Source: Cafeteria roenbergensis
Taxonomy: Eukaryota; Sar; Bigyra; Bicosoecida; Cafeteriaceae
NCBI GenBank assembly: GCA_008330645.1
Contig: VLTN01000001.1
Span: 868,001 to 932,000, forward strand
DNA: 64,000 nucleotides
Reading direction: 5' to 3'
Below, in pieces: positions 1 to 64,000 of this stretch. Position numbers and translations under genes: made by a program. Within the stretch, counting starts at the first letter, position 1. Each line of letters begins with the position of its first letter. A model generated the notes under the pieces. It did not search any database, was not told the origin of the DNA, and saw only the letters and a list, made by a program, of their open reading frames with translations.

Positions 1-3000
1 GCAGGCGGCCAACCTCTTTGCGGCGCAGGCCACCGCCAAGCTGACGCCGCCCAGGCTGAGCTCGCTCGCGGCCGCGCGGCGGTACGCGCTCTTGTTCTTT
101 GCTCCGCGGGGCCCGAGCTCGCTGGCCATTGCTGCCAAGCTCAAGGCTGCGGTCGGGGCGGCCGAGGCCGCCAGGGAGGGGCCTGCGAGGGGCCCCGCCG
201 CCCCCTTGTCCGCCGGGCCGACCCTCGACGAGCTGCCAAAGGTCGTGGCGCTGCGGAAGGAGCTCTGCAGGCGGTGGGAGGCCATGGCGGAGCGGCAGGC
301 GCTGCTGTCTTTTCTGCCCACGCAGTTCCGCTCCATGGAGCTGGAGCCCGCTCGCAGGGAGGCGGAGCTGCGTGCCGGCGAGGACGTGATGGAGGCGGCA
401 CAGCTGGACGCCAGGCAGCTGATGCGGGCTGCGCTGCGCGTGGCGGAGCAACCATGCGCGACCCGGCTCCAGGTCGGGAAGCTGCAGGTGGACGCGTCGC
501 TCGAGGAGGTGCACGCGTTCGCGGTTTCGATGCGCCGGACCGCGCTGTTCGAGGAGCAGGCTGCGGTCGTCGGGGAGGCCAAGGCCAGGCGCGCGGCCGC
601 GTCATACCTGCGGGCCCGGTGGCGCCGGCGCTTGACGAGTCAAACCGGCGACCGGTCAGAGGGAGCGCGCACGGGCGCGGCACCAGCCAGCCCTGGCATC
701 GCAGCCGTCGGGTCGGCCGCGGGCAGCGGCGGTGCCCCTGGCGCATCGCACTCGGAGCAAGCGGGCGAGCGCGTGCGGCCAAGGCTGGGCAGCAGCCGGC
801 TGGCCCCCTCGGTGAGTCACGGGCGGGCAGCCAGCCTCAGCCACGCCAGGCCTCCCACAGCGACGGCGGGTCCAACGCCCCCTCGCGGGCCGGCTGCGGC
901 GGAGCACAGAGCCGGCTCTGCCGCAGGGGAGGGGCGGGATCGGGCCGCCTCCTCTTCCGCTCTGGCCGCGCTCGCCCGGGCAACCGCCGGCAGCTCGGCC
1001 GCGCCCGCAACACCGCCCCGGGGGCCGACTGCCACCCAGCGGCTGCTCCTTCCCGCGGCAGGGGCCACTGCGGCTGGTCCCGCGGCCGGCCAGGCGCCTT
1101 CATCGCCGTTTGCGCCCGAGTCAGTGGCGTCCTCGACGACCGGCACGGCCGCTGCGGCGGCTGCCAAGGCGTCGCTCACGGCGCGCCTGCGGTCGCTCGA
1201 GCTCGAGGAGGACGCAGTCGAGCTGATCCTGGCCCGGCTGCCTCAGCTTGTGCGCAGGGTTCGGACGTCGGCCTCCCTGCGCTGGCGCGGCGGCACAGCG
1301 CTGGGCGAGGCGCTGCTCACGGCACGCTGCTCCAAGGTCACGTCTGCACCCGGTGTTGCAGTGACCTTGCCGCTCGGACCGGTGGTGTGGGCGCCGCCGC
1401 GGTACTTCATGGGGGTGCAGGGCCGGCAGGACGGCGCGGCCGACGTCTTCGTCGCATACGCGGAGCGCGGTTCCCTCCTCGACCCGGCCGCGCGAGCAGG
1501 CTTCCTAGCTGCCCTTCGCGAGGCCGAGCCGCTGGCGATGCGCCCCGACGTGGCCAGGGGGCGCCTGGACGTGCCTCTCAGCGCTGCGCTCAAGGGCGTT
1601 CGCGTCGCCTTGTCGATCAACACCGGGGCGCTGCTCGCCGCAGCCGAGCGCTCGCGCGCTGCGGCAGAGCCGGGCGCTGCGAGCCTGGACCACGAGGCGC
1701 TGGTACTTGGCATGGGCGCAGTGCCTCCCGCTCGGGGCGGCGGCAGCGGGCCAGGCGCAGACGGCCCGGGCGACGATGACGCTGGCGCCTCGCTCAGCGG
1801 GATGCCATGGGGGGTGTCCATCAACGGGACGCTCTCTCCCTACGCCCGCACGATCGTTAGCGCCTCCCTTACGCAAGTGCACATTCCGCTTGCCCCCGTT
1901 CTTGCACACTGGGCAGAGTTGGTGGGGGACGCGGAGGCAGCGGGGCCAGCCCTGGCGCACCTTACGGGGGCGGACTCGCTCCCCGGGCACGCGCCGGGTG
2001 GGGGCGCGGGGGCAGGCGGCGCCTCGCCGCGGCCTGGCACCGACGCCGCCCAGGCCACACCAACCCGGACGCCAGCAGGAGCAGCAGGAGCAGCAGCAGC
2101 AGGACCCGGGCAGGGCGGCGGCCAAGTCGCTCACGATGACAGTGGCGAGGGCGACGTCTCAGAGGCGGGAGGGCGGGCGCGGGGGCGCGGCGCGACACCG
2201 GCCGCGGTCGAGGTTCCGGCTGCGCTGTCGGCGTGGCCGCAGGGCCTCCTCTTACGAGACTCCATGCGACTGGAGCTGTCGGTGCAGCTGGCCCTGCGGG
2301 CGCACGGAGGCGTGGTTCGGCCTGGAGTGTTTGGGGACGGGGATCGCCCAGCGCACTCCGCGGACGACGGCGTGGAGTCTGACAGCGGTGGGGGGCCGAG
2401 CGCTCATGCCTCGAGCAGGCTGGAAGAGGGCGGGCCAGAGGCAGGGCCCGTGTCGGGCGCGGGGGGCGATCACGCCAACTCGGCGGCCGGCACGCCCAAG
2501 CAGGGCGGCGCCCGGAGGGGCGGCATGGGGCACCGTTCTCGCCGGTCGTGCTCCGCCTCGGGCAGGCTTCCTGGAACGATCCTCGCCAGCAGGAGCGCCT
2601 TGCGTGAGCCCGCTGCGGCAGCCCAGGGCCCGCCTGGGGTGGCTGCGTTGCCGCCCAAGGCGACGTCAGCTGCAGCAGCCGCCAGCAACGGCGCTCTCGG
2701 TGCGCCAGGCAGCACCGTCAGCAGGGCTGAGGCCGACGTGCCACGCGGTGGGCTGCGCAGCATGGGCGCATCTCTTGCCAGGCGCGCTGGCATCGGCCGC
2801 TCCCGACCTGCGGCGGCATCGGAGCCGGAGGCTGCCGAGTCGGGGCAGGCCGAGGCCGCGACGGCAGCGCGCGCAGCTCCTGCAGCGCAGCAAGCACCTC
2901 GCGCCACGTTTGACTGGGGGAGCTGGCCCGCAGAGCTGCCCGAGCCAGCTGCCGCACCGTTCCGCTGGCACGCTGTGTCGGTGCACTTGTCTGAAGGCGT

Positions 3001-3148
3001 CGAGGGCGACGAGCCGTCGGCGGGAGGCGCGGCTGGCCATGCACCGAGCGCAGCCCTTGTGTCGGGAGAGGTTGAGCTGGTACCAATGATCTTGCCGGTG
3101 CTGCTTCCAGACCTTTCGCAGCGCCTGGATGCCTGTGTGCCGCCGTGA
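1..3148 (+). CDS. 3' part of an unrecognised Ala/Gly-rich protein
   Basis: The reading frame is open from base 2 with no in-frame ATG at its head, so the gene starts upstream of the window; it ends with TGA at 3146-3148, giving about 1,048 visible residues. The first ~170 residues are helical and charged, with conserved-looking stretches such as LPKVVALRKELCRRWEAM. Two low-complexity Ala/Gly/Pro/Ser linkers then separate more ordered blocks: one near 1170-1700 (contains VVWAPPRYFMG) and short hydrophobic blocks near 1800-1930 and 2200-2320. The C-terminus (about 2950-3145) ends in a hydrophobic stretch, MILPVLLPDL. No signal peptide, membrane span or catalytic motif was recognised. The alternation of ordered blocks and disordered linkers resembles a scaffold protein, but no family is assigned. 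One possible donor (GTGAGT near 813) lies inside the open frame and is not needed. Confidence 0.6.
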   Translation, partial: QAANLFAAQATAKLTPPRLSSLAAARRYALLFFAPRGPSSLAIAAKLKAAVGAAEAAREGPARGPAAPLSAGPTLDELPKVVALRKELCRRWEAMAERQALLSFLPTQFRSMELEPARREAELRAGEDVMEAAQLDARQLMRAALRVAEQPCATRLQVGKLQVDASLEEVHAFAVSMRRTALFEEQAAVVGEAKARRAAASYLRARWRRRLTSQTGDRSEGARTGAAPASPGIAAVGSAAGSGGAPGASHSEQAGERVRPRLGSSRLAPSVSHGRAASLSHARPPTATAGPTPPRGPAAAEHRAGSAAGEGRDRAASSSALAALARATAGSSAAPATPPRGPTATQRLLLPAAGATAAGPAAGQAPSSPFAPESVASSTTGTAAAAAAKASLTARLRSLELEEDAVELILARLPQLVRRVRTSASLRWRGGTALGEALLTARCSKVTSAPGVAVTLPLGPVVWAPPRYFMGVQGRQDGAADVFVAYAERGSLLDPAARAGFLAALREAEPLAMRPDVARGRLDVPLSAALKGVRVALSINTGALLAAAERSRAAAEPGAASLDHEALVLGMGAVPPARGGGSGPGADGPGDDDAGASLSGMPWGVSINGTLSPYARTIVSASLTQVHIPLAPVLAHWAELVGDAEAAGPALAHLTGADSLPGHAPGGGAGAGGASPRPGTDAAQATPTRTPAGAAGAAAAGPGQGGGQVAHDDSGEGDVSEAGGRARGRGATPAAVEVPAALSAWPQGLLLRDSMRLELSVQLALRAHGGVVRPGVFGDGDRPAHSADDGVESDSGGGPSAHASSRLEEGGPEAGPVSGAGGDHANSAAGTPKQGGARRGGMGHRSRRSCSASGRLPGTILASRSALREPAAAAQGPPGVAALPPKATSAAAAASNGALGAPGSTVSRAEADVPRGGLRSMGASLARRAGIGRSRPAAASEPEAAESGQAEAATAARAAPAAQQAPRATFDWGSWPAELPEPAAAPFRWHAVSVHLSEGVEGDEPSAGGAAGHAPSAALVSGEVELVPMILPVLLPDLSQRLDACVPP

Positions 3149-3615
3149 GGGTATTGGGGAAGGGAGGGGGGGAGGGGGTGGTGTTGACCACCGCCCACGT
3201 GCAACCACCGCTCGTGTTTCGATCGACTTGTGTGTGTGTGTGTGTGGCGCGGGGGACAAACGGGCGCCGGGCCTTTGTGTTGGGTCGGGTCCGCAAGCAG
3301 AGAGCCGTGGCCGTCGAGACATGCGGGAGTCGCTGCTGGGCGCGGCAGTGTTCTCGAAGCGTCCGCGGAAGCTCTGCAAGCGCTTGCGTGCTGTGACGGG
3401 GCACGCATTCGTCACACGCGCGGACGGGAAAGCGCCTTCGCAGCACCAAGGCTTCCGTTTGCTCCCATCCGTTGCCCGCCTCTCACTGTGGGATGATGCC
3501 GGCTCGCGCTGCCGGTGCCGCTGACGCGGGCGCTGACAAGGACACGAGTGAGGTGCACAGAGTTGCCGGTTCCCCTGACATGAAGACCGCCGGCGCTTGA
3601 TCCCTGCCCCTCGCC
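3149..3615. other. Intergenic: 3' flank of first gene and promoter side of GCH1
   Basis: Non-coding stretch of 467 bp between two plus-strand genes. It holds a (TG)n run near 3229-3246 about 85 bp after the stop of the upstream gene, a G-rich block just after that stop, and no TATA box or other core promoter element that I can recognise. Confidence 0.6.
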
Positions 3616-4733
3616 ATGGCTTGGGACACCAGACCGTGGGCGCATTCTGCCTGGCCTGCGCGACTTCGGAAGGCTGCGAGGCTGCACACGCGTGTCGCCC
3701 GTGCCCTCGCAGAGCTGGTCACGGCGGTCGCGGGCGCAGCGGCCGCCGATCCCGCCGCCTCTGGTGTGGGCAACGGAGCTGCCAAGCGCGATCCAAGGCT
3801 TGCGATCCCAGACGACGTGCTCCCGGGCGACGTGCGGCGCGACCGGCTCGGACGCATGATGGATGCGTGCAGAGTTCTGCTTGAGGTGAGCTGCGCATCT
3901 CGCGTCGCGGCTGTCGCTTCGCCCGCTCCCGGTGGGCACAGTCACCGCCCCCAGTCGGCAGCCGGAAGGCAGCGTCTGCAGCTGCGTCGGTCGCGTCCGA
4001 GCCCTTTGATCGAGCCAGCCTGCCGGCCAGCCGGTGTGCGCCTGCTGGAGCGCAGGAAATTGGCGAGGACGTGACAAGGGATGGTATCGCCAAGACGCCG
4101 CTGCGCATGGCCAAGGCCTTGCTGGAGTGCACGGCGGGGTACGCGCAGGACCCGCGCGAGATCCTCGAGTCGGCGCTGTTCGACGTGGACGCCGGAGGCG
4201 GAATGGTGGTCGTCAAGGACATTGCCTTCCACAGCATGTGCGAGCACCACGTGCTGCCCTTTGCGGGAAAGGCCCACATCGCCTACTTGCCCGGAGACCG
4301 CGTCGTCGGCCTGTCGAAGCTCGCTCGCGCCACGGACGCGATTGCCAAGCGCTTGCAAGTTCAGGAGCGCCTGACCAGGCAGATTGCCGAGGCAGTGCGT
4401 GACGCCGTCGGGGCGGACGACGTGGCCGTCATCACCACAGCAGAGTGAGAGGCGTGGCCGCTGGCTGCGTTGGCACTTGCTGAGCAGCAAAGTCAGGCGG
4501 GGGCAACGGCTCGTTTCGTGGCAGCGTTTCGCGACTGCCGCCAGGCCCGCGCGTGCCTTGACACCCGCTCGCTCGCTCCGCCCGTCATGCCGGTGTGCCC
4601 TGTCTGCAGACACATGTGCATGAGCATGCGCGGCGCAAGCAAGCCGGGCGCCGCGACAACCTCGACAGTGTTTCTGGGCAGGTTTGCGACCGACTCCGCC
4701 CTGCAGACGCAGCTGCTGATGCAACTCAAGTGA
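3616..4733 (+). CDS. GCH1: GTP cyclohydrolase I (three exons)
   Basis: Converts GTP to 7,8-dihydroneopterin triphosphate, the first step to tetrahydrobiopterin or folate-type pterins, as a cytosolic homodecameric zinc enzyme. Exons 3616-3885, 4056-4444 and 4610-4733 join in frame to 260 aa. Introns of 170 and 165 bp have GTGAGC/GTGAGA donors and GCAG acceptors. The family signature is clear: [18 protein letters not shown], then [41 protein letters not shown], and [14 protein letters not shown] created across the second splice. Zinc ligands are Cys152, His155 and Cys223; the 71-residue spacing equals Cys110-Cys181 of the E. coli enzyme. The N-terminal ~80 residues are Ala/Arg-rich and not conserved; the ATG at 3616 is the first good in-frame start, but an upstream exon cannot be excluded. 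The family assignment is secure. Confidence 0.95.
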
Positions 4734-5297
4734 CCGACTGGCCGCCGCCCTCTCGCGGGCTGAGCGGAGTGCATGCGCGCGAGTCGATGCGTGTTTGCAG
4801 GCCCAAGTCATGCGGTGGCTGCTTTGGGATGATGCCACTGCGCCGGCGTGCCCTCTGCGGCCAGGTCGCTGCCACCCCCCCACCCCAATAAAATGGACTA
4901 CTGCGCTTTGCGCTGCCCACACTCCGCCATGCCGCCTGCGCACACACCAATTCCAGCGCGAAGGCCCAAGCGATGCCTTGCCTAGCTGCGGCTGTGGGGG
5001 CACGCGTGCGTCGATTGGGCTCGAGCAGCAGCCGGCCGTGGGGAAACTACGCATCGCGGCTGTCATCCGTCGACTCGCGGCGCATCACGACGAGTGCGGC
5101 GCTCCGCTGAGGCTGCGCACCCCTTTCCCATGCGCCGGCGGGCCGCCGCCCCCCGCGAACCCCGCTCGCGTGCCTTGGGTGGGTTGCCGATTCCGGCGTT
5201 GGTTGTCGCTCAGATCAGCGCTTGAGGGCAGCGCGAGCGGCGGCGGTCGCCGTGCGATGCAGAGCCTGGCGATCAGTTGCGTTGCTCTGGCGCCCGA
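4734..5297. other. Intergenic: GCH1 3' flank and myosin upstream region
   Basis: Non-coding stretch of 564 bp between two plus-strand genes. Apart from an AATAAA hexamer at 4887-4892 I see no recognisable element. Open frames crossing it have no similarity I can name and look like GC-rich chance frames. Confidence 0.6.
4887..4892 (+). terminator. Possible GCH1 polyadenylation hexamer
   Basis: A canonical AATAAA lies 154 bp after the GCH1 stop in very GC-rich sequence, where the hexamer is unlikely by chance. No equivalent hexamer was found behind the other genes, so its use as a poly(A) signal in this organism is uncertain. Confidence 0.3.
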
Positions 5298-8200
5298 ATG
5301 GAGCCGGGATCCGTCGCCCTCGCCGCTCGCCACCCAGCTCAGCTGGAAGCCATGGCGGCCGCAGCAGCGGCGTCGGGTGCTGGCGTGGGCCCGCCAACGG
5401 CCCCGCCACGCCCGCGCAGGCCCGTCAGCAGCGCGGTGGCCTCACGGTGGAAGCGCGCTGCTCACAAGGCACGCCGCGGTTCGGCCATGCTCGCCAACGT
5501 TACAGCGCTGATCAACCACTCTGGCAAGGCGCGCGAGGCTGCACAGGCGGCCGCCGAGGACCGCAAGCGCCGCGCGGCCTTTTCTTTCAGCGAGGGCACC
5601 GGGTCTCGGTACGTGTGGTTGCGAGATCCCGACGAGGAGTTCATTGTCGCCAAAGTCGTCGAGGAGCGCCCCGACGACACCGTCGCCGTAGAGATTGGCA
5701 CAGCACGCCAGTCCAAGGTCGTGCGGAAGCAGGATGTCGCCTTTCCCATTTTCAGGCCGAGCACGCTGCGCACGAACTTTGACGACATGGTGAAAATGGA
5801 GGACGTGAATGACGCCACCATCCTGCACAACCTCAGGCAGCGCTTCATGGAGGATCAAATCTACACTAACATCGGTGAGCAGAGGCCCGCGCAGCACCCG
5901 GCCGGGGGGGCCGCGCCGGCAGCACGGACCGGGGTTGCTTTGCGTACGTGCAAGTGCCCCTTGCTCCCGGCGCGCCGCGTTCGCAGGGGGCAGCCCCCCC
6001 CCCCGTCCCACCCGGCCCAGGTCCCCCCTCCCTGTACACGTTGCGCTGCCGTTGGGGCGCCCCCCTCCCCCCCGCCCCTTTCTGTGCTCTTGTGGCAGCT
6101 TGACATCGGCGCGAGCGCGAGTGCTGTGACATCCTGATCCGCAGGCACGATTCTCGTCGCCGTGAACCCGTTCAAGTTCATCCCCGCTCTGTACACGGAG
6201 TCAGTGATGCAGCAGCAGCTCGCTGTTGGCGCTGGCGAGTCGTCAGAGCCGCACATCTTCGGGATTGCGGCCGCGGCGTTCCGAGGCCTCAAGTCCGAGT
6301 CGCAAGACCAGTCCATCATCATCTCAGGCGAGTCGGGGGCTGGAAAGACGGAGGCCACCAAGAAGTGCCTGCAGTTTCTGGCCTCTGCAGCTGGGAGCGC
6401 CACCGGGGACGGCATGGAGCAGCGGCTGCTGGCGGCCAACCCCATTCTGGAGGCCTTCGGCAATGCCAAGACGGTGAGGAACAACAACTCCAGCCGCTTC
6501 GGCAAGTGGATGGTGGTGCACTTCAACGTGCGCGGCCAGATCTGCGGCTCCGAGATCGTCAACTACCTCTTGGAAAAGAGCCGCGTCACAGCCCAGGCGC
6601 CGTCCGAGCGCAACTACCACGGCTTCTACCAGCTGTGCGCCTCGGGCGACATGGCCAAGCGCTTTGAGCTTGGCCCTGCGGACGACTACATGCTCCTGAA
6701 CCAGTCTGGGTGCACCGTGGTGCCGAACATGCCCGACGACGACGAGTTCGTGCTGACCTGCGAGTCCATCTGGCAGATCACCAGCCGCAAGCCCCCCGAG
6801 GATCTGGACGCGAGCCCGCGCCCGCCGCCAGACTACGAGTGTATCATGCAACTCGTGGCCGCTGTCCTCCACCTTGGGAACATCAGCTTCGAGGCGCTCA
6901 CGCCCGACGACCCTCGTTCCGACTGCCGCCTGGCCTCGGACGACCTCACCGTCGCCGCGCTGCGCAGCGCCAGCCGCCTCCTGGGCGTGGAGCCTTCGCG
7001 GCTCGCGTCGGCGCTCACCATGCAGGAGCGCCAGACGGCCTCGGAGCGCGTCGAGTCTCCGCTCGAGCTCTCCCAGGCTGCCGCGGCAAAGGGCTCGCTG
7101 GCCAAGACGCTATACGGCCGGATGTTCGACTGGCTTGTGCGCCAGGTCAACGTCAACATCGCGGGGGACCTTGACTCCAGCCTCAACGTCATTGGCGTGC
7201 TGGACATTTTCGGCTTTGAGATCTTCGAGCACAACTCCTTCGAGCAGCTCTGCATCAACTTTTGCAACGAGAAGCTGCAGCAGCACTTCAACGCACACGT
7301 GTTCAAGGAGGAGGAGAAGTGCTACATCGCAGAGGGCATCGACTACTCCGAGGTCGAGTTCGAGGACAACCAGGACGTGCTCGATGTCATCGAGAAGCCT
7401 CCCGGCGGCATCCTCATCGTGCTTGACGACCAGACCAAGTCCCGCGGCCGGGGCTCCGACACCGCGTTCCTCAACCACATCAAGCGCGGGCTGGCCAAGG
7501 CCAAGCGTTTCGCCATGCCGTCGGCTCGCGAGCGCGGGCTTGCCCTGCCCTTCGGCGTGCATCACTACGCCGGGAAGGTCATGTACGACGCGGAGGGCTT
7601 CCTGGAGAAGAACAAGGACGAAATGATGCTGCAGCTGCGCGAGCTGTGTACTGTGCACACGCGCAACGACTTCATCCAGGAGCTCTTCGCAGCCGAAGCA
7701 GAGGAGCTTGGCGTCTCCGCCAGCGCGGGCAGCTTGTCTGGCGCGGCCTCTCCCACGACGGCCCGCAAGCGCTCCGTGAAGGACACGCAGGGCTCCCAGT
7801 TCCGCAAGCAGCTCGACAGCCTCATGGGCGTGCTGAACAAGACCTTCCCCCACTACGTGCGCTGCGTCAAGTCCAACTCGGTCAAGAAGCCGCGCATCTT
7901 CGAGTCCGGCCTGTGCCTCCGCCAGCTGCGCTACGCGGGCGTGTTTGAAGCCGTCAAGATCCGCCAGCGCGGCTTCCCGTTCCGGTGGACCCACGCTGAC
8001 TTCTACAAGCGCTACCGCTGCTGCGCTCGCGAGCGCTCCAGGTTCCTGGAGCGCATTTCGCCCGGAGCCAACTTCACCGACCTGGCCGCCAATCTGTTGG
8101 AGGACCTCACCACGACGGACCCCGAGTCGCGCCCGGATGAGCTTGTCGGCCCGCTGCGCGCGTGCAAGATGGGAAAGACCATGGTTCTGTACCGCGCGGA

Positions 8201-11200
8201 GCCGAACCGCATCCTGGAGATGATGCGCGAGGTGGTGCGCTCCCGCTCGGCGGCCGTCGTGTGCCGCGTGTACCGCGGCCACGCTGGCCGCGTCCGCTTC
8301 CGCCTGGTGCTGGCGGCGCGAGACGCGCTCCTGGCGGCCACCAAGGCGCGCGACCTCGAGCGCCTCACCGCCGCGGTGGAGCAGGCTCAGAGAGCGCCGT
8401 TCGTCGTTCGGCAGGTTGCCGAGGCCGAGCGCCTCCGCTCCAGGCTGCAGGACGAGCGCGACTGCCGGTCGCGCTTGGCCAGCCTCGCTGGGTCCGACCC
8501 CGTGGACGCCTTTGAGGAGTACAAGGAAGCCATCGCGTGGGCGGACCGACTGGAGCTCACGGGCGAGGATGTGCAGGCGGTCAAGGGCCGCTTCGCGACG
8601 GTGCGCGACCGCAAGGAGGCCAAGGAGGAGCTCTCCAAGGGCATCCGCAACGGCGACCGCCTGCTGATCGAGACGGCCATGGCCAAGGTCCGCGAACTGT
8701 CCGAGTCCTGGGGCCCCATCGTCCCCGCCGAAACGCTCAGGCAGGCCGAGGCAACGCTTGAGGTGATCCGGAAGGAGGACGAGGCCCTGGCCGGCCTGCG
8801 CGCCGCCGTGTCGGACCCCGCAGGCTCGCTGCTCCAGGCCAAGGAGGTGGCGCGCCGCGAGGCTGCCAGGGAGGCGGGGTCCGACGGGGGCGGCGCAGGC
8901 GCCGCAGCTTCGGCAGGCATGGGCATCGGGGTGCTCTCCACCGACTTGCTTGACGCGGCGATGGCGCGCGCGCGCGATGCCACGGTTTCCACCAAGGTGG
9001 GGAAGGACCTCATTAAGACGGCCGAGCTGCTCGTTGAGCTGCGCAGCGCGTTCAAGGCCGGCCCGGACTGGGAGCGCGTCGAGGCGGCCGTGGCCGCCGC
9101 CGTTGCTGCCCGCGACGAGCACGAGGGTGTCTCCCGCGAGGCCCTCGCCGAGGTGGCGCGCGCAGAGGCGGAAGTGAACGACCGCAAGTTCGTGGCGCTG
9201 GTGGAGTCAGCCCTGAAGCGCGGCCGGGCTACTGGCCCCGTGGGGGAGCTGGACACGGCGCACTGCGACCCCGACGTGCTCACGCCGGTGATCGAACGAG
9301 GCGAGAGCCTGGGCGAGGACCTCAGCCCGCCGAACCGCGCCCTGCTCGAGGTGGCTAGGCTGATGCGCCGCCTCCGCGTCGCGCTCAAGGCCCATGACTT
9401 CGCCAGCGTGCGCCGCTGCGTCGGGGAGGCAATGCGCCTCCTCGTCCCAGGGGTGGCGGTGGAGGAGCTCCGGGCGGCAAAGGAGGAGGCTGACGACCAC
9501 GCCATCTGCGCGCAGCTTCACGACGCCCTGTCCCGGGGCGGCGCGGAGGGCACGGTCGGCGCTCTTGACGGCTCCACCGCGGAGCTTGAGCTGCTCAACT
9601 CGCGGCTGGAGCACACTGCCGATCTGGGCCCGCAGACGGCTCGCGCAGAGGCGCTCTTTGATGCCGGCGAGGCCGTGCTGCGGCTCCGCGCCGCCCTCAA
9701 GGCCGGCAGGAGCGCCGCCGTGCCGGGGCTCCTGGGCGAGGCGGAGCGGGCCGTGGGGCTGGTTGCCGGCGCGCACGGCGAGCCCGTCCCGATGACCCCG
9801 GGCACGCCCTTCAGCCCCGGCATGCAGAGCCCCTCGCGCGGCCCAGTCTCCCCCGGTGTTGGGGGAGCGGACGGCAGCCAGTCTCCGGCCTCGGCGGCAG
9901 CGGCCACTCTGCGTGGCTTCATGCCGCCCGCCGTCATCGACGAGGTGCGCCTCGTTCGGCAGGACCTCGACAACGACACGATCCTTCGCGGGCTCGGAGC
10001 CAGCTTGTGCGAGGGCCGCGCCCGCGGCGTTGTGGGGGACCTGGACGCCTCCTCGGCCGAGGTGCAGGGCCTGCAGGCGGCCATTGCCCAGGCAACGCGG
10101 CTTGTGTGCAGGACCGAGGAGGCCCGATGGCTCTTCGAAGTGGCTGAGGCTGTGGCAGAGCTCCGGGTGGCCATGGTGGCTGGAGAATGGGCCCGGCTGC
10201 AGGAGCTGCTGGGCGCGGTTCGCGCCATGGACGGCGTGTGTGCCACGCGCATTGGCGGTGCCGGCGCGCGGTCCGGCCGCCGTCGCGTCGTGTCCAACGC
10301 TCGCCGGGCCCACCCCAACGGCCCGCTGATCGGGCTGGACAGCTTCCGCCGGATTGCAGGCGTCGCGACAGCCGCCGCGGCGCTGGCCGCTGCGCGCCAC
10401 GGCAACAAGCCTGCGACGCCGCCCCACGGAGGCCACGCCGACGGGGCGAGCTTCGCTGAGGGGGAGCGCAGCCGGTCGGCCAGCGACCCGAGCAGCTCCG
10501 GGCCGGCAGGGTCGACCGACCGCGAGACGTTCTGCCTGCCTGGCCCAGTGAACGAAGAGCTGGCTCTGGTGCAGGGGGAGATCGACAACCGCCTTATTCT
10601 CGAGACGGTCTCGAGGGCCCTTGCCCGAGGGCAGGCCTCTGGTCCCATTGGCAAGCTGGATGTCACGCGGGTGGACCTCGACGACCTCGAGGTGACCGTC
10701 GCGCGGGCCTCAACGCTCAACCCCTCGACGGAGCAAGCCAAGAGCATCGTCGAGTCGGGCCTTCGCGTCCTGTCGCTCAGGCGCGCCCTCGTGGCGGAGG
10801 ACTGGGCGCAGGTCGAGATTTTGCTCGCGGGCATGGCGCTCACTGCCGAGGACGCGCGCTCCAGGGAGGAGCTGGCCAAGGCGGCGCTCGCAGCCTCGGG
10901 CCCGCTGGCCGCGCAGCGCCAGAAGCAGCAGCAGAAGGCCTCTGCGGCGCTCGGGGTCCAGCCCCGCTCGCTCGTGCCCCAGGTCGTGGTGGTCGCCCCG
11001 GCTGCCTCCGACGAGGTCAAGCGCATCAGCGACGAGGTGGCGTATCGCCGCGTACTCGCCGAAATGACCGAGGCGCTGGCCGTGGGCGGGCCCAGCGGCG
11101 TGGTAGGCAACGTCCAGACGTCCGGCGTGTCGACGGAGCGCCTGGACACTGCCATTGACACGGCGCTGCGCTTCGGCACGCCCACGGAGCGCGCCACGCA

Positions 11201-14200
11201 CCTCCTCGACCTCTGCCGGCTGGTGTGGAAGCTCCGGCGAGCCCTGCTCGACGGGCTCTGGGACCACGTGGAGGCGGTGCTGGAGGACCCCGCGACCGTC
11301 GGCGTGCTGGGCGGTCCGTCTCGACCGCTGCCGGCGGAGTGTGAGGTGCCGCCCCACTCTGCCGCGGAGATTGCGCTCCTGCGGGGCGAGGCCGAAAACA
11401 AGCGCGCCGTCCGGGCGCTCGTCTCGGCGATTGCCGAGGGCCGGCCCACGGGGGACACCGGCCACCTCGCCATCGGCCTGGTGGACGTCCGTCCGCTGGA
11501 GGACGCCATCGAGCTCGCGCTGCGGCTCGGGGCCCCAACGGCGCACGCTCGCTGCCTTGTGGCCACCTGCTTGCACGTGCGGTCGTGGCGCCTCGCGCTC
11601 ATGGCCGGCCAGTGGAACCGCCTGGGGTCGCTTCTGGAGTATGCCGAGGAGGTGCGGAGGCGGTGGGGCCCGGGGCCGCTTCCCCGTGCGCAGGAGCTCG
11701 CGGAGGCGTCCTTCGCGGCAAGCACTCGCACAGCCGCTTCCCAGGACGGGAGAGCCGCGGGCCAGCTGGGCTCGCCGGCGGCTCCCTCTGCAGTCGCCGC
11801 AGCTGGCTCTGCCGCGGCCCCTGCCGCAGCAGGCTCTGCCGAGCCAGGGCCAGCCGCAGAGGGCGCTGGCGCAGCTAGCGGCCCCGGGCCCCTCGCCGGC
11901 CCGCGCGAGGCGGCGCTGCGGGCCGAGGCAGCGCGGGCCATCGGCGCCATTGGCAACGACGCCGACCTCGACGCGGTGCTCGAGGAGGAGGAGGACGAGG
12001 AAGAGGAGGAGGAGGACGCGGAGCATGCAGCCCGGGCTGCAGCTGCTGGCGACGAGGGCGCTGCGGAAGGGCTCGCCCAGCCGACGGAGCACGCCGAGCA
12101 GCAGGCGCACGCGCAGGCGCAGCTGCCTCTGCCTGGGGAATCCGGTTCCTGGCGCTTCGTGCCAGAGCTGCTGGAGGAGCTGTCCGATGCCGCGGCCATC
12201 TCCCCTACGCGGCGGCCGCCGGTGCCCCTGCCGTCGCCTGGCTTCAGCCCGCCGACCTTTGCGCTCGCAGTCGAGGGTGTGGCGCGGGAGGCCCTTCCCG
12301 AGATGCGCGTCTGCCGGGCGGAGCTGAACAACCGCAACGCCATCGTAGCTCTTACCCGCGCCGTGTCCCAGGGCGCCGCCACTGGCCAGACGGGGCACCT
12401 CGACGTGTCGTGCGTGGACGTGGAGGTGATCGATGCCGCCCTCGACCGCGCCGCCGCCCTCGGGCTGGAGACGGCCGAGGCCTCGCAAATGGCGGAGACC
12501 GCCCGCGTGGTCCGGTCCGTTCGCGCTGCCCTAAAGTCAAAGGACTGGTCGGCGCTGGAGTCGGCTCTGGTCGCAGCGCAGGGGCGGGTCATCGCGGACA
12601 TTGTGGCGGACGAGATCCGCGTCGCGCAGGACGAGCTGGACAACCGCGCAGTGCTGCTTGAGCTCCAGGACGCCCTCGGGCGCGGAAGGGCGCAGGGAGA
12701 GACCGGCCGGCTCTACACTGGCTCCATCGAGCTGCGCCCGCTCGAGGAGGCAATCGACCTTGCAACGCGCCTCGGGTGCCGCACGCCCGAGGCCAGGCAC
12801 ATGCTCTTCTCGGCGAAGGTCTGCCTTCGCCTGCGGCACGCGCTGCTCTCGGGCGACTTCAAGGAGGCCCAGCTGACGCTGGAGGCCATCCGCGGCAAGC
12901 CCCTCGCGACCGTGGCCCTGTCCGAGGTGCGCACCGTCCAGGACGAGGTGGACAACTGGGCGGTCGTGTCCTCGCTGGCGTCCGCGCTCGCGAGCGGCCG
13001 CGCCGGTGGGGCCGTCGGGTCTCTCGACCTTTCCGTGGTCGACACGGAGCAGCTGCGCGCTGCGCTTGCTCGCGCCGACGAGCTGGGCGTCAAGACCCGC
13101 GAGGCCCAGTCCCTCGTTGTCGGGGGTCGGTTCGTGCTGGACATGCGGCTTGCGCTGCAGGAGGGCGACTGGGCCAAGCTCGACCGGGTTGTGCGCGCCG
13201 CGGCAGAGGCAACGCCGCTTGCGGAGCAGGCCGCCGCGGAGCTTGCGGCCGCCTCTGACGAGCTGGACAACCGCCGCGTCATCGAGGCGCTGTCAGGTGC
13301 GCTGCAGGACTCGGACGGCGCCGCCTCCGGCGCCCCTGGCGCGATGGAGCTGGGCACGGTCGACACGTCCCGCCTAGACCGCGCCATCGCCACGGCCGTC
13401 GACCTCGGCTGCAAGACCAGCCGCGCGTCGGACCTGCTCGCGGCCTGCAAGCTCATCCGCCGCCTGCGGTCCACGCTGCTGGCGCGCAACTGGGACTGGG
13501 TGGCCTCTGTGCTCGAGGACGCTCGCTCCTCTCGCGGCCTCTTCGACGAGGGAAGCCTTCGCGAGCTGCAGCTCGCACAGGACGAGCTGGACAACCGTCT
13601 CGTCCTGGCGCGCCTCGCCTCCGCCCTGCGCACTGGCGGCGCCGCCGTGTCCTCCTCCCCTGCCCGGGCCGGCGGCCATCGCAGGCCCGGGGCGAGTTCG
13701 CCCCCGTCTCGCTCTCCAGGCTCCGCGAGCGCCGGCTCCTCGTCGCCGCCCAAGGGCGGGGACGCTGGTGCCTCGCAGGGCTCGCTGCTCGACTTGGACG
13801 GCGTGGACACCGCGCCGCTCGATGACGCCATCGACTTTGCGGAGTCGCTCGGGTGCCGCACCATCGAGGCCAGCCAGATGCTCGCGACTGCTCGCCTGGT
13901 GCGCCGCCTCAGGCAGGCGCTGCTGGCTGGCGCGCTGGACTCGTGCCGCGACCTGCTCGACGGCGTGCGGGGCAGGGTGTTGGCTGCGGTGGCCGCGGAG
14001 GAGGTTCAGGCCATCAAGCACGAGGTCGACGACTGGACCGTGGTGTCGGAGCTCACTGCCGCCCTGCAGACCGGAGCAGCGACGGCTGGAGCTGCCGTTG
14101 GCGACGTGGACGTGTCCAAGGTTTCGGCGGAAGCGCTGGACGAGGCCATCCCGCTGGCGATGCGCCTCGGCTGCCACACGCCCGAGGCTCGCCGCTGCCT

Positions 14201-16556
14201 CGAGACAGCGCTCATCGTGCGCCGGGCTCGCCAAGCCATGCTGGACTCGGACTGGCCGCTGCTGCGGGAGACGCTGGTGGAAGCCGACGCCATCTCGCCC
14301 ACTCCCTGCTCGCGGCCCGAGCTGCGGGTGCTGCGCGACGAACTTGACTTGCGCGATATTCTGGAGGAGCTTGCCAGCGCTGCCGACAGCCTGGACGAGG
14401 CAGCGCTGGGAAGCGCTCTGTCCCGCGCGGCTCGCCTTGGCCTCGCCACGCACCCTCGTGCCGAGATCCGCAACCCCGTCGGGGACGCCCAGGGCGCACT
14501 GACGCGGCTGCAGCGATGCAAGGCGTCGCTCACGGCAGCCCGGCGCGCCATGTCGGCTGCGCAGCTCGTCGACGCGCTGGCCATGGCGGCCACGGTGGGC
14601 TACGCGGGACCGCTCGTGCGCCACGCGCAGGAGGCCCTGGAGGCGGTGCGGGCCGCCACGGAGCGGGCCACCAAGGCCCTCAAGGACGTCGATACGGCCG
14701 CGATGGAGGCAGCGTTGGCCGAGTGCGAGAGCCTCGGCGTGGCGCTGCCGCTGTTGACGGAGATGCGCCACCTGCTGGCGCTGCCCCGGCACGAGTACCT
14801 CCACCGCCAGCTTGCCGCGGCCGTGCGCCAGGGCGACGAGGACCGCGTCGCGGAGCTGACGATGGAGATCAAGCGGGCCTATTTCCTCGGCCCCGACGAG
14901 GAAGCAGGCGCCGATGTCGCCGCCAACGGCGCCGATGCTGCTGCTGCCGGCGCTGCTGGCGGGCCCAAGCCTCTGCCGTCGCGCCTCGAACGCTTCGCCC
15001 TCCACCGCTGCCCGCTGCTCAAGCCCCCGCACTTGTACGCCAGCTACCCGCTGTCGGCGCCCCGGCTGGAGCAGCGCATGACCTCGTGGCAGCCGGGGCC
15101 GGCGTCGACGTCCCTGTGCCGGATCAACGACGCGTCGGAGCGCCGGTCGGCCGTGCGCGCCTTCCGCTGCGTCCAGACCTTCATGGGCGATCGCCCTGGT
15201 GCCAAGCCAATCGAGGCGGGCATCGACGCCGTCGAGCGCGCAGTCGCGTCCGCGCGCGGCCGCGACGCCGGCACGACTGCCGGCCAGCTGGCGGACGAAG
15301 TGGCCCTCCAGGTCATGAAGCAGCTCTCGCGGAACCCCCACCCGGAGTCCCGCACCCGGGGGTGGGTGCTTCTGGGCGTGCTGCTCGGCGCGGCGCCCCC
15401 ATCGGAGGAGCTGGAGCACTTCGTGGAGGCGTTCCTTCGCCGCGCGGAGCTGCTAGGCAAGGCAAAGACCCCCTCGCGAACAGAGGTCGACGCCGCGGCT
15501 GGCGCGCTGGCCGCCGCCGGCCAGGGCGACGGCCCGATGCCCGAGTCGGGGCTGGCCCACCGCTGCCTGCGGGCGATGCACGTGGCACTGTTCCGGGGCC
15601 CCGCTGAGGCGGCGCCCGCCCCCTCCGTGGTGGCTGCGGCTCTGGAGGCGGCCGGCGCTCCCGCCACACCCTCCATGGCGACCAAGGACGCCGTCCGTGT
15701 CGGCCTCATCCCTGCCGCCATCGGCAAGGCAGACAGCAGCGAGCCCGTTCCCGCCACGTGGGAGGCGCTGGAGGCGCTGAGGGCCGGCCGGTTCGTGGAC
15801 CCCTCCGCGCGCACCATCTCTGCTGGGGACTCCCCCGCCTCGGCGTCCAAGAGGCTGTCTCCCCTGCCGCCCTCGGCAGCGGCTCGCTCGCCAAGCCCCG
15901 CATCCCCGCCTCAGGCGCCCGCCGCGGAGCAGGCCCGGCGCCCTGCTGGTAGCCCTGGCGCGGCAGCGTCTCCGGGGCCCGGCGACGCGCCGGCGCCCGA
16001 GGTCAGCCGGAGCGCCTCTCCGGCTCAGCCTTCTCCAGGACCGCCTCCGTCGCTGCCTGCAGCGTCTGGCGTCGGCACAAGCGACTCCGAGCTCATTCAC
16101 CGCATCGCGGCAGCTGCCGCGGCCGAAGCTGCCGCATCCCGGCCGAGCCCCCCGCCGGCACGGCCCTCGGCCGTGCCAGCGCCCCGTCAGGAAGGCGGGC
16201 CGCGAGCTGCACCGCTGGCCCCGTCGACGCCAAGCGCTGCCGCGGCCAAGCAGCAGCAGGCCAACAACGGCGCGGCTGCCTCGAACGGCCGGGCCGTTCA
16301 AGCCCCCCCGGCGCTCGCACTGCTCTCACCGGCACCAGCCGAGGGCACGGCGTCGATGGGCATGGTCAGCTTCGGCGATGTTTCGGAGGCCTTTGCCGCC
16401 AAGCGCCGTAAGCGGCGCCAGCTGGACTCCGTGACTGAGGCAGTGTTGGCCAACAGGGCGCACCCAGGGGCTCCCGCCGTCTCTGGCTCGGGAAACAAGG
16501 ATCCCATCGTTTCCCACATGTCCAGCATGGCGCGTCGCCTTCGGGGCGTGCAGTGA
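5298..16556 (+). CDS. Giant MyTH4 myosin with a repetitive tail (two exons)
   Basis: Actin-based motor. Exons 5298-5874 and 6145-16556 (intron 270 bp, GTGAGC...GCAG) join in frame to 3,662 aa. Start: ATG at 5298; the ATG at 5352, 18 codons later, has a better Kozak context and is an equal candidate. Visible in order: basic N-terminus; SH3-like subdomain (residues ~100-150); motor with P-loop GESGAGKT (~254), switch I NNNSSRFGKW (~305), switch II DIFGFEIFEHNSFEQL (~546) and HYVRCVKSN (~762); one degenerate IQ motif (VCRVYRGHAGR, ~898, Cys in place of Gln); a charged helical stretch; about 13 copies of a ~95-residue module (~1195-3015) split by low-complexity linkers and a Glu-rich block (~2140); a MyTH4 domain (~3190-3310, with NPHPESRTRGW); and a Pro/Ala/Ser-rich C-terminus. 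MyTH4 domains usually bind microtubules or partners next to a FERM domain, but no FERM is seen. The myosin class cannot be assigned by eye. Confidence 0.95.
9150..14610 (+). repeat. About 13 diverged repeats of a ~95-residue myosin tail module
   Basis: Each copy starts near a D-E-L-D-N-R-like block, continues with L..AL..G...G..G.LD...VD...L..AI..A..LG..T.EA, and ends with a V..LR.AL...DW..L...L helix. Recognisable heads include QDELDNRAVLLELQDAL, QDEVDNWAVVSSLASAL, SDELDNRRVIEALSGAL, QDELDNRLVLARLASAL and KHEVDDWTVVSELTAAL. Copies in the middle and end of the array are the most alike; the first two and the last are degenerate. Linkers of variable length interrupt the array. The pattern predicts a helical solenoid or spectrin-like rod; this is inference from hydrophobic periodicity. 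Confidence 0.8.
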
Positions 16557-16809
16557 GAGCGGCCATGTTTCCTTGGGGCGACGGGCTTGCTTGGGGCGCG
16601 CTTGCACTTCCTGCTGCCACCTTTCGCCTCCCGCTCGCCGCCCTTGTGTGTATGTGCGTTCTCGTGTGCACCTCTCTCGCTCTTCTGTGGCATCCCAGCG
16701 TGTGCTTTTCTGGTCCATAAGCGGGCCTTTCTTTTTGCACACACACTCCAACCTTTGTGTTGGGGGGGCTCTGCTTGCCTCGGCTTTCGTGAATGCCTGG
16801 CTCGACGCA

Positions 16810-18252
16810 ATGCACTCACAACTGGGAGCGGCGGCCGCCCGCCTCTTCCCCACACACCGCTGTATGCGCGCGACCTCCGTGGCTCCGCTTTCGCGGGTGT
16901 GGCGGGCGGTGGCGTGCGCCCCAGCCGGCGCGAGGCTGAATCGCTGCCTGGCCACGGACGCCTTCCGACCGCGACCGCCCCGGGCGGCCCCGACCGAACG
17001 CTGCGGGGACGAGAGCGGCCCAGCTCCCAGCCCGCAAGCTGTTGCGAAAGAGCCCACCTGGCGCGTGGCCAAGTTTGTTGCTCGGTACTCCTCGTACTCG
17101 AGGCGCCAGGTTGAGGCAATGATTGCGAAGGGGGAGGTGTTCATCGGGGATCGGCAGGTGCTTTCACCTGCCCTCAAGGTGGACCCGGACACAGCTGTTG
17201 TCAAGGTCGGCAAGCACACCGTGCGTGGCGACGGCGAGGGACACGCCGGGGCGGTGGCCTCGAAGTTGCCGCGGCTTGTGCTCGTGCACAAGTTGCCCGG
17301 AGAGCTGGTGACCCGCTCCGACCCCGAGGGCCGCCCCACGCTGTTTGGACGGCTTAGCGCGATGTCGCTAGGCTCCGGGCTCAAGGCAGTGGGGCGTTTG
17401 GACATGCAGTCGGAGGGGCTGTTGCTGCTGACGGACGACGGCGGCTTTTCTCGCTTTCTGGAGCACCCGGCAAGCAGGATCAAGCGAGTGTACCGGGTGC
17501 GGGTTTTCGGCGAGGTGTCAGAGTGGAAGCTGCGCCAACTGAGGCGCGGGGTGACTGTTGGGAAGGAGACGTTCCGACCCATGGGCGTTGTGGTCGAGGG
17601 AGGGCAGTCGCGCGGCGCCGCAGCAGGCGCCCGAGGGCGCGGAAACGGCGGCGCCGCGCGGAACGGCAAGAGTAGCGGCGGGCTGCTGGCCCCGAGGGGC
17701 AACGTTTGGCTGCGAGTTACGCTCTCTGAGGGTCGAAACCGCGAGATCCGCAGGGCGCTCGCCTCCGTCCAGCTCCGAGTGGGCCGGCTTGTGCGCACTG
17801 GCTTCGGCCCGTACAAGCTGGACGGCATCCACCGTGGCTCTGCCGTGGAGGTGCGCACTCCCGAGAGGATTTGGCAACGCGCCAGGCTTTGGCTGCAGGG
17901 CAAGGGCAAGCCTAGCAGGGCTGCAGAGTCAAGCAACTCCGGGAGGGAAAGGCCTGCGGCGGCAGGCTTGGGCGGTTTGGCTGCCCGCACGCTGCCCCGC
18001 GCGACCGCTGAGGCTCTGAGCGACTCGGAGTGGGAGCTGGGCGACGGCGAAACGGCCCTGTCAGGCTCGGAGGGGTGGTCTGGACGCGAGTCGGACCTGG
18101 GCGGCGAAGAGGGCGAGGAGCAGCACGAAGACGACGAGGCCGGTGAAGAGGAGTGGGCCAGCATCGCACGCGAGACCCTAGCCGAGCTGCAAGCCGAGCT
18201 TGCAGAGCGGGCAGGCGGCGGGGGTCGCGAAGACTCTTCGGGGCGAGCGTAG
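16810..18252 (+). CDS. RsuA/RluB-family RNA pseudouridine synthase, probably organellar
   Basis: Isomerises uridine to pseudouridine in RNA, most likely organellar rRNA. Single exon, 480 aa from the ATG at 16810; the frame is open further upstream but without another ATG. Residues 1-60 are rich in Arg, Ala and Ser with almost no acidic residues, as in a mitochondrial presequence. An S4-like RNA-binding domain follows (about 84-130, VARYSSYSRRQVEAMIAKG). The catalytic domain carries the family motif GRLDMQSEGLLLLTDDG with the catalytic Asp at about 198, then RVYRVRV, and LSEGRNREIRRAL near 315. A Gly/Ala/Arg-rich insert of about 35 residues lies just before the last motif, and the final ~100 residues are an acidic, probably disordered tail. 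The family is secure; the target site and compartment are inferred. Confidence 0.9.
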   Translation: MHSQLGAAAARLFPTHRCMRATSVAPLSRVWRAVACAPAGARLNRCLATDAFRPRPPRAAPTERCGDESGPAPSPQAVAKEPTWRVAKFVARYSSYSRRQVEAMIAKGEVFIGDRQVLSPALKVDPDTAVVKVGKHTVRGDGEGHAGAVASKLPRLVLVHKLPGELVTRSDPEGRPTLFGRLSAMSLGSGLKAVGRLDMQSEGLLLLTDDGGFSRFLEHPASRIKRVYRVRVFGEVSEWKLRQLRRGVTVGKETFRPMGVVVEGGQSRGAAAGARGRGNGGAARNGKSSGGLLAPRGNVWLRVTLSEGRNREIRRALASVQLRVGRLVRTGFGPYKLDGIHRGSAVEVRTPERIWQRARLWLQGKGKPSRAAESSNSGRERPAAAGLGGLAARTLPRATAEALSDSEWELGDGETALSGSEGWSGRESDLGGEEGEEQHEDDEAGEEEWASIARETLAELQAELAERAGGGGREDSSGRA

Positions 18253-18594
18253 TTTTGCGTTGGGGGGCTGAGGCGGCGTGTCGCGTCGTGCAGCAGAGAG
18301 CAATGCCGTGTCGTTCGCCCAAGCCCGTGCCGCTCTGCCACGAACCGCGAACCGCGTGCAATCAGGACCACTCCCCACCCCCCTTCACCACCACGCCGCT
18401 TGCAGCACAGCCCCCAGCGCCCTTCGCTCACGCGCGTACCGGGGCGCCCGCTCGCCCCCTCCCCCTCCCTGCGGCCCTGGGAGGGCAGTTGCCGCGTCCC
18501 TGGGGGGCGGAATACGCGTCGAGCAATTAAGACTCGGCGCAAGCAACTCCACTGACGTGACCGCAACGCCGCCCCTCCGCGCGCGCACGGGGCG
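18253..18594. other. Intergenic, 342 bp
   Basis: Lies between two plus-strand genes. It is C-rich on the plus strand (18365-18500) with one AT-rich island (GAGCAATTAAGACT at about 18520-18533), which is 60-75 bp before the next ATG and could belong to its promoter. Nothing else is recognisable. Confidence 0.5.
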
Positions 18595-21500
18595 ATGCGG
18601 ATGGGCCCTATCGCCGCCGCTGTCCTCTGGGCTGTCGCCGGCACGGCGACAGCCGCCTCGCTCCAAGGCGAGGGCCGGTCGGCGGCTGCTGACTTCAGCC
18701 GGTTCTCGAGGGCCACTGTGGCTTGGTCAAGCGGGGATGCGCTCCGTAGCGCGGCCAGCTCGTCTGGTGCCGCCCCGCCGTGGGCTGAGGAGCTGGTCGG
18801 GAACACAACCTTGTGCCCGCCCGGCTCAGGGGGGCGGTCAATGTGCGCCCTCGAGTACGTCTGGTCCCGGACACAACTTGCGACAGCGTTGCGCGCGGGC
18901 GCATGGTACGGCGAGTCGAGCTTGGCAGTGGGCGGGGAGCTGTTTCGCTCTCGGACGCCCCTCGGAGGCTGGGGGCCAAAGGGGCCTCAAGCGGGCGGGA
19001 CTGTGGGGGGAGAGCTCTCGTCGCTCGTCGGAGGCGCAGCCGGCCTGACAATGTCGCTTTGGTGGCGTGGCCCCAAGCTGCGGGTGGCTCCTTTCGGCAT
19101 CGTGGCAATCGGGCAGCCGTCGGACTTCTTCGCTGCTGCTGGTGTTGCGGCGGCCCCTGTGTTCTTCACCAGGGTGGGGCAGGACACTAACATGGCGTAC
19201 ACGACCGTCGGAGCGCTGGCAAACCGCTCCCGGCAGCTCGGGCCCCACGCCGCAGGCAAGGCGTTCTCGCAGTTTCAACTGGCCGGCCGCTTGCAGCAGG
19301 ATCCCAGCCAGTGGTACCTGGACAAATGGCACCACATGGTCGTGGCGGCGAATCGTCGAGACCTGGACCGGGGCAGCATGAAGGGATGGATGGACGGGCA
19401 GTCGGCGTCGTTCTGGTGCCCGCCTTTTGGCAATGGGCACTTCGCCCCGGGCTTCCTGGCCGACCCGGAGACAGAACCGTGGCTCCCCCCCAACAGGTCG
19501 CTAGGGTGCAACTGGTCGCACGCTGTAGGCTGCAACGGGCTCCCCGTGTGCCAGTCGGGGGCCAGGTTTCCCATGAACGCCAGCGACGTCGTGCTCAGCG
19601 TCGGTTCCAGCAAGTGGTTCAACCAACCAGGCACGATTGGGCACGACAGCGGAGGGCAGCTCGCCTCCCTGTCCTTGACCAGCTCGAGCACGCCCTTCAC
19701 CGTGGCCAACCGCATGGCGCTTGCCGACGCAGAGCCAGCTTTTGCTGTCGCCGCAATGCCCACCATCGGGGGCGGCACAGTGGAGTGCGAGGCCGGGACG
19801 CCGCTGTCCATGCTGGCGGGCCGAGTGGTCTGCTTTGCATCGTGCCCGAGCGCGGCGCAGGTGCCGGCGCTGCGGCTGGATGTGCTCTGCAGCGACGCGG
19901 ACCCGCTCTCCCCGTGGCTGCGCGAGCCCCGGGCGGTGCTGTGTGGCTCGCGCAGCACGTCGGGGGACGGGAGTGGCGGGGTGTGGGACAGCGGGGCGAC
20001 AGGGCTGGTGTGGTCGGGGCAGGCGTCGTCGTGGTCCTCGCCGTTGGGGTGGTCGGGCGTGCTGGGGGCGGCATCCAGAGCAGCGCAGCCGGGGTGGGAC
20101 GCGTCAGGGATGGCCGCCTGGGGAAGGGGCGCACCATGGCACCCCGGCGACCGGCGCGTGAGCGAGAAGCGCCCGCAGCACGCGGCCGAGTCGGCCTTGC
20201 AGTGTGTTGCCCCGCCGCCGCTGCTGCAGTGGTGGGCCGCGTCCGGCCGGTCCGTGGTGGTGCAGTTGTGCCTTGGGGGTCTGGCGGCGGACGCACGGTA
20301 CCGCCTGGCGGACGACCTCCTCCAGAGCGTTGACGAGCTGAGCGCGATGCTGCTACAGGCGCGGCAGGAGGCCGCTTTGCTGATGGGGCTACGCCCGAAC
20401 GCGACAGCGCGTCTTTGGCTTGAGCGCGCGGGAGCGACCTCGTCGGAGCAGGCGCTGGCGCTTCGCCGGGCGGCGCTGGGTCCGGGGTCGGCTCCTGGCA
20501 CGGCGGAGGCGCTGTGCGAGCACCCTGCCCGGTCGGCCGTGCAGGGCCTGCTGGGCAAGGGCGCGGTGCAGGACTGCGTGTGCCTGCACCTTGGCATCCG
20601 ACCGGGCCTGCCGGCTGGGGGCGGGGCCGTCCGGGAGTCCGCCGGGTACCTGGGCGCCTCCTTCGCGAGCTCGCTGCGCGACGCGCCGACGGAGAGCACG
20701 CCGCTGTCGCTGTTTGCGTCGGCCTCGCGGGCGAGCGTCGCGCTGCTCCCCGTGCAGGCGTGCGGCGGGGCCGACTCCCGCGAGCAGGGCGAGGCGCAGG
20801 CGGGCGTTGACGACAGCACGGGGCTTCTGATGCGAGCTATCACGGAGGGCCTCGGCGCCGCCACGGCGTGGGGCGGGCGGGCGGCGCTGGCGGGGAGCTT
20901 CCCGTCTCTGGCCCAGTGCGGCACGTCGCTCCCGGGCCAGCTGCTGCCGCTGGTGGTCCCGCTGGTGGCCGGTGCGGTGATTTTGGGCGTCGCTGGGTGC
21001 GTGTACTGCCGCCAGAGGGGCTCTCTGGCCGACGGTCCGTTGGAGGCGGCGGCACTCTCCACAATGCTCGCCGACGGCCACCGGCTGCTGCTCGCCTCAG
21101 GCAACGCGCCCAGCGTGGGCTCCGTATCCCGGGCGTCAGTGCTGGAGCGCCGGGCTTGGGAGAGCGCCCAAGCCTCAGCCCGTCCGTCTCGCGGCTCGGG
21201 CCCGAGGCCGTCGGCTGAGCTGTTCGCGTCCGGGTCGCTGCGGCAGGACGTGGGACTGCCGGGCAGGGTGGCAACCGGGGACGCGCAGCTCGTGTCGGGG
21301 CTGCCCCGGCCGGGCGGCAGCAGCGGCGCTCAGCGAGCGCAGTCGGCAGGCGACGGAGTGGTCGGGTCGTTCGTCAAGGCTGGCGTGCGCAGGCTCGGCG
21401 GCGACGAGGGCCGCTCGGAGAGCACAGACGACGGGGACGAGTGGGAGGCAGGGCTAGGGCTGGACGTCGCGGTGCGTGGGCTTGCTGGCGAGGCCGAGGA

Positions 21501-22431
21501 GGCGCGCTGCGGTGCGGAGGAGGACGCCGAGGCGGCCGCGCGCGGGCGCCGCGACGCCAGCCCGGTGGTGGCACCCAAGTTCAGCACTGCCCGCGTTGCC
21601 CCGGAGGCAAGCCGGAGGCAGTGCAGGCGGTGCTGCCCGCACGCGTCGTTCCGAGACGCCGTGTCGGGCGTTGGGAGCGCTGTGCTGGTTGCCATGCAGC
21701 TCGGAGTTGTGGGCGCCGTGGGCCTGGCGCCGGGCCGGCCGGTGGTGGACGCGCTGCTGCTCTTGAGCGTGGCGCCGCTGGTGTGCCGCGTGCTGGCGGT
21801 GGTTTCCTTCCGGCACGCCTCGGTCTTGTCGCGATTGCAATGCGGCCACCCGAGCGGCCAGGGTGCGCTGAGCGAGTGGAGCATGGCCGGTGCGCTCGTG
21901 GGAGCTGTTGGGGGGGGCGCCGCGCTGGACGTGGCCGAGTCGCCGAGCGAGCACGGGGAGCGCCTTGGCATCGCCAAGCGAGCGCCGCAGCTTCGGGCGC
22001 TGTGGCCCTCGACCATGATGTCCGTCCTCATGGCCCTGGCGGTGGACCTGCGCGCAGTGCGCCTGGTGCTGTCGGGGCTGTACGCACCGCTCGGGCACTG
22101 GCTCGTGCTGCCAGGGCGGCACCGCGCCGCGCGAAGGGGGCTGGCACAGCTCGAGCTGGCGGCGTCGGGGGTGTGGCTGGTGGCATGGGCGGCGTGCAGC
22201 GGGCTGCTGTTGTGGACGCTGAACGACGCGGCTTGCGACGCGCTGTCCACACCAAGCGCACTGGAGCTGGCCAGCTCGGGGTGTGCAGCTGCTGGGGTTC
22301 GGTGCATGTGCTCGCTGCACGGCGAGGGGCTGCTCTGGGTTGGAGTTCCAGCGCTCTGCGGTGTGGCTGTTGCGGCTGCCGGGCTGCTCGGACGCGTGTG
22401 GGATTCAGTCTGCCCAGGTGGCAGTGAGTGA
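18595..22431 (+). CDS. Secreted/membrane protein with LamG-like ectodomain and several membrane spans
   Basis: Single exon, 1,278 aa, starting at an ATG immediately followed by a signal peptide (residues 1-21, IAAAVLWAVAGTATAA). Residues ~130-340 resemble a concanavalin A-like/LamG jelly-roll: MSLWWRGPKLRVAPFGIVAI and later WYLDKWHHMVVAANR, the usual edge strands of such domains. A Cys-containing region follows (~390-470, then ~500-760). A clear membrane span lies at ~783-805 (LVVPLVAGAVILGVAGCVYC), then a ~210-residue polar, Ala/Arg/Gly-rich loop, and a C-terminal hydrophobic half (~1020-1276) with perhaps four to five more spans, such as GVWLVAWAACSGLLLWTL and WVGVPALCGVAVAAAGLLG. The likely topology is a large ectodomain on a polytopic membrane part. 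No transporter or receptor family was recognised; the LamG-like assignment is tentative. Confidence 0.7.
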   Translation: MRMGPIAAAVLWAVAGTATAASLQGEGRSAAADFSRFSRATVAWSSGDALRSAASSSGAAPPWAEELVGNTTLCPPGSGGRSMCALEYVWSRTQLATALRAGAWYGESSLAVGGELFRSRTPLGGWGPKGPQAGGTVGGELSSLVGGAAGLTMSLWWRGPKLRVAPFGIVAIGQPSDFFAAAGVAAAPVFFTRVGQDTNMAYTTVGALANRSRQLGPHAAGKAFSQFQLAGRLQQDPSQWYLDKWHHMVVAANRRDLDRGSMKGWMDGQSASFWCPPFGNGHFAPGFLADPETEPWLPPNRSLGCNWSHAVGCNGLPVCQSGARFPMNASDVVLSVGSSKWFNQPGTIGHDSGGQLASLSLTSSSTPFTVANRMALADAEPAFAVAAMPTIGGGTVECEAGTPLSMLAGRVVCFASCPSAAQVPALRLDVLCSDADPLSPWLREPRAVLCGSRSTSGDGSGGVWDSGATGLVWSGQASSWSSPLGWSGVLGAASRAAQPGWDASGMAAWGRGAPWHPGDRRVSEKRPQHAAESALQCVAPPPLLQWWAASGRSVVVQLCLGGLAADARYRLADDLLQSVDELSAMLLQARQEAALLMGLRPNATARLWLERAGATSSEQALALRRAALGPGSAPGTAEALCEHPARSAVQGLLGKGAVQDCVCLHLGIRPGLPAGGGAVRESAGYLGASFASSLRDAPTESTPLSLFASASRASVALLPVQACGGADSREQGEAQAGVDDSTGLLMRAITEGLGAATAWGGRAALAGSFPSLAQCGTSLPGQLLPLVVPLVAGAVILGVAGCVYCRQRGSLADGPLEAAALSTMLADGHRLLLASGNAPSVGSVSRASVLERRAWESAQASARPSRGSGPRPSAELFASGSLRQDVGLPGRVATGDAQLVSGLPRPGGSSGAQRAQSAGDGVVGSFVKAGVRRLGGDEGRSESTDDGDEWEAGLGLDVAVRGLAGEAEEARCGAEEDAEAAARGRRDASPVVAPKFSTARVAPEASRRQCRRCCPHASFRDAVSGVGSAVLVAMQLGVVGAVGLAPGRPVVDALLLLSVAPLVCRVLAVVSFRHASVLSRLQCGHPSGQGALSEWSMAGALVGAVGGGAALDVAESPSEHGERLGIAKRAPQLRALWPSTMMSVLMALAVDLRAVRLVLSGLYAPLGHWLVLPGRHRAARRGLAQLELAASGVWLVAWAACSGLLLWTLNDAACDALSTPSALELASSGCAAAGVRCMCSLHGEGLLWVGVPALCGVAVAAAGLLGRVWDSVCPGGSE

Positions 22432-22630
22432 GTGGGCACCGCAGCGGGGCCTGTGAGCCAGAACCGTGAAATCGTAGGCTCGATAGTCGGAGCTCAAATC
22501 CGTCGCAGACGAGCTCGCCGGAACTGACTCTGCTCATGGACGGCCACGCCACCCTCGCTCTCCCCACCCCCGGCCCACCGAAGCTCCCCCAAGCAAAAGC
22601 AAAGCACGCGGCTGTGTTGGAACGAACACC

Positions 22631-24120
22631 ATGGACGTGAGCGGGGAAACCTGTGCTCAGGAGCAGTCAGAGCGGCTTGACGCCTTGCGCGCGGCGGCGG
22701 CCGAGGCCGCCTGCTGCGAGCGCTATGTTCCGGTGTCAGCCTTGTTGCCCCCCCCCCCCCCCCTACTCGCCCGTGGAGCGTGTGTGTTCACAGACAGAGG
22801 CGATGCGCCGCCTGCAGGCTGTGGCCAGGTGAGAGCCGTGCTGGCGCAGCTGCTTGCGCTGCCACGTGCCCAGAACAGCCCGCGCGCGTCAACTTGCCTC
22901 GAGGCTGCCACGGGAAGCGCTCGTCCGCAGGCGATCAACGTGGCAAAAGTCGTTCCAGGCATTCTCCGTTGCAGCTGGCGGACGGCCCGAGCTGGAGCGG
23001 GGCGACAAGAGTGAGGCTTGAGCGCCCGCACATTCCTCGGCCTGCTCACTCGCGACTGCGCCCCCCCCCCCCCGGCGTGCCTCCCCTCGCGCAACCAGGG
23101 GAGCTGGCGAGCAAGTGGCTGCCCGTGCCGGCTTGCGCTGCCTGCGGTGCACGGCTCCCCGCAGTCTTGCTTCCCCAGTCGGCCCTCCAGGAGCTCGGCG
23201 CGATGGAAGTTGAGTACCCCCTCAAGTTCAGGCTCCAGTCCCCGGGCATGGATATTGTGGCCCACTGTGGCGTGAGGGAGTTCGTTGCGGAGGAGGGCCG
23301 CGTGTACCTTCCGTTCTGGTTGCTCTCCGCCATCGGGGCAGGCGAGGACTGCCCAATTGTCGTCACCAACGTCTCGCTTCCCAAGGCCACGTATGTGAAG
23401 CTGCGCCCTCGGCGCATGGCCTTTGTCGAGCTCACTGATCCCAAGGGCGTCCTGGAGGTGGCCCTTCGCGAATTCACCTGCGTCACCCAAGGGGTCGCAA
23501 TTCGCATTCCGTACATCGGCCGCACTTTTGACATTGATATCCTAGAAGTGAAGCCCGACACGCCCATGGGGGGCGCATCCATCGTAGAGACAGATGTGGA
23601 AATCGACTTCGCAGCGCCCCTAGACGCCCCGCCGGAGCCTGCGCGCCCGGCCGAGCCAGATGGAAACACGAGCGGATCCAGCTCCGCCCCCCCCATTGTC
23701 GCATCAGCGGATGCCGCCGCTGCCGCAGCCTTTTTGCTGCGAAGAAGCAGGCGGTGGAGGGCCAGGGAGCGCGGCGACAGCTTTGCCGAGGCGGCTATCG
23801 ACGGCAGCTTCGGCCGTGGCCGAGCTCTGGGCGGCTCGGCGGGGGAGGATCTGCCAGCGCCGGGGCGCAGGTTGGGCGCCGCCGCTGCCGACTCCACGCT
23901 GCCACCGAGTACTCAGGCTTCAGCATCCACGCCGGGTGGCGATCCTGTGGCCCAGGCCTCGGGTGGGGAGGGGGGAGCCGACTCGTCGCGGGCGAGCGGC
24001 GCCGCGAGTGGCAAGCCAACGAGCTTTTCGATTCTTCCGCTGACCATTAGCGAGGCCAACGCCCGCCTAGCTCCAGGGGGCGGCCGATGTGTGCGACTTG
24101 GCGGGGGAGGGGAGCGATGA
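22631..24120 (+). CDS. UFD1: UFD1-like Cdc48/p97 cofactor (four exons)
   Basis: UFD1 pairs with NPL4 to recruit the AAA ATPase Cdc48/p97 to ubiquitinated clients, for example in ER-associated degradation. Exons 22631-22732, 22794-22828, 22931-23010 and 23165-24120 join in frame to 390 aa. The third splice creates ERGDKILLPQSALQEL, matching the family's GDKIIMPPSALDRL; then MEVEYPLKF, HCGVREFVAEEGRVYLPFWL, LTDPKGVLEVALREFTCVTQG and ILEVKPDTP follow in family order (double-psi-barrel UT3 domain). The C-terminal half is low complexity; FGRGRALGG loosely resembles an SHP p97-binding box. The first intron (61 bp, donor GTGTCA, 16-C tract) is the least certain. An ATG inside exon 2 at 22803 is an alternative start that gives an N-terminus of normal UFD1 length. 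The family call rests mainly on exons 3 and 4. Confidence 0.88.
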
Positions 24121-24281
24121 CCGGTTGTGCCTGCAAAGCGGCACCTCAATGCCATGCGGACTTCGAACAAATGCTGGCACTCGCAGGATGCCTGCGCTTG
24201 TTCCCGAGCCTGCACAAAGCCCTTGCGGGGCAGCCCGGGACAGAACGGCCTGCTGACTGCCTGTCCCAACGTGACATATAC

Positions 24282-24289
24282 AAAAAAAA
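24282..24289 (-). terminator. Pol III T-run behind tRNA-Met copy 1
   Basis: Eight A on the plus strand (T8 on the transcribed sense), 12 nt beyond the 3' end of the tRNA: a standard RNA polymerase III stop. Confidence 0.85.
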
Positions 24290-24301
24290 GAGTTGTTCGA
24301 A

Positions 24302-24375
24302 TGGGCTCACCGAGACTCGAACTCGGGACTCCAGCCTTATGAGAGCTGTGCGCTAACCAACTGTGCCATGAACCC
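24302..24375 (-). tRNA. tRNA-Met (CAU), elongator type, copy 1
   Basis: Intronless 74-nt cloverleaf read on the minus strand. The acceptor stem GGGTTCA pairs with TGAGCCC (one G-U), discriminator A. The D arm carries AGTTGGTTA. The anticodon stem CAGCT/GGCTG encloses loop CTCATAA, anticodon CAT. Variable loop is 5 nt. The T arm CCGAG/CTCGG has loop TTCGAGT. A normal T-loop start (TTC) and the lack of the initiator GGG/CCC anticodon-stem pairs point to elongator Met. A-box and B-box internal promoters are intact. Flanks: CAGTTAAGTG just 5' and a T-run 3'. Confidence 0.96.
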
Positions 24376-24539
24376 ACTTAACTGCCCTGGGCGCGGACTT
24401 TTTGTCTACCTCAAATACAATGACAAACGGCCTGCCTCTGGCGCTGGAATCGTGCGCGCTTGGACTTGATTTTTCTCGCTCTTCCAAGCCAAACTGCTGC
24501 AGTGCCTTCGTTTGTTGTTGCACCGGATTTGAATGAGCC

Positions 24540-24544
24540 AAAAA
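24540..24544 (-). terminator. Pol III T-run behind tRNA-Met copy 2
   Basis: Five A on the plus strand (T5 in the transcript sense) 12 nt beyond the tRNA 3' end; a short but sufficient Pol III stop. Confidence 0.7.
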
Positions 24545-24556
24545 GAAGTTGTTTCG

Positions 24557-24630
24557 TGGGCTCACCGAGACTCGAACTCGGGACTCCAGCCTTATGAGAG
24601 CTGTGCGCTAACCAACTGTGCCATGAACCC
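24557..24630 (-). tRNA. tRNA-Met (CAU), elongator type, copy 2
   Basis: Same 74-nt sequence as copy 1. Its 5' flank differs: the CAGTTAAGTG seen before copies 1, 3 and 4 is replaced by GC-rich sequence, although the first bases next to the tRNA are shared. The 3' trailer is similar to the others. Confidence 0.96.
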
Positions 24631-24885
24631 ACTGGAGGGGCAGGGACCCCAAAATGCGTATCCAATGCTTTGCAGATTGTGCTGGCAAGAGCGCCGGCTG
24701 CCGCTGCTCCTTTGCGGCCCACATTCGTTGGTGCGAAGCCCTCGCAAGCCCCACGGGCTCCAAGCACGCGACGAACACACACGGGTGTGGGCAAGGCGGG
24801 ATTTCACTCGTCGCTCGAACCGACGGCTTCAGCCCCTCCAGGAGGTCCTCACCGAGCTCGACATCGTCCAAAGTGGACGGGACAT

Positions 24886-24898
24886 AAAAAAAGAAAAA
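24886..24898 (-). terminator. Pol III T-run behind tRNA-Met copy 3
   Basis: Seven A and then five A on the plus strand, separated by a single G, 12 nt beyond the tRNA 3' end: a strong double T-run in the transcript sense. Confidence 0.85.
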
Positions 24899-24910
24899 GA
24901 GTTGTTTGAA

Positions 24911-24984
24911 TGGGCTCACCGAGACTCGAACTCGGGACTCCAGCCTTATGAGAGCTGTGCGCTAACCAACTGTGCCATGAACCC
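24911..24984 (-). tRNA. tRNA-Met (CAU), elongator type, copy 3
   Basis: Identical in sequence to copy 1, with the same CAGTTAAGTG 5' flank and a closely matching 3' trailer (TTCAAACAACTC then T-run in transcript sense). Confidence 0.96.
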
Positions 24985-25331
24985 ACTTAACTGCGAGATC
25001 TCGGGATTTATGACTCTATGTAGTACACCAGACAGGGAGGTAGTCCGCTGCGTCGCTATTTTTGCCGGCTGCCGCCCCCGCGCGCATGATCATTCAAGAC
25101 GTGGCTGTCGCGCCCTCGCCAAGAACGGGCGGCTCCTCAATGGGAGTCAAGAAAAAAATCGGCGCTCGTGCCTTCGGCGGCCATTCTCAGCCCGTTGCCG
25201 AGCTGGCCCGGCTTTCTGACGGCATACGGCAGCCGAAGCGTCAAAGTCCCTGGCCTCGCAGGTCCCTCGCTGCCACTGGAACGGAGGAGAGGGGGGAAAG
25301 GCTCAACAGGGAACCTGGAGTCCACAGAAGC

Positions 25332-25341
25332 AAAAACAAAA
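25332..25341 (-). terminator. Pol III T-run behind tRNA-Met copy 4
   Basis: Runs of five and four A on the plus strand interrupted by one C, 12 nt beyond the tRNA 3' end. Confidence 0.7.
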
Positions 25342-25353
25342 GAAGTGTTTGAA

Positions 25354-25427
25354 TGGGCTCACCGAGACTCGAACTCGGGACTCCAGCCTTATGAGAGCTG
25401 TGCGCTAACCAACTGTGCCATGAACCC
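25354..25427 (-). tRNA. tRNA-Met (CAU), elongator type, copy 4
   Basis: Identical in sequence to copy 1, with the same CAGTTAAGTG 5' flank. It is the rightmost and therefore the first in transcription direction. The distances between successive copies are 255, 354 and 443 bp, with unrelated spacers. Confidence 0.96.
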
Positions 25428-25763
25428 ACTTAACTGACTGATATTGTGAAAAAGGAGTTCATGAAGCTTGTAGAAGTCGTACACATCACCTTGCAGTGCC
25501 TCCGGCCCTATTCCAAGCGATCCCGCGGTCCAAGACGGGCGCCACTTGGGGCCGGAAGCGCAACCAGGGACAGACCGGGCCCGTGGTGGGCTTCCTGCGT
25601 GGGGTTGAGGGATCGTGCTCTGCTGCGGCTGGCTGGCCGTTGGCCGGCAGCAGGCCAGAAGCGCCGACGTCGCGCTCGGGCCGCAAACCAATGGACCGCC
25701 GCGGGAACACCGAGGACGCCCCGCGAGGCCCTACTGGCCCCGCGCACGCAGTCCTTGGTTGCT
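25428..25763. other. Intergenic between tRNA cluster and EGF-protein gene
   Basis: 336 bp separating divergent transcription units (tRNA-Met copy 4 to the left, EGF-repeat gene to the right). It carries a short AT-richer stretch next to the tRNA (25436-25475) that may serve the Pol III unit. No core promoter element for the EGF gene was recognised. Confidence 0.5.
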
Positions 25764-28700
25764 ATGGCTCGCTTGATGCGGCCTGCTCTGCTGCTTGTTG
25801 CGGTTCTGGCGGTCTTCGCGCTGGGTGAGCTTGTCACAGACTCCAGACCGCAGCCTCCCCGCCGCAGCGTGCTGCAGCGGCGCCCCGAGAATGCCCCAGG
25901 CAACAGCAAGGGGGGTCCGCGCACCAGCTCACCCACGGGGTGGCGGAGCGGTCCAGGCGCCCGTGGAGCAGCCCCACGGCCGTACGGACGCCGCGCCGAG
26001 CGCGGCGCTTGTACCGCGGTGCTGCTTTCCTCGCGCCTCCAGACCGCCCTTGCCGCCTGGACCGCTGCTGTCCGGTCAGGGAGTCCCTCCTCGCTAGGAA
26101 TGTGCGCAGGGGACCGGGACGGGTCCCTCAGAGCCGGGCCGGGCGGCCGTGGGCGCGAGGCGGGGCGGGGCGTGGACGGGCAGAGGGCTCGTCGCGCTGG
26201 GGGCCGAGCCGCAGTCCCATGCTTTGCGCCAGTGCCTTCGTCTGGGGGTTCGTGCATGTGCCAGCCCGCTTCGACTGCGAACTGCGTTTGCCTTTTGCCG
26301 CCCCCCGCGATGCGCAGGCGCAGCGGACGCAACTTGCCCCGCTGGCCCGAACGGCAAGGCTTGCGCTGGAAACGGAGCCTGCGTGAATGCCACTTGCCAG
26401 TGCGAGGGCCGCTTCCTTGCCCCGGACTGCGTCAAGCAGGGCTGCCTCCGCGGCTGCTCCGGCAATGGGCAGTGCAACACTGATACTGGTGCCTGCGCTT
26501 GCGCAAAGGGGTACATGGGCGAGGATTGCTCAAAGGAGGGTGAGTCTTGCCGGGGCTGCGAGGCTGGTCTGGTTTGCCCTTGCTCGCTCGAGGCGAGGCA
26601 CTGGGCAGCCTGAATCCATCTGCACGGTGCCTTATCCCTTTCGGTGTCGCCTTCGCAGTCCCGCCTTGCCCGCGCTCGGGATCGGGCGACGAGTGCGGCA
26701 CTCATGGCGAGTGCGATGCCTCCACCGGCAAGTGCCAGTGCCACGAGCTGTGGGGCGGTCCGGCCTGCACGCAGCCCAAGTGCGACCCGCTCTGCGTCGG
26801 GGGCGGCCACGGGGCGTGCGACTCTGGCCGCTGCGCGTGCGACGACGGCTGGAGAGGGAACGTGTGCCAGTCGAAGCAGTGCCCTGGCCGTGTTCGCCGC
26901 CGCCGCGTGGCCAGCGACTCGCCCAATGCCGGGGGCGAAGTTGGGGTATCTGTGGACGACGACGCCAGGCGCCGGGCCCGCATGGCAGCCATGGCTAAGG
27001 ACTCGATTGTTGCTCCGAAGGCGTCCGCTGCCGTGGCGGACGAGTCGTCCGAGAGCCGCTTCCGGTCCTCTGCAGACCACTTTGCTTCCAACGTGAATGG
27101 TGCCGTCGCTGACGCGCACGACGCCCTTGCGTCCCTTCTCCAGACCAAGTCCGCCGGCGCCTCAGCCAGCGACGAGACTGCCGCGGCCATCCTCGCCGCC
27201 GCCGGCTCCGTTGACGCGGACCCCCTCGCCTCGGCAAGTGCGACCGACGGCGCCGCTGAGGGCGCGACGCCCACGGCCCAGACCACCGAGGCTGCCCCGG
27301 AGGCCCCGGAGGCCCCGGAGGCCCCGGCAGCTGCCATTGCAGAGGGCCTCAGCGTGTGGCGGTTCCGCGAGCGCCGCGGGCTGCGCACCGGCAGCGGCGG
27401 CGCAGTGCCAGAGGCGGATGCAGACGCCGCCCTCCGTGCGGCGCTTGGTCTGGCTGGCGACGACTCTGCCCTTGCCAAGGCGGCCGCTGAGGAGGACGGC
27501 TCGATGCCCCGCCTTGCTGCGGTGTCGAGCTCCAGCTCTGCTGCGTCGGCCGACAAGCCGGTGGCCGTGGGCTCCCTCCTCACCAGCGACGCTGCCGACG
27601 AGGACGCCCCGGAGGACGAGTGGGTGGTCGAGTACTGCGGCGGGCACGGAGTCTGCCGCGGCGAGGGGAAGTGCGATTGTGACAGCGGCTGGGCGGGCGA
27701 CGCTTGCCAGCTTCGCACCTGCCCCGCGGGCTGCTCCGGCAACGGAGAGTGCGACACCAGCACTGGCTCGTGCACTTGCTCCAAGGGCTTCTACGGGCCG
27801 GACTGCTCCCAGCAACGCTGCCCGGGTCTGGTCGAGCTCGACGACCCGGACCTGCCCCAGGTCGAGTGCCATGGCCACGGCGACTGCGACACGGCCACTG
27901 GAAAGTGCTCCTGCCGCCACCCATGGCTCGGCGAGGGCTGCGGCGAGCGCGCGTGCCCCGGCATCACCGAGGTCGTCGTGGACGGCAATGCCACAAAGGT
28001 GTCGTGCAACAACCGCGGCACGTGCCTGCAGCACCCTCTTCCCGGCACCTGCAAGTGCTCCGACGGCTGGATTGGAGCGGCTTGCGCCACCCCAGCTTGC
28101 GGGCCGAGCCTCTGCGGCGCCAAGGCAAGCCGCGGCCGTTGCCACACGCTGAAGAAGGAGGTCACGGACGAGCACGGGATCTCCTCCAAGGAGGACCCCT
28201 CCCCCTCGGACGATGGCGCCAAGGGCGTGTGCGAGTGCGCACCTGGGTTCGCAGGCGAGCATTGCGAGCTTGCCCTCTGCCCCGGGCCGGGCGGAAGCTG
28301 CTCGGGACACGGCAGGTGCGACACGCTCAGTGGCGTATGCATCTGCGAGGGCGCTTGGGGCGGCCGCGCCTGCGACCGCCCTGCGGTGGTCCACGGCATC
28401 GTTGTCGGCCGCCGCTACCCCGTTTCCCTCTACGAGAAGCTGCGCGCCGGCGAGCGGAACCGCGCAGAGATCGTCGTGGCTCTCGCCAAGGAGTCCGCGG
28501 CGGAGGCCGCCCGCCAGGCCACCATCCGCCGGAGGGAGCGCGAGGGAGACTCCGAGACCACCACCGTGGGGGACGTCCTCGTGCACGGATCGGACGAGGC
28601 AGACGAGGCTGCTTCCCTCTTGCAGGCCAGGGCGGAGCGCCGCCGCTCCTCCCACCACCACCGTGGAGGCGCCGTGCTCTCCGCCGACGGAGACGAGGCA

Positions 28701-31700
28701 AAGAAGCAGCACCACGCCGGGAACGGCACCCATAAGGCCCATCGCCACCACGCCAAGGGAGGCGAGCACGACGGCAAGCACGCCGACGAGTGCGAGGGCG
28801 AAGACTGCGAGTTCTACGACGATGACTGCGAGGGCGAAGTCTGCGAGTACTACGACGAGTGCGAGGGCGAAGACTGCGACGAGGTCGGGGACGCTGCCGA
28901 GGACGTGAAGGACCCTGTCGCCAAGGTGGCCATCGCCAAGGCGCAGCGGGCCATCGAGGCAGCCACCAAGCCGAAGCCAGCCGAGCCCGAGCCCGAGGAG
29001 GGCTCTGAGGCAGACATCAAGGCTGCCCCCAAGACCGGCGTGCCGACCACGCTGGCTGACGCCCTTCACATCACCCATCGGCGCGCGCGCCTGCGGCGCA
29101 GGGCCGGCTTGCTGAACCACCCCAAGTCCGTCACCGTGGAGACTGCGGCGTCGGGCGGGGGTGACGACAACGGCATCGTGTTCCTCACCCGCTGCGACCC
29201 TGGCTGGACAGGCCCCACTTGCTCTGAGCGCATCTCGTCCTTCCGCTGCAACGGCGGTGCCGGCTGCGGGACCAACGGCAACTGCACGCGCTACGGCTGC
29301 CTGTGCGACCGCGGATGGAGCGGCTACGACTGCTCCGTGCCCGCCGCAAAGCTCGCCTGCCCCGTCGGCGTGCCCATGGAGGCCGAGGGCTACTACCGCC
29401 GCGCCCTGGAGCTTCGCCAGGCCGAGGAGGAGAAGGTGCGCGAAAAGGCCGAGGAGTACGAGCGCAGCAAGCGGCGAGAGGCCAAGGCCGCCGCCGAGGA
29501 GCTGCGCCGCATGGACGAGGAGGCCGCCGCGAAGCAGAAGGCCGCGGCCGACGGCACTGCCGCCATCGGCGCGGCCGAGGCCGAGGCGCACGCCGACGAG
29601 GTCGCTGCTGGGACCGCCGACGAGTCCTTCCTCCAGGCGGCAGCGTCGTCGCTTCGTGCGAGGGCGGGCGCCACGCACCGTCTTCGCCGCTCTCTCCGCG
29701 CTGCGGCCAAGGCTGCCGCGCATGGCAACGCCGACGCCGAAGAGCCCGTCGCCGTCGCCGAGCAAATCGACCCGGCTCGCGCCCAGGCCGCGATCAAGGC
29801 GCTCTCCGCGCTGCGCGGCATGCAGGAGAGCATGCGCGGGCGCCACACGTACATGCACGGCCGCGGCGTTGGCGTGCCCTGCTCCGGTCGCGGCGTCTGC
29901 GGCACCGACGGACACTGCGCTTGCAACGACGGCTACAGCGGCATCGCGTGCGAGCGCCGCGTCGTTCAGCACGGAGTGTGCACCCCGCGCGAGCGCGACG
30001 AGAAGGAGCAGGAGCGGCTGGAGCGCCAGCAAGTCGAGCGCCAGGCGGCGGCCGCCGACAGCGTCCGCATCGCACAGGAGGCGGCCCAGGCTGCGGCCCT
30101 TCGCGCCGAGGCTGCCGAGGCCGACGCGGCCTCTGCCAACGCGGCTGGGGGCGGCGAGGGCGCCGACTCCAGCGCGGCAGCGAACACCGCGTTGCTGCGT
30201 CGCGAGATGCACGAGGCCCTTGAGCAGGCCGCGCGCCTTCGCTCCGACTCCCTGGGCCGCCCGGCCATGCTCCCGCCGCCGGAGCTCGAGTGCATCTGCG
30301 GCACGGTGCCGGACGAGGACGCTGCCTTCCCCGGGCAGATGTACCGTGGCCCCGCGTGCGACAAGCGCACCTGCCCCGGCGGCTGCTCTGGCCACGGCAG
30401 CTGTGACGACGACGGCAAGTGCCAGTGCCGCGCCGGCTGGGCCGGGCGCGACTGCTCCAAGGCGGCTTGCCCCGCCTCCTGCAGCTACCGCGGTCACTGC
30501 AAGCTCAGCGCTGCGGTGGAGCACACCGTGGCCGGCGCGCTCGTTGGCTCCCGCAAGACCCGCTCCCTCACGCCCGAGGAGCGCCAGGAGCGCCAAGAGG
30601 CGGAGCTGGCCGCCGAAGAGGGCGACGATCTTCCCGCCGGCCCGGCCTCGCCCGCAACAGTCGCGGGCGCCCTGTCCGGCATCGAGGGCCTCCGGCGGGC
30701 GGCCGGCCAGCTCGGCAGCGAAGGGCGCCTTGCCCTCGGCGCTGCGTTGACCAACGGCGCTGCTGTCCAGCAGGAGAACGCGACTGCTGCCGCGAGTGGT
30801 GGCGGCCGCCCGCCCTCTGCAACCGAGGTTGCCCAGGCCGTCGAAGACCTCATCGCAAACGCTGTCAGTCCAAACGAGGCTGCGGCCTACTCCGAGGACG
30901 GCGCGGCTGCCGCTGCCGACACCCCGTCCGGCGAGGAGGCACTGGAGGAGAACGAGGAGGCCATGGCCGAGGAGGAGCAGGCCGCTTTCCTGCAGCGCAC
31001 TGGGGCCCGGGCCCGGGCCCGGGCCCGCCGCGCTCACCAAGCCGAGGACGGCTCCAACACGGTCGACTCCGTGACCGAGCTTGCCAAGTCCATCGAGCGC
31101 GTCGAGACCGCAAGCAAGAAGGCTGAGCAGGCCGCGACGGAAGCCCAGAAGGCAGCGGCCGATGCCAAGTCCCACGCAGATTCCGCCAAGGAGGCGAGCG
31201 AGGCTGACTCCGAGGAGGCCGACACGGAGGCCGACGCGGAGGCGCCGGAGGAAAACGAAAAGGCGGAGGAGGCGGAAGCGGAAGAGGGTTCCAAGCAAGG
31301 CGAGGCCGAGGCCGACGAATCAGCCGAGGCAGGGGAAAGCAAGGAGGAGAACGAGGACGATGCCGACAGCTCTGCCGCTGCAGCTCCCGCGGCGCCCGCC
31401 CGCGAGCAGGTGCTCGCCAACGTGGTCCTTGCGGGCCGCCCCATCTCGGATGAGGCCCCGCCCAGCGACCCGGCAGAGCTCCGCAGCTGGCGACTCGAGC
31501 GCGCCATCGAGGCTGGGACCGACCCGTTCAGCCTGGGCTTCCCTGTGAAGGCCACGTGCGAGTGCGACTTGGGCTGGGCCGGCGTCTCCTGCGAGCGCCG
31601 CATTTGCCCCGAGGGGTGCTCCGGGCACGGAGTGTGCGACCCTGACACCCAGCGGTGCACCTGCGCCCCCGGTTGGGCCGGCTTGGCTTGCGCGGTGCGC

Positions 31701-32180
31701 GCTGACGGTGGCTGCGAGGGCGGATGCGGCGGGGACAAGCGCGGCCGCTGCGTGGAGGGCCGCTGCTTCTGCAGGCACCCGTACACCGGCAAGGCTTGCG
31801 GCCTCACGGTCTGCAAGGACGACTGCAACGCGCACGGATCGTGCCAGTCCTCCGATGGCACCTGCGTGTGCCGCTCGGGGTGGACCGGCGAGACCTGCGC
31901 CACCAAGGCCTGCCCTCGCGGCTGCGCCAAGCACGGGGACTGCGACTCCACCACGAAGGAGTGCCACTGCCACGCTGGCTGGGCCGGGGAGGACTGCTCC
32001 GTCCGCACGTTTGAGCAAAAGAAGGAGCCGGAGCCGGAGCCTGAGGCTCCTGTGCCCTCCCCGTCCCCGTCGCCGACCCCCAAGGCCAAGCCTGCGTCGA
32101 ACGAGACTGGCTTCGTTTCGCTCGAGCGCCCGGCGCACTCCATGTTCGGAGGCACCGACGTGCTTATGGTGCTCGGCTGA
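25764..32180 (+). CDS. Large secreted EGF-repeat (tenascin-type) protein, three exons
   Basis: Exons 25764-25824, 26318-26539 and 26659-32180 join in frame to 1,934 aa; introns of 493 and 119 bp have GTGAGC/GTGAGT donors and GCAG acceptors. Exon 1 encodes a signal peptide (MARLMRPALLLVAVLAVFAL) and little else. About 19 EGF-like units follow, of the pattern C.GGCSGHG.C....C.C..GW.G..C, in groups: residues ~25-170, ~420-670, ~940-1000, one near 1165, ~1305-1375 and ~1780-1925. Between groups lie Ala/Glu/Arg-rich spacers, probably helical or coiled-coil, and one acidic Cys block (~806-837). Four spacers contain an LLQ or FLQ motif followed by basic residues (~253, 746, 1084, 1537). No membrane span or GPI signal is visible near the Pro/Glu-rich C-terminus, so the protein is probably secreted. 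Role inferred: extracellular matrix, surface coat or adhesion. Confidence 0.92.
28791..28884 (+). repeat. Acidic Cys tandem repeat inside the EGF protein
   Basis: Three imperfect tandem copies of a unit around CEGEDCEFYDD, at about residues 806-837. Each copy has paired Cys set in Glu/Asp/Tyr-rich sequence. A metal-binding or extended cystine-linked strand is conceivable; function unknown. Confidence 0.75.
31003..31026 (+). repeat. (GGGCCC)4 tandem hexamer
   Basis: Four perfect self-complementary GGGCCC units in the coding sequence of the EGF protein, giving an Ala-Arg dipeptide run directly after the fourth FLQ motif. Prone to slippage and secondary structure. Confidence 0.85.
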
Positions 32181-32636
32181 GCAAGATTCACGGCGCTGGC
32201 CAAGGATCAAGCCTTGCGGGGGAGGGGTCGCTCATGTGCCGAACCCGGACCCAGCGTGGCGCCCTGGCAATGCCCTGCCGTGGCTTGTCGGTGGTATGCG
32301 ATGGAGTGGGTGGGGCCAGCGAGCAGCGGGGGTCGAGGGCTGGGGGGGGGGGGACTTTGGCGACACCCTTTGCGCGCACTTCACTGCAGGGCGGAGCCGT
32401 CCGGGGCGTGAGAGGAGGCGGCCAAGTCCTTTGGCCGCGCCAATGTGCTTGCGTTTTCGTGTGAGCGCGAGTGTGCGTGTTTGCTTGGCTGCTCGAAATG
32501 CAGCCGACACTTTGAAGCCTCGGCGCCCTCCGGAAAAGGCGTGCGTGCGTCATCCCAACAGGAAAGCATCGCAACGAATCCACGCAACCGGGCGGTCGCT
32601 TCCGCCGCGCCGATTGCGGCTGGGAATCGCCGTCCC
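32181..32636. other. Convergent intergenic region (EGF gene / ankyrin gene 3' ends)
   Basis: 456 bp between the stops of two convergent genes. It contains an 11-G run near 32342-32352 and a GT-rich block at 32440-32490 on the plus strand that could act as a downstream element for 3'-end formation of the EGF gene. No AATAAA was found on either strand. Confidence 0.5.
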
Positions 32637-34178
32637 TCAGCGTTTGGCAGCCTGCCGCCAGAGCACAAGAGCGGCACGCTGCTCCCACGCTTCGTGGCGC
32701 CGCGCACCGCGCAATACAGCAAGCCCCAACACGACGTGCTCGGCTCGTTGGGCAACCTGCCCCACGTGGCGAGTCGACGACGCAACGGCAGATTCGGGAA
32801 ATCTCCACGCGCGCGTCGCTCCCGGACCCCTTTCGACCTCACGCGCCGCGTCCTCGGCACGCTTGCGCTCCTCGTGCACAAACTGGGAGCTCCAGAAGCG
32901 CGCGCCCCGTCCAGGCCTCATGCCCGTCACCGGCGCTTCGCTGCACGCCGCCTCCAGCCGAGCTGGCGACAGAGTCACGCTGCCCCCGGTGGCCGTTCGT
33001 ACGCACTCGGGGCAGATGGAGGCACCGTGCCGGGCAAGCATGTGGGCCATGGCCGCGTCACCCTGCAGAAGTGCAAGCTCGAGCGGCCGCCTCGGCAGCG
33101 CCTGCGGGCCAAAGCCCGGCACGCCGCGGCACGCAGCGTGGAGGTGGGCCCTCGACCTCGCCCGCGCGGCTGCCAGCTGCTGAAGCCGATGGAACGCGGT
33201 TTCCAACGCGAAGCGGCTGCGCGCTGTCCGGCGCGCGGACCGCAAGGGAGCCGGGTTCGCAGTCATCGAGCGACCGTCGGGGTCGGCGCCCGCGTCGACG
33301 AGCGCGGACGCGACCGCCATGTTGCCGTGCATCACCGCCGCGTGCAGCGGCGAGTGGCCGTTGCAGTCGCAGAGGTCCGCGTTGGCCCGCCCGGTCGACA
33401 CCAGGATCCGAACGCACTCGCCGACGCCCGCCGGCGTGTCGGGGCAGCCGGCCAGCCTGCCAAGCGCGGCAAACGCCTCGTCTTGCTGCCTCTCCTCGCC
33501 CCTCGCGGCCCCTCCGCGGCGGTCCATGGCGACTGCGACTCGCTCACTCACTGCACCGGCTAGCAGCCGCAGCTGCCTGCGCTGCCAGTAGCCCCGGGCA
33601 GTCCGCCGCAGCCACGGGTCACACGGAAGCGGGCGCGGCGGGTCCGTCCCCACGGCGTCAGGGCCGAAGTCCCCGTCCCTCATCGTGGCACTGACCATGA
33701 TTCGCCCCCGCCTAGCAAGGGCCGCTGCGCTGCTCGGCGACGGGCTCGCCACAGCTGCGGCAACGCTCGGGCCGGACACGCCACGCTTTGCAAGGATGTG
33801 GAGCATCGTTTCCCCGGACGCACCGTCCGCGGACGCGTTAACGATGGCTGTTCGCTGCTGCCACGGCACGGCCTCGAGCAGTCGGCGGACTTTGAGCGGC
33901 TCGCCCCGCGCGGCAGCCGCAAGAACCGCTCGCCAGCGAAGGGCGCCATCTGCAGGCAACAACGCCACCGAGCCCCTCGCCGTGACCCACGGCTTCAGCC
34001 CGTCGGGTTCCGTTGGACCAGCAAGCCAGTCAACGCCTTGCCGAGGACTCGCATCCTTGACCGCAGCGAGCAGGCTTGCTTCGGCCTCGAGTTCGCTTTC
34101 GCGGACACACGCCTGGGCAACCGCCTCGCTGACCACACGCGCCCACAACGACCCCGAGGCGATGCCAGAGAGCATCAT
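32637..34178 (-). CDS. Ankyrin-repeat protein
   Basis: Read on the minus strand, 513 aa from the tandem ATG-ATG at 34178. The frame stays open for another 194 codons upstream, but that part has biased composition and no protein-like pattern, so it is treated as 5' flank. Ankyrin signals: GETMLHILAKRG, then HSPLHAAVMHGNMAVASALV with DAGADPD (the clearest unit), and RPLELALLQGDAAMAHMLAR with HGAS. The first ~90 residues are helical, with a charged segment (ESELEAEASLLAAVKD). The last ~65 residues, after the charged EERKRAEDAAREVE, look unlike protein; a minus-strand GTGAGG donor near 32841 could mark an intron and hence a different C-terminus. Ankyrin repeats mediate protein binding; no enzyme domain is present. 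Confidence 0.7.
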   Translation of the reverse strand: MMLSGIASGSLWARVVSEAVAQACVRESELEAEASLLAAVKDASPRQGVDWLAGPTEPDGLKPWVTARGSVALLPADGALRWRAVLAAAARGEPLKVRRLLEAVPWQQRTAIVNASADGASGETMLHILAKRGVSGPSVAAAVASPSPSSAAALARRGRIMVSATMRDGDFGPDAVGTDPPRPLPCDPWLRRTARGYWQRRQLRLLAGAVSERVAVAMDRRGGAARGEERQQDEAFAALGRLAGCPDTPAGVGECVRILVSTGRANADLCDCNGHSPLHAAVMHGNMAVASALVDAGADPDGRSMTANPAPLRSARRTARSRFALETAFHRLQQLAAARARSRAHLHAACRGVPGFGPQALPRRPLELALLQGDAAMAHMLARHGASICPECVRTATGGSVTLSPARLEAACSEAPVTGMRPGRGARFWSSQFVHEERKRAEDAAREVERGPGATRAWRFPESAVASSTRHVGQVAQRAEHVVLGLAVLRGARRHEAWEQRAALVLWRQAAKR

Positions 34179-35180
34179 CCCGACGCCTGTCGCGGCGATG
34201 CCCGCCGCTTCCCTGCCCCCGGCACGGCAGCACGCACGTTTCCCGGCCGTGTGCAAGCGTCCGCAAGCCTTGATTATTGACCGCAGGACAAACAACCACA
34301 CCCCGGAACCGCTGGCGCGGAACCGAGCGCACCTGGGGGACTCAAGGGCCGAGGCAGGCACCAATGCAATTCCATGGGGTGCGTGGGATGCTCGGGCGTG
34401 GCAGGACAGGATGCCGGCGCGCGCGCGCGATGTGCCGGTGCTCGGATTCTGCTTGCAAGCGCGCTCACACAAGGAAGTCGGGCGTGGCCGGGACTCGCGA
34501 GCGCAAATGCGCCACGCCCAAAGCGCAAGGGTGAGAGCTTTCAAGAGTTGAGCCGCACGGCTGGCCAGGCGCGCCGAAGACACCGAATCCCAAACCGCCC
34601 TCGGCGTGAAGCCGCGAAGTCCTGGCACCGAGCCGGCTGCTTGCCTGTGCGCCCCAGGAGGGCAACACTGCAGCAGCCGAACCCGGGCACCAGGTCGCGC
34701 GCAACCCAGCAGCGAGAGGCGAAATGGGCCGGACATCCCAATCGGACAAACCAGGCGCAAGCGAACGATGCAGCCGTCACAGGGAGCCCGCAGCAGGCCA
34801 CTCAGGCGCCGGCAGGTGGGGCAACCCTCAGGCGCAAAAGGTCAAACAGAGCCGGAATCCAAGCTTCAGAAATGCACAGACGCGGGCTCACCCAGCGCGC
34901 TCGCAATCGGGAAAGAAGGGGGGAAGGGCGAAGCCCCTGCTCTGCACAGCAGGCGACGCTGCCGTGACGCCCGCAGCCAATGCGTGGCAGAGCGGTACGG
35001 CGACGTCCCGCAGAGAGCAGAGCAAGCCAACCATGCGCGCGCTCGTGCGCTCGCAAAGGGAGGCATGCAACGTCAGACGGAGGGCCCCGATGGGGATTAG
35101 ACCCGCGAGGGCAGTGGCATGCCACTGCCTCAACGGGGCCCGGGAGAGTCGCAATCGCCACCCGCGGCGCCCCATTGGCT

Positions 35181-35220
35181 CTCCACGGTGCGAGCCGGAG
35201 AGGGCTCTGGCACCGTGGAG
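35181..35220. other. Stem-loop downstream of the cadherin-receptor gene
   Basis: CTCCACGGTGC (35181-35191) is perfectly complementary to 35210-35220; inside it GAGCC (35192-35196) pairs with GGCTC (35203-35207), leaving a 6-nt loop and a 2-nt bulge. The stem of 16 pairs starts 76 bp beyond the stop codon of the minus-strand gene, so it would lie in its 3' UTR or mark its 3' end. Confidence 0.7.
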
Positions 35221-35268
35221 TGCACGCAGAGGGGCGCGTAGGCGGGAGGCATGAGAGTCAGACACGAA

Positions 35269-35286
35269 GAGAGAGAGAGAGAGAGA
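35269..35286. repeat. (GA)9 microsatellite
   Basis: Nine GA units (CT on the transcribed sense of the cadherin gene), about 10 bp after its stop codon. Confidence 0.9.
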
Positions 35287-35296
35287 GGGGGGTCGC

Positions 35297-38200
35297 TCAG
35301 TCGCGGTGGGCGGCAGCCGGGGCCGGCTCAAAGGAGGCCTTGCTGTCCCCTGCAGCCGCGGCATGGAGCGGGTTGGGGGAGGACTCCCCTCCGGCCTCGG
35401 ATGCCGAGGTGGCGGATGCGCTCGAGCGCACCGTGGAGCGCTTGCCAAGTAGCCTGCCTCGGCTGGTTCCGCGGCGGAGGGTGCCGGGCTTCTTGAAGAG
35501 GGGGTTGGCTCCGGGGGCGTCCGTGGCCAGGGCAAGCCTGTCCTCAGGAGTGGCCGCAGTTGCAGCGCGCATCGGGGAGTGGCTGAACCGCTGCTTCTTC
35601 GACGAAGAGGCCATGCGGCTGGCGCTGCCAAGGGCGGATGCCTGCTCGGCGCTGCGCTTGGAGGCCGCGATCTCCTCCTGGAGCTTCTTGTACTCCGCGC
35701 GCACGATCTGCCACGAGGCAGCGTCGGGCACCGTCTCGGCGTCGATGATGCGGGACGCCGAGGCGCCGATGCCACCGGCGCCACCGTCGCTGGACATGAA
35801 CATGGGGTTCAGCTGGGCCGAGTCGGAAGTGACCGCGTCCTCCATGGTGTGCGTCGGAGACGCAACGATGTCGCCCTCGTCCATGAGGTCGTTGCCGCTG
35901 CTCTCGCTGGCCTTGTCGCCCTTGCCTCCCTTGCCACCCTTTCCGCCCTTGCCGGAGCCCTTCTTCTTGGTGGCCACGGTGCGGCCGCTGCTGAACTGCA
36001 TGTACGTCTCGTTTCCGACCACAGCCACGATGTAGAGCAGCGAGATGATGAGCACGAGGGTGAGGACCCAGGTGATCGTCTCCGCCTGCGCGGCCACCTC
36101 GGGACGGTAGGTGAGGTCCAGGGCGCCGGACTGGAACATGATGCCCGCCAGGCAGGTGAACACGCCGCAGCCGAGCAGCACCGCCTCGACGGAGTTGTAG
36201 TCGAAGAAGTTGGTGACGGCCACCTTGCGCAGCGACGGGGCGTCGAGGCCCCACATGGAGCGAGCGCGCTGGCGCTTCTCGTGGCGCATCTGGGCGAGGG
36301 CGGGGGCGATGTTGCTCGCGATGGACTGGTGGACGGGGTTGCCCTCGCGGACCAGCCGCTGGTGGCGCTGGATCTCGGCCTCGAAGGTGGAGGGGGGCAT
36401 GTACGGCACGAAGCGCACCTGGAGGGCGTACGCGACGAACATGACCAGGAGAGCGCACGCCAGCTGGTAGGCGGGGTTCTCGCGGAACATCAGGGCCACC
36501 ACGGAGATGAAGGCCTTGCGCGCCACGATGACGAGCACCCAAGCGTACAGCTCCGGGCGGAAGTGCTGGTAGAGCTTGGAGAGGTACTTGCGGAGCACGT
36601 AGCTGTTCGGGTTGGTCAGGCGGCTGTCACCGATGCCGAACACGCGGAGGATCTGGTCCTGGCGCACGCGGTCCCGGCGCGTGAAGAGCAGGTAGCCGAG
36701 GATGGCGGGGTAGCCGAAGGCGTACAGAGCGAGGGCGATGCCGGCGAAGGGCGCCAGGAACATCTGCATGCCGTTCGGCTCCCAGCAGCGCTCGATGACC
36801 GACTCCATGTAGGTGAAGCCGTCGTCGGGCACCACGGGCGAGCAGTTGAACACGTCGAGGGAGTTCCGGGCCTCCACCATGTAGGCGTAGAAGCCGAGCA
36901 TGAGCATCGAGCCGGTGAAGGACGGGCTGTGGTTGCACAGCTTCTTCCGGTCGCGGCCCATGCAGATCTTCTTGAGCACGATGGCCACGTGCAGGATGCC
37001 GAACATGACAAAGGCGGCCACGGGCAGGAGTGCGACGGCGGCCCACTTGAGCGGGTAGCCGAGGTCCGGCAGGATGCACTCGGGGGCGGCGATCTCGAGG
37101 TTGAGGTTGAAGGCCGACAGCACGTACAGGATCTCCTTGATGAGCGGCGGCCAGGGGACCTTGGCGCGGGAGATCATGGCGAGGACCTGCATGTAGTCGA
37201 TGGCGATCTGCACCGAGGCGAGGTGGATCTTGAAGCGCTGGAAGGCGTACGCGCCCACGCCGGCCGCCATGATGGCCACCACGAAGGCGATGAGCTGGAC
37301 CAGGGGCAGGTCCGGGCACTTGACGCACTCGCCGGCCCGGCGGTAGAACTCGCCGCGCAGGCACTGCGAGCACCTGGTGCCCTCGTAGCCGTAGAGGCAG
37401 GTGTTGTTGCCGGTGCATCCCTCCGCCGGCTTGCAGCCCACGGGGTAGAAGCAGTACGAGCGGTGGGCCGAGTCCAGGCGCTCCGCGGGGCAGTTCTTGC
37501 GGTACGGGTCGGCGGCCTCGACGGTGTTGTTGGGCTGCAGGTCCCAGAAGCCGGGGGCGGCGTACGGCCACTCCAGGTCTCCCTTGCAGACGCCGCCAAT
37601 GGGGCAGGGCAGGCACTTCTCCTCGATGCCGTACCAGTTGAACGGGCAGCGGAGGCGCAGGCGGCCGTCAGCGGGGACGGGGTTGGCATCCTGCCCGGCC
37701 ACGAAGATGGTCATGTTGCGCACGCCAGCCTCGTCCTCGGACACGACGCAGCGCAGGTAGGGCTTGCCCTGGTTGGACGAGTCCCGCACCCAAGAGCTGC
37801 CGTTGCAGTCCTTCCCGCCGATCTTGATGTCCAGCATGGTCGGGGACGGGCCGAAGTTCTTTCCGAAGATGGACATGACCTGGGTCCCGAGGGCGCTCGG
37901 GGTGTTCGGGGTGAAGTAGTCCACCTCCGCCGGGTCGTAGCTGAACATCCAGGGAGTGGAGTACCTCTCCATCACCTTGACGACCAGCCGCAGCTGGCGG
38001 CCCCAGCCGGAGGGCACGGGGCAGTAGAGCTGGGTGTGGCTGTAGACCTTGGAGTCGGAGCTCATCCACAACCCAGCGGCGTTCTTGACAACGGACGTGG
38101 TGCACTCGACAGCATCGGCAATCTCCTCCGGCGAGGGGTTGAAGCCCGAGGCGGTCATGGACGCAAGAGAGCGGCCGCTGGTGCGGTACTCGCTGGCCGG

Positions 38201-41200
38201 GCGGAAGAAGAGGACGCTGGTGCGCTGCGTGGAGTTGAGGCCGAAGCTCGAGCCGGAGATGCTGAGCACCTCGCGGTCCGCCGCGTTGCGGTCGTCGGCG
38301 GGCCAGCTGCCCTCGGTGTCGATCTCCTTGGGCATCAGCATCGCGGTGATGTTGGGGCGCTCGTAGGCGAAGGTCACCACGTTGGAGGTCTGGCCGGCCA
38401 CGTTGACGCGGACCTCAATGCGCTCGCCCTGGCCCTCGGGGAACCTGAAGGTGGCCGCGGCATCGGTGTGCGAGCCGTTGGTCGAGGCAAGGATGGCAGC
38501 GATCGCGATGGCGAGCGGGTTGACCTCCTCCGCGTCGAGGGTGCTGGGCGGCGCTCCGTCCTTGCCCGGGACGACGGTGAGGGCGTCGCGCCACGCCTGC
38601 TTGGGCAGGGACGCGAGAGTCGCCTCCGGGTCGGCCATGGCCGCAGCGATCAAGGACGAGCGGCTCGCGAGCGTCGAGTCGTGCAGCCAGACCGAGCCGG
38701 CAGCGGCGCCGGCGAGCAGGACCTCCGAGGCGGCCGGGACGACCACCGCGCTGGACCAGTCGGAAGAGGTGAGCGGCTCCGAGTCGGGAACGCGCACCAT
38801 GATCTCGAGCTCGGCCTGGCCGAGGTTCTCGCCAGTCAGCGTGGTCAAGAACCCGCCCTGGGTGGGGCCCTCAAGAGGGCCCACCGAGGAGAGGACCGGC
38901 GGGTCGTAGGCAAACGCCTGGGTGTCGAGCACGACAGGGTCGCTCACGGCGTATCCAAGCGAGCCGGCCTGGCCTGCTGCAGTGACAGTCACGGTCCAGA
39001 AGCGGCCCTGGCCGGGCGGCAGGATGCAAGATGCCTCGGTGTGGGTGGCAGCAACCACGGGGCAGTCCACCACCACCGGAGAGCTCGTCCACGGCGTCAC
39101 GCCGTCCGAGCGGAAGGCGCGGCCGGCGAGGCGACGAAGGGTCACAGTCGGCATGCTCACGCCAAAGTTGGCGCCAGACACGGTCACGGTGGAGCCGCCG
39201 GCAGCGGGGCCGCTGCGCGTGTGCGTGCTGATCTCGGGGGGCGCGTAGGAGAACTCGCGGGCCGCAGCCTGTCCGAAGGCCGTGACGCGGAGAAGGAAGC
39301 CCTTGCCCTCGCCGGCGGCGATGCGGGCCACCACGCGTTCGTGCGTCCAGCTGACAAGCGTGAACTGGGTCTCCACGGCCACCTGGGGGAGGCCCGGGCC
39401 GGCCGCGGGGTGGAAGAGGCCAAGCTCGGCGTTCAGGCAGGCGCTGAGGTCGACGCAGGCCGACGAGAAGTTGCCGCCAGTCACCTCGATGAGAGAGCCC
39501 GTGGTGGGGGGCAGGCCCTGGTTCAGCATGACGGTGTCGTCCGCGTCAGTGACGGCGCGCCAGCCAGTGATGGCCGGCGGCGCGAAGGACACAAGCTGGG
39601 GGGGCGGGGTGAGCCCGGCGGCCGAGATGGACAGGCGCTGGTCGACGCCGGCACCCTCGGGGGTGACGCAAGTGATCGTGTTGTACTCGCGGTTGAGGTC
39701 GTCCTCGGACTCGGGCTTGCGGAACGGGTCCGACACGGTCAGGGACTGGCAAGGGCGGCCCTCGATGTTCATGGCAAAGCTGGCCTTGTCGATGGAGCGC
39801 ACCTCGAACGTGAGGACATGGCCACCGGCCGTGGGAAGGCGGAGGTCGCCCCAGTTCGCGCCCTCGAGGTTTCCGATGGCAGGCGTCTCGCGGCTGAACT
39901 CGCGAGCGTTGGAGTACTGGCCGCCCGCGCCGACGCGGATGAAGCCGGTCTCCGAGTCCTGGATGCACTGCACCTCGCGGTGGGCGATGGTCACCGTGCA
40001 TTGCACAAGGAGGCTGTCGAGCGAGTTCTGGTTCTTGGCCAGCTGGAAGGTGGCCTCGGAGTCGTAGATGTACACCTCAGGGCTGCTGGAGAAGTCTTCG
40101 CCGGCAATCGTCAGCTTCGTGCGGACTGCGCCGTTGTGCCGGACGAGCTCCTTCCCGATGTCGGAGCTGATCACGGGCGGGTTGTAGCTCCAGAGCATCA
40201 CGTTCGAGTGGGCCTCGCCGAAGGCCTCCAGGCCGCCCGGGCCGGTCTTGAGGACCAGCTGCATCGGGATGTCCTTGCCTGCGCCCTCGGGCACGTGGAA
40301 GGCCAGCGAGTGCGCGGACTGGGCGCGCGGTGCGCCCTTGGACACGGACCAGTCGGACGAGTTCTCGACGGCCAGCAAGTAGCGGTTGTCCCACAGCAGG
40401 CAGATGCGATCGGTGCACGGCACCGCCCCGGGAAGGCCGGGGATGGTGGTGGTCGTGAGGTTCGTCTCCGGGTCGAACACGGCGTTGGAAGTCTGCGAGA
40501 ACTTGAAGTCGCTGCCGACGCGCTTCTCGCGGATGCCGAAGTCGAGGCCGAAGAGGCGCACCTGCGGGTTGCCCTCGGTGGAGCCGGTTGGGGGCACCAC
40601 CGAACGGATGTCGGGGTCGGCGTAGTTGGACGACACAGCGGACAGGCCCGAGTCCTGCCCGCGGACGGCCATGCGCCACCGGAGGCCGCGGCCTGTGCCG
40701 GCAGTGGTCAGACAGCGCACAAGGTTGTGCGAAACGACTGAGCAGTTGTTCGCGACGAATTCGCGTCCGGTGCGACCGTATGTGACGTCTTCCAAGTAGC
40801 TGACAGAGCCGTGGGGGCCGAAGTACTTGCCGACGATGTCCACGACCTGCGACCCGTCCGAGAAGCCGTCCACGGCGCCGGCGCTGGTGAGCGACTCGAT
40901 CACCGGCTCGTGGTAGTCAGTCGTGGGCGAGCGAGAGCGCTGCCCGTCAATCCAGACCACCCAGCGCAGGCCGGCACCGGCGCCCTCTGCAGTGCTGCAG
41001 ACCACCTTTTGGTGGGGCACGGAGAGGCTGCAGTTGGTGGCGACGTACTCCTTGGACGAGTTGTCCAGGCCGTAGGTGACGCGGTCGATGCCCGAGGAGA
41101 GCGGGCCGAACTCGAGTCCCTCGATGATCACGACCTCGGAGCCCTTGGTGTTGGCGTCGGAGGCGCCAGGGCCGTCGTAGCGGGTGACAACGGGCGGCGC

Positions 41201-44200
41201 GTAGGCAAGGCCCACAACGCCTGGGACGGTGGTCTTGTTCGTGCCCAGCTCGTAGCCGACGGGGTCCACCGGGACCTCCTCCACGTTGCCGAGGAACGTG
41301 GTGGTCTGCCCGCGGATCGACAGAGTGATCATGTGCCCGAAGCCGCTACCGGGGGCGGTCTGGCACGTGACGCCCTGGTGGGCAGCCGAGACCACGCAGC
41401 CCACGGCCTCGTAGCGGGACGGGGCCGTCACGGGACCGTAGCGCACCACGGGGACGACGAGGCCGGCAGGGCCGAACTCTGCGCCCTCCAGGGTGAAGGC
41501 AACGCTGCCCTTGGTCGGGCTGGCCTTCCAGCCCTGGCCGCCGGCCTCGTTGACAACGGGCGGCAGGTACGACGCCACAGCCATGCCAGCGGCCGCCGAC
41601 GTGGTCGGCACCGTCGAGGCAAGGCCGCGCATGGCCACGGCGAAGACAAGGTTCTTGCCCACGCCCTCCGTGGAGGAGCACTGGATCGTGTCGTGGGCGC
41701 CGCCGACGACGCGGCACTCGGTCGCCTTGAAGCGAAGGAGGCCGGGGGCAGCCGCGGGGACGGGGGTGGTGAGCGGGGTCGCGGTTGCGGGGAGACCGAA
41801 GCCAGCCTCGCCGTACCACACGCTGACGTCGACGATGCGGTCCGGGCCGAAGTTGGCGCCGGTGATGACGATCTGCTCGCCACCCGAGGTCTGAAGCTTC
41901 GGCGTCAAGCCCGTGGCGGAGGCTACGACCTTGGTGGTCGAGGGCGAAGCGTAGCGCATGCCGTCGGTGTCGATGTCGCCCACAAACGCAGGCGAGTCCT
42001 GCCCTTCAACACGCGCGTAGAACTCGAGCTTGGCGCCGAGACCAGGGCGGCTGCGGCACTCGATCTCGGTGTGCGCGGTGATGGAGCGGCAAGACACGGC
42101 GTCTTGGCGGCGGCTTGTGCCATAGGAGCTGTCCCACAGCTCCACCACTGGGCCGTAGCGCACGACCTGCTCGAAGCCACTGGCGGGGTTGCCGAAGTCG
42201 GTACCCGTCACGCGGAACACGGAGTTGCCGAGGGTCGGCATGAACTCCGGAGCGCCCGGCACGAAGTCGGGCCGGTAGACGCGAGTGACCTTGGGGGCGA
42301 TGTAGCCGGTGATGGGGCGCTTGAACTGCCAGGTCGGCCGAGTGACCGAGTTGTACAGCTGGGCGGTGCCCACGACCTCGATGTCCCAGCTCCACTGGGT
42401 GCCGGCGCCCTCGGGGATGCTGCACGACGCGTGGGTGTCGTTCACCAGCGTGCACGAGGCCGAGGCCGTGTTGTTCCGGTTCGCCCGCGAGATCGCGGTG
42501 GCCTTGAACTGGTGCGCCTCGGCGGCAGTGATGCCACCGAGCTCGTTGGCGAGCTTGCGGGCCGTCGGGCCGAAGCCACGGCCGATGAGCCACACCTGGA
42601 CACCGCCCGACGTGGGGGCGAGCACATCCACGCGATCGGCGGCAAGGGTGGCGTACTGGTCGAAGTCCGCCCCCTGGGCGCTCATGGAACCCGCCGGGGC
42701 GATGGCGCGGCCAGATGCGCCGCCGCGAAGCATGAATCCCACCAGCACGATGTCGTTGGCGTCGGTGAGCGACACCTGGACGACGGAGGTGCGGTTGAGG
42801 CCTCCTGCGTCGCGCACGCCCACGGCGAGGTTGTACACGGTGCGGTCCTCGAAGTCAAGCATGGCCTTGTGCGCGTCGTTGTCGTCCACGACCTTGTCGA
42901 CCATGATGCGGCCGGTGGTCGCGTCCACGCGGAAGGCGCCGTTGGCGCCGTCGTCGTCGGTGAGGAAGAAGCTCAGCACGCCCCAGCTGCCGTCGTCCTC
43001 GTCAGACGCGGTCATCTGCGCCACAATGGTGTTGAGGCCGGCCGCCTCGGAGAGGGACACGGTGGCGGGCGCGGTGAACACGGGAGGCTCGTTCACGTCG
43101 ATGACCGTGATGGTGACAGTGGCCGTGTCGAATCGCATGGTCGAGTCCGTCACCTTCACACCCAGGGAGAAGGAGGCCGTGGCTTCGTGGTTCATCACAG
43201 CGCCGCTGGCGACCGTTACCACGCCAGTGCTCTCGTTGAGCGCGAAGGAGGCAGCCGCGGCCGGGTCGGTCCAAGTGTAGACCAGCTTGCCGACGTCGGA
43301 GGCGTCGGGGTCGCTGGCAACGATGGGGGTGGTTCCGACCTGGGTGCCGGGGGGCGAGTTCTCGTGCACTGCAAGAGAGATGGCGGGCGACGAGAACTTG
43401 GGGGGCTCGGGCATGTCGTTGACGTTGATCGTGATGATGGCACGGGCCTCGAGGGGCGCGGACACGAAGCTGTCAGTCACTGTGATGGCACCGTAGAACA
43501 CGGTGCGGGTCTCGAAGTCGACCAGGCTGGGGTCGGTCACGAAGATGCGGCCGCGCGAGAGGCCGCCGATGCCCATGCCGTCCTTGACGGTCGAGATGTT
43601 GAACGGGAATGGCCGGTTAACCGACTCGCCCACGGCGGCGATGGTGTACGACACGTCCTGGGGAGGGTCGTCGTCCTTGTTGAGGTCATCCGCGGCAACG
43701 TAAGTGACGGTGAAGTCGGCAATCGGGTTCTCGTCGATGGACAGGGTGACGCTTGAGAGCTCGGGGGCGATGTTGTTCTCGGTAAACTCGACCACGAGCT
43801 GCGATGTCACCTGCAGGTCGAGCAGGTCGCTCACGATGAGGGTGAGCGTGTAGACCTTGCCCTTGCTGAATTCGACCCCCTCCGCGATGTCGGGAGGCAC
43901 GGTGAGACTGCCGAAGCGGTCAAGCTCGAAGCCGGGGTCCGACGGCGTCACCGACACCAGCGAGAAGGAGTGCTGGTCGCCGACATCCTCGTCGAGCACG
44001 TAAGCCACAAGCGGCTTGCCGATGGCACCGGAGGTGCGGGCACGCTTGTACACCACGGCCGGCGGCTCGAAGCTGGGCGCCTCGTTCACGTCCGTGATGG
44101 TGACGGTCACGATGGAAGACGCGTTGAGGCCGTACGAATCGGTCACGGTTACGAAGAGGGAGACCTTGCCGCCGGCGTGGCTCTCGTGGTTGAGATTCCC

Positions 44201-47200
44201 CGACACAGTGCCAGGGGCCACAGTGACGCGGCCAGTGGAAGCGTCGATGGCGAAGTAGGGCTTCACGCTGGAGGGTGTGGTGCTGGAGATGGAGTAGGTG
44301 AGCACGTCCCCGACATCCACGTCAGTTGCGGTCACGTTGATGATGTCGACTCCGCCCAGGGAGTTCTCGGGCACACTGGCCGCCAGCGTCGCGCTGACCA
44401 CAGGGCGCTCGGGCGCGTCCAGAATGGAAACCAGGTACGACATCTGGGCCGAAAGGCGGCCCTTTCCGTCGTCAGTGGCCGTCACGGTGATGAAGTACTT
44501 GTTGACACCCTCGTAGTCCAGCTTCGCGGTTGTCGACACGACCAGCTGGCCCGTGAGGGCATCCAGCGTGAAGGCGGCCGAGGGAGTCTGCTGGGCGATG
44601 CGGTAGGACAGGCGCTGGTCTTCGTCCACGTCGGTGCCCATGATCGGGCTCCCGGACACCACAGTTCCGGCAAGAGCAGCCTCCGACACATTCAGGACGG
44701 CTGGGAGAAGCTGGGGGGGCTCGTTCACGTCCAGGATGATGATGTTCACGTGCGCATCCGTCGACAGGAGGGAGTCGTTGACGCGGACGGTGAGCCAAGT
44801 GCTCTTGAGCATCTCGTAGTTGAGCTCCGGGTGGAGCGTTGTGCCGTTGGGGGCCGAGTCGGGGATGGGGGCCACCTTGAGGAGGCCGGTAGTCGGGTCG
44901 ATGACGAAGAGGCGGCTGCCAAGCGAGCCGTCCTCAACGATGGAGAAGGTCACGGACGAACCGGCATCGTAGTCCTCGCCCTGCACTGCCTTGTTGGTGG
45001 CGGTGTCGGGGGGCGAGTTCTCCGGGATGGTCACGTTCTGGTTGTTCGGCACCACGGGCGGCTCGTTGAGATCGTTGAGCTTCACGCTGATCTGGGCCTC
45101 GGCGTAGAGGTTGGCGGGCCGCGTGCCGTCGTCGGTGGCACGCACGGTGATGGTGAAACTGTTCATGTACTCGTAGTCCAGGCCCTGGCGGAAGCCCTTG
45201 AGGGACGTCTTGACCTTGAGGGTGCCGGTGGCAGAGTCAATGTCGAACAGCCCCACAGCTGCGGAGTCCTCGTGCACGATGCTCCACGTGTGGGTCTGCC
45301 CGAAGTCCTGGTCGGACACAGCGATGGGGAGGCCGAACGTCGTGGGCGCCACCGTGTTCTCGTCCACGAAGCGCGTTGCCGGCACCACGACGGGCGGCTC
45401 GTTCACGTCCAGAATCATGACGGTCACGTTGGTGGTATCCGAGAGCCGGGCCGGCCCAGGAGACGAAGCGCCGTCGTCGGTGACGGAGATGAGCAGGTGG
45501 TAGACGCTGCGGGTCTCGAAATCAAGCGCGTCCCGGGCGACCTTGAGCTGGCCACCGCACGGGTCGATCTTGAAGAGACCGTCGTCGTTGCCCTGCTCGA
45601 TCTTGAAGTTGAGGATGTCGCCGAGGTCGGGGTCCGAAGCCTCGAGCGGGTCGCCGATGACCTCGTTGACAGCGCTGTTCTCGTCGATCTTGCGGACAGG
45701 GTCCTGCTCCACCGTCGGGCGCTCGTTGCGGTTAAGGATGTTCACCTGGATGGTGCCCTGCACGCTCTGCTGCGGCATGCCGCTGTCCTGGATCTCGACA
45801 ACGAGAGCGATGGCGGGGGTGCCGTCGATCTGGCTCGCAGACTCAAAGTCCAGAGCAGTGATGTTGCGCACGTAGAGCATGAACCCGCTCGAGGCCGCGG
45901 ACGCGTCGGTGCTTGCGTCGACGGGGCTGGGCGTGCCTGCGGCGAGGTCCGCTGCACTCACGAACTCGCCAAAGGCAAAGGCGCCGTTGGTGTTGCCGCT
46001 CACGATGCGGATGGTGTGGTTCTGCGCAAAGTCCTCGTCGGTAAAGCCCACGGGGCTCTGCCCAACGCCGTTGCCTTCCGCCGAGTAGAACGGCTTTCCC
46101 TTGCCGTCCACGGAGTCCATCTCAGCGACCTGGAGCAGCTTGGTGGTCAGCACGGGCTTCTCGTTCACATCCTGCACGGAGACCACGACGACACCGGTCG
46201 CGGTCAGCGAGTCCTTGTCTGTCACGGTGATGCGAAGCGTGAAGGTTGAGTAGCTCTCGTAGTTGAGGCGAGACGAATCGCGGACGGTGACCTTGCCCGT
46301 CGTGGCGCTGATCTGGAAGACGCCGATGTCGTTGCCATCGGAAATGGCAAAGCGCAGAGTCTCGTCGGCGTCCTGGTCGGAGGCCGAAGCCGTGAAGACG
46401 GTGGTGCCAACGATGGAGTTCTCGGCAATGCTGGCCGTTGTGGGGCCAGTGTACACGGGAGCATCAGGAGCATCGCCCACAGTGATGTACACGGTCCCGT
46501 ACGACGTGAGCCCTCCACCGTCCTTGGCGAACACGCTGAGGGTGTACGAGACGCGGGTCTCGAAGTCAACGGCCTTGGCCAAGGTGATGGCTCCGGTGCT
46601 CGGGTTGACGGCGAACGTGGTGTCGGTGACAGACGCCGCAAGACTGAACACGATTGTGTCGTCCTCGTCCTCGTCAGTCGCCTGGAGCGTGGCCACCTTG
46701 GTTCCCACAGTCGTTGCCTCGCTGACGGTGATGTTGGGGTCAACGATCACGATCTTCGGGGCATCGTTGGCGTTGGTCACCAAAACGCGCACCGTCGTGG
46801 TGGCGGTGTTGGACCCGCTATCGGTGACCTGGACGTCCAGTGCAAACGACTTGGTGGTCTCGTAGTTGATGGCGCTCGTCTTGGCCACCTTGAGCTGGCC
46901 GTCGTTGGTGATGGCAAACGCTCCGGCCGAGTTTCCGCTGACGATGCTGAAGGTGAACTTCTCGTTGGCGTCCTCGTCCGTGGCCACGATGGCTGTGCCC
47001 ACGCTGGTTCCGACAGCCGAGTTCTCCACGATGTCGAAGGACAGGCCCGACTTGAGAGTCGGAGGCTCGTTGACGTCCTGGATGTTGATGGTCACCGTGG
47101 TGTCGTCAGACAGCGGCAGAGCGCCGGCCTTGACCGGGATGTCAAACACGCGCACGTTCAGAGTGTACGACGAGCGGGTCTCGTAGTCAAGCTTGCCGAT

Positions 47201-50200
47201 CACGGTGAGCTTGCCTGACGAGTCCATCTGGAACGCGTTGAGGGCCCCCGAGATGATGGTAAACTCGAGGGGGTCGTCGTTCGGGTCCGAGGCGGTGAAG
47301 GCGCCGGAGATGACCGAGCCGATGGCCACGTCCTCCTTCACGGTCACAGTGGCGCCAGTGATGACGGGCGGGTCGTTGGTGTTCTCGAGGCCGACCGTGA
47401 CCGAGGCGGTGTCTGACTTGGACGTCTTGTCCACCACCTTGACGTCCACCGTGAAGGTGGTGCCGGTGCCGGAGGCCGTGGGCAGGGTCTTGGCGGCCTT
47501 GAGCTGCCCAGTCGTGGACACGATGGTGAAGTAGTCACCCGCCGGCTGCGACGTGATGGAGTAGGTGAGCTCGTCGCCGTCGTCCTGGTCGGTCGCGGTG
47601 ATCGCCGCACCAATGTTGGTGCCAGTCAAGGCGGATTCCTGAACGGCGCGGCGGATGCCGCCGTCCTCGTCCTCCACGAACTTGGGGGCCTCGGCGACGT
47701 CGTTCACGTTGATGATGAGCGTGAGAGAGGCCGTGCTGGTGCCATCCGAGGCCTGGATCTCCAGGGAGTACGACGACTTGGGGCCCTCGTAGTCGAGCAA
47801 CTCGCCCTTGCCGGCGCCGACAACCAGGGACGAGGACGAGATCGCAAAGATGTCGTTGTCGTCACGGCCCAAGATGGAGAAGGTGATCGAGTCGCCTTCC
47901 GGGTCCGTCGCCTCGCTGCCGAGCGCGATGACCACGGTTCCGTCGGAGGCGCCCTCGTCCACGGTCTTGGTGACCTTGCTGTTCTGGAACACGGGCGCTT
48001 CGTTCGCGTCGTTGATGGTCACGGTAACAGTGGCTGTGTCGGACAGCTTGGGGCTGCCGCTGTCCTCGATCTTCAGGCCAAGGGTGTAGGACGAGGTGGT
48101 CTCGAAGTCCAGCTGCTTGTTCACGCGGATCTGACCGGAGACCGAGTCGATGACAAAGACAGAGCCAGTGTTGCCCGACGTGATGGAGAAGAGCGGGGTC
48201 TGCGACACATCCGGGTCCGACGCGGTGATCACGTCGCCGACTGCGTCGTTGATCGCGGCGGCCTCGGACACGGACCGAGAGTAGGTGGACGAGGAGAACT
48301 TCGGCTGCTCGTTCACATCCTGCACGCTGATCACCACAAGGGACGAAGCAGTCGAGCCCGAGTCGTCGGTGGCCACGATGGTCACCTGGTGGGACTTGGC
48401 CTGCTCGTAGTTGATCGTGGCTCCAGACTTGACCTTGATCTGGCCCGTGGTCGAAACGACCTCGAAGAAGCCGGAAGTGTCGGAGATGGTATAGGTGAGC
48501 TTGTCTCCGGCATCGGCGTCGGTGCCCGACACAGCCGCTCCGACGTTGGTGCCCGCCGCGGAGTTTTCGGCAATGGACCGCTCGACGGTGCCACTGGGCA
48601 TGACAGGAGCATCGTTGGCATCAGCAACGTTCACGGTTACAGTTGCCTTGGCGGTGTTGGTGCCGTCAGACACGGTGACATCGATGGAGTACACCTTCTT
48701 CGTCTCGAAGTCGAGCACCGCCTGGCGGACGAAGATCTCCCCGTTGGAGTTGACGGAAATGGCGTCGGGGTCGTCCTTACGCGAGACGGTGAACGTCAGC
48801 GAGTCGCCATCGGGGTCGGATGCAGTCATCTGGCAGATGGTGGTGTCCTTGGGGGTGTTTTCGGAAACGGAGCAGGTCTTGTCGGCGATCACGGGCGGCT
48901 CGCTGACGTCGTTGATGTTGATTGTCAGCGTGCACGTGGCCGACAGAACCGGAGAGCCATCGTCCTTGACCGTCACAGGAATGGAGTAGCTCGACTTGGT
49001 CCGGTAGTCCAGCTCGGCCTTGGCAACAGTGACCTGCCCGGAGCACTTCTGAATCTGGAAGGGCGTCGCGGGGCCGGTGAAGTAGAACTCGGAGGCCTGT
49101 CCGCGGTCGGGGTCCGACGCCTGCAGGGGGGCGCCCACCGGGGTGTCCACCGGAGAGCCCTCGTTCACGCTGAGGGCGCTGCAGCGCGTGATGGTCGGGG
49201 CCTCGTTCTTGTCCACGACCGACAGCTTCACGGCGCAAGTCAAGTGGTCAGCAGACGTGGTGGCCTGGGACCACGCGGCACGAACTGAGAGCGTGTACTC
49301 GGGGCAAGTCTCGTAGTCGATTCCCTTGGCCACCGTGATCTGGCCAGTCGTAGAGGAGAGCGAGAACACTCCCGAGGTGAAGGTGCAGCCGGACGCCGGC
49401 GTGACGCTGAGCAGCGAGTACGAGATGCTGCCAGTCGAGTACCCCTGAGACAGCTCGGCAGCGATGGCGTTGCCTGCAGACCCGGTGGCGTACTCTCCGA
49501 TGGACACTTCGCCCTTGTTGTCAGACGTGCACCCACCAGACGACCACTTGATAGGCGGAACCTTGACACCGTTGAGGCAGACGTCGCTGCCTGTGCACTT
49601 GACGACGCCCGTGCGCAGCTTCCAGTCCGCAGTCACGGGGGTGCTGTAGTACCCATCCGCGGCCTTGGACACGGAGCCGGAGCCGGCCGGGCAGTAGCAG
49701 AGGCCCGGCGACAGGGCGCAGCTTGAATCTGCCTCGCCGCACTTCTTGACGGTGCTGTACCTGGAGCCCGCGGGGCAAACGTAGCCAGCGGCACAGTTTC
49801 CGTTGCAGTTGCTGCTGGTGAGCCGGGTGCTGGATCCGTACCGTCCAGCGGGGCAGATGTAGGAGTACCCGTTGACGCAGTAGTAGCCGGCGGGACAGCT
49901 GGCCTTGCCAGTGCGGGTGGTGCTCCCACCGCCGGTGCCGTACTCGCCGGAGTAGATCGCCAGCTTGGACGTCGTGCACGACGGGCAGTACACAGTCGAG
50001 GAGCCGCAGTACGACTGAGTGCTCGAGGACGACCCGGCAGGGCAGTAGTAGCTGCGGGGCGGAGCGCGGGAAGCCCAGAGCGGCGTAGGGTCATCGAGGC
50101 AGCGACAGGGCAGGCTGTCTGCCGTGCGCAGCTGAGCAAGGTGCTTCGGCGCCTGCGAGCGAGGGCGGGGCCGCACAGGACGCATGCGCGCGGGCAGGCG

Positions 50201-51328
50201 GACTCACCCTGCTGAGCAGCAGCCAGAGCAGCTCGACGAGGTTCCGTAGGCGGACGTGCCGTAGCGGCCGGTCGGGCAGGCAGAGCGGCTGCTGGCGCGT
50301 GCGTAGGAGTAGTAGCCGGCGCCCACGGCCGTGCAGCTGGAAGCACCGCCAGATGCGTACCTGCCAGCGGCGCAGCCGTAGTAGGTCGTGCTTGCGGCTG
50401 CACAGGGTCGTGGAGGGAGAGGGGGGGGCGGGCGGAGGAGGCATTAATCAAGGCACGCGGCAGTGCTGGCCGGAGCACGACACGTCTCGCGCGAAAGAAC
50501 AATCTGGGCAGCTGGACAGGGCACCTTGCAGCGCAGCCGACTCACTGGGGCAGTAGTATCCGCCCGGGCACCTGCGAACAGGGGATAGTACGCACGAGCG
50601 GGAGGCACGGGGTGGCGCAGGGGCGACAGCACGGCTGTGGCCAAGGAGGGGGCCGTCAGAGCGCGAGGCGTCGGCAACTGCAAGCAAGGGTCGCTCACGA
50701 GTAGCAGCGACTGTTTGCGGTGTAGGGGTTGTACTGGCCCGCGGGGCAAGCTGCGGGGAGAAGCACAGACAGGGGCGGTCAAGAAGCGTCGGGCGCGTGG
50801 CTGTGGCGCGGGGGCAGGGCAAGCTGCCAGCCAGTGACGGCAAGCAGGCACGCGAGCAGCGAGCGAGCAAAGCCGGTCAATCCTCACACCAGCACGCCGT
50901 CGTGTAGTGAGAGCTGTAGCTCATGTACTTGCCAGCGGCACATGAGGCGCTGCGGAACATTGCGAACGTGGGGGCAACGAAGCGGCGAGGGGGATTGCTG
51001 GGGGGGAGGCTTGGCACGGAGCCGGCGAGCGGCAAAACGGCAACCGAAAGGCGCGTGCTGCAGATTCAAGCAGCAGGCCACCCCGTGGCCTCGGGCGTTC
51101 CCGTAGGTCGCGAGGCGCGGCCCCTGGGAATCTTCCGGCGCTAGTCACGCCCTCACCAGGCTGCGAAAGAGCGTTCGAACGGGGGGATCGAGGGGCAAGG
51201 GGTGGGTGGGCGACGCAGGCGAATGGGCCGAGCTGGGGGAACAGCGCGCGGCTTCGAGGCGAAAAAGTGCAGGTGTTCCAACCGCTCACAGTAGCCCGTC
51301 GAGTACTGGCCGTAGCGGCAGATGCGGC

Positions 51329-51360
<32 letters not shown>

Positions 51361-51665
51361 CGGCGACGACGACGACGACGGCTCCATGCTGCGAGACGGG
51401 GGGGGAGGGGGGGAGGGAACCGACAAGAGCGTCGAGCGATGGCGACGAGCCACGGGCAGAGAGTAATCTCGAAGCCAATATTTTCGCGCGTGCCCTCGCG
51501 CCCAGACTGGAGCGCCAGTCCCCGTTGCAGCCCCAGGCGAGGGGGGCGAGCGATAGGCTCACCGTCAGCCTCGTCAGCGCAAAGCAGGAAGACCACCAGG
51601 AAGAGCGCGAGCAGCGTCCACCATGGGAACCTGCGCTTGGTCACCGACCGAGAGGCGGTTGCCAT
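35297..51665 (-). CDS. 5,096-aa cadherin/IPT/Cys-rich polytopic receptor-like protein, eight exons
   Basis: Minus strand. Exons 51665-51563, 51388-51290, 51160-51157, 50949-50888, 50750-50699, 50571-50546, 50397-50208 and 50051-35297 sum to 15,291 nt, in frame; all seven introns (127-207 bp) have GTGAG donors and CAG acceptors. Order: signal peptide or anchor (FPWWTLLALFLVVFLLCADE), 19 arginines, then GCC2/GCC3-type Cys-rich repeats whose units (SCAAGKY, SCPAGQY, SCPGGYYC, CAAGRY, GYYCPAG) are joined exactly by the splices; about 20 cadherin repeats (residues ~370-2610) with DVNEPPV linkers and LDFE/LDYE calcium-type motifs; about 13 IPT/TIG domains (~2660-4260, e.g. GGEQIVITGANFGP); a Cys-rich module (~4313-4425); about eight to nine membrane spans (~4426-4866); and a basic, Lys/Gly- and Ser-rich cytosolic tail. 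Probable role: surface adhesion or sensing receptor. A specific ligand or signalling partner cannot be named. Confidence 0.93.
51157..51160 (-). other. 4-nt coding microexon of the cadherin-receptor gene
   Basis: Minus-strand CCTG flanked by a CTCTTTCGCAG acceptor and a GTGAGG donor. Exon 2 ends in phase 1 and exon 4 needs phase 2; only these four bases bridge them, and they supply the Ser-Cys of YSCASCAAGKY, which matches the neighbouring units ACWSCPAGQY and RCYSCPGGYY. Confidence 0.85.
51324..51380 (-). repeat. CGN trinucleotide tract coding 19 consecutive arginines
   Basis: 57 bp of alternating CGT and CGC codons at the start of exon 2 of the cadherin-receptor gene, directly after the signal-peptide exon. 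Its base pattern is microsatellite-like. The acceptor just upstream has a C-rich pyrimidine tract, so inclusion in the mRNA is likely. Confidence 0.75.
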
Positions 51666-52625
51666 CGGAATCCTCTGGATTGCTCGGGCTCGGGGCGCAG
51701 AGAGCACTTGGGCTAGGTCGACCGAGTTCGCTGAGCTCCGCAAGATCGAGTCTGCGGGGCGTCAAGCGGGTCCGTCGAAGCTAGCTGCTCCGCGAGGTGC
51801 TTCGGCGCCACTGCGCTGCACGCCAAAGGTTCGACAACCGAGCGACGTCGAGACGCTTGGGCGTTTTGCTCTGCAGCGGCGCCGCAGGGTGCTGGGCAGG
51901 ATGCCGCAACCTTGCGCTCCTGCAGAAGCCTCGGGCCAGCGGCCCGGTGGCCCCGTGCACGGCGGGTCTCCACGTGGCGCCTGGGCCTGCGCGCGCAAGC
52001 CCACGCCGGGCCTGCGGCGGCTAGAGCTCACACATCACCAGCAGCTGCAACTGCCCATCTCGCACCGGCCGCTTGTGCGGGAGAACCGCGCGGTCATGAG
52101 GCGCGACTGAAGGGACGGCATATGCCCATCGGCATGAGGGGTGGATGCCTGGGCAGAGAGGCCGCGTGTGCTCGTCGCTGCGCTTGATTCTGACGGCTCT
52201 GACACCCTGCGCCCGCACGGTCACGACCCACAAAAGGAGACCTCGCCTAGGCCGGGCACCTGATTGCGGCTCGCATATGTGCGCCTGCTGTGTGGCTTAG
52301 CTTCACAGCGCCACCCCGTGGGGCGGGAGACGCGGGACTTGCCGATGGCTTCCAAATTCGTCTGCGCTCCGCAGCCTCCCCGTGCTCGCCTCGCGCACCA
52401 CGGGCTGCATCGCGCGCAGACCGTGCGAAATCTGCCCAACGACAGTAGTGGCGGCCCATACGCGGGAGAATGGGCAGATGGGGCCGGGAAGCCGTCGGCT
52501 AGGTGCCTTGAACGTTTCGCGCTCGCCTCGGCGGCGGCGTCGCCGCCCGTCGCGCTGCCAAGTCGAACCCTGGGGCAGCTCAAGGCAGCAAACGAGCGGC
52601 CGCCAGCGAGCGCCCCGGCTGCGTC
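51666..52625. other. Intergenic, 960 bp, between two minus-strand genes
   Basis: Contains the promoter side of the cadherin-receptor gene and the 3' flank of the SDR gene. Several open frames cross it on both strands, but none has recognisable protein features or plausible splice partners. No core promoter element was identified. Confidence 0.5.
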
Positions 52626-54010
52626 CTAGGGCTTGCGGGTGTTGCCTCGTGCCTCAGAAGCTGCGGCTCGGGCCCGGCGGCGCAACGAAGCGTCGCCTCC
52701 GCCTGCTGGCGCGCCGTCCGAGCAGCCTTCGCGTTCAGGCGCAACGCAAGAAGCGCCCCGACCACCCTGCCAAGAGTCCATGCCCCGCCAGCCGCCCATG
52801 ACTCCGGCAAGCAGCGCCATAGCGCTCGGCGGGAACAGCCGCGCAACTGCAACAACGAAGCCGATGAGCCGGGGAACAACGACTGCCCGAGCGCCGCTCT
52901 CGATCCCGGCAACGACGGCCTCTCCGACGTCACTAGGGGCCAGCAGCGGGAACATCAGTGCGCGGAGGCAGTTGTCTCGCGGGGTGACGGCCGCCAGCCA
53001 AGACAGCCACCCCGCGCGTTCCGTCGGGGGGACAGCCTGGCGTCGCCTCGGCTCGTCTTCGTCTCCGTAAATACCCCGAAACAATGTCCCAGACACCGCG
53101 TAGGGGAATACCGTCAGAACGGAGAGCCGGGGCCACAGCCCATCGCTCTCTGCGTCGAGCTGCGCCGACTCGCTCGCCATCGCCAAGCCCGCCTTGGCTG
53201 CGCTGTATGACGTGAGGCGCCCTGCACCCAGCAGTCCCATCACCGACGACACGTTCACAACTTTGAACTGGGCGGCCTGTCCCGCGCCAGCAGCTTCGCT
53301 GGCCCGTTTCGCGACCTCTGACATGAGCAGCAGGGGGGCCATGAGGTCCACTGCCACAACCCGCGAGCTCAGTGCGGGATCCGCGCTCTGAACCGGTTGG
53401 CCGTCGACGATGCCTGCAGGGCGGGGGGGGGGGGGGGAGCAGGGGCAGACAGGGGACGACGCGCAGGAAACTGTCGCCGCTGGCTGCGCAGGGGACGCAA
53501 GCGCCGGAAGTTGAACCAAGCTGGGGCAAGAAAGGCCATGCTTTGGCGCCTGCATTGCGCGTTCCCCGCGAATCAAGGCTGACCAGCATTGTTGACGACG
53601 ACCACGCGCTGGGCGTCGGCGCTCCGGTCTGCATACCTGGCCAGCGCTTCGTGCAGCGCATCCTGCCTCGCACGATCATCTGTTATGTCAAACACGCTCG
53701 AGTGGAGGACGCGGTCGGCCAGGGCGGGGCTCGCGGTCAGCGTGCTCGCGAGTCGTCGGGCCGAGCTGTCCCACGTGGCCACCCAAGCTCCTTTTTCAGC
53801 CGCCAGCCGGGAGATCTCGCCGCCGATGTCGCCCCCAGCTCCAGTGACGATGACTAGGCAATCCTTCAGCGAGAAGGGCGCCCTGGCAGCCAGCTCGAGC
53901 GCCCAGAGTGCGACGGCCAGCGCGACCAACGCTGCGCATGCAGTGCCCACGCACCAGAAGGGCACGACGAGCCCCCCGGCCTCCACGCACACCTGGGAAG
54001 CAGGTGGCAT
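52626..54010 (-). CDS. Membrane-anchored short-chain dehydrogenase/reductase (two exons)
   Basis: Minus strand, exons 54010-53584 and 53413-52626, 404 aa in frame. The 170-bp intron has an unusual GTCAGC donor and a 15-C tract before its GCAG acceptor. An N-terminal hydrophobic anchor (residues ~14-40, VGTACAALVALAVALWALEL) precedes the Rossmann fold: VTGAGGDIGGEI (cofactor-binding TGxxxGxG type, ~55), FDITD (~108), NNAG (140-143, completed across the splice), catalytic Ser199 in NVSSVMG, and Tyr212/Lys216 in SYSAAKAGLA. The order matches classical SDRs of the retinol/steroid dehydrogenase type (SDR16C/11-beta-HSD-like), which sit on the ER membrane and oxidise or reduce lipids. A second hydrophobic stretch (FVVAVARLFPPSAMALLAGV) lies near the C-terminus; the last ~50 residues are low complexity. 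The substrate is unknown. Confidence 0.9.
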
Positions 54011-54400
54011 TGCACGCGGTGTGCACCGTCTCGGTGCCCTCAAAGCGGAGTACGGCCTGCGGACCGCGTTGTGCCGCCGCAGCACCAGCAGAGCGAACGT
54101 CGGGTGGTGCAATTTTGTTGTTGTTACAGGCGGCGCTGGTCGATCGATGACCCCCTGCGATGTTTGGGCGGGCAAGCGTTTGCCGCGCTGGTTTGCGTGC
54201 CTCCGTCGGACCGGGGCACGTCTTCAGGCCCAAAGACTCCACTGCGCTGAAGGGTCCAGCTCATCGCGTTCGGCCCTGCCCGCGGCCTGCACCCGCCGCT
54301 GGGACACGCGGTGGCGCGAGACCACTGCGAAACCAACGACACCGGGAGGGCGTGGCCGTCGCGACTTCTGCGCGGAGCACGCTCGCAGCTTCTGGCTCCC
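54011..54400. other. Divergent intergenic region between SDR and PH-protein genes
   Basis: 390 bp between the start codons of two divergent genes, so it should hold both promoters. The only AT-richer patch is 54105-54130 (contains TTTTGTTGTTGTTA). The end next to the PH-protein gene is open in the same frame as that gene but lacks an ATG. Confidence 0.5.
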
Positions 54401-57400
54401 ATGCAAGCAAATGGCCGGGCCGCAGCGGACTCGGTGCGTCGACGCAGCCAGCCTGCGGCAACCGGCGCGCGCGCTGCCGCACGCGTGCGACACCACCTGG
54501 TGCGCGGGGAGCAAGCCGGAACGGCGCGTACAGGTACCTTCCGCACGGTGCCAGCACCGCCACTGCCCTCAAGCGCGCGGAGGTATGCCCCTGCACGGGC
54601 GCAAGCAGGTCCGACCGCATGGCCCGAAGACCGCGTCAGGGGCGTTCAGCATGGGCACACGACTCAGAGGAGCAAGTTGCGACAAGAGGTTCAGCCTCGA
54701 CGTGGTCGTGACGCCCGGCTCGCCGGAAGCGAGGGCACAGCCTCGTCCTGCTCTAGCTCGACAAAGCTTGACCTTGCAGCCTCCATACCTGACGACGTGC
54801 TGGATTCTGTCCAGAGCGACGACAGCGGTGATATTGGGCTGTCGTGGCTCGTGCGGGACATGAAGAGACAACGGGAGCGGCTCGACCAGGCCCCGCAGGC
54901 AGCGGGGGGCGACAGGTCCAGGGCACTTGACGCCAGTGAGCTTGCGCCCTTGGCTACACAGAAGTTTGCGCCCGGAGTGGATCCAGGGCTCGCAGCCCAC
55001 TGGCATGTGACCACGCCTCCCACCCAGAGCGAGGCAGGCAGCGACGCGACTGGCGGCTCCAAGCAATTTTGGGTCGATGCCGCGCCCTCCGTGCGACGGC
55101 GGCGCCGAGTGGGCGCTCCGCACGACTCAGCTGGCGACAGCACACAGCCAGAAACACCTCAGCCAGCCTCCCCACTGAAGCCAGAAGTCGCAGGTGTCCA
55201 GGTGGCCTTGTCTGACGGCACCGCATCTCTCGGCTCGAGCGCGTCGTCAACCCCCGCGCCGCCTGGAGCTGAGCTTGGCGTCACCATTCATGCGTCGCCA
55301 AGTCAAGGTCCCCTGTCTAGTCAACTGAGGCGCCGCCAGCCAGATGAAGACTTGGAGGCTTCAAGCATCGATAGCACAGGCTCTGGAGCGGACTCTGAGA
55401 TTGCGGGAGGGCCTCCTGTGGTGGAATCAAGGTTGGTACAGGTGCCAACCCGCACCCCCGCCATGGCTACCAAGCTTGCTGCAGAGGGCAGGCGATTTTT
55501 TAGCTTTCTTCAGGCGGTCGCAGCTTTGAAGCAAGGATTTCCTGTGATTAAACACGCGTCCTCGTTCGTGACGACGCCATCGGCTCGCGTGCTGTGGCTG
55601 TTGCCGGGCACGGGGGAGGCTTCCACGCGCCAGAGCCGAGAAGCGGCGTCGAGTGTCCAGCATGCGCTGCAAAAGGTGAGCGCTGCGCGGTCCAAGACGC
55701 AAGGCGGCAAGCCCGTTTGGGGAGCCGACACAGCGTTGGAGATCTGGCCGTACTCCAAGTTGTGCTACAGCGCCACCAAGACGAGCTGCGTCCATGCTGA
55801 GGGCGTGCGGAGCCTGATGCTTGCCGAAGTTGTCCAAGTCGAGAAGGGCATCCCTGCGGACTGCACGTTTTTCCAGGCGAGCACCAGGGTCCGCAGCGTT
55901 CCGGCAGCTACCTGCTTTGTGATCCGCGCAACCGAAGGGCGGCGGCTCCAGCTACAAGCTGAGGACGTAGCAAGCCGGAACTTGGTCGTCGCGTACCTCG
56001 AGCGGCTTACGGAAGCTGTGACAAAGTCCCGACGCCATGTTCCTCTGGTATCAGTTGGGACGTCGAAGCTCGCACACAACAGCAAGCCTTTGACGGAGTG
56101 GAACTCTGCTCTCGCGATTGACCGCGAGCGACTGGAGCGGCTCAGAGCCCACAAGGAGGGCAGAGAGCCGTTTCCACGCAGCCCCATTCGCCGCGACATG
56201 GCTGGGGGCTTTGGCTCTGACGACGACGGAACGGACGGCGAGCTCGGACCAGAGTCGCCTTCGGAGAAGGCAGGACAGCTGTTCAGTGCTCGGAGGCAGG
56301 CAGCTGGGAAGGCAACCACGCACCTGGTGTTGGGTTCCGCAAGCAGGGAGCTCGCAGTTCGGCAGCTGATGCCCGACTGCAGGTGGACGCGGCGAACGAT
56401 TCGGGCTCAGCTGCCTCGCATCGAGCAGGGAGCTGTCGAGCCCCCTCGGCGTCGCCGTCATGGCCAGCAAACTAGTGGCTTGGCATGTGTGCCCCCGAAC
56501 CGCAGTGGCGACAGGAGCAAGTCGCCACCAGCGCGCCACCGTGGTCGCAGCTCGGGCGTGGTCGCGATGACGGGTTTGGGCCCCGGCGACCGTCAGGCGT
56601 CGCCGTCGTCCTCGTCGGCGGACGCCTCATCACCGGGCGATCGGCAGCAGCGGGGCCGGAGCGCGAGTCGGGGCCGGGGCCGGGGGCGGGGCGCCGTGGG
56701 TGAGGCATGGGGGACTGTGGCTCCTCGCCGCCGGGGCCGTCGGGCCGGGGCCGGGGCCGAGCGGGAGGCGGAGGCGGGTGAGAGCCCCGGCGGCCGTCGG
56801 GCGTCGCCGTCGTCCTCGTCTGCGGACGCCTCATCACCGGCCGATCGGCAGCAGCGGGGCCGGAGCGCGAGTCGGGGCCGGGGCCGGGGGCGGGGCGCCG
56901 TGGGTGAGGCATCGGGGACTGTGGCTCCTCGCCGCCGGGGCCGTCGGGCCGGGGCCGGGGCCGAGCGGGAGGCGGAGGCGGGTGAGAGCCCCGGCGGCCG
57001 TCGGGCGTCGCCGTCGTCCTCGTCTGCGGACGCCTCATCACCGGCCGATCGGCAGCAGCGGGGCCGGAGCGCGAGTCGGGGCCGGGGCCGGGGGCGGGGC
57101 GCCGTGGGTGAGGCATCGGGGACTGTGGCTCCTCGCCGCCGGGGCCGTCGGGCCGGGGCCGGGGCCGGGGCCGAGCGGGAGGCGGAGGCGGGTGAGAGCC
57201 CCGGCGGCCGTCGGGCGTCGCCGTCGTCCTCGTCGGCGGACGCCTCATCACCGGCCGATCGGCAGCAGCGGGGCCGGAGCGCGAGTCGGGGCCGGGGCCG
57301 GGGGCGGGGCGCCGTGGGTGAGGCATCGGGGACTGTGGCTCCTCGCCGCCGGGGCCGTCGGGCCGGGGCCGGGGCCGAGCGGGAGGCGGAGGCGGGTGAG

Positions 57401-60400
57401 AGCCCCGGCGGCCGTCGGGCGTCGCCGTCGTCCTCGTCGGCGGACGCCTCGTCACCGGCCGATCGGCAGCAGCGGGGCCGGAGCGCGAGTCGGGGCCGGG
57501 GCCGGGGGCGGGGCGCCGTGGGTGAGGCATCGGGGACTGTGGCTCCTCGCCGCCGGGGCCGTCGGGCCGGGGCCGGGGCCGAGCGGGAGGCGGAGGCGGG
57601 TGAGAGCCCCGGCGACCGTCGGGCGTCGCCGTCGTCCTCGTCGGCGGACGCCTCATCACCGGCCGATCGGCAGCAGCGGGGCCGGAGCGCGAGTCGGGGC
57701 CGGGGCCGGGGGCGGGGCGCCATGGGTGAGGCATCGGGGACTGTGGCTCCTCGCCGCCGGGGCCGTCGGGCCGGGGCCGGGGCCGAGCGGGAGGCGGAGG
57801 CGGGTGAGAGCCCCGGCGACCGTCAGGCGTCGCCGTCGTCCTCGTCGGCGGACGCCTCGTCACCGGCCGATCGGCAGCAGCGGGGCCGGAGCGCGAGTCG
57901 GGGTCGGGGGCGGGGCGCCGTGGGTGAGGCGTCGTCTTTGCTTCGAGAACCACCGGCCACTCTCGTCCGTCCCACCATCGACGTCAATCTGGTACAGCTC
58001 GATACCATGAGCCTTTCGCAGCCTCAATCGACCTCAGCCCCTCCTCCATCGCGCTGGGAGGCCGCATCAGCAACGAGAAACACAGCAGGTGGAGTGGCTG
58101 CACTGGGGCCAACTGGTGCAGATCCGACATTGCGAGCCATCAGCCCGCCCCGGCCAGCCGACGCGCGCGATATTGTTTTGCACGCTGTCAAGGTGGAGAC
58201 TTTTGCTGATGGCCTGGGGGCGGCCAGTGAAGCTGGCGCTTCAGTGGCAGCAACGGAGCTGCAGGGAATAACCTTTCGGCAGCAGTTCCGAAGCAAGGCG
58301 TCGGCGTCATTGCTGAAGCGGCCAAACATGGCGGCAGCTGGGGCAGTGCGGGCGACGCCGCCTTTGGATGCAGCCACGATCCGCGACTTTACACCACCAT
58401 CGCCAGAAGGCCGGGCGCCTCCACCTGGTGAGCCCACTGCTTCCGCTGCCGACACGAAGCAGCGACGCAGGCGGCTCCAGCCAGCGGCGGCGCCCCAGCC
58501 AAGTCCGCAGCCGGACGCCTCACTTCGCAGCGCCACGAGTTTAAAAGGCGCAGGCCCCGAAGCTCTCGGTACTCGCGGCGCTAGGTATCCCCAAGCTCCG
58601 CCAGAAGGGCACCAGCTGGCTTCGGGGCCGGACATGGCGGCGATGCCGGACTCGCCAGCACAAGAGGCTCTCGCGACGGCAGAAGAAATCGCTCCAGAGC
58701 AAACTTCTCCGCGCAGCATGGCATGCACGAGCTCAACTCCGGCCACTACCTCGCCTCGGGACGCCCCGCGTCCCGAATCGGACTCGTCGGCAGGTCGAGC
58801 CCCAGAAAAACCAGCTGAACTGCAGGCGCATGAACTCGCGCTGGATACGCCGCTCGCGAAGTCTGCCAGGCGAGATACCCTCATTCCACGATCACGACCT
58901 GACGCCGCTGCGACAGCACGCTCGATGTCTGCGCGTGCTGTAACTTTGCCCACAGCTACGGACGCTGACGTTTCAGAGAGTTGCCCCGTGCAAGAGAGGT
59001 CGAGCGGAGCGGGAGATCTTCAACGCGTGCGCCCAGATGCTTCGTCTGGGACTAGCGCAGCCTCCAGCTGCGTAGGGGAGACCAGCCCAGCGCCAGCTGC
59101 GAGCCCACTCTTGCCTGCAGAGGGACTCAATGGCAAACCACGACTTGAGCGATTCTTTGTGACAAGGGGACTGTCTGTGGGAGGAGACGTGGAAGTGGGC
59201 TCCAGGACACCATTCTCTCCACTGCTTGAACCAAATGCTCCGATGACACCTCTCATGTCGAGGAGCAGACCAGACCCACAGCCGGCCCCAGGACAGACAC
59301 AATCGAAGTGTCCAACCTCGGCGGACTTTGACGACGACAGCAGCGGACCAGCTCCAACTCGCTCAGTGGACCCGCGTTCGCCCGGGTCCAGCGAGCCTGG
59401 CCCTGGGCCACGCCGAGACGCTGTTTCCCCAGACAGGTCGTCGCCGCCGAACGCGATTGCTGACAGCGCTAGCCACGTCGCAGAGCCTGCGATGTCCACC
59501 CGGCAGCCGTTCCTCTCGGCTGGGGTGTGTACTGCTGCGACCGAAGCAGCGGACGCTGCTCTTGCGCACGTAGCCGCGGCTGCTGCTGCCGTGGCGGAGG
59601 CAGCGGCGAAGCCTGCGGCGGGCGCAGAGGTACCCGCTGCGCTCGACGCTCGACGCTCAACCACGACCGCTGGCGAGGCAGCAGCTGCTGGCCACTTGCC
59701 GCCCAGCAGCGCTTCTAGAGCTGAGGTTGGTGCTGGCTCGTGCACTGCCGTTCGAGTCTCGCACGAGAAAGCAGCGGCGGGTCCGGCTGTCCTCTACCGG
59801 CTTGAGAGCCGCGACTCTTCCGTTCCTCAAGCACCTTGCCTGGAGACAGCGGCTAGGCCAGCAGGTTCCGCGAGGCGGGCCGGGCCCAAGCCATCACTCG
59901 TCAGAGGAGTTGGCGACAGAGCGGAAGTCCAAGCAGCTGTGCCAGCTGAGCTCGACTTGCTTCGAGGAGCAACCGGCAAAGCAGTAGTGGAAGCCGCAAT
60001 TGCTCGCCTCGCAGAGGCTGGCCTTTCAGGGAACGAGAGGCCCAGCTCAAAACGTCAGCCTCCACCAGGCCGCTTGCTGGGTGGCGCGCATGGCGCAGCC
60101 ACGGAGACTGCCTCTGAGCAGATTCGTTCTCCCGGTCAGGGGCAGCGAGAGCGGGAACGAAGTCGGCCATTGTCGGCCAGCTTGCTGCGGTACCACAAGG
60201 CGCTTGCAGCTGCTAACGCAGGAGGGGCCCATCGCAGGACGCAAAGGCCTCAGGAGTTGCCTAAGCCTCGCCACAGCCCCTCCGTGCAGCGGACGGCGCA
60301 GGCGCCAACCGAAGCGGTGCGTGTCCAGCAGACCCTCCCGGATCCTCCTCCTGAGTTGCCAGCTGGCCAAGCCTCACGGCACAGCAGCAGCGATACGGCG

Positions 60401-61297
60401 GAACCACGAGGACCGCGTACAGCCGATGGTTCTGCGGAGTCGGCCGCCGTCAGTGGGTCTTTCGCGAGCTCAGCGAGGAATCGCCCCGCCGCTCGCCAAA
60501 CGCCCAGCAAGGTGCCCAGAGTTGCTGGCTTCTTTGCAGCACTCCGACAGCGCGCCTCAACGTCCCCCCTTCACCGTGCATCGCTGGGCGGCAACGATGA
60601 AGGGACGCAGCCCCCCCAGCACGACGAGCCGCCCGTGACTTGCGCGCTCGCCCGAGCTGCCGCCGATGCGACTTCAGCCAAGGAGGCCGCGCATGGTGCT
60701 GGTGTTCTGGAGCGAACCAACTCGTGCGATGGCGATGAGGCACACACAGCGCCGACCAGCACCTCTGGTTCGGCATCTCCGAGCCGTGGCGCCAGGGAGG
60801 CAGCCCAAGACATCGGCACGCTCAGGCTCGGACCGGCATCCTCGCTTCAAGACAGTGTCGGTGGTGGCCGAGTGCAAACTGACAAGTCCGAGCCGGAGCA
60901 CCATGCCTCCAGCGCTGCCACGAGCCTGCATGGCTTGGTCGCTGGGGCCGCCGGGGCTCGGGGATTGCCGCCTGCCGTCGGGCCTGGCGCGGTTGCAGCG
61001 AAGCCGGCAGAAAGTCCCCGCGCGCCGGCGGCTGGAGCTGTGATCAGGAGACAGCCCGGGGCAGGTACACCATCTGTGCCCGCGGTTTCAACGGGAGGAG
61101 CCATGTGCACCGACGACGTCGCGTCTGTTGCAACAGCCGACACAGCAGCTCACCGGCCAAGCTTCCAGCCACGTGGTGCCGGCGTCACGTTCACGAAAAA
61201 GTCGCTGCTCCGGCCAGGCGCGCAGAGCGGTGTCCGCGAAATGGCCAACGCGCTGTCCAAAGCCTTGATGGCCCAACAGCGGGAGCGGCCTCGCTAA
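54401..61297 (+). CDS. PH-domain protein with SR/RG-rich tandem repeats
   Basis: Single long frame ending at TAA 61295-61297; from the first in-frame ATG (54401) it encodes 2,298 aa. The first ~110 residues look non-conserved, so the true start may be later or on an unseen exon. Residues ~355-545 resemble a pleckstrin-homology domain: GFPVIKHASSF, RVLWLLPG, LMLAEVVQVEKG, CFVIRATEGRRLQLQAED and a final helix with YLERLTEAV, as in lipid-binding PH domains with an FLK-like first strand and an aromatic core. A charged linker follows, then a minisatellite-encoded region of ~68-residue units rich in Ser, Arg, Gly and Asp (~729-1177), and a long disordered Ala/Pro/Ser-rich C-terminus with several LL/KR patches. 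No catalytic domain was seen. Possible role: membrane-associated scaffold; inference only. Confidence 0.75.
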   Translation: MQANGRAAADSVRRRSQPAATGARAAARVRHHLVRGEQAGTARTGTFRTVPAPPLPSSARRYAPARAQAGPTAWPEDRVRGVQHGHTTQRSKLRQEVQPRRGRDARLAGSEGTASSCSSSTKLDLAASIPDDVLDSVQSDDSGDIGLSWLVRDMKRQRERLDQAPQAAGGDRSRALDASELAPLATQKFAPGVDPGLAAHWHVTTPPTQSEAGSDATGGSKQFWVDAAPSVRRRRRVGAPHDSAGDSTQPETPQPASPLKPEVAGVQVALSDGTASLGSSASSTPAPPGAELGVTIHASPSQGPLSSQLRRRQPDEDLEASSIDSTGSGADSEIAGGPPVVESRLVQVPTRTPAMATKLAAEGRRFFSFLQAVAALKQGFPVIKHASSFVTTPSARVLWLLPGTGEASTRQSREAASSVQHALQKVSAARSKTQGGKPVWGADTALEIWPYSKLCYSATKTSCVHAEGVRSLMLAEVVQVEKGIPADCTFFQASTRVRSVPAATCFVIRATEGRRLQLQAEDVASRNLVVAYLERLTEAVTKSRRHVPLVSVGTSKLAHNSKPLTEWNSALAIDRERLERLRAHKEGREPFPRSPIRRDMAGGFGSDDDGTDGELGPESPSEKAGQLFSARRQAAGKATTHLVLGSASRELAVRQLMPDCRWTRRTIRAQLPRIEQGAVEPPRRRRHGQQTSGLACVPPNRSGDRSKSPPARHRGRSSGVVAMTGLGPGDRQASPSSSSADASSPGDRQQRGRSASRGRGRGRGAVGEAWGTVAPRRRGRRAGAGAEREAEAGESPGGRRASPSSSSADASSPADRQQRGRSASRGRGRGRGAVGEASGTVAPRRRGRRAGAGAEREAEAGESPGGRRASPSSSSADASSPADRQQRGRSASRGRGRGRGAVGEASGTVAPRRRGRRAGAGAGAEREAEAGESPGGRRASPSSSSADASSPADRQQRGRSASRGRGRGRGAVGEASGTVAPRRRGRRAGAGAEREAEAGESPGGRRASPSSSSADASSPADRQQRGRSASRGRGRGRGAVGEASGTVAPRRRGRRAGAGAEREAEAGESPGDRRASPSSSSADASSPADRQQRGRSASRGRGRGRGAMGEASGTVAPRRRGRRAGAGAEREAEAGESPGDRQASPSSSSADASSPADRQQRGRSASRGRGRGAVGEASSLLREPPATLVRPTIDVNLVQLDTMSLSQPQSTSAPPPSRWEAASATRNTAGGVAALGPTGADPTLRAISPPRPADARDIVLHAVKVETFADGLGAASEAGASVAATELQGITFRQQFRSKASASLLKRPNMAAAGAVRATPPLDAATIRDFTPPSPEGRAPPPGEPTASAADTKQRRRRLQPAAAPQPSPQPDASLRSATSLKGAGPEALGTRGARYPQAPPEGHQLASGPDMAAMPDSPAQEALATAEEIAPEQTSPRSMACTSSTPATTSPRDAPRPESDSSAGRAPEKPAELQAHELALDTPLAKSARRDTLIPRSRPDAAATARSMSARAVTLPTATDADVSESCPVQERSSGAGDLQRVRPDASSGTSAASSCVGETSPAPAASPLLPAEGLNGKPRLERFFVTRGLSVGGDVEVGSRTPFSPLLEPNAPMTPLMSRSRPDPQPAPGQTQSKCPTSADFDDDSSGPAPTRSVDPRSPGSSEPGPGPRRDAVSPDRSSPPNAIADSASHVAEPAMSTRQPFLSAGVCTAATEAADAALAHVAAAAAAVAEAAAKPAAGAEVPAALDARRSTTTAGEAAAAGHLPPSSASRAEVGAGSCTAVRVSHEKAAAGPAVLYRLESRDSSVPQAPCLETAARPAGSARRAGPKPSLVRGVGDRAEVQAAVPAELDLLRGATGKAVVEAAIARLAEAGLSGNERPSSKRQPPPGRLLGGAHGAATETASEQIRSPGQGQRERERSRPLSASLLRYHKALAAANAGGAHRRTQRPQELPKPRHSPSVQRTAQAPTEAVRVQQTLPDPPPELPAGQASRHSSSDTAEPRGPRTADGSAESAAVSGSFASSARNRPAARQTPSKVPRVAGFFAALRQRASTSPLHRASLGGNDEGTQPPQHDEPPVTCALARAAADATSAKEAAHGAGVLERTNSCDGDEAHTAPTSTSGSASPSRGAREAAQDIGTLRLGPASSLQDSVGGGRVQTDKSEPEHHASSAATSLHGLVAGAAGARGLPPAVGPGAVAAKPAESPRAPAAGAVIRRQPGAGTPSVPAVSTGGAMCTDDVASVATADTAAHRPSFQPRGAGVTFTKKSLLRPGAQSGVREMANALSKALMAQQRERPR
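56587..57932 (+). repeat. 204-bp coding minisatellite, about 6.6 units
   Basis: Unit starts are recognisable at about 56597, 56801, 57005, 57215, 57419, 57623 and 57827: spacing 204 bp throughout, except one of 210 bp with two extra codons (6 bp, GGGGCC). Units are almost identical, so the array expanded recently. 204 and 210 are multiples of 3, so the frame is kept; each unit encodes a 68-residue block with ASPSSSSADASSP, RGRSASRGRGRGRGAVGEA and RRRGRRAGAGAEREAEAG. Other frames on both strands also stay open. Confidence 0.95.
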
Positions 61298-61574
61298 AAT
61301 GTCGGGCTTGCCGTTGTGCGGCTCTGCATTCCCGTCTGCGCGGCGCTGCCGGCCAGAGTCGCGCTGCTATGCCATTGTGGGGCACCGCCGGCGGCCTCCA
61401 CGGCGCGGACCAAGCCGCTCAAGCTGGTCCAGCTGGCAGGTCCCGCATGCGGCGCGGATGTCCTGTGGCCGAGCTGGCTGGCAAGGGACTGAGTGAGGGC
61501 AAGTGCCGGCGAGTTTTGTTCCCGCGCGGCTGCGCCCGTGCCAACTGGGCTGCCGAGCCAAAGCTTCGCAGCGA

Positions 61575-64000
61575 ATGCACCCCCTGTATGCCAAACCCGC
61601 AGAGTCACTGGATGGGCTGCCGGCAGAGACCGTGTTCCTTGATGCAAGGGACAACGCCCTGCGCTCATGCAGCGGCCTCGAGCGAATGCCGTTCCTTCGC
61701 CGCATCGACTTGAGTCACAACCCGCTGACGTGCGTCAAGGCTCTGGCGCACTGCGTACGGCCGTCAGGGTCGGCGCCAGTTGGCAGGTGCGTGCAGGCGG
61801 TCCACCAGAGGAGGGCACTTACCAGTCTCGATCTGAGAGGCACGGAGGTGCCTTGGGACGGCGACGGCAGTGGGGGGCTCCTCTCCCTGAGGCACGTGGC
61901 GATTCTTGATCTGCGACTTGGTGTTCCTGAAGAGTCTGGCCCGCTGATGCGGTCGTTAAGAACGCCAGCCTCGGCGCCTGCAACTGCTTGGGACGTGCAA
62001 TCCAAGCTTCGGCGGGCGGTCGCCGCCGCGTTGCCTCGAGTGCTCGCCGTCGATGGCGTGCTTGTTTCCGCGCACGATAGAAGGCTTGCGCTGTCGTGGG
62101 TATCCACATGCTCGTGCCAGCTCGCTGTGCAGGTTCGCCAGGCTCAACGAGCCGAAGCCGCCGCGGACGCCGACGTGTCGCGAGCGCCTGCGTCTCGGGA
62201 GAAGACTGGGGACGGAGACCCACTCGACGGCGCCTGCGATGTTGAGCTGATGGGATCACTGCACCGGCACTCCGTCGCCGCGACGATTGGCCGGCCCGTG
62301 AGGATTCCTGCGACGGAGAGCAGCCGGGCGACGGCCAGCTCCGCCCTGCTGGAGCCCACCCTAGGACAAGAAAAGCAAGCGCATTCTGTACTGCGTGACG
62401 GAGCCCGAGCACGGGCGGATGGGAGGTGGCACGGAGGCCTTCGTACGTCGCTGCCGCGGGCCGACTCGGGAACCCTGTCCTCGTGGGCCGGCACAGCGCA
62501 CGACGAAGCGGGGCCAAGCAAGCAGTGGATCTCTCTCGCCGACTACGGCCTTGCTCTTCGCGCTGCATACTCTGCCGTTCGGCCACAGGGGCGAGAGGTC
62601 GATTCAAGTGCCTCTGCAGGCGGCTCCGGGGACAGCGCCAGCTCAGGCCCCGCCATCGTTGCCACGCCAGAGGAGGAGTCAAGCTCGACGTCAGAGGCGG
62701 GAGTACGGCTCATTGAGAGTGCCTGGGCCAGCCTGGATCCTCCCGGGCGCGTTGCCCGGGCAGTGGCAGAACTTCCCAAGACCTGGCCTGCCTCCGACCG
62801 AGCTGCCTCACTGCTCCTTCTGGCTGAGACCCATGCGGACACTGTCTCGCTTGAGACCGAGGGGTTCAAGTTTGATGCCTCTTTGTCAGCGGAGGTGATG
62901 GCGCTTCGGCACCCTCGCAGGCTTGGGCAGCGCCGGCGCCAGCGGCACGAGTCGCCCGCAGCTGCTCGGTCGCGCCGCGAGGAAAGCTCAGCGACGCGAG
63001 TCCCCTCGGTCAGCATCGAGTGGTTGCTGTCGTTGGGTGCCCGAAAGCTGGTGTGTGTCGCGTGCGCTCTAGTCTCGGCGGTCGCGAGTCGCGTGGAGGG
63101 AGATGCCGATTCGACGTTTAGGTTGCTATGCGGGCTGCGCTCCCACGCCGAGGTGAGACCCCAGGCCGGGCCAAGGGCTTCGCTGCATGCTCAAGCGGCA
63201 GAAACGCCCGACCCCTCACGGAGCAGCGTGGCAGATGCGGCCTTGGCTGCCATGCTATTGAAAGCAAGAGCGCTCCTTCGAATGGGCCCAGCTCGCATCG
63301 GGGCACTGATTTTGTGTTTGGGCCGCTGGATCTCTGCGTCCGAAGGGCTGCCAGCTGCTTCAGCAAGTCACCACGAGGTCCCCGAGGCACAGTCGACGCA
63401 CCCCGGGGGGGGGGCCAAGCGCGCGCTTCCCCGGCACATCCGCGCGATGGAGCTCATTCTGGAGATTCCGCAAGTCCTCCAAGCTGCAGAACTTGCCCTG
63501 CAGGAGCGCTTACCGTCGTCCGTTGGCGCACGCGAGGCAATCTCTGGTCATGCCTGGGCGATGCTGGGCTGCCTGGACGACGCAGACCGCAGCGTTGCTC
63601 TTTGGCTAGCGGCAACCTTCCCGGCGCACACGGAGTCAGGGCGGAGCTTAGCAGTCGCAGCCAGCACGGTGCTGACGAGAGGCGAACGCCAAGGCGCCCA
63701 AGGGGTCATTCCTGGGTTCTTCCGAGCACTGGCTGCTGACCACGCCCTGAGGGCTGCCGCTTCGCGGCTTGCCCGGCCGAAGGCACTGTGGGGTGCCGCT
63801 GCCCCGAAGGAGGAGACGGATTCGCTCCGCAGTGCTCTGGCGGGTTTAAGGAGCTACTGGTCGTCTTCAGTGTCTGGCGTCCGAGTCGACACGCGCCTCG
63901 CGCTTGAGCAGGTGTTTGGCAGGCATGCGACCCCCCCCGACGAGCTTCCCAAGGCTTTGGAATGGCACCACTGCCAGCCAATCGACTCCGGGCTGCCCCT
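61575..64000 (+). CDS. Leucine-rich-repeat protein, 5' part (runs off the window)
   Basis: Open from ATG 61575 to the last base with no stop, 808 residues visible. The start is 277 bp after the previous stop; the frame is open back to 61497 without another ATG, and an upstream exon is possible. Residues ~15-110 contain leucine-rich repeats: TVFLDARDNALRSCSGLERM, FLRRIDLSHNPLTCVKAL, LTSLDLRGTEV and LRHVAILDLRLG, the SDS22-like type that binds protein partners. A Ser/Ala-rich linker follows, then long helical, Leu/Ala-rich segments (e.g. SIEWLLSLGARKLVCVACAL, HIRAMELILEIPQVLQAAEL) with no recognised domain, suggesting a helical scaffold. A 9-G run near 63403 lies in a Gly-coding stretch and is a place where the sequence could be in error. 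Confidence 0.75.
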   Translation, partial: MHPLYAKPAESLDGLPAETVFLDARDNALRSCSGLERMPFLRRIDLSHNPLTCVKALAHCVRPSGSAPVGRCVQAVHQRRALTSLDLRGTEVPWDGDGSGGLLSLRHVAILDLRLGVPEESGPLMRSLRTPASAPATAWDVQSKLRRAVAAALPRVLAVDGVLVSAHDRRLALSWVSTCSCQLAVQVRQAQRAEAAADADVSRAPASREKTGDGDPLDGACDVELMGSLHRHSVAATIGRPVRIPATESSRATASSALLEPTLGQEKQAHSVLRDGARARADGRWHGGLRTSLPRADSGTLSSWAGTAHDEAGPSKQWISLADYGLALRAAYSAVRPQGREVDSSASAGGSGDSASSGPAIVATPEEESSSTSEAGVRLIESAWASLDPPGRVARAVAELPKTWPASDRAASLLLLAETHADTVSLETEGFKFDASLSAEVMALRHPRRLGQRRRQRHESPAAARSRREESSATRVPSVSIEWLLSLGARKLVCVACALVSAVASRVEGDADSTFRLLCGLRSHAEVRPQAGPRASLHAQAAETPDPSRSSVADAALAAMLLKARALLRMGPARIGALILCLGRWISASEGLPAASASHHEVPEAQSTHPGGGAKRALPRHIRAMELILEIPQVLQAAELALQERLPSSVGAREAISGHAWAMLGCLDDADRSVALWLAATFPAHTESGRSLAVAASTVLTRGERQGAQGVIPGFFRALAADHALRAAASRLARPKALWGAAAPKEETDSLRSALAGLRSYWSSSVSGVRVDTRLALEQVFGRHATPPDELPKALEWHHCQPIDSGLP

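Follow-up and report, generated by a model that had tools for sequence, protein, structure and literature searches.

This locus raises the question of whether four nucleotides, CCTG, lying between two introns near the start of a long gene, form a coding exon of their own. To our knowledge, exons of 1–4 nt have been described in only a few lineages. We analyzed a stretch of 64,000 nucleotides from Cafeteria roenbergensis, a species named C. burkhardae in later work (contig VLTN01000001.1, positions 868,001 to 932,000), referred to here as the window and numbered from its first letter. We conclude that CCTG at 51160–51157 is most likely a real 4-nt coding exon, with a probability of about 0.85. 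That it is used constitutively would be a further step, to which this figure does not extend.

Gene model and predicted product

The gene lies on the minus strand of the window, from 51665 to 35297. Together its eight exons make up 15,291 nt and encode 5,096 residues with a single stop at the very end, as had been originally predicted; this closure of the reading frame is directly observed. Exon 1 (51563..51665) carries the start ATG and a leader that by eye is hydrophobic and signal-peptide-like, MATASRSVTKRRFPWWTLLALFLVVFLLCADEAD, and ends at a GTGAGC donor. Exon 2 (51290..51388) encodes a poly-Arg run followed by CRYGQYSTGY, ends in phase 1 and also has a GTGAGC donor. It is followed by intron 2 (51161..51289; 129 nt) with the acceptor TTTCGCAG, the microexon CCTG as exon 3 (51157..51160; 4 nt), intron 3 (50950..51156; 207 nt) with the donor GTGAGG and the acceptor TTCCGCAG, and exon 4 (50888..50949; 62 nt), which reads ASCAAGKYMSYSSHYTTACW and must follow phase 2. 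Exon 5 (50699..50750; 52 nt) and exon 7 (50208..50397; 190 nt) follow in the eight-exon model, and exon 6 between them (50546..50571; 26 nt) falls inside the usual size range of microexons. The intronless exon 8 (35297..50051; 14,755 nt) encodes the remaining Cys-rich region, 18 Pfam cadherin stretches, TIG domains, the C-terminal part and the stop.

At its N-terminus the product has the leader, the Arg run and units rich in Cys that follow the pattern CxxCxAGxY. Pfam family PF00028 matches exon 8 in 18 stretches with 611 bits, and TIG domains are matched too. We regard the product as a cadherin-repeat protein of ~5,096 residues that is probably exposed at the surface. The Cys-rich N-terminus (420 residues) matched none of the Pfam families, among them PF07699, which we take to be GCC2_GCC3/ephrin-receptor-like; PF07699 is present in some database relatives of the product among the matches listed.

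Two features of the gene's 5′ part were observed in passing. First, all seven introns crowd into the first 536 coding bases (51665–50052), while the remaining 14.7 kb down to 35297 is one exon, and in three paralogs from the same genome (C23, C92 and C59) the introns likewise lie 5′ of long open frames. This arrangement would fit either 3′ intron loss by way of reverse-transcribed copies or the insertion of new introns close to the 5′ end. Second, the Arg run of exon 2 (51388–51290) is a CGT/CGC codon repeat, found in a shorter form directly after the signal-peptide-like leader in C23 and C92, and many genomic sites carry repeat DNA resembling it.

Splice sites flanking CCTG

On the minus strand, CCTG is directly flanked by consensus sites, the acceptor TTTCGCAG and the donor GTGAGG, in agreement with the original prediction; the surrounding sequence is ACGCTCTTTCGCAG before and GTGAGGGC after. 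All other sites gathered from the gene and three paralogs follow the same pattern, with GTGAG at 12 of 12 donors and GCAG at 12 of 12 acceptors. A site matrix was trained on these 12 donors and 12 acceptors, whose positions come from homology and visual inspection rather than from RNA; the training set takes in the exon-2 donor and the exon-4 acceptor and excludes both sites flanking CCTG. Scored with this matrix, the microexon acceptor is the best of the 14 AG sites in 51325–50943, and the microexon donor is second of 15 GT sites, with only the exon-2 donor above it. The quality of both sites is a direct observation.

In the spliced model the join reads GGCTACT-CCTG-CGCCTCATG, where the microexon finishes a Ser codon (T|CC) and a Cys codon (TG|C). 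Joining exon 2 directly to exon 4 breaks the frame, with a stop after YSPHVPLAST, and this path was rejected as out of frame. The same stop bears on the possibility that the exon is real but optional, or that its pair of sites is a recursive-splicing site, with some transcripts skipping CCTG or keeping the intron. Both outcomes are possible in principle, skipping leading to the early stop and retention of intron 2 leaving the frame intact, but both microexon sites score high for the gene family. We consider optional use unlikely, and its share falls inside the probability given above for a real exon. If CCTG were optional, a transcript without it would encode a protein that ends shortly after the signal peptide, and regulating its inclusion would switch the protein on or off.

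In-frame splice paths between exons 2 and 4

The original prediction held that the frame requires four additional nucleotides. Exon 2 does end in phase 1 and exon 4 does follow phase 2, but the frame needs an insert of length 1 mod 3 and not 4 nt specifically. We enumerated all paths built from GT donors and AG acceptors in 51325–50943 with 0 or 1 internal exon and introns of at least 40 nt, leaving out GC donors (52 counted). This gave 637 paths. Of these, 171 keep the frame and contain no stop, 16 of them lacking an internal exon and 155 having one, and frame arithmetic by itself is no proof of the microexon. Restricting all donors to GTGAG and all acceptors to GCAG leaves four paths, two with the 4-nt exon and two retaining intron 2, and both of the latter leave from the same donor at 51156 as the microexon. 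They exist because the 129 nt of intron 2 contain no stop in the exon-2 frame.

Intron 2 might accordingly not be an intron at all. Exon 2 would then run to 51157 (232 nt) and be spliced from GTGAGG to exon 4, and 43 more residues (CERLEHLHFF...) would precede CASC. Such a model is simple, in frame, stop-free and bounded by consensus sites, it is among only four strict-site paths, and a gene finder could pick it. The original claim that the microexon is necessary was to this extent overstated, since CCTG is needed to keep the frame once this reading has been excluded, which is achieved only via codon usage and homology. The existence of the path itself needs no explaining, since a direct in-frame consensus path arose in 57 of 300 shuffled sequences, and it would make no use of the donor at 51289, which fits the consensus, or of the acceptor at 51160, the best in the region.

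Codon usage of intron 2

Read in the exon-2 frame, intron 2 comprises 43 codons that score −0.542 per codon (GC3 0.67 vs 0.90). Windows of the same length from exon 8 (n = 4,874) average 0.656, the lowest being −0.007, and none was as low as intron 2. This first coding model had exon 8 in its training set; exons 2–7 without exon 8 score 0.643 per codon with it. With coding models built from paralogs only, intron 2 scored −0.487 or −0.376, depending on the non-coding set, compared to exon-8 minima of −0.025 and 0.011, and again 0 of 4,874 windows were as low. The N-terminal exons alone (exons 2–7, 366 nt) reached 0.705 and 0.823 with the paralog-only models. Intron 2 looks like the other introns and not like coding sequence, a character that is directly observed and on which its retention as coding sequence fails.

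Paralogs encode the supplied residues without introns

Relatives of the gene were sought in the DNA of the window's own genome (36.30 Mb, 167 contigs). Used as query, the spliced N-terminus had 36 matches, of which four fell on the gene itself. Eight of the 15 paralogous places (counted from match rows) entered the profile set, with C9 represented by protein P0040, which is 99.3% identical to the C9 locus; one of two C52 copies, a near duplicate here, and six others more distant over the join were left out of the profiles. Over the compared parts, paralogs of the gene are ~99% identical to C. roenbergensis FNF27_01895, FNF29_02052 and FNF31_07950.

The closest paralogs, C23 and C92, encode the join in one exon and without a gap, reading YSCPSCRAGTY and YSCGSCGAGYY compared to YSCASCAAGKY in the window gene; the longer alignment shows YSSCYSCPSCRAGTYQPYSRH in C23 and YAACYSCGSCGAGYYQPYGSH in C92, one exon each, and YSTGYSCASCAAGKYMSYSSH in the window gene. 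A further paralog, C2, has a single open frame across the entire stretch, and its alignment shows no gap over the joins of exons 2, 3 and 4 (CPPGSTMSGPTCSECPKGTY vs CRYGQYSTGYSCASCAAGKY). The gapless join is thus seen in C23 (YSSCYSCPSCRAGTY), C92 (YAACYSCGSCGAGYY), C2 (SGPTCSECPKGTY) and C9 (SGSSCVACPKGTY) when aligned with the window gene (STGYSCASCAAGKY). The Ser and Cys supplied by the microexon are the same residues that paralogs without introns at both places encode, as in the YSC.SC shared by C23 and C92. Homology is in this way observed directly across both joins. The exon-2 frame is backed by the first exons of C23 and C92 (SADAWGRRRRRR vs EADAWSRRRR), where the ADAW junction and then the Arg run are kept. 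A 4-nt coding exon, as originally proposed, is therefore the best reading, given that paralogs intronless here encode S and C without a gap.

The 171 in-frame paths were scored with four profiles, one from the eight paralogs and three from subsets of 5, 2 and 3 sequences. The microexon path ranked first with all four, at 37.2, 42.6, 23.3 and 12.9 bits, compared to 35.4, 36.6, 17.0 and 8.6 bits for the next-best paths. The margins are 1.8, 6.0, 6.3 and 4.3 bits, the weakest lead being the 1.8 bits obtained with the eight-paralog profile. No other GT-AG path with 0 or 1 internal exon in 51325–50943 outscored it with any profile. In pairwise scoring, the microexon version beat the versions with no exon, with one residue and with intron 2 retained for seven of the eight paralogs; the exception was C95, where two rival versions scored 89 and 89 compared to 88. 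The path retaining intron 2 ranked 3rd, 3rd, 3rd and 4th with the four profiles, and an insert of such a kind is absent from all eight aligned paralogs. Together with its codon usage, which lies below that of every exon-8 window, this makes an extended exon 2 very improbable.

Intron positions are not conserved in the family. C23, C92 and C59 each carry an intron here that has the phase of window intron 2 but lies several codons 5′ of it (in C23, after CSYG). In all three, the frame is unbroken from YSC (TCKPC in C59) onward as far as the loci of 1.7–1.9 kb reach, and therefore window intron 3 at least is not common to them. In a model with a provisional start codon, C59 (L037) also has a 20-nt exon 2, GTCTTGTAGATGCGGATACG, between TGCTGCAG and GTGAGC. 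With the 26-nt exon 6 of the window gene, short exons therefore recur in this family.

Chance expectation

We shuffled the 340-nt gap 20,000 times, preserving dinucleotides and keeping the exon-2 donor and the exon-4 acceptor fixed. Any in-frame internal exon bounded by GCAG and GTGAG appeared in 244 of the shuffles, one of ≤30 nt in 72 and one of exactly 4 nt in 10. Only 1 of 20,000 matched the microexon in its sites and the real homology score together, by criteria set after the finding was known. When site quality was ignored, 3 of 300 shuffles reached the real best homology score. Homology alone is moderate evidence, and sites and homology together are strong evidence.

Across the genome, no excess of the pattern TYNCGCAG-N4-GTGAG was seen (14 places vs 11 for a reversed control), and 4-nt exons are not visibly common. 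The bare 4-nt string pattern is not rare genome-wide, so that position and homology carry the case. Neither a close repeat nor another copy of the region turned up among the 47 genomic matches of a 545-nt query, for which 40 of 115 candidates were scored: 46 fell within query positions 38–125, the exon-2 codon repeat, and the remaining match was the query's own locus.

Least probable of the alternatives is that the assembly is wrong by one base at a splice boundary, for example through loss of a G at the exon-2 donor. One extra base would remove the frame problem and join exons 2 and 4 as YCASC, with the Cys still in CxSC spacing. This peptide, however, falls one residue short of the microexon version, and its scores are lower with all four profiles (e.g. 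36.6 vs 42.6) and for seven of eight paralogs. In addition, TTTCGCAG-CCTG-GTGAGG would have to be one of the chance 4-nt consensus exons seen in 10 of 20,000 shuffles, and PMC6972860 describes the published Cafeteria assemblies as polished with PacBio and Illumina reads.

Annotation and literature

The original prediction added that most gene finders would miss such an exon. Neither a near-identical protein nor an ortholog was found for the gene in protein databases among entries of about 260–8,600 residues (apart from narrow gaps in coverage near 823 and 2,625–2,704 residues), where the candidates sharing most words were scored (1,277, 7,988 and 7,996) and two of the results comprised the best 120 of 197 and the best 120 of 200 matches. 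This absence fits the claim but does not prove it. Four missing bases can cost the annotation the 5′ end of such a gene. In the searched library no paper joined microexons with Cafeteria, and those joining microexons with stramenopiles concerned other subjects, judging by their titles and the opening of their abstracts.

Probable mode of splicing, and known ultra-short exons

Exon-definition complexes hardly fit on a 4-nt exon. Provided that the gene is transcribed and CCTG is included, as we infer, the short flanking introns (129 and 207 nt) would probably each be recognized as a unit by intron definition and removed one after the other, and the spliceosome would never have to define the 4-nt exon. 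Either order of removal would leave the other site intact: exon 2 joined to CCTG would keep CTG|GTGAGG, and CCTG joined to exon 4 would keep TTTCGCAG|CCTG. Inclusion would restore the S-C in YSCASCAAGKY at the start of the first Cys-rich unit. We propose this mode of splicing by analogy with the model for the 1-nt exon of Arabidopsis and the minigene results for human MPC1.

In human MPC1, a 4-bp constitutive microexon is spliced, and splicing persists in minigenes with the exon cut to 2, 1 or 0 bp, the last needing both sites intact (PMC9929638). In Fusarium CYP621A, a 1-nt exon is kept in many orthologs and confirmed by reads (PMC12940212). In Arabidopsis APC11, a 1-nt constitutive coding exon is experimentally confirmed and widely conserved in plants (PMC4674806; survey PMC8831610), and its authors favor intron definition with stepwise removal of both introns as more plausible (PMC4674806). 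CCTG resembles the MPC1 exon in being 4 nt long, a length that is not a multiple of three (PMC9929638). As with CYP621A, it was found via incompatible neighboring phases and an intronless relative as length marker, and it finishes a codon in a conserved motif (PMC12940212); as with APC11, it is an ultra-short coding exon of which copies without the flanking introns exist (PMC4674806). The Cafeteria exon, 4 nt in one stramenopile gene with short introns, is known from sequence alone, unlike MPC1 with RT-PCR and minigenes in human cells (PMC9929638), the 1-nt CYP621A exon with reads and many orthologs (PMC12940212) and APC11 with experimental confirmation and wide conservation in plants (PMC4674806).

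Exons this small have already been described in plants, animals and fungi, and CCTG is a well-supported further example that involves no new mechanism. A confirmed case in a bicosoecid would add to the known spread of organisms where exon definition can hardly operate. It is a tentative and rather doubtful idea that the Cafeteria spliceosome is so fully intron-defining that exons only a few bases long are commonplace close to gene starts. If so, a family with 4-, 20- and 26-nt exons on the one hand and continuous-exon copies on the other would be a natural series from which to work out how introns get inserted until almost no exon remains between them.

Two other features of the window were observed. 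First, the minus strand at 24302–25427 carries four tRNA matches with identical scores, their starts 255–443 bases apart. Second, the plus strand at 54251–61297 holds a putative, mechanically called open frame of 2,348 residues with several near-identical repeat copies, including ASPSSSSADASSPADRQQRGRSASRGRGRGRGAVGEASGTVAPRRRGRRAGAGAEREAEAGESPGG.
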